Below, piece after piece: positions 1-64,000 of a DNA stretch of 64,000 nt. The first letter of the stretch is position 1. Every line of letters starts with the position of its first letter. Location: assembly GCF_000240165.1 (NCBI RefSeq), contig NC_017585.1:1612001-1676000 (forward strand), given 5' to 3'. The position numbers and the translations under genes are program-made. The notes beneath the pieces were generated by a model. It was not told where the DNA came from. It saw only the letters and a list, made by a program, of their open reading frames with translations, and made no database searches. The DNA is from Streptantibioticus cattleyicolor NRRL 8057 = DSM 46488. GTDB lineage: Bacteria > Actinomycetota > Actinomycetes > Streptomycetales > Streptomycetaceae.

Positions 1-526
1 CGGCGAGTCCCCCGGCCACCCGCCCGCCGACCTGTCGCCATTCCCGCGGGCGGGTGCCGCGGCCGGTGCCGCGTCGGCTTGAAGGAAGCGGCCCGATCCG
101 GCCATCGTCGGATACGGACGACGATCCACGCCCGTCAGCGCCGCAGGCCATCCGTGGAAACGGACGGGCGGTTACCGAGCGCGATGGTAGGAATCCGGTC
201 ACCGGCGCGAAGAGGATATTGATTTATGATCGATGGTCAGTGCAAAGTCTTTTCGGGCCAGGCGACGATGTTGTGTCCGTGGGACGACGCAGCTTGGCCG
301 CGACCGGTACCCACGGTGTCCGCAGCCAGCGATGACGGTACGGGATCGGCGGAACACGGAAGGCGTTGTTCCGCTGCGTTCCCGTACCTCGACGGCACCG
401 TGTCTTCACCCTTCCGTCTCCGTTGAACAGCGCATCCACCCGCCGACGGCCATGGCGCGGCCATGACCGTGAGGCGGGACGGCACGTCGTGCAACTCTCC
501 TTTCGGATCGGTAGGGAGACTTCGAG
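1..526. other. Upstream region of the NRPS operon, no gene recognised
   Basis: No convincing protein is encoded on either strand; the open frames here lack domain-like sequence and have no good ribosome binding site. There is a locally AT-rich patch around 210-240 in otherwise very GC-rich DNA, which is where a promoter for the NRPS operon could lie, but I cannot name -35 and -10 boxes with confidence. The ribosome binding site for the first NRPS gene is the purine run at about 511-517, roughly nine bases before the ATG. Confidence 0.4.
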
Positions 527-5674
<5,148 letters not shown>

Positions 5675-5675
5675 G

Positions 5676-8600
5676 ATGAGCGCTTCCTGGCAGCCCATCA
5701 CCCGGGCCGGTGAGACGACGGCACCGCTCTCCTCGGGTCAGCGGTCCTTGTGGTTCCTCGACCGGTGGGCACCGGGGACGGCCACCTACAACCTGCCGTG
5801 GGTCCGACGGCTGCGCGGCCGGCTCGACCCGGCTGCGGTGGAACGGGCCCTGCATGGCGTCGTGGCACGGCACGAGGCGCTGCGCACGGTGTTCTCGGCG
5901 GCCCTCGGCGAGCCGAGACAGGTCGTCCGCCCCGAGGTGGTCGTACCGTTCACCACGCACGACCTCACCGCCGACCCGGACCCCGAGTCCCACGCGGCGC
6001 GGTTGCTGCACGACGTGGTGCGCCGGCCGTTCGACCTGGAGCGGGGGCCGCTGCTGCGCGGCTGCCTGCTCAGGACGGGTCCGGACCGGTGGATCCTGGC
6101 GGTCGTCGTCCACCACATCGTCTGGGACGAGTTGTCCACGTCCGTCTTCGAACGGGAGTTGTCCGAGTTCTACGCCGCGGCCGAGCACGACCGTCCGCCG
6201 GCCCTGGAACCGCTGCCGGTGCAGTTCGCCGACTACGCCCGCTGGCAGCGGGAACGGATGACCGGCGCCGCCTTCGAGCGTCAACTGACGTACTGGCGGG
6301 ACCGGTTGGACGGCGCTCCCGCGTCGCTCGCGCTGCCCACCGACCGCCGCCGTCCCGCGACCCAGACCTTCCACGGCTCCACGGCCACCGTGCCGCTCCC
6401 CGAGGGCCTGCTGGACCGCGCCCGCGACCTGGCCCGACGCGAGGGCGCCACCGGCTTCATGGTGCTGCTGGCCGCCTTCGCCGCCCTGGTGCACCGCCAC
6501 ACCGGCCAGGACGACCTGGTGATCGGCACCCCGGTGGCCGGCCGCGACCGGCTCGAACTGGAGGGCCTGCTCGGGTACTTCGTCAACATGCTGGCGCTGC
6601 GGATCGACACGGGGACGCAGCCGGCCTTCAGGCACCTGCTGGAGCGGGTCCGCGACGGTGTGCTGGAGGACTTCGACCACCAGGACGTGCCGTTCGACGC
6701 CGTGGTGGACCGGGTGCTCCCCGACCGGTCGGGCGGCCGTTCCCCGCTGGTGCAGGTGGTCTTCGGCTACCACGACGGCCGGGGCGCGGAATCGCTGCGG
6801 CTCGCCGACGCGGTCGCGAGCCCGATGCCGATCGACACCGGCACCGCCAAGTTCGACCTGATCTGGTCGGTCTGCGACGAGGACGCCGGGGCGCGGGTGG
6901 AAGTGGAGTACAACACCGACCTCTTCGACGAGGCGACGGTGGTGCGCATGGCGCGGCGCTGGATGCGGCTGCTGGAGGGGGTGCTGGCCGACCCCGGGGT
7001 CGGTATCGGCGTCGTCGACCTGCTCACCGACGAGGACCACGCGGTGGTCCAGCCGGTCGCCGCGCCCCGGGTCCCGGCGGGCCCCCGGCTGCACGAGGCG
7101 TTCGAGCGGGTGGCGGCCGAACACCCCGGCCGCACCGCGGTCACCCACGGCGACGAACACCTCACCTATACCGAGCTGAACGCCCGCGCCAACCGGCTGG
7201 CCCGGTACCTCCGGTCGCGCGGCGTCGAGCGGGGAGACCGGGTCGGCCTCTGCCTGGAACGCGGCCCGGCCCAGGTCGAAGCGGTCCTCGCGGTGCTCAA
7301 GGCCGGAGCCGCCTACGTGCCCGTCAACCCCGCCGACCCGGCCGAACGGCAGGAGGTGGTCTTCGGCGACGCACGGGTCCGGCTGGTGCTGCGCGACGAG
7401 GACGTGGCCGGCGCGGTGGCGTCGGGATCGTGGTCGCCGGAGAACCTGTCACTCGCCGGCTCCGCCGACGACTCCGCCTACGTCATCTTCACCTCCGGCT
7501 CCACCGGCCGCCCCAAGGGCGTGGAGGTCGCGCACCGCAACGTCACCGCCCTCTTCGACGCGGTGGCCGGGCGGTTCGCCTTCGGCGCCGACGACGTGTG
7601 GACCGCGTTCCACTCGTACGCCTTCGACTTCTCCGTGTGGGAGACGTGGGGCGCCCTGCTCCACGGAGGGCGGCTGGTCGTGGTTCCCCTGCCGGTCGCC
7701 CGGGCCCCCGAGCGCTTCGCCGAACTGCTGGTACGGGAACGGGTCACCGTCCTCAGCCAGACCCCGTCCGCGCTGGCCCAGCTGACCTCCGCGTCGGCCG
7801 GACTCCCCGTTCCGCTGGAGGACCTGCGCTGGGTGGTGCTGGGCGGCGAGGCGTTGCAGCCGCACCACGTCGCCGCCTGGTTCGAGCGGGCCAAGGCACC
7901 GGCGGCCCGGTTGTGCAACATGTACGGGATCACCGAGACCACCATTCATGTGACGGCACATCAGATCGAGTCGGCGCACGCGTTCCAGCACAGCGTAATC
8001 GGCCGCGCGCTGCCACACCTGTCCGTCGCGGTGCTCGACCCGCACGGCGCACCGGTGCCCATCGGTGTGGTGGGCGAGATGGTGGTCGGCGGCGCGGGCG
8101 TGGCCAAGGGCTACGTCGGCAACCCGGAGCTGACCGCCCAGCGGTTCGCCCCCGGACCGGTGCCCGGCGACACCACACCGTGGTACCGCACCGGCGACCT
8201 GGCCCGATGGCGTCCGGACGGCACCTTGGAGTACCACGGCCGCGGCGACGACCAGGTCAAGATCCGGGGCTTCCGCATCGAACCGGGCGAGATCCGCCAC
8301 GCGCTCCTGGCACACCCGCGGATCCAGGACTGCGTGGTGGTCGCGCACCAGGACCCGGACACCCCGCCCCACCTGGTCGCCTACGTGGTCGGCGAGGCCG
8401 GCCCCGCCGAGGTCCGCACCTTCCTCGGCGCACGCCTCCCCGCCCATCTGGTGCCCTCCGTCATCATGCCGCTGGACCGGCTGCCGCTGACCTCCAACGG
8501 CAAGGTCGACCGGCGCGCGCTGCCCCGGCCCCGGGCCGACGTCGGACGCGGCACCCGCCACACCCCGCCCGAAAGCGACGCGGAACGGCTGATCGCCGAG

Positions 8601-10196
8601 GCCTGGCAGGAGGTCCTCGGGGTCGACGACATCGGCCGGGAGGACAACTTCTTCTCCCTCGGCGGCGACTCCATCCGCAGCGTCCAAGTGGCCGGAACAC
8701 TCCGCGAACGCGGCTACGAGCTGGACCTGGAGGCGTTCTTCACCACCCCCGTACTGGCCGAACTGGCACCCCAGCTGCGACGTGCCGAGGGGCCCGCCGA
8801 CACCGTCGGCCAGGCACCGTTCGCACTGGTCCCGCCGGCCGACCGCGCCTTCCTGCCCCCCGGGCTGGACGACGCCTACCCCATGACCGCCATGCAACTC
8901 GCCATGGTCTACCACATGGAGGCCGACCCGGGACGCCGCCCCTACCAGAACGTCAACAGCTACCGGATGTCCGGCGACTTCGACGAGAAGGCGTTCGCCG
9001 CCGCCCTCACCGAGGTCGTACACCGCCACCCGGTGCTGCGCACCAGCTTCGACCTGGTCTCCTTCAGCGAACCGATGCAACTGGTGCACCGGGACGTGTC
9101 GGTGCCCCTGGTCGTCGAAGACCTGCGCGGGGTGGGCGAGTCCGCACAGCTGGCCCGCGTCACCGACCTGGCGCTGCGCGAATGGGCCGTCGCCTTCGAC
9201 CTGGCCACCGCACCGCTGCTGCGCGTCCTCGTCCAACGCCTGGCCGAGGACGTCTACCAGCTCACCCTGGTCGAACACCACGCCATCCTGGACGGCTGGA
9301 GCTTCACCTCGGTCTTCGCCGAACTCCTGGAACGGCACGCCGCACTGCGCGACGACCCGGACAGCCCTCCGCCGCCGCCACCCGCCTCCCTCTTCCGCGA
9401 CTACGTGGCCCTGGAGGCGCGGGCCAAGGCATCAGCGACGTCGCGGGAGTTCTGGAAACGCCGGATGACCGGGGTCCGCCCGACCCGGCTGGGCACCGGG
9501 CGGCACACGGCGGGACGCGGCGCCGACACCGGCGTGCTGGAACGCACCCTGCCGGCCGCGCTCGCCGCCCGCGTGCCGTCGTTCGCCGCCGCCAACGGGG
9601 TCGGCGCCAAGAGCGTCGCACTGGCCGCGCACGTGGCGGCGATCTCCCGGCTGGCCGGCACCCACGAGGTGGTCACCGGGCTGACCGTCAACGGCAGGCT
9701 GGAGGACGGTGCGGGCACCGAGGCCCGTGGTGTCTTCCTCAACACCGTCCCGCTGCGCGTACCGCTCGACGGACACACCTGGACCTCGCTGGTGCGTGCG
9801 GTGCACCAGCAGGAGAGCGAGATCACGCCGCACCGCAGGACACCGTACAGCGAGATCGCCAGGCACCTGGCCGATCCCACCCTGGACTGCAGCTTCACCT
9901 TCAACCGGTTCCACGCACTGGGCCGCCTCGCGGAGGGGCGGACCCGCATCGTGGACCCGCGGCTCGGCGTGGAGCCGACGGTGCGCCGGGAACCCAACCA
10001 CTTCGCGCTGAACGTGGCGTTCGTCCAGGACCCGGCGTCCGACCGGTCGATGCTGATCGTGGACAGCGCGGACACCGCCGTCACCACCGGACAACTCCAC
10101 GGCTACGTCGCCGACTTCTTCGCGGCCATCCAGCACATGACCGAAGCACCGGACGGCTTCGTCACCACGTGGCGGGGCGGGGAGGGGACCCGATGA
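5676..10196 (+). CDS. Non-ribosomal peptide synthetase, C-A-PCP-C
   Basis: A 1506-aa second assembly-line protein. Domains: condensation (about 15-440, HHIVWDE from 146), adenylation (about 472-955, FTSGSTGRPKG), carrier (GGDSI, Ser999), and a second condensation domain at the C-terminus (about 1050-1495, intact HHAILDG from 1201). The adenylation pocket reads D-F-W-S-V-G-M-I-H, close to the threonine code, so Thr should follow the Ser loaded by the upstream protein. There is no thioesterase or reductase domain; the terminal condensation domain would have to release the chain onto an amine or alcohol, cyclise it, or hand it to an unseen partner. Both condensation domains that act between modules have Glu where the motif usually has Gly (HHxxxDE). 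Start is the ATG two bases after the previous stop, with GAGGTGAGG before it; its stop overlaps the MbtH start. Confidence 0.95.
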   Translation: MSASWQPITRAGETTAPLSSGQRSLWFLDRWAPGTATYNLPWVRRLRGRLDPAAVERALHGVVARHEALRTVFSAALGEPRQVVRPEVVVPFTTHDLTADPDPESHAARLLHDVVRRPFDLERGPLLRGCLLRTGPDRWILAVVVHHIVWDELSTSVFERELSEFYAAAEHDRPPALEPLPVQFADYARWQRERMTGAAFERQLTYWRDRLDGAPASLALPTDRRRPATQTFHGSTATVPLPEGLLDRARDLARREGATGFMVLLAAFAALVHRHTGQDDLVIGTPVAGRDRLELEGLLGYFVNMLALRIDTGTQPAFRHLLERVRDGVLEDFDHQDVPFDAVVDRVLPDRSGGRSPLVQVVFGYHDGRGAESLRLADAVASPMPIDTGTAKFDLIWSVCDEDAGARVEVEYNTDLFDEATVVRMARRWMRLLEGVLADPGVGIGVVDLLTDEDHAVVQPVAAPRVPAGPRLHEAFERVAAEHPGRTAVTHGDEHLTYTELNARANRLARYLRSRGVERGDRVGLCLERGPAQVEAVLAVLKAGAAYVPVNPADPAERQEVVFGDARVRLVLRDEDVAGAVASGSWSPENLSLAGSADDSAYVIFTSGSTGRPKGVEVAHRNVTALFDAVAGRFAFGADDVWTAFHSYAFDFSVWETWGALLHGGRLVVVPLPVARAPERFAELLVRERVTVLSQTPSALAQLTSASAGLPVPLEDLRWVVLGGEALQPHHVAAWFERAKAPAARLCNMYGITETTIHVTAHQIESAHAFQHSVIGRALPHLSVAVLDPHGAPVPIGVVGEMVVGGAGVAKGYVGNPELTAQRFAPGPVPGDTTPWYRTGDLARWRPDGTLEYHGRGDDQVKIRGFRIEPGEIRHALLAHPRIQDCVVVAHQDPDTPPHLVAYVVGEAGPAEVRTFLGARLPAHLVPSVIMPLDRLPLTSNGKVDRRALPRPRADVGRGTRHTPPESDAERLIAEAWQEVLGVDDIGREDNFFSLGGDSIRSVQVAGTLRERGYELDLEAFFTTPVLAELAPQLRRAEGPADTVGQAPFALVPPADRAFLPPGLDDAYPMTAMQLAMVYHMEADPGRRPYQNVNSYRMSGDFDEKAFAAALTEVVHRHPVLRTSFDLVSFSEPMQLVHRDVSVPLVVEDLRGVGESAQLARVTDLALREWAVAFDLATAPLLRVLVQRLAEDVYQLTLVEHHAILDGWSFTSVFAELLERHAALRDDPDSPPPPPPASLFRDYVALEARAKASATSREFWKRRMTGVRPTRLGTGRHTAGRGADTGVLERTLPAALAARVPSFAAANGVGAKSVALAAHVAAISRLAGTHEVVTGLTVNGRLEDGAGTEARGVFLNTVPLRVPLDGHTWTSLVRAVHQQESEITPHRRTPYSEIARHLADPTLDCSFTFNRFHALGRLAEGRTRIVDPRLGVEPTVRREPNHFALNVAFVQDPASDRSMLIVDSADTAVTTGQLHGYVADFFAAIQHMTEAPDGFVTTWRGGEGTR

Positions 10197-10372
10197 GCGA
10201 GCGGCAACCGCCGGCCACCTACACCGTGGTGGTCAACGACGCCGGCCAGTACTCGGTGTGGCCCGTCCACCGGGCGGTGCCCGGCGGCTGGCGTGAGGTC
10301 GGCGTCCGCGGTGACCGGGACAGCTGCCTCGACCATGTCGAGAAGGTATGGGCCGGCCCGCGTCCCGCCTGA
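10193..10372 (+). CDS. MbtH-like protein
   Basis: A 59-aa protein with the MbtH family signature: a YTVVVND start, QYSVWP, PGGWREVGVRG and a CLDHVEKVW end, including the conserved tryptophans. MbtH proteins bind adenylation domains and help them fold and work; no catalytic role of its own is expected. Its ATG overlaps the stop of the upstream NRPS (ATGA), so it is translationally coupled and very likely serves the three adenylation domains of this operon. The length is slightly below the usual 65-75 residues, but the whole core is present. Confidence 0.95.
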   Translation: MSERQPPATYTVVVNDAGQYSVWPVHRAVPGGWREVGVRGDRDSCLDHVEKVWAGPRPA

Positions 10373-10410
10373 CACCCGCCCCGCCGCACCCACAACCCGA
10401 GGAGTCAGTC

Positions 10411-11085
10411 ATGTCCCGCCAGAAAGGCACCGGACCCGGTGCGTTCAGCCCCGAGGGCGACCCCGTCGAGCTGTACTCGATCCTGCGTGCCGGACGGACC
10501 CCACGCGTGGTGGACGGCGCGCTGCCACGCCACGCCTCGGTGCTGGAGCTCGGGGCCGGGACCGGGCGCCTCACCCACCCGCTGATCGCCCTGGGCCACC
10601 AGGTGGTCGCGGTCGACCACAGCGCCGAGATGCTGGCCAGGATCGAGGGGGCCGAAACTGTCCACGCCGAGATCCCGGACCTGCGGCTCGACCGCACCTT
10701 CGACGCCGTGGTGCTCGGCTCCTGCCTGGTCAACCTCACCGACGCCGAGGTGCGCTACGAGATGATGGCCACCGCCCGCCGCCACGTCCGCCCCGGCGGC
10801 AGCGTCCTGATCGAACGCGCACTGCCCGAGTGGTTCACCGGCGTCGGCGAACCCCGGGTCTGGGACGACATCACCGCCACCTTGCTGAAGGTGGACCAGC
10901 TCACCCCCGACCTGCTGCGCGCGGTGATGGAGTACCGCTGGCAGGACCGGCGTTGGACCCACCTCCAGATCGTCCAGTTCCTCGACGAGGGCACCCTCGA
11001 CACCTACCTGGAGGCGGTCGGGCTGCGCCGCAAGGAGTGGCTCACCGAGGACACCTCCTGGCTCGCCGCCTCCCCCGTCGACTGA
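10411..11085 (+). CDS. SAM-dependent class I methyltransferase of the NRPS operon
   Basis: A 224-aa soluble methyltransferase. Motif I VLELGAGTGRLT (about residues 45-56), the acidic VVAVDHS that binds the SAM ribose, and VRPGGSVLIE (post-motif III) give a Rossmann-fold SAM enzyme. It lies 38 bp after mbtH on the same strand, so it probably methylates the peptide or a building block; whether on N, O or C cannot be told from the sequence. The ATG at 10411 is chosen over an earlier in-frame ATG at 10348 because GAGGAG lies just before it and the earlier start would overlap mbtH. Confidence 0.9.
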   Translation: MSRQKGTGPGAFSPEGDPVELYSILRAGRTPRVVDGALPRHASVLELGAGTGRLTHPLIALGHQVVAVDHSAEMLARIEGAETVHAEIPDLRLDRTFDAVVLGSCLVNLTDAEVRYEMMATARRHVRPGGSVLIERALPEWFTGVGEPRVWDDITATLLKVDQLTPDLLRAVMEYRWQDRRWTHLQIVQFLDEGTLDTYLEAVGLRRKEWLTEDTSWLAASPVD

Positions 11086-11174
11086 CGGCCGGCCCGGCAC
11101 GGCCGGTCGACGATCCGCCCGCCGCTCCCCCCGGAATCCGGCCTGGACCCGTCCCACGTAAGCGAGGCGTCTTC

Positions 11175-11957
11175 GTGCACACTTCCCGAACGATCCCCCG
11201 GACCGAGGGAGACTGGTTCTGGCTGCCGGACCACCGCCCGCACGCCGCCGTCCGGCTGCTCTGCTTCCCGCACGCGGGCGGTGACGCCACCGCCTTCACC
11301 ACGCTCGGCCGGCTGCTGCCCGAGGAGATCGAGGTGTGGGGGGTGCGGATGCCCGGGCGGGGCGGCCGGGCCCGCGACCCCTACCCGGAGAGCTTCGAGG
11401 ACCTGGTCCAGGCGGTCGCCGACGCCGCGCTGCCCCACCTCGACCGGCCCTACGCCGTCCTCGGCCAGAGCGTCGGCGCCCTGGTCGGCTACGAGGCGGC
11501 CCGCAAGCTCAGCGCCCAACTCAACCCCACCGCCTGCTTCGTCATCGGGTTCGCGCCCCCGCACACCTGGCGCGAACCGCCCGGTTCCGGCGGCGAGGAC
11601 GACGCCCGCGAACTGGCCGACTTCATGCTCCGCAACGACGAACGCGCCGGCGCGGTCGTCACCCACCCAGCACTGGGCGAGATGGCGCAACGCGCGCTCC
11701 TGGCCGACATGGGCCTGGCCCGCACCTACCGGGACGCCGGCACCGGCCCACTGGACTGCCCCGTCCAGCCCGTCCTCGGAGCCGACGACGAGGCGGTGAC
11801 CGCTGGCGAGATGGCGGAGTGGAAACGATGCTTCACCGGCAGCCGGCCGCTGGAGGTGGTGGAGGCCGGACACCTGGTGCTCCAGTCCGGCGAGGCCGCC
11901 GTACGGCAGGTGGGCGCCGTCGTCCAGGACGTGCTGCTGCCGTCCCTGTACCAGTGA
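11175..11957 (+). CDS. Type II thioesterase
   Basis: A 260-aa alpha/beta hydrolase of the stand-alone thioesterase family that clears misprimed or stalled carrier proteins in NRPS and PKS systems. Visible features: LLCFPHAGGDATAF oxyanion region near residue 30, nucleophile GQSVGA (Ser99), acid in LGADDEAV, and catalytic His in EAGHLVLQ close to the C-terminus. It is fourth of the accessory set in the NRPS operon, 89 bp after the methyltransferase. Start is a GTG with AAGCGAGG upstream. As neither NRPS protein carries an integrated thioesterase, a product-releasing role in trans is possible but is not the usual role of this family. Confidence 0.92.
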   Translation: MHTSRTIPRTEGDWFWLPDHRPHAAVRLLCFPHAGGDATAFTTLGRLLPEEIEVWGVRMPGRGGRARDPYPESFEDLVQAVADAALPHLDRPYAVLGQSVGALVGYEAARKLSAQLNPTACFVIGFAPPHTWREPPGSGGEDDARELADFMLRNDERAGAVVTHPALGEMAQRALLADMGLARTYRDAGTGPLDCPVQPVLGADDEAVTAGEMAEWKRCFTGSRPLEVVEAGHLVLQSGEAAVRQVGAVVQDVLLPSLYQ

Positions 11958-11991
11958 GCCACCGCCGACGGCGGCAGACTTGAGGAGCAGC

Positions 11992-13203
11992 ATGAACACC
12001 GTAACCGGCGTGACCACGTTCCCCGACCTGACCGACCCCGCGTTCTGGGCACGCGACGACAGCCACGCGGTCCTTCGTGAGCTGCGCCGCCGATCGCCGT
12101 TGTGGCGACTGGAGTCGGAGGCGGAAGGGCCGCTGTGGTGTGTGCTGTCGCACGCGCTGGCCAACGAGGTGCTGGGCGACGCGGCCCGGTTCAGCTCGGA
12201 ACGCGGCTCACTGCTGGGCACCGGCCGGGACCGGGCGCCGGCCGGCGCGGGCAAGATGATGGCGCTCACCGACCCGCCACGCCACCGGGACCTGCGCGGC
12301 CTCGTCCTGCCGTTCTTCTCCAAGCGCAAGGCGGCCGAACTCGGCGCACGCGTCGCCGACCTGACCCGCCAGGTGGTACGCGACGCGCTGGGGACCGCGC
12401 GCACCGACTTCGTCCGGGACATCAGCACGACGGTCCCGCTGACCGTCATGTGCGACCTGCTCGGCGTCCCGGACGAGGACCGCGACCACGTGGTGGCCAT
12501 GTGCGACCGCGCGTTCCTCGGCGACACCCCCGAGGAACGCTCAGAGGCACACCAGCAACTGCTGCCCTACCTGTTCGCCCTCGGTCTGCGCCGCCGGACC
12601 GACCCCCGCGACGACATCATCAGCCAACTGGTCACCCACGAGGTGGACGGCCGGCGTCTCCCGCTGGACGAGGCCCTGCTCAACTGCGACAACATCCTGG
12701 TCGGAGGGGTGCAGACGGTACGCCACACCTCGACCATGGCGATGCTCGCGCTGACCCGCCACCCGCACGCCTGGCAGGCCATGCGCGCGGACGGCTACGA
12801 CCCGGAAACCGGCGTCGAGGAACTGCTGCGCTGGACCTCGGTCGGCCTGCACGTACTGCGCACCGCCCGGCACGACACCGAACTCGCCGGACATCACATC
12901 CGGGCCGGGGACCGCGTGGTCGTCTGGACCCCGGCCGCCAACCGGGACGAAGCCGAGTTCCACCACCCCGACGACCTCCTCCTCGACCGCACCCCCAACC
13001 GTCACCTGGCCTTCGGCTGGGGCCCCCACTACTGCATCGGCGCCCCCCTGGCCCGCGTGGAACTCGCCTCGCTCTTCGCCGCGTTGACCGAAGCCGCCGA
13101 ACACGTCGAAGTCCTGGAACCCCCGGTACCCAACCGGTCCATCATCAACTTCGGCCTCGACGCCCTCGTCGTCCGGCTCCACCCCCGAGGGGCGGCCGGC
13201 TGA
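11992..13203 (+). CDS. Cytochrome P450 of the NRPS operon
   Basis: A 403-aa bacterial class I P450. The heme-binding loop FGWGPHYCIGAPLAR carries the axial Cys348; the K-helix ExxR motif is EELLR. The I-helix reads GGVQT (238-242), so the usual acid of the A-G-x-D/E-T motif is Gln241. Such changes are known in P450s that act on carrier-bound substrates or do unusual chemistry, but that is inference here. It would oxidise the peptide or a carrier-bound amino acid, using ferredoxin partners encoded elsewhere. ATG at 11992 follows GAGGAG; a TTG four codons earlier is in frame but less well placed. Last gene of the operon, facing the LysR gene tail to tail. Confidence 0.95.
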   Translation: MNTVTGVTTFPDLTDPAFWARDDSHAVLRELRRRSPLWRLESEAEGPLWCVLSHALANEVLGDAARFSSERGSLLGTGRDRAPAGAGKMMALTDPPRHRDLRGLVLPFFSKRKAAELGARVADLTRQVVRDALGTARTDFVRDISTTVPLTVMCDLLGVPDEDRDHVVAMCDRAFLGDTPEERSEAHQQLLPYLFALGLRRRTDPRDDIISQLVTHEVDGRRLPLDEALLNCDNILVGGVQTVRHTSTMAMLALTRHPHAWQAMRADGYDPETGVEELLRWTSVGLHVLRTARHDTELAGHHIRAGDRVVVWTPAANRDEAEFHHPDDLLLDRTPNRHLAFGWGPHYCIGAPLARVELASLFAALTEAAEHVEVLEPPVPNRSIINFGLDALVVRLHPRGAAG

Positions 13204-13282
13204 GAGTCCGGGGACCCACGTCACTCTTCCGCGGGCCGAGGCGTCGGAGGTGGGTCCGGCGACGCCGACCGGACAGGGCAGG

Positions 13283-14119
13283 TCACGGCCGTCCGAGCGC
13301 AGCGGCCACGAAGGAGGCGACCATCGGCCGGTGGTCCTGCTCGTTCCAGGCGAGTACGAGGCGGCTGGGCGGGGCGTCGGCCACCGGGATGCCGACCAGG
13401 CCGGGTGGGAGGGGTTCGACCAGGGAGCGGGGGAGGACGCCGATCATCCGGCTCACGGTGATCATCTGGAGCAGTTGGACGACGTCGGCGACCTCCGGGC
13501 CGGTGCCGTCGCCGCCGGGGACGCCTTTCCAGCGCGGCAGTGTCTCGCCCTCCAGGTCGCGGATGCGTACCGAGGTGTGTCCGGCCAGCCGGTGCCCGGA
13601 GGGGACGATGACGACGCGGTCCTCGGTGCGCAGCGTCTCGTGGGCCAGGCCGTCGAGGTCGTCGAAGGGCACGTAGAGCAGTCCGACGTCGGCCCGGCCG
13701 TCGCGCAGGAAGTCGGTGCGGTCGGCGGGGCCGCTGAAGAGGATGTCCACCCGGCGGGCGTCGGGCTGGTGGGCGTATTCGGCCAGGATCCCGGAGAGCA
13801 GGCCCGCGTCGCCGCCGGGCTTGAGGACGAGCCGCAGGTGGGCCTGGGTGTCGCCGGCGTGCCGGGCGTGCCGGATAGCGGCGCCGACCGCGTTGAGCGC
13901 GTGCCGGCCGTGTTCCTGGAGCGCCTTCCCGGCCGGGGTGAGTGCGACGTGCCGGCTGTTGCGGACGAACAGCGGGACGCCGATCCGGCTCTCGATCCGC
14001 CGGATCGCCTTCGACAGCGCCGGCTGGGCGATCGAGAGCCGTGCGGCGGCCCGGCCGAAGTGCAGCTCGTCGGCGAGCACGATGAAGTACTCCAGCTCAC
14101 GGGTCTCCAGTTCAGCCAT
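13283..14119 (-). CDS. LysR-family transcriptional regulator
   Basis: A 278-aa regulator. The N-terminal winged helix-turn-helix (about 8-67) has the standard LysR pattern FGRAAARLSIAQPALSKAIRRIE, and the rest is a periplasmic-binding-protein-like effector domain ending near residue 275. It is divergent from the small protein/SDR/MFS genes at 14190, with a 70-bp gap, which is the classical arrangement for a LysR protein that controls the divergent operon and itself in response to a pathway metabolite. It is convergent with the P450, so control of the NRPS operon is less likely. Confidence 0.93.
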   Translation of the reverse strand: MAELETRELEYFIVLADELHFGRAAARLSIAQPALSKAIRRIESRIGVPLFVRNSRHVALTPAGKALQEHGRHALNAVGAAIRHARHAGDTQAHLRLVLKPGGDAGLLSGILAEYAHQPDARRVDILFSGPADRTDFLRDGRADVGLLYVPFDDLDGLAHETLRTEDRVVIVPSGHRLAGHTSVRIRDLEGETLPRWKGVPGGDGTGPEVADVVQLLQMITVSRMIGVLPRSLVEPLPPGLVGIPVADAPPSRLVLAWNEQDHRPMVASFVAAALGRP

Positions 14120-14138
14120 GCCTACAGGTTATCGCTCA

Positions 14139-14149
14139 CTGTCTGACAG
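14139..14149. promoter_or_regulatory. Small palindrome in the LysR divergent promoter region
   Basis: CTGTC-T-GACAG is a perfect inverted repeat in the 70-bp gap between the LysR gene and the gene it faces. LysR proteins bind short inverted repeats with a T-N11-A core, so this is the best local candidate site. It is short and unproven. Confidence 0.35.
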
Positions 14150-14189
14150 GTCTTGGACACCAGCGGCCGGAGCCGTCAAGAATTGCCGC

Positions 14190-14507
14190 ATGATCACCCA
14201 CACGATGATCGTCTCCTTCGATCAGCCACTGCCCGACGCCGAGCTGGATCAGTACCTGGCGGATATCGAACGAGCGATGCTCGACACCGGCTTCACCGAC
14301 TCCGTCACCACCCGGCGCCACCTCCCCGTCCCCGGCGAGGACGCCATCCCCGCGCTGATCGCGACCGCGATCGTGCAGGTCACCGTCGCCGACATCGAGG
14401 CGCTCGGGAAGGCGTTCGCCGCACCCGGCATCCACGAAGTCATCGACCACTGGCAGTCACGCCACCCCTACAAGGTCGCCTGGGCCAACCACGAGGTGAT
14501 GGCGTGA
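14190..14507 (+). CDS. Small uncharacterised protein upstream of SDR
   Basis: A 105-aa protein without recognisable catalytic motifs, signal peptide or membrane segment. It begins MITHTMIVSFDQPL and ends with a basic-aromatic stretch around HPYKVAWANHEVMA; the alternation of strands and helices is compatible with a small ferredoxin-like fold. It overlaps the following SDR by the GTGA sequence, so the two are co-translated and probably work in one pathway. The ribosome binding site is weak. I do not recognise the family. Confidence 0.7.
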   Translation: MITHTMIVSFDQPLPDAELDQYLADIERAMLDTGFTDSVTTRRHLPVPGEDAIPALIATAIVQVTVADIEALGKAFAAPGIHEVIDHWQSRHPYKVAWANHEVMA

Positions 14508-15253
14508 GCGGCGTGTCCCGCAAGGCCGGACTGGTCACCGGCGCCGGCAGCGGGATCGGCCGTGCCACGGCGCTGGAACTCGCCCGCGGCGGCGCCGCGG
14601 TCGCCGTGTGCGACATCGACGCGGACACGGCGGCCGAGACCACCGAGCTGATCAGGAAGGACGGCGGCGACGCACTGGCCGTCACCGTCGACATCGCCGA
14701 CGAGGACGCCGTGCGGGCGGCCGTCGAGGCCACCGTCACCGCGTTCGGCGGCCTCGACTTCGCCGTGAACAACGCCGGCCTGGCCTCCCACCACCGCCGG
14801 CTCGACGAGATGACCCTGGCCGAGTTCGAGCGTGTGGTCCAGGTCAACCTGGCCGGGACCTTCCTGTGCATGAGGTACGAACTGCCCGCGCTGCGGCGGC
14901 GCGGCGGCGGCGCGATCGTCAACATCGCCTCCAACGGCGGCCTGTACGCGATCCCCACCGCCCCCGCCTACGTGGCCGCCAAGCACGGCATCGTCGGCCT
15001 CACCAAGGTCGCCGCGGTCGACTACGCCCCGGCCGGCATCCGCGTCAACGCCGTCTGCCCCGGCCCCACCCTTACCCCCGGGTTCGAGAAGGCGGTCGGC
15101 ACCGACATGATCGCCATGCAGGAATCGATCACGCCCCTCGGCCGGCTGGCCACGCCCGAGGAAGCCGCCGCTGCGGCGGTCTGGCTCTGCTCGGACGCCT
15201 CCTCCTACGTCACCGGCATCGCCCTGTCGGTCGACGGCGGACGGCGGGCCTGA
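14504..15253 (+). CDS. Short-chain dehydrogenase/reductase
   Basis: A 249-aa classical SDR: cofactor motif TGAGSGIG near residue 12, NNAG in the middle, catalytic Ser in IVNIAS, and YVAAK with catalytic Tyr and Lys. VCDIDAD after the second strand favours NAD(H). The CPGP motif and a C-terminal LSVDGG are typical of the FabG-like branch. The substrate is unknown, but with a LysR regulator and an aromatic-acid-type MFS transporter nearby a small carboxylic or aromatic alcohol is plausible. The GTG start overlaps the stop of the preceding gene. Confidence 0.92.
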   Translation: MSGVSRKAGLVTGAGSGIGRATALELARGGAAVAVCDIDADTAAETTELIRKDGGDALAVTVDIADEDAVRAAVEATVTAFGGLDFAVNNAGLASHHRRLDEMTLAEFERVVQVNLAGTFLCMRYELPALRRRGGGAIVNIASNGGLYAIPTAPAYVAAKHGIVGLTKVAAVDYAPAGIRVNAVCPGPTLTPGFEKAVGTDMIAMQESITPLGRLATPEEAAAAAVWLCSDASSYVTGIALSVDGGRRA

Positions 15254-15485
15254 GGGCCCCGGCCGGCTCGCTCCACGATCGACCAGGCCGTCCCCGGCAC
15301 GGGTCGGCGGACAGGTGACGGCGGCCCTCCACACCCGGGGGCCGCCGCCCCGGCCGTCGTTCGTCCAGCCCGAAGACCCGGCCGCGTCGATGACCGGCGC
15401 CCACCCCGGCAACCGCCAACCACCAGCGCCCGCAGGGCCCATGGCCGCCGTACCGGACGAGAACACCCGCAACGGAGTCGGATCA

Positions 15486-16772
15486 TTGAGCACACCAGCG
15501 TTCGCCCGAGGCACCTCGGCGCGGACCGGCACAGCACTCGCCGTCGGCATGGCGGTGATGACACTGGAAGGCTTCGACCTCGTCGCCTTCGGCGCGACCA
15601 CACCACTGCTGCTCCATTACCACCCCTGGCACCTCACCGTCGCCCTCGTCGGCCTGCTCGGCAGCCTCACCCCCGTCGGCATGCTCGTCGGATCCCTGCT
15701 GGTCGGCCAGTTCACCGACCGGCTCGGCCGGCGCCGGACGACCCTGGCCAGTATCGCGGTCGTCAGCGCCGGGATGTTCGCCTGCGCCATGGCACCCCTG
15801 CCGTCGCTGTTCGGTGCCGGCCGGTTCGTCGTCGGGCTCGGCGTCGGCGCGATCTATCCGGCGATGGCCCCGCTGATCTTCGAACTCGCCCCTGACAGAC
15901 GCAAGAACCTCTACTCGGGGATCGTGCAGTGCGGAACCGCCATCGGCGGCTCGTTCGCGGCGCTGGCCGCCAACACCTTGCTGAGCGGGCACGGTTTCCA
16001 GCTGGAGTACGTGGTCGGCGGCGTCGCCGGTCTGCTCCTGCTGCCCGCGGCCTACGCCTGGCTGCCCGAATCCACCGAATACCACCAGGCGATGAAGACC
16101 TCCGCCCCGGCTCCCGGCAGCGGCGGGGTACGCCTGGTGCTGAAGCCGCCGTACCTGCGCACCACACTGCTGTTCTGCGCCATGGCGGCCCTGTCGTTCC
16201 TGCTCATCTTCGCGATGAACACCTGGCTGCCGCAGCTGATGCAGGCGGCCGACCATCCGCTGCGGTCCTCGCAGACCTTCCTGATGCTGCTGAACCTCGG
16301 TGCCACCGTCGGCGGGCTCGCCATGGCGTTGCTGGCGGACCGCGCCGGGTCGAAGGGGCCGGTCACGGTCAGTTTCGTCCTCGGAGCCGTGGCGATCGTC
16401 GCCATGAGCGCCAAGCTGCCGTCGGCGGTGCTCTACGCCGTCGTGATCATCGGTGGCTGCGGCGCGGTCGGCGTCCAGGGGCTGATCAACGTCTACATCT
16501 CCCGCAGCTACCCGGTGACCGCCAGGGCCGGCGCCGTTGGCGTCGCGCTCGGCGTGGGGCGTATCGGCGCGATCGCCGGCCCCACGCTCGGCGGCTGGAT
16601 CCTCGCGGCCGGCCTGGCTCCCCGGTGGAACTTCGTGCTCTTCGCGGTACCCGCCGTCCTCGGCGCGCTCCTCGCCCTGGCCGTCGGCGGACGAACGCCC
16701 CAGGACCAGGGCGGCGGTACCCCCGCCCCCGCGCCGCGCGCCAAGGAGGCGACGGCCGGACGGACCCTGTGA
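15486..16772 (+). CDS. MFS transporter, aromatic-acid:proton symporter type
   Basis: A roughly 428-aa inner-membrane protein with twelve hydrophobic segments. It shows LEGFDLVAFGATTP at the first helix, the loop 2-3 motif GQFTDRLGRRRTT, and the GRFVVGLGVGAIYPAMAPLIFEL pattern, all typical of the AAHS group that imports benzoates and related acids. It follows the SDR by about 230 bp and probably belongs to the same LysR-controlled unit. The start is uncertain: TTG at 15486 has GGAG eight bases upstream; an in-frame ATG at 15441 has no good site, and the open frame extends to 15315. Confidence 0.88.
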   Translation: MSTPAFARGTSARTGTALAVGMAVMTLEGFDLVAFGATTPLLLHYHPWHLTVALVGLLGSLTPVGMLVGSLLVGQFTDRLGRRRTTLASIAVVSAGMFACAMAPLPSLFGAGRFVVGLGVGAIYPAMAPLIFELAPDRRKNLYSGIVQCGTAIGGSFAALAANTLLSGHGFQLEYVVGGVAGLLLLPAAYAWLPESTEYHQAMKTSAPAPGSGGVRLVLKPPYLRTTLLFCAMAALSFLLIFAMNTWLPQLMQAADHPLRSSQTFLMLLNLGATVGGLAMALLADRAGSKGPVTVSFVLGAVAIVAMSAKLPSAVLYAVVIIGGCGAVGVQGLINVYISRSYPVTARAGAVGVALGVGRIGAIAGPTLGGWILAAGLAPRWNFVLFAVPAVLGALLALAVGGRTPQDQGGGTPAPAPRAKEATAGRTL

Positions 16773-16979
16773 ACGAAGACACCGCCGATGCGGTGGCCTC
16801 GATCGAGAGCGCCGAACTCCCACGCGAGGTGACGGCGCAGACCGCCCATCCGAACGCCGGACGGGCGCCGCGCGTCACGGGGTGAGCACCGACCGTCCGC
16901 GCAGACCGCCCTCGGCAAGGTGTCCGCGACGCGCCGCGGGGCCGACCGGCCGAGTGCCGTGGTCCGGCCCGGCCGCCGG

Positions 16980-17996
16980 TCAGCGCGGCGGCCGGCCCGT
17001 ACTGCCACGGGGGATGAGACGTGCGTGCTCCTGACGGACGTCGGCCACCCGCTCGCCCGCGATGTGGGCGAGCAACACCCGGGCGGCGCGGGCCCCGTAG
17101 GCGTGGATGTCCCGGGTCATCGCGGACAGGGGCGGCCGGACCACCTGGGTGAGCGGAGAGTCGTCCCAGGCCACCAACGACACGTCTGCGGGGATGTCCA
17201 TGCCCAGCTCCTGCGCCACCGACAGGGCCGCCACCGCCATGATGTCGTTGTCGAAGACCAGCGCTGTCGGCCGCTCCGGCGCGATGAGCAGCCCCCGGGC
17301 CGCGCTGGCGCCGGCCTCACCGGTGTAGTCGGTGTGCACGACGACCGGCTCCGGCAGACCGGCCTCCCGGCACGCCTCGCGCAGGGCCGCGTCCCGCACC
17401 GCGGTGTGGGCCAGGTGCGGCAGCCCGGCGACCCGGGCGATACGCCGGTGCCCGAGGACGTTCAGGTACTGCACGATCTCCCGGACACCGGCGGCGTCGT
17501 CGGACCACACGGTCGGCAGTGCCCCGGACACCCCGGGCGGGCCGACGACCACGGCGGGCAGGCCGAGTTCGGCGACCGCCGCCACCCGGGGATCGGTGAT
17601 GTGCAGGTCCACCAGGAACACCCCGTCCACCCGGCCCTCGCCCCACCACCGCCGGTAGATCTCGATCTCGGTCCCCGCGCCGTCCGCGATCTGGAGGGTC
17701 AGCGCGTAGGAACGGTCGGCCAGCGCCGCCTCGATACCACTGATCAGCTCCATGAAGAACGGCTCGACACCCAGGGTTCGCGCGGGCCGGCACAACGTCA
17801 GCCCCACCGCTTGCGCCCGGGCGCCGGTGAGCGCCCGGGCGGCGCTGTTGGGCCGCCAGCCGAGTTCGGCGGCGATCGCCTTGATCGACGCGCGGGTCGC
17901 GGCGGACACCCCGGGCCGGTCGTTGAGGGCGTACGAGACGGCGACCTTCGACACCCCCGCTCGCTCGGCGATGTCCGCGATCGTCGGTCGTCTCAC
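16980..17996 (-). CDS. LacI-family transcriptional regulator
   Basis: A 338-aa repressor. The N-terminal helix-turn-helix and hinge read TIADIAERAGVSKVAVSYALNDRPGVS, the LacI signature, followed by a periplasmic-binding-protein-type sugar-sensing domain with DNDIMAVAALSVAQELG and VSLVAWDDSPLT. Such proteins usually repress sugar uptake or glycoside hydrolase genes. No sugar gene adjoins it, so the target is unknown; the arabinofuranosidase and xylanase of this window lie almost 40 kb away. GTG at 17996 is chosen because GAGGTGG lies six bases before it and homology starts at once. Confidence 0.92.
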   Translation of the reverse strand: MRRPTIADIAERAGVSKVAVSYALNDRPGVSAATRASIKAIAAELGWRPNSAARALTGARAQAVGLTLCRPARTLGVEPFFMELISGIEAALADRSYALTLQIADGAGTEIEIYRRWWGEGRVDGVFLVDLHITDPRVAAVAELGLPAVVVGPPGVSGALPTVWSDDAAGVREIVQYLNVLGHRRIARVAGLPHLAHTAVRDAALREACREAGLPEPVVVHTDYTGEAGASAARGLLIAPERPTALVFDNDIMAVAALSVAQELGMDIPADVSLVAWDDSPLTQVVRPPLSAMTRDIHAYGARAARVLLAHIAGERVADVRQEHARLIPRGSTGRPPR

Positions 17997-18014
17997 GCGC
18001 CACCTCGCCCTCAA

Positions 18015-18463
18015 CCGGTCGGTCGTGCAGGGGGTGACCCTACTCTCCTCGCCTCACCGACGCCGGTCCCCTCGCGTTCCCGCGCCGGACGGCCGAACCC
18101 ACCTCGCCAGGACGGCCGTGCCGTCATCGCGTCAACAACCGCGCGCCCGGCCCGACTTCTCACCGCACCCCCAACTCTCCCGGGCCCCGCCGCGGCGGCC
18201 CGGGCCCGCGTACGCCCCTCGGTGTCCGGCCTTGCGCGACCGGACACCGCGAGCTGGTGTCGACGTGGGGGGCGTCCAAGGGGTGAGCCGGCTGTCGCGG
18301 CTGCGGGATTCCGGCGTGTGGGGGTACGGGAGGCGCGCGGCGGCGGAGCACGCGCCTGAGCTTTCCGGCCACGGCAGGCACGGATACGGCCAACCCGCGG
18401 CAACCCGCCCACCCCGGTGGCGGGTTCGGGCTACACCGGAACGCGACAGACGCTGACCTGGGG
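18015..18463. other. Intergenic region without recognisable gene
   Basis: About 450 bp between the LacI gene and a small membrane protein. The open frames here are proline/arginine-rich low-complexity sequence on both strands, as expected from non-coding high-GC DNA. It should contain the promoter of the LacI gene. I see no convincing operator or repeat. Confidence 0.4.
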
Positions 18464-18682
18464 GTGGGGCGGGTGCTGACGGTCGACTTGGCGGTATTCC
18501 TGGCGGTCATCGTCATCGTGCGGCTACGCCGCCGCACCCAGGCCCGTACCCGCTTCGACGAGAAGCTGACCGTCGCCATCGTCCTCGCCCTCGGGGTACT
18601 GATCGCCCCCACCGCCCTCGGGCACAGCATCGCCAACGTCCTCGGCCAGCTCGCCCACGGCGTCGCCCAGGCACGCCCTTGA
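18464..18682 (+). CDS. Small membrane protein
   Basis: A 72-aa protein with a hydrophobic segment at about 8-19 (LAVFLAVIVIV), a basic loop RLRRRTQARTRFDEK, and a second hydrophobic segment at about 36-52 (TVAIVLALGVLIAPTAL). It would sit in the membrane as a two-helix hairpin with the basic loop inside. The function is not recognisable. GTG start after a G-rich stretch; a second GTG three codons later is also possible. Coding-like third-position GC and a protein-like hydrophobic pattern support it despite the small size. Confidence 0.6.
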   Translation: MGRVLTVDLAVFLAVIVIVRLRRRTQARTRFDEKLTVAIVLALGVLIAPTALGHSIANVLGQLAHGVAQARP

Positions 18683-18751
18683 GCCGGTGATCCCGGCGGC
18701 GGGCCGGGCGGGCGTACCCCGTGGCGCCAACACCGCCGTCCCCTCCCTGGC

Positions 18752-19714
18752 TCAGGGGACCAGGACGGCCCTGCCGAACACCTGCCCCGCGTCCATCGCG
18801 CGGTGGGCCGACGCTGCCTGGTCCAGCGGCAGCGTCCCGTGCACGACCGTGCGCAGGCGCCCGTGTGCGGCGTCGGCGAACTGGGACGCGCGCACGGCCT
18901 GCCTGCCGGGGCCGGGCACGGTGTCGGCGCTGAAGGTGGCGAACGACAGCGAGCTGCGGAAGGCGTCCATCAGCCGCATGCCGAAGTCCGCCGGTGGCTG
19001 ACCGCCGACCACACCGACCGCCATGTAGCGCCCGTTGGGGTTCAATCTGCCCAGGAACGAGGGGAGTTGGGGTCCGCTCACGACATCGAGCACCACGTCG
19101 AAGCCCGCCGGTGCGTCCGGGCCCCCCGCGCCCGAGCGGTCGAGCACATGCGTCGCCCCCAGGTCCCGCAGACGTGCGCCACGCTCCGCCGATGAGGTGG
19201 TGACCGCCACAGCGCCCGCGCCGCCTGCGGCCGCGAGTTGGACCGCCGTGATCCCGATGCTGCCCGCCGCACCCCGCACCAGCACCGACTCACCGGGTGT
19301 GAAACGCGCCCGCTCCAGTGCGAAGTGGGCGACCACACCGGAGCCGCCGAGGGTCACCGCGGCGGCGCCGGTCAGGCCGTCGGGCAGCGGAAGGACATCC
19401 CCGACCCCGGCGACGGCCTGCTCGGCGTACCCTCCGGACAGCCCGGTGAACGCCCACACCCGCCGCCCCACCCACGAGGCGTCGACGCCCTCTCCCACCG
19501 CGGTGACACGTCCCGCGACCTCACTGCCGAGGAGATGACCCTCCTGGAAGCCGTGCGCGGCGAGCGTTCCCCGGCGGATCACGGCGTCCACGCCGCCCAC
19601 CCCGATCGCCTCCGTGGTGATCCTCACCTGCCCCGGGGCGGGCACCGGCACCGCCACGTCGACGACCTCCAGGCCGTCGGGGTCTCCGAACGCCCTGATG
19701 ACGACGGCTTTCAT
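18752..19714 (-). CDS. Zinc-independent quinone oxidoreductase / MDR dehydrogenase
   Basis: A 320-aa member of the medium-chain dehydrogenase family. MKAVVIRAFGDPDGLEVVDV at the start, LGSEVAGRVTAVGEGV, then the NADPH-binding VRGAAGSIGITAVQLA and a long C-terminal Rossmann half. The catalytic zinc ligands of alcohol dehydrogenases are not visible, which favours the quinone reductase/zeta-crystallin type acting with NADPH on quinones or enones. It is divergent from the TetR gene at 19866, which probably represses it. ATG at 19714 has GAGGAG upstream. Confidence 0.9.
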   Translation of the reverse strand: MKAVVIRAFGDPDGLEVVDVAVPVPAPGQVRITTEAIGVGGVDAVIRRGTLAAHGFQEGHLLGSEVAGRVTAVGEGVDASWVGRRVWAFTGLSGGYAEQAVAGVGDVLPLPDGLTGAAAVTLGGSGVVAHFALERARFTPGESVLVRGAAGSIGITAVQLAAAGGAGAVAVTTSSAERGARLRDLGATHVLDRSGAGGPDAPAGFDVVLDVVSGPQLPSFLGRLNPNGRYMAVGVVGGQPPADFGMRLMDAFRSSLSFATFSADTVPGPGRQAVRASQFADAAHGRLRTVVHGTLPLDQAASAHRAMDAGQVFGRAVLVP

Positions 19715-19865
19715 CTCTGCTCCTCGGATCGGTGAAGGGACGGGGTACCGCAGCCGCGACCGTGGGCGCCGAGCCGGCCCCCGCAGCCGGGACGCCGGAC
19801 GGGGCGGCGGCACCGCCTTCGGACCGTAACGGACGCCCCCTTCCGCTTGAGTAAAGTGAGAGACG

Positions 19866-20510
19866 ATGACCGGCCGCTTGCCTCACCCCGCGCGCTCCGA
19901 CGCCCGCGACAACCGTGCCCGCATCCTGGACGCCGCCCGCGCGGTCTTCGGGGAGAAGGGACTGGACGTGCCGATGCGAGAAGTCGCCCGGCACGCGAAC
20001 GTGGGCCCCGCCACGCTGTACCGGCACTTCCCGACCAAGCGGGACCTGATCGCGGAGACCTTCGCCGAGCAGCGGCGGGCCTGCCACGCCATCGTCCGCG
20101 ACGCCCTCGCGGACCCGGATCCGTGGCACGGGTTCCGGAGCCTGGTCGAGCGGATCTGCGAACTCCACGCGCACAGCCGGGGGTTCGCCGACGCCTTCAT
20201 GACGGCCTTCCCCGAGGCCATGGACTTCGCCGCCGACCGGGAGCGGACCTTGCGCGCGGTCACCGTTCTGGCCCGCCGTGCCCGCGACACCGGCCGGCTC
20301 CGCCCCGGCTTCGTCGTCGACGACCTGGTCCTCATGCTCATGGCCCACCGTGGCGTCGGCGACACGCCGCGAGCCGACCGTCTCACGGCCTCCCGCCGTT
20401 TCGCCGCCTACATGATCGAGGCGTTCCGCGCCGCACCGGAGACGGAAACCCCCGCACCGCTGCCGTCGGCCCCACGCCTGCGTTCCGCGCCGACACGCGA
20501 AGCACCGTGA
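19866..20510 (+). CDS. TetR-family transcriptional regulator
   Basis: A 214-aa regulator with an N-terminal helix-turn-helix (about 15-62): ARILDAARAVFGEKG, MREVARHANVGPATLYRHFPTKRDLI. The helical ligand-binding half follows; the last 20 residues are Pro/Ala-rich and probably disordered. It is divergent from the oxidoreductase gene with a gap of about 150 bp, the common layout in which the TetR protein represses its neighbour and the inducer is the enzyme's substrate. I could not find a clear palindrome in the gap. Confidence 0.92.
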   Translation: MTGRLPHPARSDARDNRARILDAARAVFGEKGLDVPMREVARHANVGPATLYRHFPTKRDLIAETFAEQRRACHAIVRDALADPDPWHGFRSLVERICELHAHSRGFADAFMTAFPEAMDFAADRERTLRAVTVLARRARDTGRLRPGFVVDDLVLMLMAHRGVGDTPRADRLTASRRFAAYMIEAFRAAPETETPAPLPSAPRLRSAPTREAP

Positions 20511-20935
20511 CGGGAAAAGGGGTCAACGAGACCGAGCAGAAGCATGGTCCGGATCGACGGGCTCAGGTGCATGACGGCGGTGAGCGCCCCGGCCAGCGCG
20601 GCGAAGAGCGAGAACGTTGGCGCCTGCCCGGCGCTGTCCAGCAGCAACCCGGCGAGCGGCGGACCGACGGGCCCGGCCGCCAGCATCGCGGTGCTGACGA
20701 CCCGCCCTTGCAGTCCGGGCGGCGTGACGTCGATCTGCGCCGCGAAAAGTGTGGCGTTCGCCGGCGTGGTGATGAAGAACATCACGGCCAGCAACGCGCC
20801 GACTCCATAGGTGTTGCGCACCTGCCCGAGCAGCGCCAACGCCACACCGTCTGCCGCGCGCCGCGTCGTCCTTGGCCACCAGCCCCCCGCGTCGTGTCCC
20901 TCCCGCACCCCCTCGGTGCGAGGACGGTGCAGCAT
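20408..20935 (-). pseudogene. Remnant of an MFS exporter (C-terminal part only)
   Basis: The frame encodes a recognisable MFS C-terminal region between about 20500 and 20870: a helix near LLAVMFFITTPANATL, the loop TPPGLQGRVVSTAMLAAGPVGPPLAGLLLDSAG, and a last helix FSLFAALAGALTAVM followed by LSPSIR. This matches the end of MFS drug or siderophore exporters, but the first eight or so helices are absent and the upstream 200 bp encode nothing hydrophobic. It also overlaps the 3' end of the TetR gene. It lies on the same strand and directly downstream of the RiPP operon, so it may be what is left of that operon's exporter; this is inference. Confidence 0.7.
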
Positions 20936-21143
20936 AACGCGGGGGCGAGGCGGGGGAAGCCTGACAGTTCCCGGAGGCTGATTGTTCCGGGCCGCCCAGG
21001 GTCGGAAGTAGGCCCTGAACTACCGGGCGTCGGGCCCGAGTTAGCGGGACACGGCGGCCGGTTCCTCGGGTCGGCGAAGCCGTCGAGGTGCCGGGCGCTG
21101 ACGGCATCCGCCTGGTCGGTCGGGGCCGCCGCGTCCCAGCCCG

Positions 21144-21890
21144 TCAGTACGGGAAGTCACGGCGCGACTGGTACTGCTTGCCCCCGAGCAGTCGCACCAC
21201 GATGTCCGACGGGTTGGTGAGCGCTCTCAATTGGGCGCGCATGTCTTCCTGCGGGACGCAGAAGGTGTGGGTGTAGGTGACGAGGAGGGCGGACCTCAGT
21301 GCTGTGGTGCGGTTGGGGCGGGAGGTGTGCCACCAGGCGCCGTCGGCGAAGATCGCGCTGCCGCGGGGGCCGGTGAGGATCTCGCCGTCGTCGCACCAGG
21401 AGTCGCCCATGTCGGGCAGGCGGTCGGCCCGGTGGGAACCGGGGATGCCGGCGGTGGCGCCGTTGTCTTCGGTGAAGTCGTCGAGGAACCAGATGCATTG
21501 GCCGGCGAGGGGGATGGCCGGCCATGGGGGTGTGAGGGTCCAGTAGGGGTGGTCGGCGTGCCAGTACTGCTCGACCGAGCCGGGCCACAGCGCGTTCGCG
21601 CTGAACGTCGAGCAGATCAGGTCCTCGCTCAGGTAGCGCCGCCAGACCGCGAGGACGAGCGGGTGCACCAGGGCTTCGGAGAACACCGGGTCCTTGACCA
21701 GGAGGTGCAGGACGCGCTGGTGACCGCTGGAGTGCAGATTGCGTCCCTTCTCCGCGTGCAGCAGGCGTTCCAGGGCCGTCCGCATGCGGTCGACGGTCGG
21801 TGCGGGCAGCAGGTTCTCGACGACCACGTAGCCGCGCTCGCCGATGGTGCGCACCGTCGAGTCGACCAGGTCGAGTTCTGTCGTCGTCAT
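21144..21890 (-). CDS. PhyH-family Fe(II)/2-oxoglutarate dioxygenase of the RiPP operon
   Basis: A 248-aa non-heme iron oxygenase of the phytanoyl-CoA dioxygenase superfamily. The iron ligands appear as HAD (His111, Asp113, in EQYWHADHPYW) and the distal His188 (in WWHTS), with Arg199 as candidate 2-oxoglutarate anchor. PhyH proteins hydroxylate or halogenate carrier-bound or free substrates. It is the last intact gene of the RiPP operon, 20 bp after the TfuA-YcaO gene, so the substrate is probably the modified peptide. HAD rather than HAG or HAA at the second ligand position argues for hydroxylation rather than halogenation. ATG has GGAGAA upstream. Confidence 0.9.
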   Translation of the reverse strand: MTTTELDLVDSTVRTIGERGYVVVENLLPAPTVDRMRTALERLLHAEKGRNLHSSGHQRVLHLLVKDPVFSEALVHPLVLAVWRRYLSEDLICSTFSANALWPGSVEQYWHADHPYWTLTPPWPAIPLAGQCIWFLDDFTEDNGATAGIPGSHRADRLPDMGDSWCDDGEILTGPRGSAIFADGAWWHTSRPNRTTALRSALLVTYTHTFCVPQEDMRAQLRALTNPSDIVVRLLGGKQYQSRRDFPY

Positions 21891-21910
21891 GGCGTTTCTC
21901 CGGACGGGGG

Positions 21911-24517
21911 TCAGGACCAGCGGGGCAGGAGGTCGCGAAGGAGCGCCAGGCGGGCGCGTTCTCCGGTGGCGAAGGGGTTGTTGGACTCCAGGCCGGGCAC
22001 CATGACCCGGACGACGTGCGCGGGTTCGGTCTCCGGACACGTCAGGTCGAGTACCGGAACGTGCGCCAGACCGGCGTCACCCACCCGCCGCAGCGCCCAC
22101 CACAGGTCGTCGAGGACGTCGTCGCTGGTCAGGCCCGGCGCCAGCGGGGCCGGCACGATGTCCGGGTCGAGCCAGAACCAGGCGTCGTCGTGCGCGATGG
22201 GGCGTGGCCTCTCATGGCGGCCGAGGCTGCGGGCCTTGATCGTGAGGTCTTCCCTGCCTCCCGCCACCAGGCAGGCGATCGACTGCGCGGCCTCCAGCAG
22301 CGCCATTTCGACCGCCGTGCCGGGATCCGGATGGGTGCCGTAGCCCTCGGAGCGGTTCAGATCGCGCCACACGGTCGCCATGAACGTCGGGATCCTGACA
22401 TCCGCCGTGATGTCGAGGACCCGGACGACGTGCCCGACCCGCCGCAGCCGCTCCGCCACCTCACGTGCCCCGTCCGGGACGGTGTCGAGGTCCACGAAGC
22501 GGAACGGCGGCGCCCCGGTCCGGCCGGGGTTGACCATGGCGATCTCCGCGAGACGCTGGGCGTGCCGCTCGACGTACTCGCACAGCCCGTGCAGCAGCGC
22601 CTCCTCCCGGGAGAAGCCGGACCCCAGGCCGTTGGTGGCGATGACCTTGCGCGCGCCTCGCGGGCTGAAGCAGATGTCGTGCGGGCCGCGTTCGAGCCGC
22701 AGCAGGTCGAGGGGGACGAGCACCGTCCGGCCGGTGAGGACGTCCGGGCAACGCACCCAGGTCAGCGGGGAGCCGGGGGTGTAGCCGGTGTCGTAGGGCA
22801 GGGCGAGGCTCGTCGGGTCGACGGCGTCGCCGGTCAGCTCGCGGTAACTGCCTTCGACGAGGTCGCCGGCGCAGGGCACCCACTGCTCCTGCGCCCACTT
22901 CTCCAACTCCTCCATGACGCTGCCGATGTGCGCGCCGTCCTCGGTGAGCCCCTTGCCGCTCCCGTACGTGCTGGACCAGCAGCCGTCGGGGCGGGCGGCC
23001 TGGGCGATCTGGATGCCGCCGATGTCCCCGAGTTCGCCGACCATGCCGATCCGGGTGATCCCGATCGTCTTCGCCAGCCGGGTCGCGTGGTCGCGCGCCT
23101 CGGCCAGCGGCAGGCAGAAGCGCCGTTCGCCCGGGGGCTTCTGGCGGTGTCGCAGCGGCAGGTCCGGATGGGGCACCGGCCGGCCGGCGGGCACGGTTCG
23201 TCCCGCCATCGTCGCGGCCAGCGCCCGTCCCGCGCGGCGTGCCCGTGCGAGCCGGTGGACGAAGGCGTCCTGCGCGGCGCGGTCGTCGTACCCCCACCGA
23301 GCCCACCGCCGCCGCATGGCTTCCACGTCGAAGGCAAGGTTCGCCTTGCACAACACCCGCCACGCCTCGGTGAGTTCCTCGGCGGAGGGCGGACGGGGGT
23401 CCCGCTCGGCGAACAGGTTGAGCCCGCCCAGCCGCATCACCTCCCGCTTGAGCGACGCGTGGTGCAGGAACAGCGCCACGCGAAGGGACCGCCGGAACGC
23501 GTCGGGATCGGCCTTCGCCCAGGCCATCAGCCCGGCTTCCGCGACGGCCTCCGCCTCGGCCCGGTGGTTCAGCGTGGGCACGTCGATGCCGAGGTCCGCG
23601 AGGGTGACGCGGGCTTCCTCCGAGCTGAGCCACCCCCACCGGCGCACGGCGGTCCGGAACAGCGCCTGTGCCGCGGGCACGTCGACCGGTTGGGCCAGTT
23701 CGGGCGGTACGGGGTGGGCGGCGCGCGCCCACGGTTCCAGCTTTCCGGTGAACGTGAGGAACGCGAAGAGTTCGTCGTCGACCCGGTCGCCGCTCTCCCA
23801 GATCAGCGCGGTGCCGGTGGTGACGGAACCGGGGGCGGGGCCGGGAACCGTTCGCGCCGCTGTCGCGCGGGACGCCGACCCTCGCGGGAGCACCGCGGTC
23901 GCCGCGCCGATCGCCTCCAGGACCGACTGGGCGTCCCGGTGCTTGAGGTCGTGACCGGCCAGCATGGCGACGAGGTCTTCACCGTCGGCCCGTTCCAGCA
24001 GGCCGGCGCGGTGGGCGATGCGCCGGTAGGTGCGTGCCTTGAACGGCAGTTCGAGCGCGGCCGAAAGCAGCCGCTCGGCGGCGGGTGCGTCGATCGTGCC
24101 CGAGCGGTGGAGGCGGTCGACCGCGTAGCGCACGTTCACCGAAGGCACCGTCAGCGGGGCGCCGGTCTCCTCGTCGAACAGCAACGCGACCTCGTCGTCC
24201 CGCGTCACGACGCCGTCGCGGTACCAGGCGTACACCAGCCCGACGCCGATGACACCGGGCACCTCGGTCGCGCGCAACGCGCCCATGCTGCCGCCGCCGT
24301 ACACCACGACCCCCCGCTCGACCGCCGCGCGCACCTCGGCCGGGCTGACGGAGAGGGTCTGCTCGAAGACACCATCGATGATCCCGACGACCTGACCGGC
24401 CGGGATCGCCTCGAGGTCGCCGCGCCGGACCGGGCGGCGGTAGTCGGCGTCCAGGATCGGGCGGGCCTCGGCGAGCGGCATCGACGGTCCGAGGAAGACG
24501 ATCGGCCGTGGGCTCAC
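21911..24517 (-). CDS. TfuA-YcaO fusion protein, probable thioamide synthetase
   Basis: An 868-aa protein. Residues 1 to about 190 are a TfuA domain: IVFLGPSMP, GIIDGVFEQ, GGGSMGALRATEV and YRDGVVTRDDEVALL. A helical linker follows to about 450. Residues 455-868 are a YcaO ATP-dependent domain with SREEALLHGLCEYVERHA and AVEMALLEAAQSIACLVAGG, the motifs that bind ATP. There is no C-terminal PxPxP tail, which azoline-forming YcaO enzymes usually have, and no ThiF-like partner gene. In known systems YcaO with TfuA converts a backbone amide to a thioamide, TfuA helping sulfur delivery; usually these are two proteins. GTG start overlaps the stop of the dioxygenase gene (GTGA). Expected to act on the precursor at 29092-29370. 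Confidence 0.93.
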   Translation of the reverse strand: MSPRPIVFLGPSMPLAEARPILDADYRRPVRRGDLEAIPAGQVVGIIDGVFEQTLSVSPAEVRAAVERGVVVYGGGSMGALRATEVPGVIGVGLVYAWYRDGVVTRDDEVALLFDEETGAPLTVPSVNVRYAVDRLHRSGTIDAPAAERLLSAALELPFKARTYRRIAHRAGLLERADGEDLVAMLAGHDLKHRDAQSVLEAIGAATAVLPRGSASRATAARTVPGPAPGSVTTGTALIWESGDRVDDELFAFLTFTGKLEPWARAAHPVPPELAQPVDVPAAQALFRTAVRRWGWLSSEEARVTLADLGIDVPTLNHRAEAEAVAEAGLMAWAKADPDAFRRSLRVALFLHHASLKREVMRLGGLNLFAERDPRPPSAEELTEAWRVLCKANLAFDVEAMRRRWARWGYDDRAAQDAFVHRLARARRAGRALAATMAGRTVPAGRPVPHPDLPLRHRQKPPGERRFCLPLAEARDHATRLAKTIGITRIGMVGELGDIGGIQIAQAARPDGCWSSTYGSGKGLTEDGAHIGSVMEELEKWAQEQWVPCAGDLVEGSYRELTGDAVDPTSLALPYDTGYTPGSPLTWVRCPDVLTGRTVLVPLDLLRLERGPHDICFSPRGARKVIATNGLGSGFSREEALLHGLCEYVERHAQRLAEIAMVNPGRTGAPPFRFVDLDTVPDGAREVAERLRRVGHVVRVLDITADVRIPTFMATVWRDLNRSEGYGTHPDPGTAVEMALLEAAQSIACLVAGGREDLTIKARSLGRHERPRPIAHDDAWFWLDPDIVPAPLAPGLTSDDVLDDLWWALRRVGDAGLAHVPVLDLTCPETEPAHVVRVMVPGLESNNPFATGERARLALLRDLLPRWS

Positions 24518-25701
24518 CGTGCGACCTCCTCGATCTCACCGGCCCGGGCCCGGCGCAGCAGGCCATCGGCGACCAGCTTGCGCACCACGTCCACCACGGC
24601 GTCCGTTCCCAGCGCGCCGGGCAGGTCGGCGGCGCGCACCACGGGTGCCTTCGCGACGTGCTCTAACGCGGCCAGGACGTCGATCGGGCCCCGCACCGCG
24701 CCGCCCGGGAAGTGGATCGTCGCGGAGCCGCCGTCCTCGGTCACGTGGCAGTCCGCGCCCCGAGCCCGGACCAGCCAGGTGTTCTCGTCGATGTCGTCCA
24801 GCCCGTCGTGCCGGCCCAGCCCGCCGTCCGGCAGGACCACCCGCCGCGTGGTTCGCCGCGCGGCCACCCCGCCGAGCAGGCCCGGCAAGGCGGTGCGCAC
24901 GTCCGGGGAGGCGAGCAGCTCGGCCAGGCCCGAGGCGAGAGCGGCGGCATCGGCCGTGCGCGCGCGGGGAACGTGCGCGTCCAGACCGGGCAGGGCCGCC
25001 ACGACCTCGTCGAGGACGTCCCGCCACCGCAGCGGGAACAACCGGAGCGTCACATGCAGGGAGCGCTCGGCCCCGGTCCGGGCCGCGTGGCCGCAGTGCT
25101 GAGGTATGTACAGCACGTCTCCCGGCCCGAGCGAGAACTCCCGGAACCGCAGTCGCGCCCACTCCCGCGGCGGGACCGCGCCCGGCCGTGGCGGGCCGGC
25201 CCGTTCCTCCACCATCCAGGACTTGCGCCCCTCCATGTGGAGGACGAGGCTGCCGTGCTCGTCGCGATGGGGTGCGAAGCCCTGGGCGGAGCGCGGCGTG
25301 GCGAAGACGTGGGCGCCGGCCGGTTCGCGGAGGGGGACGCCGTGGTCGGCCAGGTCGAGTTCGACGCTTCGGCACAGGTCGGCCAGGGGCGGTGAGAGCC
25401 GGTGCGCCTTGGTCAGGTACAGCGTTTCGCCGCCCTCGAACGCCCGCCGGACCTGCCGCAGGTCGAGCATCCCGTCGGCGTCGATGAACACGGCCGGAAG
25501 ACAACGCCGTTCACCACCCCGGGCGAGGTGGAGCACGCCCTTGTGGGCGTGGTGCAACGCGCCGAGCATCGCCTCGAAGCCGTCGAGGTCGAGCAACGAG
25601 GCCCCCGCGGCGGCGCCGGGGAAAAGACACGGGTCAAGGGCCCATACGGTGTCGAGGAAGTCCGTCACGGTCGTCGGGCGGAGCAGATCCGCGAGCGTCA
25701 C
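24514..25701 (-). CDS. JmjC-like (cupin_4) Fe(II)/2OG hydroxylase
   Basis: A 395-aa protein of the ribosomal-oxygenase-like cupin family. The iron site is visible as QGFAPHRDEHG (His145, Asp147) followed by MEGRKSW and the distal His205 in IPQHCGHAA, then SLHVTL. The C-terminal third is the helical/winged-helix part usual in this family. Known relatives hydroxylate amino acid side chains in proteins, so hydroxylation of the RiPP precursor is the natural inference. The GTG start overlaps the radical SAM stop (GTGA), and its own stop overlaps the TfuA-YcaO start. Codon 346 is a rare TTA. Confidence 0.92.
   Translation of the reverse strand: MTLADLLRPTTVTDFLDTVWALDPCLFPGAAAGASLLDLDGFEAMLGALHHAHKGVLHLARGGERRCLPAVFIDADGMLDLRQVRRAFEGGETLYLTKAHRLSPPLADLCRSVELDLADHGVPLREPAGAHVFATPRSAQGFAPHRDEHGSLVLHMEGRKSWMVEERAGPPRPGAVPPREWARLRFREFSLGPGDVLYIPQHCGHAARTGAERSLHVTLRLFPLRWRDVLDEVVAALPGLDAHVPRARTADAAALASGLAELLASPDVRTALPGLLGGVAARRTTRRVVLPDGGLGRHDGLDDIDENTWLVRARGADCHVTEDGGSATIHFPGGAVRGPIDVLAALEHVAKAPVVRAADLPGALGTDAVVDVVRKLVADGLLRRARAGEIEEVAR
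24664..24666 (-). promoter_or_regulatory. TTA leucine codon in the RiPP-operon JmjC-like gene
   Basis: In frame with the dioxygenase (codon 346, Ala-Leu-Glu context). In Streptomyces this makes translation depend on the bldA tRNA, and as the gene is translationally coupled to both neighbours the effect could spread through the operon. Confidence 0.7.
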
Positions 25702-27251
25702 GAACCCTCCAGCCCGGTTTCGGGCCGGACCTGTTGTGCGGGCTCGGGGACCGCTCGGTAGCGGCGGACGAGGAAGCGGCGCCTGCGGACCTTCTCCTCG
25801 GGCGTGCAGGTGGTGATCAGCCTGCTGCCGGTGTGCTTCTCGTCCTCCACCCGGCAGCTGCCGCCGCAGATGTTGCGCAGGTCGCAGGAGCTGCAGCCCT
25901 TCCGGTGGTCGACCCCGAAGGCCGCGGCCGTGCGCCCGAGATACTTGGTGATCTCGCCGAGGGGCAGCTGGTCGATGTGTCCGAGTGCGCCGGACATCAG
26001 GTGGCAGGGGTACACCAGTCCGTCGGGTGCGACGACGAGCTGTTCGGCGTATCCGCAACCGCTGATCTTCTGCACCATGTTGGGCCCGTGCACCCGGTCG
26101 TCCTCGGCGCGCAGCCCGCCCAGCAGTTCGTCGACCCAGGCACGCACCTGGTCGGTGTCCAGGTCGTGGTCGAGGTCGGTGCCCCGCCCGTGCGCCATGG
26201 CGCCGTAGCTGATGCGGAACCGCAGATCGGTGCCGCGCCACTGCTCGATGAAGCCGGGCAGTCCCGCTTTGATCGCCGGCCAGTTGTTGACCATGATGGT
26301 GGTGCTGACCCGGGTCTGCACCCCGGCGTCGAGCAGCAGCCGGATGGCACGCGTGGCCCGGCGGAAGGAGTGGCGGCCACGGATCGCGTCGTGGATCTCC
26401 GCCGTGGGCCCGTCGATGCTGATCTGGACGATGTCGGTGTAGCGGACGATGTCGTCGAGGTGTTTGGGCACGGCCATGCCGTTGGAGAACAACGTGACTT
26501 CCAGCCCGAGTTCGTGAGCGCGTCGCATCACCGGGACGCAGCCCTCGTGCACTAGCGCCTCGCCGCCGGTGAGCAGCAGCTTCTGCCCGCCGTTCGCGGC
26601 GAAGTCCTCCACCAGCTGGATCCAGCGCTCGGTGGGCAGTTCACCGTCCTTGGGCAGGAACGGGCTGGAGTTGGTGTAACAGTGCACGCACTGGAGCTGG
26701 CAGCGGTGGGTGAGGTGGAACCGGGCGAACATGTGCGGCCGGACCTGCTTGACGGAGTGGTAGCCGCGGATGCCGCGGACCATCCCGGCGAAGGCGAGCC
26801 GCCCGACGAGCTTGGCCATCGCCTCCGTCGCCGCCTCCGGGGCGAGCCCGCGGTTGCGGTGCATCTCACGCGCGGCGTCGGCGGGTGTCGTGCCCGCGGT
26901 GAGGAGGGTGAGCAGTTCGTGGTCGATGTCGTCGGCGACCAGCAGCTTTCCGTCCTCGACGGCGATCCAGAGGTGGTCGTCGTCGACCTCGTGGTGGACG
27001 AGCGAGGAGACGAACGGGATCGGCTCCGTCGTGGACAGGTCGTAGATGTCACGGGTGCCGTCCGCGGACCGGCGCGCGGGACGTTCCTCGTCCGTGGCGG
27101 CGGGGGGAGCAGGGTCCTCCAGGCCGACGGCGCCGAACGGGGCCCGGTCCGGTGCCCCGAAGCGGGGGATCGGCTGCGCCTCGTCGGGTCCGGAGAGTGC
27201 CGGGCCTCCCTGCCAGGCACGTAGGGTCAGCAGAGTCTCTTTGCCGCTCAT
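25698..27251 (-). CDS. Radical SAM/SPASM RiPP maturase with PqqD-like domain
   Basis: A 517-aa enzyme. Residues 1-75 look disordered. Residues 83-160 form a PqqD-like recognition domain (VHHEVDDDHLWIAVED, HELLTLLTAGTTPADAA, GRLAFAGMV), which binds leader peptides. The radical SAM core has the cluster motif CQLQCVHC (Cys184, Cys188, Cys191) and the TGGEALVHEG and ISIDGPTAEIHDAIRG elements. The C-terminus is a SPASM domain for auxiliary Fe-S clusters (CGY...PCHL, then CSSCDLRNICGGSC and a last Cys). It should bind the precursor leader and make a C-C, C-S, C-O or epimer modification; which one is not readable. It is the only leader-recognition domain I see in the operon. Good GAGAGGAA before the ATG; 33 bp after the upstream gene. 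Confidence 0.94.
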   Translation of the reverse strand: MSGKETLLTLRAWQGGPALSGPDEAQPIPRFGAPDRAPFGAVGLEDPAPPAATDEERPARRSADGTRDIYDLSTTEPIPFVSSLVHHEVDDDHLWIAVEDGKLLVADDIDHELLTLLTAGTTPADAAREMHRNRGLAPEAATEAMAKLVGRLAFAGMVRGIRGYHSVKQVRPHMFARFHLTHRCQLQCVHCYTNSSPFLPKDGELPTERWIQLVEDFAANGGQKLLLTGGEALVHEGCVPVMRRAHELGLEVTLFSNGMAVPKHLDDIVRYTDIVQISIDGPTAEIHDAIRGRHSFRRATRAIRLLLDAGVQTRVSTTIMVNNWPAIKAGLPGFIEQWRGTDLRFRISYGAMAHGRGTDLDHDLDTDQVRAWVDELLGGLRAEDDRVHGPNMVQKISGCGYAEQLVVAPDGLVYPCHLMSGALGHIDQLPLGEITKYLGRTAAAFGVDHRKGCSSCDLRNICGGSCRVEDEKHTGSRLITTCTPEEKVRRRRFLVRRYRAVPEPAQQVRPETGLEGS

Positions 27252-27284
27252 CGTGTTCCTCTCGGGCCGGACCGGGGATCGGGG

Positions 27285-29069
27285 TCAGCGCAGCCGGGGG
27301 CCGGCGACCCATGCCACCAGCGCGCGACGCAGGCCCTCGGTGACAGGCGTGACGCAGTGGTCGATCAGGGACGGGAAGACCAGCACCGAACCCCGCTCGC
27401 GCGGCAACTCCTCGGTCTCCACGCCGAACATCCGCAGCGCCCCGCCCTGGTACGAGGCCGGATCCGACAGCTGGACGATGACCGTGATCTTGCGGGGGGA
27501 ATCGAGCTGGTCGTGGCTGTAGTCGTTGTGCCGGTGGAAGTGCCCGTTGCCAGGGAGGTATTCGACGTATTGCGGAGCACGCGTGATGCCCGTCAGGTCG
27601 AACCCGTAGACGGTGCGCGCGGCCTCCCGTGCCACCTCCTCGACCAGCCGGTACACCCACGCCGTGCGCGGCCCCTTGGGTACGTGCCGCATCTGGGCGC
27701 GCCGATGGCTGGGGTGGCCGGTCTCGTCCACCGTGGTCGGTGCGGTCAACGGGAGTTCCCGGCAGGCGGCGACGAGGTCGTCGCACTCGGCGGCGGAGAG
27801 GGGTTCCCGCAGGCGCATCCAACCGAGGTGGTGGCCGGCTGCCGGGCCCTTGTCCCGTACCAGCGTCAGGTCGCGTGTGCGGACCGCCGCGGGCACCGGC
27901 TCCTGCGCCGCCGCCGTCTCCCGCGCGGCGGGGATCGCCGCCGGGACCGCCGGCTCGGGCCCCGCTGCCTTCTCCACCGGGTGGAAGATGTGGTGTCTGA
28001 CCAGGATCCGGGTCAGTTCGACGGCGTCGTAATCGGCTCCGACCGCCGGAAGCTGCCGGGGTACGAAGGACTCCGCCTTCGCCACGTAGTCGATCACGGG
28101 TTGGAGCCGGCCGTCGAGACGCAGCGTGCCGCCGGGGAAGGTCAGGCGGGCGAGCCCGTTCTCGCTGCCGGATTCGCTCGGCATCAGCGGCACCCTGCCA
28201 ACGAGGGTGTCTGCTTCGACCGTGGCAGCGGCGGCGTCCGCGAGCAGTTGTCCGCCGGGCAGCGGGTCGAGCCCGGCGATCCAGCGGATGCGGCGGCTGC
28301 GCAGGTAGCCGGGGACGTCCAGCTCCGGGAGGCCGGGCAGCGTGGACCCGGCGGTGTCGGGCCCGGTGACCGAGCGACGGAACGGCTCGTGCGCCCGCAG
28401 CATGTCCGCCAGGGCGTCCGCCCACGACAAGGTGTGCAGGCCGATCGTGAGGTGGAGCGACGCCTCGTCGGTGGTGTGCGCGACGTGGGGGAAGCCGGCG
28501 GGGATCGACAGGACGTCGCCGGCCTCCAACGTCGCGGAGACCACCGCCTCCGGCCCCTGCGACCCGGGGCCGAACACCTCCCACCGCTTGCTGCCGTGCA
28601 GTTGGACGACGAGCACCGAATGATCGTCGTGGTGCCGGCCGAAGCCTTGCGCCCGCGGCGGCGTGAGGTACGCGTTGGCGCTCACCGGATCGCCCGGCAG
28701 CAGACCGAGCCGGAGCAGGTCGAACTCGATGCCCCGGCACAACTCACCGACCGGTGGACAACGCGAGGGAAGGCACGACAGCAGAAGCGTCGCACCGGAC
28801 CGGTAGGCGGCCAGCACATGCCGTCCGGGAACCCGGTCGGCACGGTCGGCGACGACCGGCCTGGCCTGGCCGTTCTGCACGACGCTCAGCTCGGCGCCGC
28901 CACCGCACGCCAACCGCTCGAAGTCCGCGAGCGTGAACAGCCGCCCGACGAGAGGCACCGCCGCCCCATGGAGCAGCAGCGCCTCTCGTTCCCAGCTCGT
29001 GCGGAGGAAAGCCGCGATGTCCCGGTCACCGAGGACCGCGGACAGCCCCCACTTCTCGGTGTCCACCAC
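27285..29069 (-). CDS. Bifunctional dioxygenase: JmjC-like domain fused to prolyl-4-hydroxylase-like domain
   Basis: About 594 aa with two separate Fe(II)/2OG catalytic units. The N-terminal cupin_4/JmjC-like half carries QGFGRHHDDH (first His and Asp near 146-148), LHGSKRW and a distal His in IPAGFPHVAH, then SLHLTIGL. A Pro/Ala-rich linker at about 365-395 leads to a C-terminal 2OG-Fe(II) oxygenase with FHRHNDYS (HxD), YQGGALRMFG, and FPSLIDHCVTPVTEGLRRALVAWV containing the distal His and the Arg for 2-oxoglutarate. Both iron sites look intact, so two hydroxylations of one substrate are plausible. The gene lies about 20 bp after the precursor stop. GTG at 29069 has GGAG six bases upstream; the TTG at 29075 sits too close to that site. 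Confidence 0.92.
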   Translation of the reverse strand: MVDTEKWGLSAVLGDRDIAAFLRTSWEREALLLHGAAVPLVGRLFTLADFERLACGGGAELSVVQNGQARPVVADRADRVPGRHVLAAYRSGATLLLSCLPSRCPPVGELCRGIEFDLLRLGLLPGDPVSANAYLTPPRAQGFGRHHDDHSVLVVQLHGSKRWEVFGPGSQGPEAVVSATLEAGDVLSIPAGFPHVAHTTDEASLHLTIGLHTLSWADALADMLRAHEPFRRSVTGPDTAGSTLPGLPELDVPGYLRSRRIRWIAGLDPLPGGQLLADAAAATVEADTLVGRVPLMPSESGSENGLARLTFPGGTLRLDGRLQPVIDYVAKAESFVPRQLPAVGADYDAVELTRILVRHHIFHPVEKAAGPEPAVPAAIPAARETAAAQEPVPAAVRTRDLTLVRDKGPAAGHHLGWMRLREPLSAAECDDLVAACRELPLTAPTTVDETGHPSHRRAQMRHVPKGPRTAWVYRLVEEVAREAARTVYGFDLTGITRAPQYVEYLPGNGHFHRHNDYSHDQLDSPRKITVIVQLSDPASYQGGALRMFGVETEELPRERGSVLVFPSLIDHCVTPVTEGLRRALVAWVAGPRLR

Positions 29070-29091
29070 GATCAACTCCGAACGGCACCGC

Positions 29092-29370
29092 TCAACAGCT
29101 CGGCCCGCCGATGTTGGAGAAACACCCGGTGCTCGCGGTGATCATGCCGAAGCTCTGGTTCTCCACCTCGACGTCGATGCTTTCGAGGGAGATGGACATC
29201 TTCCCCGGGACCGGCATCGCCTCGTCGGCCCCCTCCGTCCGGGGGCTTCGCGGTGTGGCCGGGGCCTGGTCGGCGTCGGTCAGCTCCACCAGCGGGCTGT
29301 CGACGCCTTCGTACACCTCGGCCACGATCTCTTTCTCGGCCAGCTGCGACGGGTTGGCGGGCTCGGGCAC
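29092..29370 (-). CDS. RiPP precursor peptide
   Basis: A 92-aa peptide with no enzyme-like features. The leader is acidic and Pro/Ala-rich (for example AEKEIVAEVYEGVDSPLVEL, residues 11-30), followed by a linker and a conserved-looking MSISLESIDVEVENQ (58-72). The last part, from Gly75 to the C-terminus, is small and polar: ITASTGC then FSNIGGPSC, with Cys83 and the C-terminal Cys92 the only cysteines. Thr78, Ser80, Thr81, Ser85, Asn86, Pro90 and Ser91 are candidate hydroxylation or heterocycle sites. It is the first gene of the operon, before five modification genes and with GAGGAG ahead of its GTG, so ribosome loading is strong. The cleavage site is unknown; a core of 16-18 residues starting near Gly75-Ile77 is my guess. 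Confidence 0.85.
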   Translation of the reverse strand: MPEPANPSQLAEKEIVAEVYEGVDSPLVELTDADQAPATPRSPRTEGADEAMPVPGKMSISLESIDVEVENQSFGMITASTGCFSNIGGPSC

Positions 29371-29840
29371 GGCACGCTCCTCAAGGTCAGGGCGGACGAC
29401 GGAACGAAGGGGGAATGTGTTGGGGAGGAAGCTCTTACCTGTGATCTCCCGGCACGGGACGTGACGCCTGTTCTCGCGGCGATCACCCGACACGCACGGC
29501 GTCGGCAGCTCACGGCAGGGACTTCCGGAAGTGCCCGTACATCGGGCAGTCCTGAGAGTGCATGCTGAGTCTGCCGCGCCATGCGGCTCTTCCGGCAGGC
29601 GTTAGTCAGCCAATCCCCTGGCACGGCCTGCGTGCGGCCTGCGCCGGTCGGCCCGGAACCCCAGCAGTGTCTTCAGCCCCAAGAGGATGTCCCCTGTGCT
29701 GGTCAGTGCCTCGGGCCGGACGCGCGGGGTGAGGGTGCGCGGGCAGCCCTGAGATGCTGGGTTCTGAGGTCGTCCGCGCCCGAGCCGCAGGCCGGAAGTG
29801 GGTGGCTCCCCTCCACCGCGCAAAAGGCTCACAAGGGGGC
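29371..29840. promoter_or_regulatory. Promoter region of the RiPP operon, with inverted repeat
   Basis: About 470 bp with no recognisable gene. It must contain the RiPP operon promoter, reading leftwards. ACTTCCGGAAGT at 29521-29532 is a perfect 12-bp palindrome, flanked by GGG and GCCC that could lengthen the stem, and GCCCG-N5-CGGGC follows at once. This could be an operator about 150 bp before the precursor start, or a terminator of the gene at 29841. I could not place -35/-10 boxes. Confidence 0.4.
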
Positions 29841-30365
29841 TCAGACACGCAGCTGCCGGAGCATGACGGTGAAGCTGGGTGCGCCCGGGAACGGCTGCCG
29901 GTCGCCGATCCGGCGGTAACCCCACGTCGCGTACAACGCCTCCACCTTCGGGTGCTCGGAGTCGACCAGGAGCACGGCCAGCGCCTCCGGCCGGCCCGCG
30001 ATCAGTGCCGCGTGGAGCTGCGCCGCGGCCCCGGTCTTCCGCCGGCGCGGGATCACCATCAGCTCGGAGACGGCGAACGTCGAGGCGTCCGCCGGTGGCG
30101 TGGGCAGATGTTCACGCCACCACTCACAGCCGGGCGGGGCCGGGGCCCCGTAGGCGAACCCGACCGGCTCCTCACCGTCGTAGCCGACGACACACGTGAA
30201 CCCCGGGTAGCCGCCCCAGCGATCGACGGACCCGGCGAAGTGCCGGCCGGCCTCGTCGTCCAACTCGTCCGCGTAGGCGCCCGCGTGCACGTCCATGAGC
30301 GTCTGCCGGATGCCCGGCAGGCCCTCGCGGCCGAACCGGCGAAGCGCGACGGGTGTGCGGCTCAA
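29841..30365 (-). CDS. GNAT-family N-acetyltransferase
   Basis: A 174-aa acetyltransferase. VSELMVIPRRRKTGAAAQLHAAL contains the acetyl-CoA pyrophosphate-binding loop (R/Q-x-x-G/A in a degenerate form), and VLLVDSEHPKVEALYATWGYRRIG is the C-terminal GNAT motif. The substrate is unknown. It lies upstream of the RiPP operon on the same strand but 470 bp away with a likely operon promoter between, so membership is doubtful; N-terminal acetylation of a peptide would be possible but is unsupported. The start is uncertain; TTG at 30365 has GGGAGC eight bases before it and the homology starts there. Confidence 0.8.
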   Translation of the reverse strand: MSRTPVALRRFGREGLPGIRQTLMDVHAGAYADELDDEAGRHFAGSVDRWGGYPGFTCVVGYDGEEPVGFAYGAPAPPGCEWWREHLPTPPADASTFAVSELMVIPRRRKTGAAAQLHAALIAGRPEALAVLLVDSEHPKVEALYATWGYRRIGDRQPFPGAPSFTVMLRQLRV

Positions 30366-30457
30366 GAGCTGCTCCCTTCGGTGTGGCGCCGATACCCGAC
30401 GCCCCGTCACCAAGGCGGCTGTGGTTTCTCGTCCCCGCCACGACAGCACGGTAAGGG

Positions 30458-30868
30458 CTACCTCCGGCCGGCGGGAGACGGTGGACGGTAGTCCGATCCC
30501 CGCCGCCCACGCCGTTCAGGTCGGACCTCACCTCCCCGTGAAGGCTCGCGGGGCCGGACGGTCCGGGCGAGCTGGGCCGGTGCCGGACCGGGGTGGAGGA
30601 TGGCGAGTCTGCGGGTCGCCCTGGTGAGGGCGACGTACAGATCGTTCAGGCCACGCGGTGAGCCGTTCCTGATCGCCTGGGGGTCGGCGATCAGTACGGA
30701 GTCGAACTCCAGCCCTTTGGCCTGGAGCGCGGTGAGGACGATGTCCAGGACGCCCTCGGCGTAGGCGACCTGCTCGGCGTGCGCGCGAGCGGCGTCCGCC
30801 CGTTCGCGACGGTCGTCGTGGCCCAGCAGTTCGGCGGCTTCATCCAGCAGCGGAACGTCGGCGGAGCG
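30458..30868 (-). pseudogene. C-terminal remnant of a UvrD/HelD-type helicase
   Basis: Read on the minus strand, this stretch gives ADVPLLDEAAELLG, then LTALQAKGLEFDSVLIAD (superfamily I motif V region) and GLNDLYVALTRATRRLAI (motif VI), ending in a TAG at 30458-30460. These are the last motifs of a UvrD-like helicase, best matching the HelD/HelR RNA-polymerase recycling type. There is no Walker A, no DExx box and no start; upstream the sequence passes straight into the tail of the methyltransferase gene. So only about 135 of some 700 residues survive. Not expected to be functional. Confidence 0.8.
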
Positions 30869-30904
30869 CCTTGACCGCGGGCCGGGCCGAGTTGACGTGC
30901 CGAA

Positions 30905-31681
30905 TCACGCCCGGGCGGTCCATACCGTCCAGGTGTCCTCTTCCCGGACGGGGAACAGGCCGCGCAGTTCGTGGGTGACGTGGTCGGCCAGGCGCCGGAG
31001 CTGGTCGTCGTCGAGGTGGTGCAGGACGGATCGTCCGGTGCGGGCCATCAGGTCTTGCCGTACGTCGTCGGCGTCGGCGTAGGTGCGGCGGACCTCGGTG
31101 AGGGTGCGGGTGCGGACGGGGGTGAGTCCGGCCGTGCGGATCGCGGTGGTGATGTCCGCGGTGGTGGGGCGGCGGGCTCGCTCGATGGTGAGCAGGGCGG
31201 GGAAGGCGTCGAAGAAGTAGCCGCGCAGGTGGGAGGGGGAGGCGGGGCGCAGTACGTCGTCGAAGGTGCGGTCCTGCACGATGAGGTGGCCGCCGGGTGA
31301 CAGCAGGCGTTTCGCCTCGCGGAAGGCGGCCGGCAGGTCGGTGAGGTGGTGGACGAGGGCGCGTTCGAAGACGATGTCCACGCTGCCGTCCGGCAGCCCG
31401 GTGGCACACGCCTCGCCTTGGACGAACGTCAGCCGGTCCCGGCCACGGCAGCGTTCCCGGGCTCCGGAGAGCATGGCGGCCGAGAAGTCCACCGCGGTGA
31501 CCGTGTCGGCGCCGAGGTCCAGCCACGCCGTGGAATACACGCCGCCGCCGCAGCCCACGTCGGCCACCCGCTTGCCGGCCGGGTCCACCAGCGAGCGAAT
31601 GAGGGCGCCCCAGCTCTTGTCGGCCTCGCGCCGGGCGTACGTGGACCGGTTGGACTCGTCATGGAAGTCGATGGCGGGCAT
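30905..31681 (-). CDS. SAM-dependent class I methyltransferase
   Basis: A 258-aa soluble enzyme of the UbiE/COQ5-like group. Motif I VADVGCGGGVYSTAWLDLG, the acidic TAVDFS, FERALVHHLTDLPAAFREAKRLLSPGGHLIVQDR (motifs II-III) are all clear. The substrate is unknown. It stands alone; its 3' side runs into the helicase remnant. ATG at 31681 is chosen over a TTG two codons earlier because GGAGG is six bases upstream. A link to the RiPP operon about 1.5 kb away is possible but not supported by spacing. Confidence 0.9.
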   Translation of the reverse strand: MPAIDFHDESNRSTYARREADKSWGALIRSLVDPAGKRVADVGCGGGVYSTAWLDLGADTVTAVDFSAAMLSGARERCRGRDRLTFVQGEACATGLPDGSVDIVFERALVHHLTDLPAAFREAKRLLSPGGHLIVQDRTFDDVLRPASPSHLRGYFFDAFPALLTIERARRPTTADITTAIRTAGLTPVRTRTLTEVRRTYADADDVRQDLMARTGRSVLHHLDDDQLRRLADHVTHELRGLFPVREEDTWTVWTARA

Positions 31682-31848
31682 GCGCAACCTCCGGTGAGAA
31701 GTATCTCGACGTCAAGGTACTATGCCGGGTCCGTACCGCACCGCGCGCCTCAGTGGGAGTGCCCCTCGTGCCGACACGGGGTGACCGGGTCGGCACCCGA
31801 CGAGGACGGTCGCGGGCGGCCCCGTGCCCGCCCGCGACCGTCGGTGGT

Positions 31849-32715
31849 TCACGGGTTGTCGGTCACCTGGAAGCCGGCGCCGTAGATGCCGGGGTGTGCG
31901 GTGTCGCGTGCCCGCAGGTCGGCGAGGATGTTCGCCGAGCTGGTGTAGACGTAGGGAGGGATGCCCAGGACCCTGGCCTTGGTGATCCCGGCCCAGGGGC
32001 CGGCCGCCTGGAAGCCGTTCGCGGAGGACGGGTAGGCGCTGCCGGGGACGTGCCATATCGCCGGGCCACCCGAGTCACCGGCTTGGTGCCCGGCCCAGGA
32101 CTGGTAGACGCCGTTGGAGTTGTTGGTGATGCGTCCGTAGAGAACGCCGAGTTGACCCGAGACCACCAGCTCGTTGTCGTTGTCGAGGGCGGCGCCGAGG
32201 AGGCGTTCGTTGTCCAGGGGCGGGGTCAGGGCGTTGGGGCTCGGCTGGCCGCCGGGCACCTCCAGCTCGCCCGTCTCCTTCAGGTACGGGCCCTGCGAGG
32301 AGAGCGTCACCGCCGGGACCAGCTCGATGATCATGTAGTCCTTGGTGGGGTGTCCCACCGTCGAGCCTTCCGGGTCCTTGAAGTACCGCACGTACCCGAT
32401 GGGTCCGAAACCGGCGTCGTTACGGTCGTAGACGGGTTGGACGTTCTCGGGGATCTCGCGGTCCGAGTACTGATGGCTGGGATCGGTCAGGCAGTGTCCT
32501 GCCGAAATCGCTATCTTCCGGCCGTACTTGTCGTGGCCGACCGCCCCGATGGTGCAGAACTCGTTGGAGGAGTTCGGGGGGAAGTAGATCTGCATCCCGT
32601 TGAAGACGCGCTTGCCTGAGTCGGCATGGGCGTCGGCCGTCCCCGTGACGCCGGTGACGGCCAGGAAGACCCCCAGCACACTGGCGAGTACGCCGAGACT
32701 TTTCCGTCTGCGCAT
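31849..32715 (-). CDS. Secreted trypsin-like serine protease (S1 fold)
   Basis: A 288-aa exported protease. The N-terminus is a signal peptide (MRRRKSLGVLASVLGVFLAV..., cleavage probably after ADAHA near 31). The catalytic triad is readable as SAGHC (His74), TKDYMIIEL (Asp126) and QAGDSGGP (Ser215). No long propeptide like that of streptogrisins is present, and no extra domains follow. Substrate specificity cannot be told. It could in principle mature secreted peptides, but nothing ties it to the RiPP operon. ATG after AAGGAC. The gene ends about 170 bp from the methyltransferase start. Confidence 0.9.
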   Translation of the reverse strand: MRRRKSLGVLASVLGVFLAVTGVTGTADAHADSGKRVFNGMQIYFPPNSSNEFCTIGAVGHDKYGRKIAISAGHCLTDPSHQYSDREIPENVQPVYDRNDAGFGPIGYVRYFKDPEGSTVGHPTKDYMIIELVPAVTLSSQGPYLKETGELEVPGGQPSPNALTPPLDNERLLGAALDNDNELVVSGQLGVLYGRITNNSNGVYQSWAGHQAGDSGGPAIWHVPGSAYPSSANGFQAAGPWAGITKARVLGIPPYVYTSSANILADLRARDTAHPGIYGAGFQVTDNP

Positions 32716-32806
32716 ACGTATGTCCTTTTCGTTCGAGTGACGTCTTCTTCCGCCGAGACGTCCCACGGGTGGCCGCAGCACGTCACGACGGACGCTACGA
32801 GCATCC

Positions 32807-32842
32807 GATGAAATCGCCGTGAAAGATGAAATCGCCGTGAAA
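32807..32842. repeat. Tandem 18-bp direct repeat between protease and SARP genes
   Basis: GATGAAATCGCCGTGAAA occurs twice head to tail with no change. It sits about 90 bp upstream of the protease start and just after the stop of the SARP-type regulator. SARP proteins bind direct repeats near promoters, so this could be the operator by which the neighbour controls the protease; a replication-slippage duplication is the plain alternative. Confidence 0.7.
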
Positions 32843-32860
32843 GGTGAAGGCCCCCTTCCG

Positions 32861-33913
32861 TCAGGCCGCGTCCTCCATGACGAGGACGGGGTCCACGCCC
32901 TCCCCGCGCAGCACCGCGCGCCGTGCCCGCAGCAGCAACTCGCCCGGCCGCACCCCGAGTTCGTCGGCGAGCTTCCGGCGGGCGCGGTCGAAGACGGCCA
33001 GCGCGTCGGCCCGCAGCCCGTTGCGTGTGAGCGCGCACATCAGCAGCGCGCAGACCGGTTCGTTCAGCGGTTGCTCCAGGGCGAGGGCGGACAGCCCGGC
33101 GACCGCGTCGGCGTACCGGCCGAGGCGGAGCTGCCAGCCCGCCCTGCGTCGCGTCAGGGCGGCCCTGCGCTCGACGAGACGCAGCCGCGCCGACTCGGCC
33201 GACGGTCCCGGCAGGCCCGCCAGCGGCTCGCCGCGGAACAGGTCCAGCGCCAGACCGCACAGGCGCATCGCCTCGGCCAGGTCGCCCGCCCGCTCGGCCC
33301 CGCCCGCCGCCGCGGCCAACTCCTCCATGTGTGCCACGTCCACGTCGACCAGACCGCGGTCGAGCCGGTAGCCGTACCGGTCGTGACCGATCACCGGGTC
33401 CGGGCGGTCGTCACGCCGCAGGACCTTGCGCAGCCGGTAGACATAGACCGGCACGACGTTGCCGTCCGGCCAGTTGGTCCCCCATACGCCGTCGAGCAGT
33501 TCGCGTCGGCTGACCGACCGGTCGGGGCTCAGGGCCAGCGCCGCCAGGACGGCCTGCTGGCGGACCGGGCCGAGGTCCACGAACCGTCCGGCGCGGCACG
33601 CCCGCAGCGGGCCGAGCACGGAGATCCGCAGCCACGGAACGGACATCGGACCCGGCCCGTGCCTGCGTGGGCCGTGGCCGGGCGTGACCAGGCCGCAGTC
33701 GAAGGCGTGGACGATGGCGGCGGCCCGGTCGCGCAGGCCCAGCTTCGCCAGAATGCTGCGGAGATGCCAGGCCACCGCGTGCTCCGGCACCGCGAGGAGG
33801 TCGGCGATCTCCGCGTCCGCCAAGCCGCAACCGATCGCGTACAGAACCTCGTTCTCCTGATCCGTGAGGGCTGTCACCGTCGGTCGTGCGTGGAGCGCGG
33901 TCGTCGTAGGCAT
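32861..33913 (-). CDS. Hybrid LuxR-HTH / SARP-type transcriptional regulator
   Basis: A 350-aa regulator with two DNA-binding modules. Residues about 18-75 look like a LuxR/GerE helix-turn-helix (LTDQENEVLYAIGCGLADAEIADLLAVPEHAVAWHLRSILAKLGL). Residues about 100-185 are the winged-helix of SARP/OmpR type (ISVLGPLRACRAGRFVDLGPVRQQAVLAALAL, GNVVPVYVYRLRKVL, YGYRLDRG), followed by a bacterial transcriptional activation domain to about 340. SARPs usually activate antibiotic clusters. An N-terminal LuxR domain in front of a SARP is unusual. ATG at 33913 after GGGGAA. Its targets may include the protease next to it or the FAD monooxygenase. Confidence 0.88.
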   Translation of the reverse strand: MPTTTALHARPTVTALTDQENEVLYAIGCGLADAEIADLLAVPEHAVAWHLRSILAKLGLRDRAAAIVHAFDCGLVTPGHGPRRHGPGPMSVPWLRISVLGPLRACRAGRFVDLGPVRQQAVLAALALSPDRSVSRRELLDGVWGTNWPDGNVVPVYVYRLRKVLRRDDRPDPVIGHDRYGYRLDRGLVDVDVAHMEELAAAAGGAERAGDLAEAMRLCGLALDLFRGEPLAGLPGPSAESARLRLVERRAALTRRRAGWQLRLGRYADAVAGLSALALEQPLNEPVCALLMCALTRNGLRADALAVFDRARRKLADELGVRPGELLLRARRAVLRGEGVDPVLVMEDAA

Positions 33914-34246
33914 GGCGGTTCCCCGTGTCACCGGACCGGCCGCTCCGGTCCGTCCTGATCGATCCCGTCGATGCCGTCGAGGCTGGCCGAGTACCTGCAC
34001 CACGCACAGGCCATCGCACCGGCCATATCCGGCCGCCGACCCTGCCGACGTGTCTGAGCTGGGGAAACGTGGCTCAGGGCGAAGGGCCGTGACCCTGGTG
34101 GCCGATGGCTCGGTGCGGTGCCGGAGAGGTGTCCACGCCCGGCGGGACGACCGCTCGCCCGGGCGTGGCCCTCCGGGTGCGCTCGCGCCGCCGCCCGCAG
34201 CCGCTCCGGCGGGGAGTACGCGTCCGGCGACCCGGGCGGCTTCCGC
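33914..34246. other. Intergenic region without recognisable gene
   Basis: 333 bp between the SARP-type regulator and the FAD monooxygenase, both on the minus strand. It should hold the promoter of the regulator. CTGAGC-N12-GCTCAG (34054-34077) is a weak inverted repeat. No protein-like frame is seen. Confidence 0.35.
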
Positions 34247-35788
34247 TCAGGCCCTGAACCACCGTTCGACGGCGGCGCGCAGGTCCGCCGACCCGGCCGC
34301 GCCCGGGCGGGGGGAACCGCTGGCCCAGGCCACGTAGCCGTCAGGGCGGACCAACAGGCCGGTGAGGCCGGCCGGGCCGGGCTGCGCGGTGACGAGGTCG
34401 ATGGCGTCGTGATGATCGGCCAGTGCCGCGGCGAGCGAATGGTCCTCGGTCAGATCGACGAGCAACGGCCGGGCGTTCCGGGCGAGTTCGGCGAGTCGCA
34501 CTTTCTGCGTCCCGATGATCAGCTCCAGCTCCGGCGCGAAGTGGCCGACGGCGGGGTGCGGGTCGGTGACGCCCATGTCGTAGCGTACGTCGGTGCCCGC
34601 GATGAGGTCGGCAAGGTGCTGGACGACCGGCTTGTGGGCCAGCAGTTCGGCGAAGAGATCGCGCAGAGCGGTGGTGTCCTCCCCGGGCGCGGTGAGCGCG
34701 GACTGCGCCTGGGCGTTGAGCACCATGCGGCGGGCGGCCTGGCGGCGCTCGGTGTCGTAGGTGTCGAGCAGGCCGGGCGGTGCGGTGTCGCGCAGCGTGG
34801 CGGCGAGCTTCCAGCCGAGGTTGGCGGCGTCCTGCATGCCGAGGTTGAGCCCGGGGCCGCCGCCGGAGGCGTAGACGTGGGCGGCGTCGCCGATCAGGAA
34901 TATCCGTCGGTCGCGGAACCGGTCGGCGACCCGGGTGTTGCCGCCGTCCAGCCGTCGCAGCACGTGCGGGCCGGTTCCCTCCGGTGGGCCGAGCGGCAGG
35001 TCGGCGCCGAGGACGCGGCGGATGCTCGCCCGCATCTCGGCCAGGGTCATCGGCTCGTCCGCTGCGGGCTGGTCCCACTCGGTGGTGCTGACCAGCGGCG
35101 GATGGCCGGGGAGCGGCGCGTAGGAGAAGCCGCCGTGGTCGGTGCGGAGGGGGAGGAAGGGCAGGATCGGGCGGTGGCCGGGGACGGTGAGGGCGCCGTT
35201 GACCGGGTCGATCCAGTCGGCCGGGACGGTGGCGTGGGCGGTGCGGTTGGTGCGGCGGTCGTAACTGACACCGGGGAAGGCGATCCCGGAGAGCTTGCGG
35301 ACCACGCTGTGCGCGCCGTCCGCGCCGACCACGTAGCGGGCGCGGAGCCGCTGGTCGCCGTCGGGGCCGGTGACGTCGAGGGTGACGGCGTCCTCGTCCT
35401 GGGTGACGGCGTCGACCCGGTGTCCGCGCCGCAGGTCGACGCCGAGGGTACGCGCGCGTTCCGCCAGGACCTCGACGATGCGGTGCTGCGGGGCGGCCAG
35501 CGTGTGGACCGGGCCGGCGTCGAGCAGGCCGAGGTCGAGGGCCATGGCGGCGAACATGAAGTAGGCGGAGTTCGGCCGCGGGGGCTCCGGGCTGCCGCTG
35601 AGCGGCTCGTGCAGGCCGCGGTGGTCCACCAGGCGCACCACCTGGCCCAGCAGGCCGTTGGCCTTGGGTTCGGTGCTGGGTTGGAGGAGTTGTTCCAGCA
35701 CGATCGGGCGGATACCGGCAAGGCTCAGTTCGCAGGCGAGCATCAGCCCGTTGGGGCCGCCTCCCACGATGATGACGTCGGCGGTCAC
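34247..35788 (-). CDS. FAD-dependent aromatic monooxygenase (class A)
   Basis: A 513-aa flavoprotein hydroxylase of the group that acts on phenols, polyketides or rifamycins. Features: N-terminal FAD-binding GGGPNGLMLACEL (9-21), the middle GADGAHSVVRKLSG, and the FAD ribityl motif IFLIGDAAHVYASGGGPGLNLGMQDAANLGWKL. The C-terminal 120 residues form the thioredoxin-like domain of this family. It uses NAD(P)H and oxygen. The TetR gene just upstream on the same strand (65-bp gap) suggests a xenobiotic-inducible detoxification pair, though a biosynthetic role is possible. Confidence 0.93.
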   Translation of the reverse strand: MTADVIIVGGGPNGLMLACELSLAGIRPIVLEQLLQPSTEPKANGLLGQVVRLVDHRGLHEPLSGSPEPPRPNSAYFMFAAMALDLGLLDAGPVHTLAAPQHRIVEVLAERARTLGVDLRRGHRVDAVTQDEDAVTLDVTGPDGDQRLRARYVVGADGAHSVVRKLSGIAFPGVSYDRRTNRTAHATVPADWIDPVNGALTVPGHRPILPFLPLRTDHGGFSYAPLPGHPPLVSTTEWDQPAADEPMTLAEMRASIRRVLGADLPLGPPEGTGPHVLRRLDGGNTRVADRFRDRRIFLIGDAAHVYASGGGPGLNLGMQDAANLGWKLAATLRDTAPPGLLDTYDTERRQAARRMVLNAQAQSALTAPGEDTTALRDLFAELLAHKPVVQHLADLIAGTDVRYDMGVTDPHPAVGHFAPELELIIGTQKVRLAELARNARPLLVDLTEDHSLAAALADHHDAIDLVTAQPGPAGLTGLLVRPDGYVAWASGSPRPGAAGSADLRAAVERWFRA

Positions 35789-35852
35789 GGTCAGGTCTCC
35801 TTGGTGCGGACGGGAAAGGGGGCACCGGAAGCGAGGCGGTCGTCGCTCTTCG

Positions 35853-36485
35853 CTACGGGACCGGCAGGCCGGCGGCGATCTGCTCGAAAACCCGGGCCAG
35901 GATGGCGCCCAGGGGCGCGGAGGCGTCCGCGCGCAGGGCGTGTTCGACGGCCACCGCGCTGCCGGCCGCGACCACGGCCGCGACCAGCTTGGGGTAGACG
36001 TCGTGCTCGGCGTCGGTGCCGGTGCGTTGCGCGACCGCCTTGGCCAACCCCTCTTGAGCGGCGGCGTTGGCCTTGACGATCTGGCCGGCCAGCGCGGGCT
36101 CGGCCAGCATCAGCCGTACGCCCTCGCGCCAACGCTGGTCCTGCGGCGCCGAGTTGTCGGACGTGGCGAACTGGCTCAGGACCGCGTGGCGCAACGAGTC
36201 CCAGAGCGGTTCGCCGACCGGCCGGGCGAGCAGGTCGTCGGCGACCCGGAGCATCCGTTCCACGTGGCCGGCGGCGATCGCCTCGGCCTTGCCGGAGAAG
36301 TAGTTGCGGAACGTGCGGACGGAGACGCCGGCCTCGGCGGCGATCCGCTCGATCGTCACATCGGCCCATCCGTGCAGCACGCAGAGCCGGATCGCCGCCT
36401 GACTCAGCGCGACCCGGGTCTGCTTCTTCTTACGTTCGCGGAGTCCGGGCTGCCCGCTCGCGCGGGCCTCGTCTGCGGGTGCCAT
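35853..36485 (-). CDS. TetR-family transcriptional regulator
   Basis: A 210-aa repressor. Helix-turn-helix at about 20-65: TRVALSQAAIRLCVLHGW, TIERIAAEAGVSVRTFRNYFSGKAEAI, the common actinobacterial TetR pattern, preceded by a basic arm RERKKKQ. The gene precedes the FAD monooxygenase on the same strand and is divergent from a GNAT gene; the perfect palindrome at 36503-36525 lies just upstream of its start, so autorepression is very likely. ATG at 36485 fixed by the start of homology and the adjacent operator. Confidence 0.92.
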   Translation of the reverse strand: MAPADEARASGQPGLRERKKKQTRVALSQAAIRLCVLHGWADVTIERIAAEAGVSVRTFRNYFSGKAEAIAAGHVERMLRVADDLLARPVGEPLWDSLRHAVLSQFATSDNSAPQDQRWREGVRLMLAEPALAGQIVKANAAAQEGLAKAVAQRTGTDAEHDVYPKLVAAVVAAGSAVAVEHALRADASAPLGAILARVFEQIAAGLPVP

Positions 36486-36502
36486 GCGAGGAGCGTAGAG
36501 CA

Positions 36503-36544
36503 AATCTTGCCGGTTGGGCAAGATTGCAGAAGCGGCAAGTTTTG
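36503..36544. promoter_or_regulatory. Palindromic operator of the adjacent TetR regulator
   Basis: AATCTTGCC-GGTTG-GGCAAGATT (36503-36525) is a perfect inverted repeat with 9-bp arms, AT-rich against its surroundings. A partial second copy, GGCAAGTTTTGC (36533-36544), follows in direct orientation to the right arm. Position, 18 bp before the TetR ATG, fits an autoregulatory operator covering the divergent promoters. Confidence 0.8.
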
Positions 36545-36617
36545 CGTCGCGCATCGCCCCGTGCCGGCGGCAATACCCTGGTCGGCCGGGAACCTTCGGG
36601 CGGATGAAAGGGGCGGC

Positions 36618-37163
36618 ATGGCGGGGACGGATCCGCGGTTCGCCACCTACGTGCCGCACCCGGCCGAGCGGCTCGCCTCCGTGGCCGTGACGGTGGTCGA
36701 GGCGAGCGGGGACGACGTGCCCGCGCTGGCCGTGATGCAGGCCCGAGCGCGTGGTGGTACGGCGGACGAATGGGCCGACCGCATCCACCGCACGCGCCAG
36801 GGCGAACGCACCCTGGTGATCACCGCGAAGGTGTCCGGTGAACCCGTCGGGTACGCGAACGTGGCGTTCCTGCCCGCGCACCCTGTGGACCGCGCACCGG
36901 CGGGCTACTACCTGACCGGCGTCACGGTCGATCCCGTCTGGCGACGACGCGGCATCGGGAAGCTGCTGACCCGGCGCCGCATGGACTGGGTCTGGGAACG
37001 GGACCCGGTGGTTCGGTGCTTCGTCTCCGCCCGGAACCGCGCCTCACTCGACCTGCATCGGGGACTCGGCTTCAAGCGCGTGGCGGCAGGTGCCTCCTTC
37101 CAGGGCGTCGAGTTCACCGGCGGAGAGGGCTTGCTCCTGCGAGCGGACGCGCCGCGATCGTGA
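36618..37163 (+). CDS. GNAT-family N-acetyltransferase
   Basis: A 181-aa acetyltransferase. YLTGVTVDPVWRRRGIGKLLTRRRMDWVWE holds the acetyl-CoA loop R-R-R-G-I-G-K, and FVSARNRASLDLHRGLGFKRV is the standard C-terminal motif. Substrate unknown; amines of small molecules are common for this group. It is divergent from the TetR gene across the palindromic operator, so it may be co-regulated with the FAD monooxygenase. ATG at 36618 after GAAAGGGG. Confidence 0.9.
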   Translation: MAGTDPRFATYVPHPAERLASVAVTVVEASGDDVPALAVMQARARGGTADEWADRIHRTRQGERTLVITAKVSGEPVGYANVAFLPAHPVDRAPAGYYLTGVTVDPVWRRRGIGKLLTRRRMDWVWERDPVVRCFVSARNRASLDLHRGLGFKRVAAGASFQGVEFTGGEGLLLRADAPRS

Positions 37164-37390
37164 CCGGGGCGGGCTACCCGGGCAACTGGTCTCCCGACAC
37201 CTACAGTTGAACGGTTGTCACACAGCGTATACGGAGGGGTCTCGTCCCCTGACGGACAGGTGAACCGGGCGTGGTGACGGTACCCACCCGTCGCCGTGCG
37301 TGAGGGAACGCCACCGGACCGGAGGCTGCCTCGCGACGCGGGCAGGCGTCGCCGACGGTGGTCCGCCCCGCCATGCGCCGGTGATCCGGA

Positions 37391-37450
37391 GGTGGTCTCC
37401 TGGGAAGGAGGCTTCCCCGAAGACGGCTTCCCGGAAGACAGGAGACCACC
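37391..37450 (+). promoter_or_regulatory. Large leader hairpin before the PAS-PP2C gene
   Basis: GGTGGTCTCCTG (37391-37402) and CAGGAGACCACC (37439-37450) are perfect 12-bp inverted arms, and the 36-nt loop contains further pairing between GGGAAG and CTTCCC copies. The structure ends 16 bp before the ATG, right next to the AAGGGG ribosome binding site. As RNA it would be a very stable hairpin that could control translation or be a regulator-binding site as DNA. The rest of 37164-37390 shows no gene. Confidence 0.7.
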
Positions 37451-37466
37451 ACGTAAGGGGCATCGG

Positions 37467-38702
37467 ATGGTGGCGCTACCCGTGGTCGATCACGCGGCGG
37501 TGTTCGCCGCGGTACCGGCGCCGTGCCTGGTGCTGGACCCACGGCTGACGATCGTCGAGGTCAACGAGGCGTATCTGGACGTGACCGGACGCCGGCGGGA
37601 GGAACTGCTCGGCCGGCCGTTCTTCGCGGCGTTCCCGCCGAACCCGGCCGACCCGGAGGCGGACGGTGTCGAGAGCCTGCGGACGTCGTTCGACCGGGTC
37701 CGCGCCTTGCGGGTACGGGACGCGATGGCGGTGCACAAGTACGACATCCCCCTGGCGTCGAGCCCGGGGGCCTTCGAGGAACGCTGGTGGAGCCCGGTGA
37801 ACACACCGGTGCTGGACGAGCGCGGAGAGGTGCGGTGGATCATCCACCGGGTCGAGGACGCCACGGCGTTCGTCCGCGCCGTCGTCCCGCCCCGCGACCA
37901 CGCGGACCCCGCGCAGGCGATGGCCGCCGAACTGTACGCGCGCGGACGCGAGTTGCAGCGCCTCAACGAGGAACTGCGCAAGGCCCACGCCGAGGAACGG
38001 CACCTCGCCCTCACCCTGCAGAACGCCATGCTCTACACCCCCGACCTGCGACGCCACCACGACCTGGCGCTGCGCTACCGGCCCGCCGCCAGCTCGCTGA
38101 ACGTGTGCGGGGACTGGTACGACGTGGCGGACGTCTCCGGCGACCGGCTGGCGGCTGCCGTCGGCGACGTCGTCGGGCACGGGCTGGAGGCCGCGTTGAT
38201 CATGGGCATGCTCCGCAGCGCCCTCTCGGCCGCCATCCGCGCGTCCCAGGGCCCCGCCTACGCCCTCGAAGCGCTCGACATGTACGCCGAGTCCGTCGAA
38301 GGGGCCCTGGGCACCACCGCCGTCAAGATCCTCGTCGACAAACGCTCCCACATGATCGTCTACAGCAGCGCCGGCCACCCGCCCCCCGTACTGCTGCACG
38401 CCGACGGCAGCTGCGACCTGCTCGACCAGGCGACCGACCCGCCGCTGGGCGCCTGGACCGCCAGCGTGCCCCGTTCACAGGCCGTGACCGGATACAAACC
38501 CGGCGACGCCCTGCTGCTCTACACCGACGGCCTCATCGAACGCCGCGGCGAGGACATCGACGTCGGCCTCGCCCGCCTCACCGGCGCGCTGGCCCGGTGC
38601 GCCGACCGGACGGTGGAGCGGATGGCCGACACCGTCCTGGAACGCCTGGGTGTGGCGCAGGGCGCCCGCGACGACGTCGCGCTGCTCGTCCTCGCGCTGT
38701 GA
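37467..38702 (+). CDS. PAS-domain PP2C-type serine phosphatase (SpoIIE/RsbU-like)
   Basis: A 411-aa signalling protein. Residues about 8-120 form a PAS sensor (CLVLDPRLTIVEVNEAYLDVTGRRREELLGRPFF). A helical linker around 150-185 (ELQRLNEELRKAHAEERHLALTLQNAML) leads to a PP2C phosphatase domain with GDWYDVADVSGDRLAAAVGDVVGHGLEAALIMGMLRSAL, VYSSAGHPPPVLL and LLLYTDGLIERRGEDIDVGLARL; the metal-binding aspartates are present. Proteins of this type dephosphorylate anti-sigma-factor antagonists. No kinase or antagonist is encoded nearby. ATG at 37467 is preceded by AAGGGG and a large hairpin. Confidence 0.92.
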   Translation: MVALPVVDHAAVFAAVPAPCLVLDPRLTIVEVNEAYLDVTGRRREELLGRPFFAAFPPNPADPEADGVESLRTSFDRVRALRVRDAMAVHKYDIPLASSPGAFEERWWSPVNTPVLDERGEVRWIIHRVEDATAFVRAVVPPRDHADPAQAMAAELYARGRELQRLNEELRKAHAEERHLALTLQNAMLYTPDLRRHHDLALRYRPAASSLNVCGDWYDVADVSGDRLAAAVGDVVGHGLEAALIMGMLRSALSAAIRASQGPAYALEALDMYAESVEGALGTTAVKILVDKRSHMIVYSSAGHPPPVLLHADGSCDLLDQATDPPLGAWTASVPRSQAVTGYKPGDALLLYTDGLIERRGEDIDVGLARLTGALARCADRTVERMADTVLERLGVAQGARDDVALLVLAL

Positions 38703-38753
38703 TGTCTTGCGGGGCGAGGGTTCCACGGTCCTCGCGCGGTGTGTGCGTACCGC

Positions 38754-39398
38754 TCAGGCGTTGAGGTGGGTGAGCACCGCGAGTACGCGCCGGTTGCTGT
38801 CGCTCGACGGCGGGAGCGTCAGCTTGGTGAAGATGTTGGAGATGTGTTTCGCGGCCGCGCCCTCGGTGATGGTGAGCCGCTGGGCGATGGCGGTGTTCGA
38901 GCAGCCCTCGGCCATCAGCTCCAGCACCTCGCGCTCGCGTGGGGTGAGGGCGGCCAGCGGCTCGTCCCTGGAGTGGCTGGTCATCAGCTGGGCGACGACG
39001 GCGGGATCCATGGCCGTACCGCCGGCGGCGACCCGTCGTACGGCGTCGACGAACTGCTCGTCGTCGAGCACGCTGTCCTTGAGGAGGTAGCCGATGCCGC
39101 CGGTGCCGTCGGCCAGCAGCTCACGGGCGTACATCTGCTCGACGTGTTGGGACAGTACGAGGATCGGCAGGCCCGGCTGCTCCCGGCGGGCGCGCAGCGC
39201 GGCCTGAAGGCCCTCGGTGGTGAAGGTGGGCGGCAGCCGTACGTCGACGATGACCACGTCGGGCCGGTGCCCGGCGATCGCGGCGGCCAGGTCCGTTCCG
39301 TTGTCGACGGCGGCGACCACCTCGAACCCGTACGCTTCGAGCAACTGGATGATCCCCTGCCTCAGGAGGAAGAGGTCTTCGGCGAGGACAACGCGCAC
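38754..39398 (-). CDS. NarL-type response regulator
   Basis: A 214-aa regulator. The receiver domain has acidic AED near the start, phosphoacceptor Asp52 in VVIVDVRLPP, and a conserved Lys in YLLKDS; the C-terminal LuxR-type helix-turn-helix is LTPREREVLELMAEGCSNTAIAQRLTITEGAAAKHISNIFTKL. Partner of the histidine kinase whose 3' end it overlaps by 37 bp. It likely controls the ABC exporter genes upstream in the same orientation. GTG start, with GGAG nearby inside the kinase gene. Confidence 0.94.
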   Translation of the reverse strand: MRVVLAEDLFLLRQGIIQLLEAYGFEVVAAVDNGTDLAAAIAGHRPDVVIVDVRLPPTFTTEGLQAALRARREQPGLPILVLSQHVEQMYARELLADGTGGIGYLLKDSVLDDEQFVDAVRRVAAGGTAMDPAVVAQLMTSHSRDEPLAALTPREREVLELMAEGCSNTAIAQRLTITEGAAAKHISNIFTKLTLPPSSDSNRRVLAVLTHLNA

Positions 39399-40660
39399 GG
39401 CAGCTCCAGCTTCATCACGGTCGGACCGCCCCGCGGGCTGTCGATCACCAGGGTTCCGTCAAAGGATGCCAGTCGTCGTCGGATGCCCTCCAGGCCGCTC
39501 CCGGCCGACGCGTCGGCGCCACCGTGGCCGTCGTCGGTGACCCGGGCGTGCAGGGTGTCGTCGGCGCACCAGGCGATGACCTCGACGTGGCGGGCGTCGG
39601 CGTGCTTGAGGACGTTGGTGAGCAGTTCCGACACGGCGAAGTAGACGGCGGACTCGACCGGGTCGGGCAGTTTGCCGGGCAGGTCCGCCACCACGGTGAC
39701 CCGCAGCGGGCTGGCCAGGCCCAGGGCGCGCAGGGCGTCGGCCAGGCCCCGTTCGGCGAGGACCGGCGGGTGGATGCCGCGGACCACGTCGCGCAGTTCG
39801 CTCAGGGCCCGCACCGAGGAGGTGCGCGCCTCGCGCAACATCCGCCGGGCCTCCTCGGGATCCTGGGCCAACTTACGGTCCACGGCGCCGAGTTGCAGCC
39901 CGAGGCTGACCAGCCGGGCCTGCGTTCCGTCGTGCAGGTCGCGTTCGATGCGGCGCAGCTCGGCGGCCTGGAAGTCCAGGGCGCCGGAGCGCGTCTCCGT
40001 CAAGTGCCGTACCCGGGACGCCAGTTGTGATTCCCGGGTGGGGCCGAGCAGGACGCGGACGAAGTGGGCGTGGCCCTTGAGCACCAGCGGGCCGAGGAAC
40101 ACCCAGCCGGCGAGCACCGCGAGTGCGAGCGCGGCCGCGGCGAAGGCGGCCGGCCAACTGTCCACGGTGACGAAGGCGTACCAGCGGCCCTGTCCGCCCG
40201 CCGCGACGGGCTTCCACACGCCGCAGGCGAGGACCAGCCCTTCCCCCGCGTAGTAGAGCAGCCCGGCCGGGACGAAACCGAGGAGGCCGACGACGCAGTT
40301 GAGCAGCAGCCACAGCAGGTCCCGCCAGGTGGCGGGGTCGGTCAGGATCCACTTGCAGCGGCGCGTCCAGCCGACGATGTCCTTCTCGATCTCCTCCGGC
40401 TCGGGCCGGTACGGCCGCTCCACCGGGACGCCGCAGTACGCCGCGGCGCGCCGGTTGAGGTCGCACAACCCGCGCACCGCCCGGGTGCAGTGGGGCAGGG
40501 CGAGGAAGCCGATGCCGATCGCGGCGATGACGACGACGTACGCGGTGGTGACGAAGAGCACGATCGACAGCAGGGCTCCGGCGGCGACGGCCACGCCGAT
40601 CACGGTGGCCAGCGTGGCGCGGCGCAGTCGGCCGCGCCAGGTGACCGGCACAGTCTTCAT
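39362..40660 (-). CDS. Membrane sensor histidine kinase (HisKA_3, NarL family partner)
   Basis: A 432-aa kinase. Four hydrophobic segments (about 15-35, 40-57, 115-140, 165-190) with no large extracellular domain, then a dimerisation helix with phosphoacceptor His243 in RRIERDLHDGTQARL, and an HATPase_c domain (AVSELLTNVLKHADARHVEV, VTDDGHGGAD, GSGLEGIRRRL). Kinases with little outside the membrane often sense membrane-active compounds together with ABC transporters; the ABC system at 40710-44019 next door fits. Overlaps the response regulator, so the pair is co-translated. Confidence 0.94.
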   Translation of the reverse strand: MKTVPVTWRGRLRRATLATVIGVAVAAGALLSIVLFVTTAYVVVIAAIGIGFLALPHCTRAVRGLCDLNRRAAAYCGVPVERPYRPEPEEIEKDIVGWTRRCKWILTDPATWRDLLWLLLNCVVGLLGFVPAGLLYYAGEGLVLACGVWKPVAAGGQGRWYAFVTVDSWPAAFAAAALALAVLAGWVFLGPLVLKGHAHFVRVLLGPTRESQLASRVRHLTETRSGALDFQAAELRRIERDLHDGTQARLVSLGLQLGAVDRKLAQDPEEARRMLREARTSSVRALSELRDVVRGIHPPVLAERGLADALRALGLASPLRVTVVADLPGKLPDPVESAVYFAVSELLTNVLKHADARHVEVIAWCADDTLHARVTDDGHGGADASAGSGLEGIRRRLASFDGTLVIDSPRGGPTVMKLELPCALSSPKTSSS

Positions 40661-40709
40661 GCCCTCATGCTCCCATCCCCCTGAGGCCGGTCACGTCGGG
40701 CCGCCCGTC

Positions 40710-43216
40710 TCACGCGGCCTTCACCGTCTCCACCGCCGGTGTGCGCATGCCGCGCCATGAAGGCAGCAGGGTCGCGCCCCACACCAGCAGCAGCGATCCG
40801 CCGACGATGGCGAGGTAGACGCCGATGGATCCGGACGGCAGGTACGAGTCGGTCTTGACGAGGCTGTACGGGACGATGGTCGTCGCGGCGGCGACGGTGC
40901 CGAGGACGGTGGCGATGACACCGATCAGCGAGCCTTCGACGGTCAGCATGGCGAGCACCTGGGCACGGGTGGCGCCGGTGAGCCGCTGGAGGCCGAACTC
41001 CGCGCGCCGGCTCCGCGTGACGGACACCAGGGTGTTGACGACGGTGATCGCGGCGTATCCGACGATCATGGCGACGACGGCGTAGTTGGCGGACGCCAGG
41101 ATCTGCTGGATCTGGTTGTCGCGGACGGCGGTTGACGCACTCACGTCCAGTTCGGTGCCGGGTACCGTGGCGGCCAGCGCGGCGAGGCGGTCGCGGACCC
41201 CGGTGGTGTCGTGGGGCGCGACCCGCACCAGGATCTGGTGCGCGAGCCCGTCACCGGTGTGCGGGGCGAGGGTCGAGGCGGGCAGGGTGAGGTATCCCTG
41301 CCGGGGGTTGTCGGCGTAGAGGGCGACGACCGTGGGACGTACGGCGGCGCCGTCGCCGAGGTGCATCGGCAGCCGGTCGCCGACCTTCACCCCGTACTCG
41401 CCGGCCTTCTTGGCGGACAGGGCCACCGTGTCACCGCGCAGTCCGGCCGGTGAGCCGGCGACGACGGGCAGATCGAGACTGCGACGCACCCCCTCGGCGG
41501 ACACACCCCGCAGATCGACCTCGTCCGGGCCGTGCGGGCCGTCCACGAAGCCGTGGCTGACGACGAGTTCGCAGGCCGCGGCCACGCCGGGGATGGCGCG
41601 GACCGTCCCGACGACACCGGGGGCGAACCCGCCCGTCGAGGAGTCGAGGACGTACTGGGCGAGGATGGTGTCGCGGTAGGAGGTGCGCGAGACGTGGTCC
41701 TCGGTGGACTGCATGTACAGCGTGCCGGTGGCGATGCCGATGAGCAGGACGATCGGGGCGACCGCGCCCGCCGTGCGGACGGTGGCGGTGGCGGTGTTGC
41801 GCAGCGCGAGCCGGCCGGCCGGTCCGGGCAGCGCGCGCACCGGCAGCCGCAGCAGCGCCACCATGGCCGTGGTGATGCCGGGGGCCAGCAGGGCGAGACC
41901 GACGCAGAACAGCACGGACGCGGGCCCGGCGGTGGCGGCGAGTGTCGGGCCGTCCCCCATCACCGTGGCGGTGACGACCGCCAGGCCGACGCCGCCGGTG
42001 AGGAACAACAGCGCGAGCAGCAGGCGCGGCACGCTGAACCAACGGGTTCCGGCGGTGGAACCGGCCGGGGCCGCTACCGGTTCGGTGCGGGCGGCCTTGC
42101 GTCCGGCGAAGCGGGTGGCACCGGCCGCGGCCAGCACGGTGACCGCCGCCCCGACGGCCATCGGGGCCCAGCCGGCGTGGTAGACGATCTGCGGCGGCAC
42201 CACACCGCTGGAGGTCAGCACCCCGAACAGCAGCCTGCCCGCGAGATGTCCGGGGGCCAGGGCGAGCAGCACGGCTCCCACCGACACACGGCCGTCTCGG
42301 ACAGGATCATGCGGCGCAGCTGCTTCGGCGTGGCGCCCACGGCACGCAGCAGGGCCATCTCCCGGGCGCGTTGCTGGAGGGAGAGGCCGAGGGTCGAGGC
42401 CACGCCGAACATGACGATCAGCACGACCGACGAGCCGAAGACCGCCGCGAGGACGACGACCGTACGCTCGCCGGCGAGGGCACCGGGCAGTTCCGCCAGG
42501 CCCCGCCGCTCACCGGTGAGCACCTCGGCACGGTCGCCGACGGCCGAGCGCACCGCGTCCGCGACGGCGGCGACGCTCGCACCGGGGGCGGCCACGACAC
42601 CGATGGAGTCGATCCGGCTGCCGGCGAGGGCGCGGGCCTCCCCGTCCGTGAAGAACACGGCGGCGTGCGGGTGGTGACCACCGTGCCGCTCGGCGACACC
42701 GCTGACACGGTACCGTCGGGTGGTGCCCTTGACGACGATGCCGATCACGGACCCGGGGCGGGCGCCGGAGCGCTCGGCCAGCACCGAGTCGAGCACGACC
42801 TCGCCGACGGAGGGGGACGCACCGGCGGTGAGGGTGTAGGGGGTCAGCCGGGCGGCGGCCCAACCATGGTTGTACGAGCCGGACTTGCCGGTCAGCGGCG
42901 TGCCGCCCGCCAGCACGGTGGCCGCCACCGACACATCGGCGACGGCCGCGGCGACCCCGTGCGCCCGGGCCACCACGGCGACCAGACCGGGATCGACGCG
43001 GTGCCGTTCGGTCAACGCGACGGAGCCGTAGCTCTGGTCACCGGTGACGACGACCGGGGCGCCGCCCAGGCGCTGCGGATCGGCCGCCATACGGAGCCCC
43101 GTCTCCATCAGGCCGCCACAGCCGATGACGATCGCGGCGCCGAGGAACATGGCGAGGAAGGTCGCGGTGCAATTCGACCACCGGAACGTCAGGGTGCGCA
43201 GTGCGAGACGCCACAT
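40710..43216 (-). pseudogene. FtsX-type ABC transporter permease, frameshifted
   Basis: Together the two pieces make a large MacB/FtsX permease of about 830 aa with N-terminal helix (TATFLAMFLGAAIVIG), periplasmic region, three helices including VLIVMFGVASTLGLSLQQRAREMALLRAVGATPKQLRRMIL, a second periplasmic part, and a last set of helices ending LPSWRGMRTPAVETVKAA. The frame breaks near 42286: the first piece (42215-43216) runs into nonsense after MILSETAV, while the right continuation SVGAVLLALAPG is in another frame. Loss of one G from a GTGGTG run would explain it. Either the gene is dead, or this is a sequencing error or a phase-variable site. The start overlaps the ATPase stop. Confidence 0.85.
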
Positions 43217-44019
43217 CAGGAACGCCTCCCGTGGGCCTGCGGCATGCTGCGGTGCCGGGGCTCGTCCTCCCAGGCGCCGAGCCGGGTCATCCGGGCGGCC
43301 ACCGCGTCGGCGGTCGGCCGGTGCAGTTCGCCGGCGAAGGCACCGTCGGCGAGGAAGACCACACGGTCGGCGTAGGAGGCGGCGACCGGGTCATGGGTGA
43401 CCATGACCAGCGTCCGACCCGCGGTGTCCACGGACTCGCGCAGCAGGGTGAGGACGGACGCGGCGGCCCGGGTGTCGAGGGCACCGGTGGGTTCGTCGGC
43501 GAAGACGACGGTCGGACGGGTCACCAGGGCACGGGCGATGGCCACGCGCTGCTGCTGCCCGCCGGACAACTGCGCCGGCAGATGACCGATCCGCTCGGAC
43601 AGGCCCACCCGCCGCACGACGGCGCGGACCAGACCCTCGTCCGGACGCTGCCCGGCCAGCCGCAGCGGCAACGCGATGTTCTGACTGACCGTCAGCGCCG
43701 GCAGCAGGTTGAAGGACTGGAAGACGAAGCCGATCCGATCCCGGCGCAACCTGGTCAACTCGGCGTCGTCCAGGCCCGACAGGTCGATGCCGCCGACGGT
43801 GACCCTGCCGGAGCTGGGCCGGACCAGCCCCGCCGCGCAGTGCAGAAAGGTGCTCTTGCCGGATCCGGACGGCCCCATCACGGCGGTGAACGTGCCGTGA
43901 CCGAAGCTCATGCCGAGCCCGCGGAGCGCGGCCACCCGGCCGCTCCCTCGGCCGTAGGACTTCGACACGGCCTCCAGCCGTACCGCCTCCGCCCCGCGAA
44001 GGTCCTGTGACGTGTGCAC
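43216..44019 (-). CDS. ABC transporter ATP-binding protein
   Basis: A 267-aa ATPase of the MacB/LolD type. Walker A GPSGSGKST (about 50-58), Q-loop VFQSFNLLPALTV, signature LSGGQQQR, Walker B VVFADEPTGALD and switch His in VTHDPVAAS. It would energise the FtsX-type permease that overlaps its stop (TGATG), exporting a peptide, lipid or antibiotic. With the frameshifted permease the complex may not form. It probably belongs to one regulon with the two-component system downstream. The ATG at 44019 lacks a strong site nearby but homology starts within 12 residues. Confidence 0.94.
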   Translation of the reverse strand: MHTSQDLRGAEAVRLEAVSKSYGRGSGRVAALRGLGMSFGHGTFTAVMGPSGSGKSTFLHCAAGLVRPSSGRVTVGGIDLSGLDDAELTRLRRDRIGFVFQSFNLLPALTVSQNIALPLRLAGQRPDEGLVRAVVRRVGLSERIGHLPAQLSGGQQQRVAIARALVTRPTVVFADEPTGALDTRAAASVLTLLRESVDTAGRTLVMVTHDPVAASYADRVVFLADGAFAGELHRPTADAVAARMTRLGAWEDEPRHRSMPQAHGRRS

Positions 44020-44151
44020 TCCTGGCTCCTGACGTGAGATGACGCGCTTCGAACGCGCTGTCCGCGAGTCAGGTTAGGAACGCCGCCACGGGTGGCACAT
44101 TGGCATTCTCCGGTCACTTCGAGGTAGAGATTTCTCCACCACTGCCCGTCG

Positions 44152-44540
44152 GTGCCACCACGCGAGGGGCTGCTCGCCCGGGCCCCGGACCCGTCGGTCA
44201 CCGAACGGGTGGAAGCGTTCGCGGGGCCGCTGTTCGACGAGATGCCGGCCGGTGACGAGGGCGGCTCCCGGAGGTCCCGGCTGATCGTGACGATCACCAC
44301 CGACCCGGCCGAGGAGTTGCGCGCCCGGACCGGCTCGGCAGCGGATGCGATCGCTACGTGGCCGCGTTCGCGCGTGCGCTGCCCGGTCTCTGCCCGGACG
44401 AACTGTGGTTCCGGATGCGGCGAATCCTCGCCGTGACGGCCGTGGACCGCGTCGGCGTCCACAAACGCCCCTCGGCCGACCCGTCCCCGGCGGGCGAGGC
44501 GGCCCGGCGCGGGCGATCACGTTCCTGTCGGCGGCGATGA
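44152..44540 (+). pseudogene. Remnant of a TetR-family regulator, frameshifted
   Basis: The first frame gives VTERVEAFAGPLFDEMPAGDEGGSRRSRLIVTITTDPAEELRART, then at about 44345 the recognisable continuation RYVAAFARALPGLCPDELWFRMRRILAVTAVDRV moves to another frame. This is the ligand-binding end of a TetR protein; the helix-turn-helix half is absent. The surrounding 44020-44731 (712 bp) holds no other gene. It may once have regulated the divergent ABC genes, now under the two-component system. Confidence 0.7.
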
Positions 44541-44731
44541 GCGCGCCGCCGACCGGGGACCTGACGGCTCGGCCCGGCCGACGACGCGCAAGGGCACTCG
44601 GGCAGGCGGGCGGCGGCCGTGTGCTCCCGCCCCGCCCCTCGCCGGGTCAGCGGGCCTGGTCGGCGCCGGTGTTCGTCGCGCGGCTCGATTCACACGCCCG
44701 CCCTGCCCGGCGCCGCCCGAACCCGCCGGAC

Positions 44732-46414
44732 TCAGGCCGCCGTGGTGTGACCCAGCGCTTCGCGGACGTTGCCGACCAGCACGTTCTCGATGGACCGCAC
44801 GGAGCCGAACCCACGGTCCTCGAAGACGTCCCACTCCGGCTTGAGCAGGCCCGGTCGCGGCTCGATGGTCCGCCCGAACTCCAGGACGTTCCAACCGGCG
44901 GTGTCGAATCGGGGCCATCCGGGGCCCGGGTCGCCGGTGCGGATGAAGGACGCGTACAGCTCGCCCATGCGCGCGCTGACCCGGCGTACCTCCTCCCGGT
45001 CCGCGCCGTCGAACGCCGGCCACCAGGCGAGGTCGCGTTCGGAGTGATTGCGGAACAGGAACGGGATGTCCCCGGTGTGCACGGCACGGAGCCGGCCGCC
45101 GAGCCCGGGCAGGTCGTAGGAGAACTGGAACACGTGGACGGGGATGTGCTGGGCGCTGAGGTTCCGGGCGATCGCCAACGACGGCAGTTTGAAGAACTCG
45201 AAGGACATGATGTCCGGCAGCAGCAGACCGGGGGAGTGGTCCGGGTGGAGTTCGTGGTACCGCTGATAGACCTCGGTGGCGCCGTCCATGCCGAACGCCT
45301 GCGCCAGAACCGCCAGCACCTCCTGGCGGGAACCGTGGCCGACCGTCCGGGAGTGGCCGCGGAAGAACTGCCATTCGTCCTTCGCGAAACCGATGGCCAC
45401 CTCCAGCCCGGATGTGGTGATCGCCTCCTCCGACAGGTACTGCGCCGGGGCCTGGGGAACCCATGTCCCATCGACGACGCCGCCCAGCGGGCGCCAGGCG
45501 AGATGCCTGTCCGGGGGGAAGTAGCGGGTGAGTACGTTCTGCACGGCCAGCAGACGGTCGGGGTCGATGGTGCGCAGCTGGGCCGGGTCGTCGATACGCA
45601 ACAGATCGAGGTACATGCGCGCCACGCTGACGGCCTCCGGCCGCTGTTGGGTGCACCAGGGGTTGAACGGGGACAGTGACTGCAGCACGGCGCGCCGGAA
45701 GTACGGGTGCGCGTGGGGGTTGGTGAGCAGGTGGGAGACGGCGGTGGCACCGGCCGACTCCCCGCCGATCGTGATGGTGTCCGGATCGCCGCCGAACGCC
45801 GCGATGTTCTCGTGCACCCACTTCAGCGCGGCGAACTGGTCCTGCACACCGAGGTTCACCGCCTGCGGCAGATCGCCGGTGAGAAGCCCGAAGTGGACCC
45901 ATCCCAGGGCGCCCAGCCGGTAGTTCGGCCGGACCACGATCATGTTGCCCTCACGAGCCAGGTTCGTGCCCCGCTCCAGCGCGAAGGAACCGGAGCTGAC
46001 CGCGTTCGCGCCGCCGTGGTAGTAGACGTAGACCGGAAGACTTCCGCGCGGTGCGGACTCCGGCACCCAGATGTCGAGGTAGAGGCAGTCCTCCGCCGCC
46101 TGGTTGTGGCGGTAGGTCGCGTTCGTGTAGGAGGGCCAGGCCATGATGCCGGGCACGCCGGGGTCGATGTCTTTGACGACGCGTTCGACGTCGGCCTGGT
46201 TGGCGGAGTTGAACTGGTAGGAAGCGGACCCCGGGCGGCGCGCGTCGCGGACGCCGGACCACGGTTCCGGCGGCTGTGGTGAGTTGAACCGCAGGTGTCC
46301 GACGGGCGGTTGGGCGAAAGGGACGCCGCGGTAGACGACGACGCCCTCCTCACGGGTTCCCTGGAGCAGTCCGGTCGTCACCCGGACGACCGCCTGGGCG
46401 TCCATCGCGTGCAT
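44732..46414 (-). CDS. Type B carboxylesterase
   Basis: A 560-aa alpha/beta hydrolase of the carboxylesterase/cholinesterase family. The YYHGGAN oxyanion region, NYRLGALGW, EDCLYLDIW and the nucleophile GGESAG (Ser220) are clear; the acid lies in the GFAKDEWQFF region and the catalytic His in VHTGDIPFLF. No signal peptide is seen, so cytoplasmic. It is followed at 46615 by an amidohydrolase on the same strand, suggesting an ester-opening then hydrolase/decarboxylase catabolic set under the TetR at 47748. The start (MHAMDAQAVV) could also be the second Met. Confidence 0.93.
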   Translation of the reverse strand: MHAMDAQAVVRVTTGLLQGTREEGVVVYRGVPFAQPPVGHLRFNSPQPPEPWSGVRDARRPGSASYQFNSANQADVERVVKDIDPGVPGIMAWPSYTNATYRHNQAAEDCLYLDIWVPESAPRGSLPVYVYYHGGANAVSSGSFALERGTNLAREGNMIVVRPNYRLGALGWVHFGLLTGDLPQAVNLGVQDQFAALKWVHENIAAFGGDPDTITIGGESAGATAVSHLLTNPHAHPYFRRAVLQSLSPFNPWCTQQRPEAVSVARMYLDLLRIDDPAQLRTIDPDRLLAVQNVLTRYFPPDRHLAWRPLGGVVDGTWVPQAPAQYLSEEAITTSGLEVAIGFAKDEWQFFRGHSRTVGHGSRQEVLAVLAQAFGMDGATEVYQRYHELHPDHSPGLLLPDIMSFEFFKLPSLAIARNLSAQHIPVHVFQFSYDLPGLGGRLRAVHTGDIPFLFRNHSERDLAWWPAFDGADREEVRRVSARMGELYASFIRTGDPGPGWPRFDTAGWNVLEFGRTIEPRPGLLKPEWDVFEDRGFGSVRSIENVLVGNVREALGHTTAA

Positions 46415-46614
46415 GGGGTGTTCCTCCGTCGTTTTCGGAAGTGCGCGGTTCAGGCTCGCGCCGTGGTGTGGTCCATCCCCCGGCGTGTGATGTCCGGGTC
46501 CGCCGCGTGGGCGCGGGCGACGGTGCTGACCGAGGTGGCGGTGGTCGGCCTCGCGACCGGCGTGGTGGCCCTCCCGTACCGCCCGCCGCTACGCGCTCGG
46601 GTCGGAGATGGCGA

Positions 46615-47628
46615 TCAGCGTGCGCATGACGCTGCCTTTCCGGCCCGGTCGTGCGGTGTCATGGCCGGTCGTGCCGCGTCGTGGCGGGCGCGGGCGGAGG
46701 GGAAGAGCCGGAACGCGGCCCGGCCCACCGCGTCGATCTGATCGCGGTCCAGTACCGAACTCGCCAGCAGGGCTTCGAGGTTGGCGCGGACGGTGCGGTC
46801 GGTGGAGCAGGGCACGCCGGAGTCCGAGCCGTAGACGATGTGGTCCGGACCCGTCATGAGCAGGGCGGCGGCGAGCGTGTGGGCCGTCGCGGTGGCGGCG
46901 GTGTCCAGGTGGAGCCGGCCGAGCTGCTCGGTGATGTCCTCAGGTGTGAGGCCCTCGGGGTTGGGCACCCAGGCCTCGCCGCCGAGCAGTCCGAGCCGCC
47001 CGGAGAGCGCCGGCAGCGCCCCGCCGCAGTGCGCGACGACGTGGGTGAGGTCCGGGAAGCGCCGGAAGTGCGCGCGGTAGACCAGGTCGGTGATGGTGCG
47101 CGCGGTGTCGAAGGCGACCTCGATCAGCGGGCTCGGCCGCCCCATCGAGCCGGGCGCGTAGGCGTCGGGGTGGATGAACACCGTCGCCCCGAGCCGGTCC
47201 AGCTCGGCCCAGACCACATCCAGGGAGGGGTCCCCCAGCGGCACCCCGTTGTAGACCGTGGTCACGGCGAACCCGTCGGCACCGAGCAGGGTGCGGGCGC
47301 GTTCGATCTCGGCGAGGGCCGCCGCCGCGTCGTCGGTGGGTACGGCGGCGAGCAGTCCGAAGCGGGACGGGTGCTCCCGGACCAGCGAGGCGCCGTAGTC
47401 GTTCGAGGCCGCGAGCGCGGTGTGGTCCTTGGGGATGTTGCTGAGCAACTGCATCGCGATGCCGTCGCGGTCCATCGCGCGCAGCGTCTCCGCCAGGCTC
47501 CAGTGGTACGGCGCCGGGAGCGTGAAGCACTCCTCGCGCATCGCCTGCCAGCGCGCCCGTCGTTCCTCGGGGGTCGTCGGAGGCGTGAAGTGAGCGTGGA
47601 CATCCACCCAGTCGTTCGGCACGTTCAT
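46615..47628 (-). CDS. Amidohydrolase-family metal-dependent hydrolase/decarboxylase
   Basis: A 337-aa TIM-barrel enzyme of the amidohydrolase_2 group (aminocarboxymuconate-semialdehyde decarboxylase-like). Metal ligands: HAH in WVDVHAHF near residue 10, His in VFIHPDAY, HCGGALPAL, and the terminal Asp in IVYGSDSG. Members decarboxylate or hydrolyse aromatic ring-cleavage products. The TetR gene is divergent with a 20-bp palindrome between, and the esterase lies downstream on the same strand, so the two enzymes are probably an inducible unit. ATG at 47628 follows GAGAGGA. Confidence 0.9.
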   Translation of the reverse strand: MNVPNDWVDVHAHFTPPTTPEERRARWQAMREECFTLPAPYHWSLAETLRAMDRDGIAMQLLSNIPKDHTALAASNDYGASLVREHPSRFGLLAAVPTDDAAAALAEIERARTLLGADGFAVTTVYNGVPLGDPSLDVVWAELDRLGATVFIHPDAYAPGSMGRPSPLIEVAFDTARTITDLVYRAHFRRFPDLTHVVAHCGGALPALSGRLGLLGGEAWVPNPEGLTPEDITEQLGRLHLDTAATATAHTLAAALLMTGPDHIVYGSDSGVPCSTDRTVRANLEALLASSVLDRDQIDAVGRAAFRLFPSARARHDAARPAMTPHDRAGKAASCAR

Positions 47629-47652
47629 CGGTCCTCTCACAGCGTATGATGG

Positions 47653-47672
47653 GACTGTACGTACGTACAGTC
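47653..47672. promoter_or_regulatory. 20-bp perfect palindrome, operator of the divergent TetR
   Basis: GACTGTACGTACGTACAGTC is a perfect palindrome only 25 bp before the amidohydrolase start and 76 bp before the TetR start. A TetR dimer (or a pair of dimers) bound here would block both promoters. It is one of the clearest operators in the window. Confidence 0.9.
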
Positions 47673-47747
47673 AGCCGGTCAAGGTACGACGGGCCCCACC
47701 GTCGGCCGGTAGCCTGGGGACCCGCTGGGCAGACGGAGGAGGGCCAA

Positions 47748-48380
47748 GTGACGACGGCGCGGAACGCCACGACCACGCGGAAGCCGCCCCCCGGCCGCGC
47801 CGAGCAGATCCTCAGGGCAGGCGAACGGGTCTTCGCCCGCAACGGCTACCACGGCACGACGATGCGGCAGGTCGCCGACGCGGCGGAGGTCGGGCTGTCG
47901 CTCGTCGTCTACCACTTCAAGACCAAGGACCGGCTCTACCGGGCGATCTTCGAGGCCCGGCAGTACGTGAACGAGGAACGCCTCGCCCGCCTCGCCGCGC
48001 TGCGCGACCCCACGGCCCCGGACGCGCTCGACCAGCTCGTCTCCGCCTTCATCGACCCGGTGCTCGCGCTGCACGACGACCCCGCCGACGTCTGGTACGC
48101 CCGGCTGGTGCTCCGGGAGGCCTCGGACCCGTCGAGCCAGGAACGCGACATCATCGCCGAGCTGTTCGACCCGCTGGCGCGGGCCTTCGTCACCGCCCTC
48201 GAACGGATCCTGCCCGACCGGCCGCCGGGTTTCCACGCTTGGGCCTACCTGTTCTCGGTGGGCGCGTTGACCCAGAGCGCCTTCGACGACCGCATCACCA
48301 ACATCACCGGCCGGCCGGACGCGGGCGGCAAGCACGAGTTCCTCCGCTCCTACATCACCGCCGCCCTGCGAGGGGCCTGA
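47748..48380 (+). CDS. TetR-family transcriptional regulator
   Basis: A 210-aa regulator. Helix-turn-helix at about 17-64: AEQILRAGERVFARNGYHGTTMRQVADAAEVGLSLVVYHFKTKDRLYRAI, followed by a TetR_C-type helical domain with many charged residues and an aromatic-rich DVWYARLVLREASDP. Divergent from the amidohydrolase, with the palindrome at 47653-47672 between. The inducer is probably the aromatic or ester substrate of the neighbouring enzymes. GTG start after a strong GGAGGAGG site. Confidence 0.93.
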   Translation: MTTARNATTTRKPPPGRAEQILRAGERVFARNGYHGTTMRQVADAAEVGLSLVVYHFKTKDRLYRAIFEARQYVNEERLARLAALRDPTAPDALDQLVSAFIDPVLALHDDPADVWYARLVLREASDPSSQERDIIAELFDPLARAFVTALERILPDRPPGFHAWAYLFSVGALTQSAFDDRITNITGRPDAGGKHEFLRSYITAALRGA

Positions 48381-48537
48381 CGGCCGGTGGTGGCCGTTGG
48401 CGCGTGGTGCGCCCGCGATCCGGGCCCGCTGTCCCCGGCCGATAGCATTCGCTCGTACAGCGTGTAGGTATGCGAAGGCAAAACGTGACGTGCCGCTTCG
48501 CCGCGTGCCCGCACCACGGCTCGAAGGGCATCCGGTC

Positions 48538-51525
48538 ATGGCGCGTATCCACCAGGTCGTCGACGTGGACGAGCCCGCGGAGCACAGAAGGCCGACAGCG
48601 GTCGCGCCCGCCGCCGTACCCGTGCTCAGCCGGTGCGAGGCCGTCTTCCTGCCAGGGGATCCGCCCCGGGAGGGCCGCGTGGCGTTCTGGCGGGCGGACG
48701 GCGGCGAGCTGCCCGACTGCGGTGTGGAACCGGAGGAGCTGACCGTCGTGCGACCGCACGGCAAGGGCGTCCGGCGGCGGAGCGTGACCGCGGTGCTGCT
48801 GCCGGTCGCGCGGGCGGTGCCGGTACTCAGCCGGGCTCGCGCCATGGGACGGAGCGGCGACGCCACGGGGTCCGCCGCGTTCTGGGGGGCGGGAGCCCTC
48901 GTCGCGCTGCAACTCACCGCGCGGGGGCGGCTGTTGCCCGGGCTGAGTCCCAGCGGGTTCGACGCCTGGCGGCTCGGTCCGCTGGACGGTGACGACGTGC
49001 GCCGGATCCGCGAGCTGGCGGCGGCGATGCCACCGGAGGCGCGCGCGGTCCCGTTGCCGGACTCGTCGCCCGTGACGCTGCCCGCCGCCGAGCCGCTGCT
49101 GCGTTCTTTTCTGGACGCGGTCGCCGACGGCCTGCCGCGCTCCCCGACGGCGCGGCAACCGGCCGGTGGCCCGGCCTTCGCGGCTCCGACGCCGGTACGC
49201 GTCCCCGAACAGCGGGAGTGGGCGGCCGAGGTGGCCGCCGGGATGGACGCGGGCGTGCGCGTCTCCCTGCGCCTGGAGCACGACAGCGACATCTGGGACG
49301 GCGACTGGGACGGCGAAGACCTCGACGACAGCGCCGAGGCCGGGCCACGCTTCCGGGCCGTGGTGCAGATACACAGCCTCGCCGACCCCGCGCTGATGGT
49401 CGACGCGGCCGAGTTGTGGGCCGCGGAGGTGGCCGCCCCGGCGCAGTTCGGCACCCGGGCCCGTAGCGACGCGTTGCTGGCGCTGCGCCGGGGCGCGAAG
49501 GCATGGCCGCCGCTGTCGCGCCTGCTGTCCGCCCCCGTGCCCGATGTGTTGCGGCTCGCCGATGACGAACTGCTGGGCCTGCTCGGCCAGGCGACGGAGC
49601 GGCTGGCCGCCGTCGGCATCGAGGCGCACCTGCCGAAGGGGCTGGTCAAGGAGCTGACCGCGTCCGGTCTGCTGGTGCCGCCCCGGCGCGAGAAGACGCC
49701 GTCGGACCTGGAGACTTTTCTCTCCTCCGGTCAACTCATCGCATTCCGCTGGCAGTTGGCGCTGGGCGGCGAACCGCTGACCGAGGAGGAGACGGACCGC
49801 CTGATCGAGGCACACCGCCCCGTGGTGCGGCTGCGCGACCAGTGGGTGGTGGTCGACCAGGCGCTGATCCGCAAGGTCCGCGAGCGGCGCGGTCGCGAAC
49901 TCACCGCGATCGACGCCCTGGGTGCGGCGCTGACCGGCGAGGTGGCGATCGACGGCGAGTCCGTACCGGTCACCGCGGGCGGCGTGCTGGAGCGGCTGCG
50001 CGCGCGGATCGCCGAGCCGGAGCCGGACGCGGACGCCACGTCGGCCACCCCCGGACAACCGGCCATGCTCGCCGCCACCCTGCGCGACTACCAGCTCCGG
50101 GGGCTGGCCTGGCTGGACCGGATGACCTCCCTCGGCCTGGGGTGTTGTCTCGCCGACGACATGGGGCTCGGCAAGACGATCACCGTGATCGCCCTCCACC
50201 TGCGCCGGCACCAACGATCCGCCCACGGCCCGACGTTGGTGGTGTGTCCGACCTCCCTGCTCGGCAACTGGGAACGCGAGGTACGGCGATTCGCACCCGG
50301 CACCGCCGTACGCCGCTTCCACGGCCCCGGCCGCAACCTGGACGACCTCGCACCGGACGCCTTCGTCCTCACGACGTACGGCACACTGCGGCGCGACGCC
50401 CAGCGCCTGGCCGAGCCCGGTGTGCCTTGGGACCTGCTCGTCGCGGACGAGGCGCAGCACGTCAAGAACCCGTACTCCGACACGGCACGGGCGCTGCGCA
50501 GCGTCCCCGCCGCCGGGCGCGTCGCTCTGACCGGCACCCCGGTGGAGAACAACCTCTCCGAGCTGTGGGCCCTGCTCGACTGGACGACCCCCGGCCTGCT
50601 CGGCACGCTCACCGCGTTCTGGGACCGCTACGCCCGCGCGGTCGAGGCCGACGGCGACCAGGCGACCGCACACCGCCTCACCCGGCTGATCCGCCCCTTC
50701 CTGCTGCGCCGCCGCAAGTCCGACCCCGGTATCGCCCCCGAACTGCCGCCCAAGACCGAGACCGACCAGCCCGTCGCGCTGACCAGGGAGCAGGCGTCCT
50801 TGTACGAAGCGCTGGTGCGCGAGTCGCTGGCGGCGATCGGCGAGGCGGACGGGATGGCCCGGCGAGGACTGGTGATGAAACTGCTCACCGGCCTGAAACA
50901 GGTGTGCAACCATCCGGCGCAATACCTCAAGGAGAAGAACGCGAAACTCGCCGGCCGCTCCGGGAAACTGGAACTGCTCGACGAACTGCTCGACACCATC
51001 GTGGCCGAGGACGGCTCGGCGCTCGTCTTCACCCAGTACGTCGAGATGGGGCGGCTGCTCGAACAGCACCTCGCCGCCCGCGGCACCGCCGCGCAGTTCC
51101 TGCACGGCGGAACGCCGGTGAAACAGCGCGAAGAGATGGTCGACCGCTTCCAGCGCGGTGAACGGCCGGTCTTCCTGCTCTCCCTCAAGGCCGCCGGCAC
51201 CGGTCTCAACCTGACCCGCGCCGGCCACGTCATCCACTTCGACCGCTGGTGGAACCCGGCGGTCGAGGACCAGGCCACCGACCGCGCGTACCGCATCGGC
51301 CAGACCCAGCCGGTGCAGGTGCACCGGCTGATCGCGGAAGGCACGGTCGAGGACCGGATCGCGGAGATGCTCCAGCGGAAGAAGGACCTCGCGGACGCCG
51401 TGCTCAGCCACGGCGAGGCGGCGCTCACCGAACTCTCCGACGCCGAACTGGCCGACCTGGTGACGATGCGTCAGGACATCGGATCCGGAAGGACGCCCCG
51501 CCGGAGCACGGGGCGCCGCACGTGA
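48538..51525 (+). CDS. SNF2-family DNA-dependent ATPase/helicase
   Basis: A 995-aa protein. The N-terminal half (to about 500) is the bacterial SNF2-associated region rich in Asp/Glu and Leu. The helicase core starts near LRDYQLRGLAWLDRM with Walker A DDMGLGKT (541-548), DEAQH box from 637, ALTGTPVENNLSELW, then helicase_C with FTQYVEMGRLLEQHL, LSLKAAGTGLNLT and DRAYRIGQTQPVQVHRL. Bacterial members act on nucleoprotein complexes in repair or transcription. There is no SWIM zinc-finger gene next to it, as often seen. Start at ATG 48538; an open frame extends further upstream but without a site. Confidence 0.93.
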   Translation: MARIHQVVDVDEPAEHRRPTAVAPAAVPVLSRCEAVFLPGDPPREGRVAFWRADGGELPDCGVEPEELTVVRPHGKGVRRRSVTAVLLPVARAVPVLSRARAMGRSGDATGSAAFWGAGALVALQLTARGRLLPGLSPSGFDAWRLGPLDGDDVRRIRELAAAMPPEARAVPLPDSSPVTLPAAEPLLRSFLDAVADGLPRSPTARQPAGGPAFAAPTPVRVPEQREWAAEVAAGMDAGVRVSLRLEHDSDIWDGDWDGEDLDDSAEAGPRFRAVVQIHSLADPALMVDAAELWAAEVAAPAQFGTRARSDALLALRRGAKAWPPLSRLLSAPVPDVLRLADDELLGLLGQATERLAAVGIEAHLPKGLVKELTASGLLVPPRREKTPSDLETFLSSGQLIAFRWQLALGGEPLTEEETDRLIEAHRPVVRLRDQWVVVDQALIRKVRERRGRELTAIDALGAALTGEVAIDGESVPVTAGGVLERLRARIAEPEPDADATSATPGQPAMLAATLRDYQLRGLAWLDRMTSLGLGCCLADDMGLGKTITVIALHLRRHQRSAHGPTLVVCPTSLLGNWEREVRRFAPGTAVRRFHGPGRNLDDLAPDAFVLTTYGTLRRDAQRLAEPGVPWDLLVADEAQHVKNPYSDTARALRSVPAAGRVALTGTPVENNLSELWALLDWTTPGLLGTLTAFWDRYARAVEADGDQATAHRLTRLIRPFLLRRRKSDPGIAPELPPKTETDQPVALTREQASLYEALVRESLAAIGEADGMARRGLVMKLLTGLKQVCNHPAQYLKEKNAKLAGRSGKLELLDELLDTIVAEDGSALVFTQYVEMGRLLEQHLAARGTAAQFLHGGTPVKQREEMVDRFQRGERPVFLLSLKAAGTGLNLTRAGHVIHFDRWWNPAVEDQATDRAYRIGQTQPVQVHRLIAEGTVEDRIAEMLQRKKDLADAVLSHGEAALTELSDAELADLVTMRQDIGSGRTPRRSTGRRT

Positions 51526-51728
51526 GCCCACGCCCGGCGAAGTCCGGGCAGCGGGCCGTGGTCAACTCACCCGCGCCTGCTTTCCGTTGGCCCATCGGCC
51601 AATCCGGCCCCGATCCCGTCGCCGCCCTCGCGGCACTGCTCGCACCCCCGGACCGCCACACCTGACCTCGGAGGTCGGTTCCTCCCGGCGGTCGCCTCCG
51701 GGACGGCCGCGCGCAATCCCTGGGTGCC

Positions 51729-51750
51729 ACATGGCGTAAGTGCGCCATGT
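51729..51750. promoter_or_regulatory. Inverted repeat upstream of the BNR-repeat gene
   Basis: ACATGGCG-TAAGTG-CGCCATGT: perfect 8-bp arms around a 6-bp spacer, 112 bp before the start of the secreted BNR protein and the only clear structure in the 336-bp gap 51526-51861. A regulator site or a short hairpin; no gene is seen in the gap. Confidence 0.55.
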
Positions 51751-51861
51751 CGGGTTCCCGCCAGGGCTGTCGCCTTCCCGACGGGCTGGGACCGCACCAC
51801 TATCCGGCTGTCCTGTTCCGCCGGCAGCCGACACCGGTGCCGTTTGCATGTCAGGAGAGAC

Positions 51862-54090
51862 ATGTCCAGACTGGCAAGAGGAAGAACCGGCCTGCTCATC
51901 GGGGCGCTGGCCGCGGCGACGGGGCTGGCCGGCCCCGGCTTCGCCGCCCCCGGCTTCGCCGCCCCCGGCTTCGCCGCCCCCGCGTCCGCCGCCCCCGCCC
52001 CGACGGCCCCGCACGCCACCTCGCTCACCCGGGTCAGCACCGACCCGTACACCGACTCGCAGGCCCAGCACGCCACCGAGGTCGAACCGGACACCTACAG
52101 CTACGGCAACACCGTCGTCGCCGCCTTCCAGGTGGGACGGGTCTACGGCGGCGGCGCCTCCAACATCGGCTGGGCGACCTCCACCGACGGCGGGCAGACC
52201 TGGACGCACGGCTTCCTGCCCGACTCCACCACGAACACCGGCGGAGGCTACTCCGCCGCGAGCGACGCCTCCGTGGCCTACGACGCCAAGGACGGGGCGT
52301 GGATGGTCTCCTGGCTCGGCATCGGCTCGGGCAACGCCGTCGACGTCGAGCTGAGCCGTTCCACGGACGGCGGTCACACCTGGGGCAACCCGGTCACCGT
52401 CTCCACCGGCACCTTCGACGACAAGAACTGGACGGTCTGCGACAACCACCCGGCCAGCCCCTACTACGGCCACTGCTACACCGAGTACGACGACGCCAAC
52501 GCCGGTGACGCCGAACACATGAAGACATCGGTCGACGGCGGCGTGACCTGGGGCGCGCAGCAGAGCCCGGCCGACAGCCCGAGCGGACTGGGCGGGCAGC
52601 CGGTCGTACGGCCCGACGGCACCGTCGTCGTACCGTTCGCCTCGGGCACCGAGGACAGCGAGCGGTCCTTCACCTCCAGCGACGGCGGCGCCAGTTGGGG
52701 TTCCAGCGTGCAGATCGCCACCGTCTCGCACCACCCGGTCGCCGGCCTGGAGGACGAGGCCGCCGCCCTGTCACCACGGGACACCCTGCGTGAAGGGCCG
52801 CTGCCCTCCGCCGAGATCGACGCGTCCGGCACGGTGTACGTGGTCTGGTCCGACTGCCGTTTCCGCACCGGCTGCCCGAGCAACGACATCATCATGTCGA
52901 CCTCGGCGGACGGAACCTCGTGGAGCGCGCCCGCCCGGGTGCCCATCGACGCCGCCACCAGCACCGCCGACCACTTCGTACCCGGCATCGGCGTGGACCC
53001 CGGCAGCTCGGGCAACACCGCACGCATCGGCCTGACGTACTACTACTATCCCGACGCCTCCTGCACCGACACCACCTGCCAGCTCTACGCCGGCTACCTC
53101 TCCTCCGCGGACGGCGGCGCCACCTGGACGACGCCCACCCAACTCGCCGGCCCCGTGACGCTGTCCTGGCTGCCGAACACCTCACAGGGCCGGATGTTCG
53201 GCGACTACATCTCCACGTCCGTCCTGGCCGGCGGCAACGCCGTCACCGTCGTTCCGGTCGCCGCCGCGCCGAGCGGCAGCACCTTCGACGTGGCCATGTA
53301 CGCACCCCCCGGCGGCCTGCCGATCGGCAACGGCCAACCGCCCGGCGGCAACACCGTCACCGTCACCAACCCCGGCGCGCAGACCGGCACCGTCGGAACC
53401 GCGACGCACCTCCAGATCACGGCGAGCGATTCCGCACCCTCCGCCACGCTCGCCTACCGCGCGACCGGTCTGCCGCCCGGCCTGACCATCGCCTCCGGCA
53501 CCGGCCTGATCTCCGGCACACCCACCACCGCCGGCACGTACCAGGTGACCGTCACCGCCACCGACGACACCAACGCCTCCGGCTCGGCCACCTTCACCTG
53601 GACGATCGCCCCGGCCGGCGGCGGCACCTGCGCCAACCCCGGCCAGAAGCTCGGCAACCCGGGCTTCGAGTCCGGCGACACGATCTGGTCCGCCAGCTCG
53701 GGCATCATCGGCCAGTACGGCGCGCAAGGCGAGCCGGCCCACGGCGGCACATGGGACGCCTGGCTCGACGGCTACGGCTCGGCCCACACCGACACCCTGT
53801 CGCAGACGGTCACCGTCCCGTCCGGCTGCAAGGCCACCCTCAGCTTCTACCTGCACGTCGACACCGCCGAGACGACCAGCTCGACCGCCTACGACACCCT
53901 CACCGTCAAGGCGAACGGCACCACTCTCGCCACCTACTCCAACCTCGACGCCGCCACCGGCTACACACAGAAGACCCTCGACGTCTCCTCCCTCGCCGGG
54001 CAGGCCGTCACGATCACCTTCACCGGCACAGAGGACCAGTCCCTGCAGACCTCCTTCGTCATCGACGACACCGCCCTCACGCTGAACTGA
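51862..54090 (+). CDS. Secreted BNR-repeat (sialidase-like) protein with Ig-like and C-terminal jelly-roll domains
   Basis: A 742-aa exported protein. Signal peptide to about 30-45 includes three copies of APGFA. Residues 60 to about 480 form a beta-propeller with repeated Asp-box motifs: [48 protein letters not shown] putative Ig domain (about 510-585: [35 protein letters not shown]) and a C-terminal beta-sandwich with one disulfide (Cys-Ala-Asn-Pro-Gly to Ser-Gly-Cys) follow. The sialidase Arg triad is not evident, so activity on sialic acid is unproven; a glycan-binding or hydrolytic role outside the cell is the inference. AGGAGAGA precedes the ATG. Confidence 0.88.
51937..51981 (+). repeat. 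15-bp in-frame tandem repeat in the signal peptide
   Basis: GGCTTCGCCGCCCCC occurs three times in tandem, coding for repeated Gly-Phe-Ala-Ala-Pro. It lies at the end of the signal peptide of the BNR protein, and copy number could vary between strains by slippage without breaking the frame. Confidence 0.8.
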
Positions 54091-54108
54091 ACCCCGGCGG
54101 CGCGTCCC

Positions 54109-54147
54109 CCGGCCCGCGTGGCTGTCCGAGGCAGCCACGCGGGCCGG
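54109..54147. terminator. Bidirectional hairpin terminator
   Basis: CCGGCCCGCGTGGCTG (54109-54124) and CAGCCACGCGGGCCGG (54132-54147) are perfect 16-bp arms with a 7-nt loop, starting 19 bp after the BNR gene stop. It sits between convergent genes. There is no U-tract, as is common in Streptomyces. Confidence 0.85.
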
Positions 54148-54567
54148 CCGCACGGGCGGGGCCTGGTGACACGTCCCGCTGCCGGTGTAGCACGGGGAGT
54201 AGGCCGGGTCCGGCGGGGGAACGGGTGCGGGATGGTGCGTTCCCAACGCCGTCAAGAAGACCACCAGGAACGCCAGCGCCGACAGCACCTGCACCACGGC
54301 CGTCAACGGGGCCCGCCGCCACACGGCGACGGCCACGGCGCACACGGCGAGACCGAACGGCAGCAGGGTCCAGTAGGGCGACGGGGAAGGAGCGGAGAGG
54401 AACCCGTTGCTGTTGCGCAACTCCACGATGATCCACACCAGCACTTCACCCGCGATGAGCAGAATACCCAGCAGGACATCGAGGACCGCCTTCGCCACGG
54501 GCCCGGGGCCGTCCTCCTCCCGCGCGGACGCGGTGTCCTTGCCACGGGGTAACGGTTCGTCAGGCAT
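54148..54567 (-). CDS. Small integral membrane protein (DUF6234-like), 3' end unclear
   Basis: The product starts MPDEPLPRGKDT, with hydrophobic helices at about 28-50 (VLDVLLGILLIAGEVLVWIIVEL), 66-82 (WTLLPFGLAVCAVAVAVW) and 89-108 (LTAVVQVLSALAFLVVFLTAL), and a tail with PCYTGSGTCH. This looks like the small DUF6234 group of actinobacterial membrane proteins, function unknown. The frame has no stop before the terminator at 54109-54147 and stays open far into the opposite gene, so the natural end cannot be read; a lost stop or small indel is likely. The coordinate given ends at the hairpin for lack of a stop. Confidence 0.6.
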
Positions 54568-54741
54568 GGCGGCATTCTCCCACCGAAGGGCCTGAGCGTC
54601 GTGAGTTCGGGTGTTCAGCCGTTGTCGGCCAGGCGTCCGGGCGCGAGTCGGGTGCGGTCGGTGGCGACCGTGCCGACCTCCACCGGCACCCGACATCAAA
54701 TCGGGATGCGCAACGCCCGTCCCAGGGTGTTCCCTCATCTC

Positions 54742-55263
54742 ATGCGCACCACACGTCCGGTCCGCCTCCAGCCCTGGGCGGACGATGATCTCTGGCTGCT
54801 CCGCCGCCGCAACACCCCGGAGATGACGGCACACCTGGGTGGCCCGGAATCGGACACCGCGCTTGTCGCTCGTCACCGCCGCTGGACGGCGATGAGCGCC
54901 GAGGAACCGCACGAGGGCCGGGTGTTCCGCGTGGAATGCCCGGCGGGGGACACCGTGGGTACGGTCTCCTTCGTCCCGAAGGAACACGAGGGGGAGCCGG
55001 TGTTCGAGGTGGGCTGGGGTGTCCTTCCGGAGCACCAGCGCCAAGGCTGGGCCACGGCCTCCGTCCGCGCTCTCCTCGCCCTCCTGGCCGACTTCCCGCC
55101 GGAGCGTCGCCGCCCGGCGGCCCACGCCTTCCCCCGCGTGACGAACACGGCCTCGAACGCGGTCTGTCGCGCGACGGGCTTCGCCTTCCTCGGCGAAGTG
55201 GTGCACGAGTACCCCCCGGGCCACCACCACCCGAGCAACGACTGGCGCTACACCCTCCGTTGA
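54742..55263 (+). CDS. GNAT-family N-acetyltransferase (RimJ/RimL-like)
   Basis: A 173-aa enzyme. WGVLPEHQRQGWATASVRALLALL is the acetyl-CoA-binding motif (Q-R-Q-G-W-A), and TNTASNAVCRATGFAFLGEV is the C-terminal signature of the group that acetylates protein N-termini or small amines. Start uncertain: ATG at 54742 is where homology begins; ATG at 54706 is a possible alternative. It lies about 60 bp from the tail of the convergent xylanase gene. Confidence 0.88.
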   Translation: MRTTRPVRLQPWADDDLWLLRRRNTPEMTAHLGGPESDTALVARHRRWTAMSAEEPHEGRVFRVECPAGDTVGTVSFVPKEHEGEPVFEVGWGVLPEHQRQGWATASVRALLALLADFPPERRRPAAHAFPRVTNTASNAVCRATGFAFLGEVVHEYPPGHHHPSNDWRYTLR

Positions 55264-55323
55264 CGTGCGGGTGAGTGGTGGCGGGGTGAGGTGTCGTCGT
55301 CGGCGTACGCCAGGCCGTCCCTG

Positions 55324-58743
<3,420 letters not shown>

Positions 58744-59097
58744 CCCGGCCGACGCCCTGACGGGTACGGTGCCGTGGCGAGACGCCCGCAGGCCGTCCCG
58801 CAGGACAACACGCCGCGGACACTGCGGAATCGGGGCGGTGTCCGCGGCAGTGGCGGTCACCAGCGATGGGTTCGCGGCACCGGCTGCCGGTCCCCGACCG
58901 CACGGTCGTGCGGCCCGTCGCGCCGAGACACCTCATCGGGCGCTGAGGGCTGCGGACCTTGGAACACAACCCCGGGCCACCGCATTCACCGAGTGTCGCG
59001 TGCCCGGGGCGTCCAGCCGCACCGCGTACGTGCACCGGTGGACGTACGCGCCCCCGCTACGCTGCGCGCTCAAAGGGCCACGGGAGAGCGACCGTTG
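58744..59097. other. Intergenic region without recognisable gene
   Basis: 354 bp between the arabinofuranosidase and a small convergent gene. No protein-like frame, repeat or clear hairpin was seen. Confidence 0.35.
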
Positions 59098-59349
59098 TCA
59101 CGCCTGTTCGTCGAGCAACTGTCCACGCAGGAGGGCGGCCTGCCACACCCCGCAGCACTGCTCGCGGGTCAGGCCGGCCTGCTCGCCCCATTCGGTCATC
59201 GCCTCCGCCGTGCGGACCGCCAGGCGGCCGACGACCTTCTTGACCTCGACGGGCGTAAGCGGCTCCAGCAACGCGGCGATCCCCTCGCCATCGTCCTGGA
59301 AGGCACAGGCGATCGCGGCGTCGGCGATACGGAAGTACGGGTCTGCCAT
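59098..59349 (-). CDS. Small hypothetical protein
   Basis: An 83-aa soluble helical protein beginning MADPYFRIADAAIACAFQDDGEGIAALLEPLTPVEV and ending EQCCGVWQAALLRGQLLDEQA, without motifs I recognise. Its regular amphipathic helices and acidic composition look like a real small actinobacterial protein rather than noise. Possibly a regulator or partner of a lost neighbour. ATG at 59349 with only a weak GGATCAC upstream. Confidence 0.6.
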   Translation of the reverse strand: MADPYFRIADAAIACAFQDDGEGIAALLEPLTPVEVKKVVGRLAVRTAEAMTEWGEQAGLTREQCCGVWQAALLRGQLLDEQA

Positions 59350-59635
59350 GCCGTGATCCTGCCCGCGCCGCGCCGGTCGGCATGCCGGGGCGGGGTGCAC
59401 AACCGCGGCTGTGTACCGGGCAGCGGGCCCGACCGGGGCGTGGCCGGTGCGACAGGGACGCGTTCCCGGCGCAGCGGCAGCCGCAGCCGCCACCGCTTCC
59501 GGCGCGTCAGCGGCCCGCGTGCGCGGAGGCTGCGGGGCGCGGCCGGGGGCGGGTGCGCATCGGCGTCCGGGGCACCGGACCCGAACACCTGTCCCGCAGC
59601 CGGATGCCGACCACCGGCCTGGCGATCACCCAGCC

Positions 59636-59670
59636 GCTCGCCCGCTCGCCCGCTCGCCCGCTCGCCCGCT
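59636..59670. repeat. Tandem 8-bp repeat
   Basis: GCTCGCCC is repeated four times in tandem plus three further bases. It lies in the 508-bp gap 59350-59857, which otherwise holds no recognisable gene. The 8-bp period would shift any frame, and the likely cause is replication slippage. Confidence 0.75.
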
Positions 59671-59857
59671 TGGCGCTGCGCGGGCCGGGGTCGCGCCCGG
59701 ATGTGAGCGCCAACGACGTATCCCTGTGCCGGCGACGACCCGAGCAGGGACCGGGTCGGTACTTCAGCCGTGGAGCGATACGCGCCTTGGGCTTGAGGTG
59801 TCCGCCTCCGGCGGAAACCCAGGCGGCCACGGCGCGAAACCTGGCTAAGGTCGGGCC

Positions 59858-60352
59858 ATGCCCGAGTTGAAGCGGCTGCACGCCGGTCATGCCCCGGCGG
59901 TCCTCGCCTTCGAGCTGGAGAACCGCGCCTACTTCGCCACCTCGGTGTCCGACCGTGGTGACGACTTCTTCGACCAGTTCACCGACCGGTACAACGCCCT
60001 GCTTGCCGAGCAGGAGACCGGCGTCCGCGCCTGCTACGTGCTCGTCGCCGAGGACGGCTCGGTGCTCGGCAGGTTCAACTTGGCCCGCATCGAAGACCAC
60101 ACCGCGGAACTCGGCTACCGGGTCGCGCGGCATGCCGCCGGTCGTGGCGTGGCGACAGCGACGGTCCGGGAGCTGTGCCGACTGGCGGCGATCCGGCACG
60201 GGCTGCGCACCCTGCGGGCAGCCACCACCAGCCAGAACGTCGCGTCCCAGAAGGTGCTGACCGAAGCCGGGTTCGTCCCCGTCGGCCCGGCCGACCCGGC
60301 CCACCTCGGTGGGAAGCCAGGCACCTGGTATCAACGCGACCTCGTGCCGTAG
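59858..60352 (+). CDS. GNAT-family N-acetyltransferase (RimJ/RimL-like)
   Basis: A 164-aa acetyltransferase. LGYRVARHAAGRGVATATVRELCRLA is the acetyl-CoA site (A-A-G-R-G-V-A), and RAATTSQNVASQKVLTEAGFVPVG is the conserved C-terminal motif. The start MPELKRLHAGHAPAVLAFELENRAYFA matches the usual beginning of ribosomal-protein-type acetyltransferases. Stand-alone gene; substrate unknown. Confidence 0.92.
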   Translation: MPELKRLHAGHAPAVLAFELENRAYFATSVSDRGDDFFDQFTDRYNALLAEQETGVRACYVLVAEDGSVLGRFNLARIEDHTAELGYRVARHAAGRGVATATVRELCRLAAIRHGLRTLRAATTSQNVASQKVLTEAGFVPVGPADPAHLGGKPGTWYQRDLVP

Positions 60353-60458
60353 TCGCACAGGGCGAGGGAGTCGAGGGAAGGCCGCGGCCACCGTTGATGA
60401 CCCGCGGCCCTCTCAGCGACGGATGCCTCACCGGCGCCGGACTCGGGAAGGAGAGTCC

Positions 60459-60845
60459 CTATGCCGGTCGGCCACCGGCACGTTCCCACTGGGCGTCGTC
60501 CCATTCCACGTATTCGATCTGGACGCCACCTGGCAGCTCGGCAGTCAGGTTCCTGCCCGTGGGAACGGCCTGCGGACCGCGCACGATCCGCGCTCCGGTC
60601 CGGTTCAGCAACGCCTGGCAATCGTCCAGGTCGTCGATGATGAGCGTGGCCACCGTCGCCCTGTAGGGCTCCAGCGCCCGCTCATCGCCCGCCACCACCA
60701 GAAGCTGGCCGACCGTGGCCAACTCCAAGCCGTTCGGCATCGTGAAGCGGGTGCTGACCGGCTCACCCGTAACCGTGGTGAGCGGTGCCAGCACCGCATC
60801 GAGGTCGTCGGCGTAGGCGCGGGCGTAGGTACGGAAGATGCGCAT
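60459..60845 (-). CDS. VOC-superfamily (glyoxalase/dioxygenase-like) protein
   Basis: A 128-aa protein with the beta-alpha-beta-beta-beta pattern of the VOC fold: a YARAYADDLDAVLAPLTTV start, ELATVGQLLVVAGDERAL, and the ending ELPGGVQIEYVEWDDAQW. The metal ligands of glyoxalase I are not all visible, so it may be a binding protein rather than an enzyme. It directly follows the pseudogene at 60870-61240 on the same strand. ATG at 60845; ribosome binding site weak. Confidence 0.8.
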   Translation of the reverse strand: MRIFRTYARAYADDLDAVLAPLTTVTGEPVSTRFTMPNGLELATVGQLLVVAGDERALEPYRATVATLIIDDLDDCQALLNRTGARIVRGPQAVPTGRNLTAELPGGVQIEYVEWDDAQWERAGGRPA

Positions 60846-60869
60846 GATCACCAGCAAGGCGTCACGGGA

Positions 60870-61240
60870 TGCGGATATTCCCCCTCGCTGACGGGACGAG
60901 AACGCGACGCACGGGCTCACCGGCTGCTCCAGCCCGCAGCCGTCGAGCCGGAACGCGTGGCGGATCCCCGCTCCGGTCAGGTCCGGGCGGCCGGTGATCC
61001 GCGCACCGGCGAACCGCAGTGCGGCGACGGTGCCGGACCGCCCGGCGTTCTCGCCGAGCGGCAACACCGCCACGGCATCCGCGCGCGAACCGACCGTTCG
61101 GGGCCCAACTGGGCGCCCGCGGCGGGGTCATCCGCTTCGGGCGACCCGGTACCCAGGTCCGCCCGACGCCGCTCGGGGAAGGCGTCCCACAGCTGTCGCC
61201 GCCGGCTCCGCGTCCCCTGGACCACCGGTGACCGGTCAGG
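60870..61240 (-). pseudogene. Remnant of a membrane-associated oxidoreductase-type gene, frameshifted and truncated
   Basis: The beginning reads QLWDAFPERRRADLG...GPERSVRA, which matches the N-terminus of the large Streptomyces proteins annotated as membrane-associated oxidoreductases. At about 61085 an extra GC dinucleotide shifts the frame; in the new frame it continues DAVAVLPLGE, ALRFAGARITGRPDLTGAGIRHAFRLDGCGLEQPV. After that the homology stops just before the VOC gene. So it is both frameshifted and cut to about 120 residues. Confidence 0.65.
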
Positions 61241-61322
61241 TCGCCCACGGGCCGGGCGCTCCGCCAGGCCCGCCGTCCATCCCGTCGGACGCACGTCCCC
61301 CTCGGGCGACCGGACGTCCTGG

Positions 61323-61706
61323 TCAGTCGTCCAGCACCGCCAGGGCGTCGACCTCCACGAGCAGTCCCGGCGGGAGTCGCATGTAGACGGTGGTGCGGGC
61401 GGGGAAGGGTTCGCCGACGGATGCCGCGTACGCGTCGTTCATCGCGGCCGGATGCGCGGGGTCGGTGAGGTGGACGCGGAGCATGACGACGTCTGCCAGG
61501 TTCGCGCCGGCCGCCTTGAGCACGGCGGTGACGTTGCGCAGGGCTTGTGCGGTCTGCTCGGTGACCGTGGTGCCGACGATCGCGCCGGTGGCCGGGTCGA
61601 GTGGGAGCTGCCCGGAGACCTGTAGGACGGGCCCCTTGCGGATGCCCTGGGACAGCGGGGCCGGCAGGGAGGGTGCGTTGTCGGTGGTGACGACGGTTGT
61701 GGTCAT
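61323..61706 (-). CDS. RidA/YjgF-family protein
   Basis: A 127-aa protein with the RidA pattern: LSQGIRKGPVLQVSGQLPLDPATG, EQTAQALRNVTAVLKAAGANLADVVMLRVHLTD, and the end PARTTVYMRLPPGLLVEVDALAVL containing the conserved Arg that binds carboxylates. RidA deaminates reactive enamines or imines; related members serve in catabolic pathways. It is last in a three-gene operon after the esterase and MBL-fold genes, 43 bp downstream, so a pathway role rather than housekeeping is likely. Confidence 0.93.
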   Translation of the reverse strand: MTTTVVTTDNAPSLPAPLSQGIRKGPVLQVSGQLPLDPATGAIVGTTVTEQTAQALRNVTAVLKAAGANLADVVMLRVHLTDPAHPAAMNDAYAASVGEPFPARTTVYMRLPPGLLVEVDALAVLDD

Positions 61707-61749
61707 GGTGTTCCTCGGAGGGGTGGGCGGGCACGACAGGCGGGAGCGG

Positions 61750-63240
61750 TCAGCTCCAGGCCTGTCGTTCCCGGCTGCGGGGGTCGTCGACCTGGGTCCA
61801 CTCGGTGTCGATGCGCATGGTGGCCCTGCGGTCGGTGTCGTACGGGTGCCAGCCGGGGTCGCCGGTCGTGGCGAACCGGACCCAGGCGTTGTGCATGCGG
61901 GTGGCGAGGTCCGCGGGGGGTACGCCGGGGCCGAGAAGGGCGTTGGGGCCGGTCAGCTCGGGCCGGTCCGCCAGATCGAAGACGAAGGGCAGCTCGACGG
62001 CGTGCGTCGCGCCGAGTTGTCCGTCCAGGGCGTGCGAGCGCCAGGCGAACTCGTAGGCGTGGGTGGCGGACCCCGAGTGGGCCGCGTGGGCGTCGGCCAG
62101 AGCACGGCTGCCCGCACCGAAGAGCGCGTCGCCCATGATGGCGGAGCGCAGTTCCGCGAAGGACGCCTCGGGGCGTGACTCGCGGTAGGCGGCGACGAGT
62201 CGTGCCGGATCGGGGTGGGAGCGCGCCGCGATCGCGTCGACGTCGGCGGCGGTCGAGGTGGCGTAGGTGCCCACCGGGACCAGGTAGAGGTTTCCCTCCT
62301 CGGTGTTGGTGCCGACGAGCAGGTCGACGTCGGCGCTCAGGCCGGTGGCGACGGATTCGGCGGGCTGGGTGTCGAGGACGAGGCTGAAGGGGCTCAGTCC
62401 GATCAGCGGGTCGCGGTGGGTCGCGGTGCGCAGGTCGATGCCCGCGAGCCGGGAGGCCGACTCGACCAGGCGCTCGTCGGGGACGTCCGCGAAGGCGTCG
62501 AGGGTGGGCTCGATGCCCAGGGCCACGGCCGCCGCCCTGGTGACGCGGGCCGCCTGCTGGGATGTGAACGCTCCCAGGCCGCTGCCGCTCTGCGCGATCG
62601 CCCGGCGGAACAGGCCGGTGGCCTCAGGGGTGGCGAGGACACCGCCGACGATGGTCGCCTCGGCCGACTGGCCGAAGAGCGTGACGTTGCCCGGGTCACC
62701 ACCGAAGGCGGCGATGTTCTCCCGCACCCAGCGCAGCGCGGCGACCACGTCGAGCAGACCGCGGTTGGCGGGCGCGCCGGGGATGTCCAGGAACCCGGCG
62801 ACGCCCAGCCGGTAGTTGTGGGTGACGAGGACGACACCGTCGCGGGCGAAGGCGAAGCCGTCGTACAGGGCCGACCGCGTCGATCCGGCGACGAACCCGC
62901 CGCCGTGGACGAACACCATCACCGGCAGGCCCTCACCGCCGGCGGCGGGCGCGAAGACGTTGACGGTGAGGTAGTCCTCCCCACGGCTCCAACCGGCGCC
63001 GAAGTAGGGGGTCATGTCCACGTTGCCGAGTTTGCGTTCGGACTGCGGGGCGTTGGGCCCCGGCACGGTGGCGTCCCGTACGCCGTCCCACCGCTCGTGC
63101 GGGCGCGGCGGAGCGAACCGGCCGGCGCCGCGGGGCGGGGCGGCGTAGGGGATGTTCAGGAAGGTGAGGGGGGCGCCTCGGCGCAGACCGCGGACGGCCC
63201 CTTGAGCGGTGGTGACGACGGGGTCGGGGTGGTGGTTCAC
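61750..63240 (-). CDS. Type B carboxylesterase with altered nucleophile elbow
   Basis: A 496-aa alpha/beta hydrolase. NIPYAAPPRGAGRF, EDYLTVNVF, FVHGGGFVAGS (oxyanion hole) and NYRLGVAGF are all standard. The nucleophile elbow reads FGQSAEAT with Ser192, so the Gly after the Ser+1 Ala (normally GxSxG) is Glu194. The acid lies in GTNTEEGNLY and the His in GATHAVELPFVF. The elbow Gly is nearly invariant, so activity or substrate may differ. GTG at 63240 with AAGG upstream, 22 bp after the MBL gene. No signal peptide. Confidence 0.92.
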   Translation of the reverse strand: MNHHPDPVVTTAQGAVRGLRRGAPLTFLNIPYAAPPRGAGRFAPPRPHERWDGVRDATVPGPNAPQSERKLGNVDMTPYFGAGWSRGEDYLTVNVFAPAAGGEGLPVMVFVHGGGFVAGSTRSALYDGFAFARDGVVLVTHNYRLGVAGFLDIPGAPANRGLLDVVAALRWVRENIAAFGGDPGNVTLFGQSAEATIVGGVLATPEATGLFRRAIAQSGSGLGAFTSQQAARVTRAAAVALGIEPTLDAFADVPDERLVESASRLAGIDLRTATHRDPLIGLSPFSLVLDTQPAESVATGLSADVDLLVGTNTEEGNLYLVPVGTYATSTAADVDAIAARSHPDPARLVAAYRESRPEASFAELRSAIMGDALFGAGSRALADAHAAHSGSATHAYEFAWRSHALDGQLGATHAVELPFVFDLADRPELTGPNALLGPGVPPADLATRMHNAWVRFATTGDPGWHPYDTDRRATMRIDTEWTQVDDPRSRERQAWS

Positions 63241-63262
63241 AGCGGTGCCTTTCCGCGGGGGC

Positions 63263-64000
63263 TCAGACCTGCTCGGTGTACGGGGCGAAGGGCGCCCAGC
63301 CCTTGACGGCGAACCTCCCTCTCTCGCGGACGACTTCGGCGGCGCCGTGACCGCCCAGGTGCGCGGGGACGACGAGGGCGTTGTGGTCGGCGGCCCAGCC
63401 CAGGAGCCTGCGGCGGGTGGTGCGGGCTTCGGCGGGGTCCTCGCAGAAGCAGCTGTTGGAGTCGGGCTCGTGGATCTGGACCGGGTTGTGCAGCAGGCCG
63501 CCGACGAACAGGGCCCGGTCGCATCCGGATTCCAGCGTGAGAACCGACGAGCCCGGGGTGTGGCCGGGCGCGAGGTCGAGCCGCAGGTTGGTGTCGATGC
63601 GGTGGCTGCCCTCCCACAACTCGGTGCGGCCGGCCTGGTGGACGGGGGCGACGCTGTCTTCGAAGACGTTCTGGTTGCCGCGGCCGAGCAGCGGCTTGTG
63701 TCCGTTGGCGGGGTTCCAGAAGTCGAAGTCCGCCTTGGGCATGAGGTAGGTGGCGTTGGGGAACGTCGGAACCCAGGTCCGGCCGTCGAGGTAGGTGTTC
63801 CAGCCGACGTGGTCGATGTGCAGGTGCGTGTTGACCACGATGTCGACGTCCTCGGGGCGGACCCCGGCGCGGGCGAGGTTGTCCAGGAAGTCGGTGTCGA
63901 GCCGGTTCCACACCGGTGCGTACGGGCGGTCCTTGTGGTTGCCGACACCGGTGTCGACCAGGATGGTCCGGCCCTCGCTGCGCAGCACCCAGGTCTGGAT
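63263..64000 (-). CDS. Metallo-beta-lactamase-fold hydrolase, partial (5' end beyond the window)
   Basis: At least 245 residues are present; the start lies outside. The metal site THLHIDHVGW (HxHxDH), GHTPGSSVLTL and a late PAHLGGHG give an MBL-fold enzyme of the lactonase/glyoxalase II type. It is first in the operon with the esterase and RidA genes, which suggests opening of a lactone or thioester followed by ester hydrolysis. Quorum-quenching lactonase activity is possible but not specific to the motifs. The C-terminus is complete (APYTEQV). Confidence 0.92.
   Translation of the reverse strand: MQTWVLRSEGRTILVDTGVGNHKDRPYAPVWNRLDTDFLDNLARAGVRPEDVDIVVNTHLHIDHVGWNTYLDGRTWVPTFPNATYLMPKADFDFWNPANGHKPLLGRGNQNVFEDSVAPVHQAGRTELWEGSHRIDTNLRLDLAPGHTPGSSVLTLESGCDRALFVGGLLHNPVQIHEPDSNSCFCEDPAEARTTRRRLLGWAADHNALVVPAHLGGHGAAEVVRERGRFAVKGWAPFAPYTEQV

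Follow-up and report, generated by a model that had tools for sequence, protein, structure and literature searches.

The six minus-strand genes described here are nearly certainly a RiPP operon. It probably serves an uncharacterised RiPP family, with a product predicted to carry one or more Cys thioether crosslinks, one or more thioamides, and hydroxylations. The analysed window, a DNA stretch of 64,000 nucleotides, is carried by the 1.8-Mb megaplasmid pSCAT of Streptantibioticus (Streptomyces) cattleyicolor NRRL 8057 (= Streptomyces cattleya), a well-studied, antibiotic-producing strain. The TfuA-YcaO protein matches pSCAT at 100%, and the 11-kb region as a whole is identical to the plasmid. 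Conservation establishes both the RiPP operon and its precursor. The thioether, thioamide, and hydroxyl groups are predicted from homologues of the enzymes, namely sactisynthases, the McrA-glycine thioamidation pair, NO66/MINA, and BipG. The family draws on RiPP machinery of known kinds, with thioamidation as an optional module and, given how short the core is, an unusually large set of 2OG oxygenases.

Table 1 Features of the operon and its upstream neighbour (positions counted from the first nucleotide of the window).
Feature	Position	Strand	Basis
Precursor gene, 92 aa; variable leader, conserved C-terminus	29092..29370	-	MSISLESIDVEVENQSFGMITASTGCFSNIGGPSC, then stop; RBS and GTG start; homologues in three further organisms, next to the same enzymes
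Invariant core motif G-C-x-S-N-x-G-G-P-S-C-stop	29092..29127	-	Identical in 4/4 precursors
Double Fe(II)/2OG oxygenase; JmjC N-terminal (NO66/MINA/RoxA-like), PKHD-type C-terminal	27285..29075	-	Pfam, structure matches, triads
RRE-radical SAM-SPASM peptide maturase	25698..27251	-	Cys motifs, StsB model, SkfB structure, TfuB1-like N-domain
Second JmjC Fe(II)/2OG oxygenase, 395 aa	24514..25701	-	JmjC_2; GTG start overlaps the radical SAM stop; triad conserved
TfuA-YcaO fusion, 868 aa; TfuA about 6-203, linker region, YcaO about 480-845	21911..24517	-	Pfam, curated models, structures
PhyH-family Fe(II)/2OG oxygenase, 248 aa	21144..21890	-	PhyH 1.5e-24; H111/D113/H188 invariant
GNAT acetyltransferase upstream of the operon, possible accessory gene	29841..30449	-	Acetyltransf_1

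The genes are tightly packed in the order precursor, double oxygenase, RRE/radical SAM/SPASM enzyme, JmjC oxygenase, TfuA-YcaO fusion, and PhyH oxygenase. They are separated by about 16, 33, and 20 bp or joined by two four-base GTGA overlaps, and their reading frames are backed by GC content by codon position. The sequence-only reading had claimed this order and strand, gaps of at most 33 bp, and the GTGA overlaps, all of which the coordinates confirmed. Its list of enzymes also held, with Pfam and NCBIfam assigning domains in all five enzymes.

Streptomyces wedmorensis and Actinomadura terrae both have the complete set of six, with order and strand unchanged. The five enzymes share 72-88% protein identity between S. 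cattleyicolor and these two operons, with PhyH at 84-88%. Homology among the three actinomycete loci ends at the precursor and at the phyH end, and the flanks are, with one exception described below, unrelated. Because the same order recurs in two other actinomycete genera amid unrelated flanks, the six-gene cluster is not a chance arrangement. We searched 84,980 bacterial and archaeal genomes for the radical SAM enzyme using two peptide patterns, by which moderately distant members may be missed. Among the matches listed, close relatives came from S. wedmorensis (84%) and from A. terrae (82%); identity then dropped to about 30%. Apart from the query genome, no relative of the operon was present in 395 sampled genomes of its family or in 395 of its class. 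In the family of A. terrae, sampled at 300 genomes, a radical SAM profile matched A. terrae itself and no other.

The first gene starts with GTG downstream of GAGGAG and encodes a peptide ending in GCFSNIGGPSC. The pattern GCxSNxGGPSC forms the C-terminal end of all four precursors (three from actinomycetes, one from the betaproteobacterium described below). It occurs once per genome in the three actinomycetes, and a reversed control pattern gave 0 matches. Among the three actinomycete genes, dN/dS was about 0.16-0.42 over the C-terminal 35 codons and about 0.9-1.2 over the remainder; the values are rough, coming from short alignments, but the contrast between the parts is clear and places the functional part in the C-terminal region. 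When the C-terminal 35 residues were used to query 72,556 plasmids (E<=10), only S. cattleyicolor and Mycetohabitans endofungorum matched. An encoded precursor with a leader and a conserved core thus lies beside modifying enzymes. The sequence-only reading had named this Cys-ended ORF as the precursor, and the main finding that would have undone it was the lack of a conserved precursor in homologous operons. That objection is removed, since the ending is the same in all four clusters and the core is shared between phyla and constrained by purifying selection.

The fourth cluster was retrieved by tblastn of plasmids with the JmjC protein. It belongs to M. endofungorum B60 and lies between IS5 and IS481 elements on a 157-kb conjugative plasmid. 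There, phyH and a 2OG gene occupy one strand, and the radical SAM gene, a small ORF, and a JmjC gene occupy the other. Identities to the S. cattleyicolor proteins are 54-55% for PhyH, 54% for the 2OG (PKHD) protein, 48% for the radical SAM enzyme, and 31% for JmjC. The small ORF ends in MTSSDGCISNPGGPSC, with GCISNPGGPSC as its last residues; the counterpart in the S. cattleyicolor precursor is MITASTGCFSNIGGPSC. In the search of plasmid sequences, TfuA/YcaO gave no match on this plasmid, and the three Mycetohabitans records that did match were all from M. rhizoxinica. Because the M. endofungorum plasmid is without TfuA-YcaO, thioamidation looks like an add-on and not the heart of the family. 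This precursor keeps the GG pair, so YcaO alone cannot account for the conservation of the pair. The earlier reading of the operon as a thioamide RiPP pathway stands for the RiPP operon, through the conserved precursor, and is qualified as to the weight given to thioamidation. Two other candidates were set aside. The M. rhizoxinica genes belong to another cluster, in which TfuA and YcaO are separate proteins and a LanM enzyme is encoded, and a Pseudanabaena JmjC match sits in a LanM/NHLP cluster. A PhyH profile found no relative in 398 Pseudomonadota genomes (with no positive control among them), and no relative was found in the viral contigs searched.

The radical SAM enzyme has a CxxxCxxC motif at C184/C188/C191 and a complete seven-Cys SPASM motif (CX11GX4C...CX2CX5CX3C...C). 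Pfam scored Radical_SAM at 1.8e-24 and SPASM at 1.1e-3, the latter weak by profile, with the other domains of the operon scoring strongly. Pfam PqqD did not match the N-terminal domain, whose PqqD-like part is below Pfam detection, so its assignment as an RRE rests on the best solved match to its profile, the stand-alone lasso-peptide RRE TfuB1 (6jx3; a weak match at E 9.5e-4). The resulting layout, an RRE-like N-domain with SPASM/twitch Cys motifs, is that of StsB and SkfB, the sactisynthases of streptosactin and sporulation killing factor, which also act with a short Cys-containing core. These are the nearest family and structure: the StsB sactipeptide maturase was the top curated model (6.1e-41), as it was for the M. 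endofungorum enzyme, and SkfB was the closest solved relative (6efn, 3.7e-26). An AlphaFold model built from a three-sequence alignment had a mean pLDDT of 40, too low to be of use. Streptosactin, the product of a SPASM sactisynthase, bears Cys-to-C-alpha bonds (PMC8172795). Its cluster consists of the precursor, radical SAM, protease, and regulator genes and, unlike the operon here, is without TfuA-YcaO or 2OG oxygenases (PMC8172795). The present precursor further differs from the StsB/SkfB type in having Cys as its last residue.

TfuA (9.5e-34) and YcaO (3.2e-66) domains were detected by Pfam in one protein, the co-occurrence expected of TfuA/YcaO thioamidation at the domain level. The McrA-glycine thioamidation pair provided the closest curated models, and the solved relatives were the TfuA structure 6xp8 (1.2e-38) and MJ1094 (6pe3, 2.5e-15). 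The AlphaFold model, again from a three-sequence alignment, was likewise too poor to use, with a mean pLDDT of 33. The operon resembles McrA thioamidation, thioamitide, and thiovarsolin systems in pairing TfuA with YcaO, but differs from them in that the two are fused with an extra linker region. The characteristic tailoring set of thioviridamide-like thioamitides comprises decarboxylase, HopA1-like, and phosphotransferase genes. None of these was found among the six genes or the flanking ORFs tested, and, unlike thioamitide and thiovarsolin clusters, the operon has neither this set nor a VarO-like heme oxygenase.

Four Fe(II)/2OG domains are encoded in the operon: two JmjC, one PKHD-type (2OG-FeII_Oxy_3), and one PhyH. 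The HxD...H facial triad is kept in all four and in every orthologue. The double enzyme matched JmjC_2 (1.4e-18) and 2OG-FeII_Oxy_3 (6.9e-14), and its structure matches were NO66 (4e4h, 3.9e-16) and a PKHD hydroxylase (3dkq, 1.4e-3). The closest relatives of its JmjC domain are NO66 and MINA, hydroxylases of ribosomal proteins. The second JmjC enzyme matched JmjC_2 at 2.3e-15 to 4.4e-15. In RiPP biosynthesis, the JmjC enzyme BipG hydroxylates ornithine in biphenomycin (PMC12707348). The JmjC enzymes share domain and triad with NO66, MINA, RoxA, and BipG, and the substrate of BipG is a RiPP precursor. The cluster differs from these systems in encoding two JmjC enzymes, one fused to a PKHD domain.

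The reaction of the radical SAM enzyme has another reading. Its similarity to StsB is far below the family cut-off (140.7 bits vs 625), with many radical SAM/SPASM families ranking behind, so the reaction may differ and give epimerisation or C-C or C-O links. The two Cys residues bracket the core, and a C-terminal Cys is an awkward sactionine donor. They could instead become thiazolines through YcaO or stay free as metal ligands, giving a thioamide/thiol metallophore of methanobactin-like logic. We consider this set of alternatives unlikely, because the top matches at both family and structure level are sactisynthases and the flanking ORFs tested contain no metal-uptake or MNIO gene. A SkfB/StsB-like enzyme that links one or both conserved Cys as thioethers is, by analogy, slightly favoured.

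The TfuA-YcaO fusion could likewise form an azoline or amidine in place of a thioamide, as YcaO enzymes are chemically diverse and similarity to the SagD family is also significant (1.5e-30). This is improbable given that the McrA-glycine pair scores best among curated models, that domain searches of the operon turned up neither an E1-like or Ocin-ThiF partner nor a dehydrogenase, and that TfuA partners are tied to thioamidation (PMC8120280). Least probable by far is that no secreted RiPP is made, with the enzymes acting on a housekeeping protein (as TfuA/YcaO does on McrA and RoxA on ribosomal L16) beside an incidental small ORF. The closest characterised homologues of the TfuA-YcaO and JmjC proteins do act on McrA and ribosomal proteins. 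However, three operons conserve the small ORF as their first gene, and it is still linked, with the same ending, in the distant fourth cluster. The rarity of the operon in the genomes sampled from its family and class also speaks against such a target.

In the RiPP pathway that we favour, the radical SAM/SPASM enzyme would bind the leader through its N-terminal RRE and then oxidise backbone or side-chain positions of the C-terminal core (about TGCxSNxGGPSC), slightly more probably than not forming the Cys thioethers. The TfuA-YcaO fusion likely exchanges the oxygen of at least one backbone amide for sulfur, most plausibly at a core Gly, as in McrA-glycine thioamidation. We have good reason to expect that at least one of the JmjC, PKHD, and PhyH enzymes hydroxylates core side chains (Asn, Ser, Pro, or variable positions). 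No dedicated protease or exporter lies within the S. cattleyicolor operon, and leader removal and export would use enzymes encoded elsewhere. The product is probably a short modified peptide, an antibiotic-like or metal-binding secreted metabolite. More tentatively, and with somewhat less than even confidence, the clusters may represent a new RiPP class spread horizontally between actinomycetes and fungus-associated betaproteobacteria. In such a class, a core of about ten residues, GCxSNxGGPSC, would receive a radical thioether macrocycle, Gly thioamidation, and several JmjC/PKHD/PhyH hydroxylations, with TfuA-YcaO being optional.

The sequence-only reading had called the operon undescribed. 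This holds insofar as the literature searched, which takes in a minority of subscription journals, yielded no characterised product with this gene set and no link between the species and such a product. The gene combination itself is only partly new, because a 2021 survey of thioamide-type clusters reports a fused tfuA-ycaO with two radical SAM genes in Burkholderia thailandensis, and the legend of its Fig. 5A lists PhyH (PMC8120280). Judged from that description of its genes, this uncharacterised cluster resembles the present operon in its fused TfuA-YcaO, radical SAM, and PhyH components but has two radical SAM enzymes, and no JmjC or PKHD protein is mentioned. In a 2019 actinobacterial survey, three proteins in which TfuA and YcaO are fused were excluded from the tree (PMC6511847). 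Neither the JmjC/PKHD set nor the GCxSNxGGPSC precursor is described in the accessible parts of these two papers (PMC8120280 and PMC6511847).

If the predicted chemistry is true, three kinds of modification would meet on one very short peptide, a joint occurrence that we have not seen reported. It would also provide JmjC, PKHD, and PhyH hydroxylases that act on peptides, a role for which examples in RiPP pathways have just begun to appear. Since the core is invariant, coexpression offers a direct test of the products and of the order in which they are assembled. S. cattleyicolor has been much studied as an antibiotic producer, so extracts that already exist may contain the product. Outside the six genes, two ABC half-exporters lie directly upstream of the A. 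terrae operon. The GNAT gene is absent beside the S. wedmorensis operon but has a 71% identical counterpart at the same position in A. terrae.

A plasmid of Pseudanabaena galeata carries a cluster in which a relative of the JmjC protein of the S. cattleyicolor operon is encoded together with a LanM, a 2OG oxygenase and Nif11-type precursors. This cluster provides a further RiPP context for this JmjC type. The version of the operon in M. endofungorum may be mobile, as suggested by the IS5 and IS481 transposase genes that bracket it on a conjugative plasmid.

Some 2.5 kb upstream from the gene for the precursor, a stretch weakly resembles a serine proteinase family (Rv1815; 8e-7), with a score far under the cut-off. 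It is a conceivable, if unsupported, leader protease candidate. Separately, an NRPS cluster lies about 8 kb from the six-gene operon, and the megaplasmid contig has a second YcaO gene close to its end.

Coordinates of the loci discussed
Feature	Location	Strand	Content or setting
NRPS cluster	window 641-13203	+	two NRPS proteins, thioesterase, P450
Weak Rv1815-family match	window 31849-32679		
Second YcaO gene	G000:C1:1803493-1804491 (L001, megaplasmid contig)		outside window
Pseudanabaena galeata cluster	L034:2408-11179		plasmid
M. endofungorum cluster	L035:3071-10572		conjugative plasmid

What the first reader, a model, noticed from the sequence alone, without database searches (positions are those of the whole stretch)
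29092..29370. Precursor peptide with core ending ITASTGC...IGGPSC
Seen: a 92-aa acidic leader peptide with strong GAGGAG site, only two cysteines (83 and the C-terminal 92), and a small polar tail. The tail has many Ser/Thr/Asn/Pro sites that suit the oxygenases and two Cys that suit radical or thiazole/thioether chemistry. The end (IGG followed by a Cys) loosely recalls the trifolitoxin core DIGGSRQGC from the system where TfuA was named; that resemblance is from memory and may be chance.
Basis: partly seen in the sequence, partly recalled or inferred. Interest (0 to 1): 0.85.

Follow-up and report, generated by a model that had tools for sequence, protein, structure and literature searches.

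The report
Conserved peptide of a rare oxygenase-rich RiPP
A small gene in an antibiotic-producing soil bacterium encodes a peptide whose last 22 residues are nearly the same in two other actinobacteria and in an uncultured alphaproteobacterium, always beside the same set of modifying enzymes, so it is very likely the raw material of a new kind of heavily modified peptide natural product.

Summary
A 92-codon frame, GTG 29370 to TGA 29092 on the minus strand, opens a tight operon on the pSCAT megaplasmid of Streptantibioticus cattleyicolor. Homologues lie in the same place in Actinomadura terrae, Streptomyces wedmorensis and an uncultured Rhodobacteraceae bacterium. Fifteen of the last 22 residues are invariant in all four, including Cys83 and the C-terminal Cys92. 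The operon encodes a fused TfuA-YcaO, a SPASM radical SAM enzyme, and four intact 2-oxoglutarate/Fe oxygenase domains (two JmjC, one PKHD-type, one PhyH). I conclude that it is the precursor of a rare RiPP family; the enzyme folds best fit backbone thioamidation. A thioether from Cys83/Cys92 and several hydroxylations are likely but unproven. The trifolitoxin resemblance is chance: the Ile of IGG varies (I/P/V/K) and the essential RQGC of trifolitoxin is absent. No report of this gene combination was found in the papers I could search. New variant of a known kind.

The parts
29092..29370 (-). RiPP precursor gene, 92 aa, GTG start
   Evidence: translation; homologues in L006, L007, L010
29161..29370 (-). 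leader, residues 1-70; residues 57-70 (KMSISLESIDVEVE) are its conserved end, likely the enzyme-docking segment
   Evidence: residues 1-56 are 18-49% identical between loci, 57-70 36-86%
29095..29160 (-). predicted core, residues 71-92 NQSFGMITASTGCFSNIGGPSC; family motif NQS[FY]GM[IV]xA[SC]TGCxSNxGGP[SG]C
   Evidence: 15 of 22 residues invariant in 4 loci; dN/dS 0.12-0.26 where dS is measurable
29377..29382 (-). ribosome-binding site GAGGAG, 6 nt before the start
   Evidence: sequence; conserved at the same spacing in L006 and L007
27285..29075 (-). gene B: JmjC_2 oxygenase fused to a PKHD-type 2OG-Fe(II) oxygenase (596 aa); two separate genes in L010
   Evidence: Pfam, nearest solved NO66/MINA and a PKHD hydroxylase, intact metal triads in 4/4 loci
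25698..27251 (-). gene C: radical SAM/SPASM protein (517 aa)
   Evidence: Pfam, NCBIfam StsB-type sactipeptide maturase 140.7 bits, below its cut-off of 625, nearest solved SkfB
24514..25701 (-). gene D: second JmjC_2 oxygenase (395 aa), GTGA overlap with gene C
   Evidence: Pfam; triad intact in 4/4 loci
21911..24517 (-). gene E: TfuA - helical middle domain - YcaO fusion (868 aa)
   Evidence: Pfam; model matches TfuA 6xp8 and methanogen YcaO structures
21144..21890 (-). gene F: PhyH-type 2OG oxygenase (248 aa), end of the operon
   Evidence: Pfam; triad intact in 4/4 loci
29841..30350 (-). GNAT acetyltransferase, probably accessory or a bystander
   Evidence: Pfam; adjacent in L006 too, no match in the genomes of L007 and L010, common on Streptomyces plasmids

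Best explanation
The gene encodes the precursor of a rare family of ribosomally made, post-translationally modified peptides. The leader (residues 1 to about 70, in particular KMSISLESIDVEVE) docks the enzymes. The core NQSFGMITASTGCFSNIGGPSC is then modified by the co-transcribed enzymes: TfuA-YcaO turns one or more backbone amides (most likely at a conserved Gly: 75, 82, 88 or 89) into thioamides; the radical SAM enzyme links Cys83 and/or Cys92 to another residue through a thioether; and the four 2OG oxygenase domains hydroxylate conserved residues such as Asn71, Asn86, Ser/Thr or Pro90. The leader is cut off by a protease outside the operon and the product is exported. Shown here: the peptide gene, its conservation and selection pattern, the linkage to the enzymes, and their intact active sites. 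Inferred: every chemical step, the cleavage site, export and the biological role. My estimates: it is the substrate of these enzymes 0.93; a thioamide 0.75; hydroxylation 0.7; a Cys thioether 0.5.
For: Peptide homologues sit at the head of the same gene set in three other organisms of two phyla. The core is 73-86% identical between all pairs while leader 1-56 is 18-49%; dN/dS of the core 0.12-0.26 against about 0.8-1.2 for the leader among the actinobacterial pairs. Operon genes overlap or lie within 35 nt of each other. Domains: JmjC_2+2OG, rSAM/SPASM, JmjC_2, TfuA+YcaO, PhyH. The TfuA part matches the Methanosarcina thioamidation TfuA (TM 0.85 by target length) and the YcaO part matches methanogen YcaOs ahead of azoline cyclodehydratases. 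The radical SAM part is nearest to sactionine maturases StsB and SkfB. Both Cys and four Gly are invariant.
Against: No product, mass or expression data. The radical SAM enzyme is far below the NCBIfam cut-off of any named maturase, and other SPASM enzymes make C-C, ether or epimer products. No RRE domain was recognised by Pfam and the model of that protein has low confidence. Only four loci are known, so conservation of the core could partly reflect recent transfer. No peptidase or dedicated exporter is shared by the four loci.
Confidence: 0.82

Rival explanations
1. Same precursor, but the YcaO domain makes azolines at Cys/Ser/Thr (thiazoline at Cys83/Cys92), as in linear azol(in)e peptides and trifolitoxin, and not a thioamide.
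For: Both Cys invariant; Ser80 is replaced by Cys in S. wedmorensis, a swap typical of heterocyclised positions. Trifolitoxin has a Gly-Cys thiazoline and Gly82-Cys83 is such a dipeptide.
Against: Partner is TfuA, no E1-like/Ocin-ThiF protein or dehydrogenase in the operon; fold nearest to thioamidating TfuA and methanogen YcaO.
Confidence: 0.15
2. The mature peptide is a metal-binding molecule (metallophore), with thioamide and Cys sulphur as ligands, in the manner of methanobactin. (Compatible with the best explanation; it concerns function.)
For: Two invariant Cys plus a likely thioamide; the Rhodobacteraceae locus has a FecCD-type importer, binding protein and ATPase just upstream, same direction.
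Against: No such importer was seen in the three actinobacterial loci; no MbnB/MbnC-type protein in the operon.
Confidence: 0.12
3. The small frame is a regulatory or structural protein that happens to share the operon, not an enzyme substrate.
For: No modification shown; leader is long and acidic; no Pfam or NCBIfam family.
Against: Constraint is concentrated on a 22-residue C-terminal tail ending in Cys while the leader is free, and the gene occurs only with these enzymes in the genomes sampled.
Confidence: 0.04

Closest known systems
Thioamidated RiPPs with TfuA-YcaO (thiovarsolins, thioamitides, thiopeptins)
   Same: TfuA and YcaO beside a short precursor gene; TfuA/YcaO folds of the thioamidating kind
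   Different: TfuA and YcaO are fused, with a helical middle domain; precursor unrelated; SPASM radical SAM enzyme plus four 2OG oxygenase domains; the RiPPER survey left its three fused proteins out of its tree
Sactipeptides (SKF/SkfB, StsB type)
   Same: SPASM radical SAM enzyme whose nearest named relatives are sactionine maturases; Cys in the core
   Different: far below family cut-offs; Cys lie at the C-terminal side of the core; TfuA-YcaO present
Burkholderia thailandensis fused tfuA-ycaO cluster of Malit et al. 2021 (PMC8120280)
   Same: fused TfuA-YcaO with radical SAM genes; a phytanoyl-CoA dioxygenase is among the gene annotations of that figure
   Different: two radical SAM genes, no JmjC mentioned; its precursor could not be compared because the supplement is not available here
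Trifolitoxin (tfxABCDEFG)
   Different: RQGC absent, IGG not conserved
Thioamitides (thioviridamide)
   Same: TfuA-YcaO and a C-terminal Cys (the latter from memory)
   Different: no HFCD decarboxylase or dehydratase in the operon

Membership tests
RiPP precursor | short gene in an operon with peptide-modifying enzymes, conserved in relatives | tested here: met
RiPP precursor | leader/core division | tested here: met
   selection differs sharply between residues 1-56 and 71-92
RiPP precursor | core is actually modified and leader removed | not testable with these tools
   needs mass spectrometry
Thioamidated RiPP (TfuA-YcaO) | TfuA and YcaO proteins in the cluster | tested here: met
   PF07812 9.5e-34 and PF02624 3.2e-66 in one protein
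Thioamidated RiPP (TfuA-YcaO) | thioamide in the product | not testable with these tools
   inferred from fold
McrA-glycine thioamidation TfuA/YcaO (NF033432, TIGR03266) | score above curated cut-off | tested here: not met
   180.8 of 235.2 and 129.9 of 365 bits
Sactipeptide | SPASM radical SAM maturase of a named sactipeptide family | tested here: not met
   StsB 140.7 bits against a cut-off of 625, matched over residues 83-471
Sactipeptide | Cys to alpha-carbon thioether | not testable with these tools
   needs product
Trifolitoxin family | RQGC core segment required for activity | tested here: not met
   absent in all four precursors
Linear azol(in)e peptide | E1-like/Ocin-ThiF partner and dehydrogenase | tested here: not met
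   operon domains; nearest neighbours
Thioamitide | HFCD decarboxylase and Ser/Thr dehydration enzymes | tested here: not met
   none in the operon or tested neighbours

The most novel reading that the evidence does not exclude
One 22-residue core carries, together, a backbone thioamide (fused TfuA-YcaO), a radical-made Cys thioether and several 2OG-oxygenase hydroxylations. This would be a RiPP class not described in the papers I could search, passed between Actinomycetota and Pseudomonadota with its core almost unchanged.
Probability: 0.35. Interest if true: 0.78.

Novelty: new variant of a known kind. Interest (0 to 1): 0.6.

Why it matters
It gives a defined substrate and a compact set of enzymes in a cultured strain, so the chemistry is directly testable: how a fused TfuA-YcaO works, what a StsB-like radical SAM enzyme does here, and which residues JmjC_2 enzymes (known as ribosomal-protein hydroxylases) modify in a natural product. 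The near-identity of the core across two phyla suggests a target or function that tolerates little change.

Tried and rejected
Trifolitoxin kinship: rejected (IGG not conserved, no RQGC; no plasmid match to the peptide other than pSCAT, even at E 1). A faint likeness of GM-ITASTGC to thiopeptide core starts (from memory): no NCBIfam or Pfam hit for any of the four precursors at E 10, not pursued. PqqD-like RRE in the radical SAM protein: the model shows two strands, three helices, two strands at residues 97-167, but its confidence is low (mean pLDDT 49.9) and Pfam finds nothing: left open. GNAT as an essential part: rejected, no match in two of the four genomes. Wider census: the precursor profile was found only in the centre genomes and S. 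wedmorensis among 391 genomes of the order, 295 of the Rhodobacteraceae family and 250 of the Actinomadura family; a close fused TfuA-YcaO only in the centre genomes among 296 and 299 genomes of the two phyla; a close radical SAM relative only in the own genome among 215. Seven relatives of TfuA/YcaO in viral contigs were weak (29-41%) and not studied. An order-wide search with the 868-aa protein failed technically. Paper searches for this enzyme combination gave nothing that matches. Supplements of the two TfuA surveys were not available, so the family may be listed there without comment.

Full report
Observation. The frame at 29092-29370 on the minus strand translates to the 92-residue peptide described, with Cys only at 83 and 92. 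The TfuA-YcaO protein and the peptide are 99-100% identical to those of the 1.81-Mb linear plasmid pSCAT of Streptantibioticus cattleyicolor NRRL 8057, where the PLSDB copy has no annotated genes for this stretch. The ribosome-binding site GAGGAG sits six bases before the GTG, and the actinobacterial homologues have the same site at the same spacing before TTG or ATG.

Relatives. A scan of 84,980 species genomes with the TfuA-YcaO protein returned seven loci. Three of them, Actinomadura terrae (L006), Streptomyces wedmorensis (L007) and an uncultured Rhodobacteraceae bacterium (L010), also hold homologues of every other operon protein and, at the head of the operon, a homologue of the peptide (E 4e-26, 9e-25, 1e-14). 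The four precursors are 83-104 aa. The last 22 residues read NQS[FY]GM[IV]xA[SC]TGCxSNxGGP[SG]C, with 15 invariant positions. In the other four (Mycolicibacterium, a myxobacterial MAG, Teredinibacter, Bowmanella) neither the peptide nor convincing homologues of the other enzymes were found.

Selection. By Nei-Gojobori counts the core has dN 0.09-0.19 against dS 0.62 or more (dN/dS about 0.12-0.26 where dS can be estimated), whereas residues 1-56 have dN about equal to dS among the actinobacteria. With 22 codons these are small numbers, but the pattern is the same in all pairs, and it is the usual leader/core pattern. It also argues that the frame is translated.

Enzymes. Gene B is JmjC_2 plus a PKHD-type 2OG oxygenase, gene C a radical SAM/SPASM protein, gene D another JmjC_2, gene E TfuA plus YcaO, gene F PhyH. 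Genes overlap or nearly touch: B starts 16 nt after the precursor, and D overlaps C and E overlaps D by GTGA. The metal-binding His-x-Asp...His residues of all four oxygenase domains are kept in all four loci. In the Rhodobacteraceae locus B is two genes, the order differs, and a B12-binding radical SAM protein is added. The JmjC domain of gene B is nearest to the ribosomal-protein hydroxylases NO66 and MINA. The radical SAM protein is nearest to StsB and SkfB but far below family cut-offs. The model of gene E is of low overall confidence, but its TfuA part matches the Methanosarcina TfuA (TM 0.85 by target length) and its YcaO part matches methanogen YcaOs before azoline cyclodehydratases. 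Between them lies an all-helical stretch, roughly residues 247-437, which the structure search did not identify.

Mechanism. From this I infer leader-guided thioamidation, radical cross-linking through the invariant Cys, and hydroxylation. Only the linkage, conservation and active-site integrity are shown; the chemistry is inferred from families. The Gly residues favoured for thioamidation are a guess from the McrA-glycine relatives, whose models score below cut-off here.

Comparison. It works like a thioamidated RiPP; membership in that broad kind is met at the gene level only. It is not trifolitoxin, not a thioamitide, not a classical azole peptide, and not a member of any named sactipeptide maturase family by cut-off. 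The closest published lead is the Burkholderia thailandensis cluster with fused tfuA-ycaO and two radical SAM genes, shown in a figure whose legend names a phytanoyl-CoA dioxygenase (PMC8120280). The RiPPER survey of actinobacterial TfuA proteins removed its three fused proteins from the tree (PMC6511847); these may include members of this family, so the locus may have been seen before without being described.

Distribution. The family is rare and scattered: two of 391 genomes of the order, one of 295 and one of 250 in the other two families, each time the centre genome or S. wedmorensis. The TfuA-YcaO of this Streptomycetaceae strain is closer to that of Actinomadura (86%) than to that of S. 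wedmorensis in its own family (80%), which suggests horizontal transfer; no tree was built.

Verdict. The precursor call is confirmed with high confidence. The product is unknown. It is a new variant of a known kind of system, of clear interest because substrate and enzymes are defined and testable.

Noticed in passing
window 32861-34003 (-): A SARP-type regulator (Trans_reg_C + BTAD) with an extra N-terminal LuxR-type DNA-binding domain, about 3.5 kb upstream of the precursor; it may or may not control the operon.
   Followed up: no
window 20408-20935 (-): A frame that reads like the end of an MFS transporter, directly downstream of the operon; no Pfam hit. Possibly a decayed exporter.
   Followed up: no
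L008 9995-13975: Mycolicibacterium: fused TfuA-YcaO (55% identical) beside a methyltransferase, with a small acidic frame on the other strand ending NLRGGFLKTRTKTD, possibly a different precursor.
   Followed up: partly
L009 2403-9253: Myxococcales MAG with two fused TfuA-YcaO genes flanking a 402-aa protein without a Pfam family.
   Followed up: partly
window 23207-23779 (-), gene E residues about 247-437: The fusion holds an all-helical middle domain between TfuA and YcaO, present in the aligned homologues and not identified by the PDB structure search.
   Followed up: partly
L010 777-3668: FecCD permease, periplasmic binding protein and ATPase directly upstream of the Rhodobacteraceae precursor, a hint at metal or siderophore uptake.
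   Followed up: partly
L006 592-4277: A pair of ABC exporter genes upstream of the GNAT and the precursor in Actinomadura terrae; not found beside the operon in the window.
   Followed up: partly
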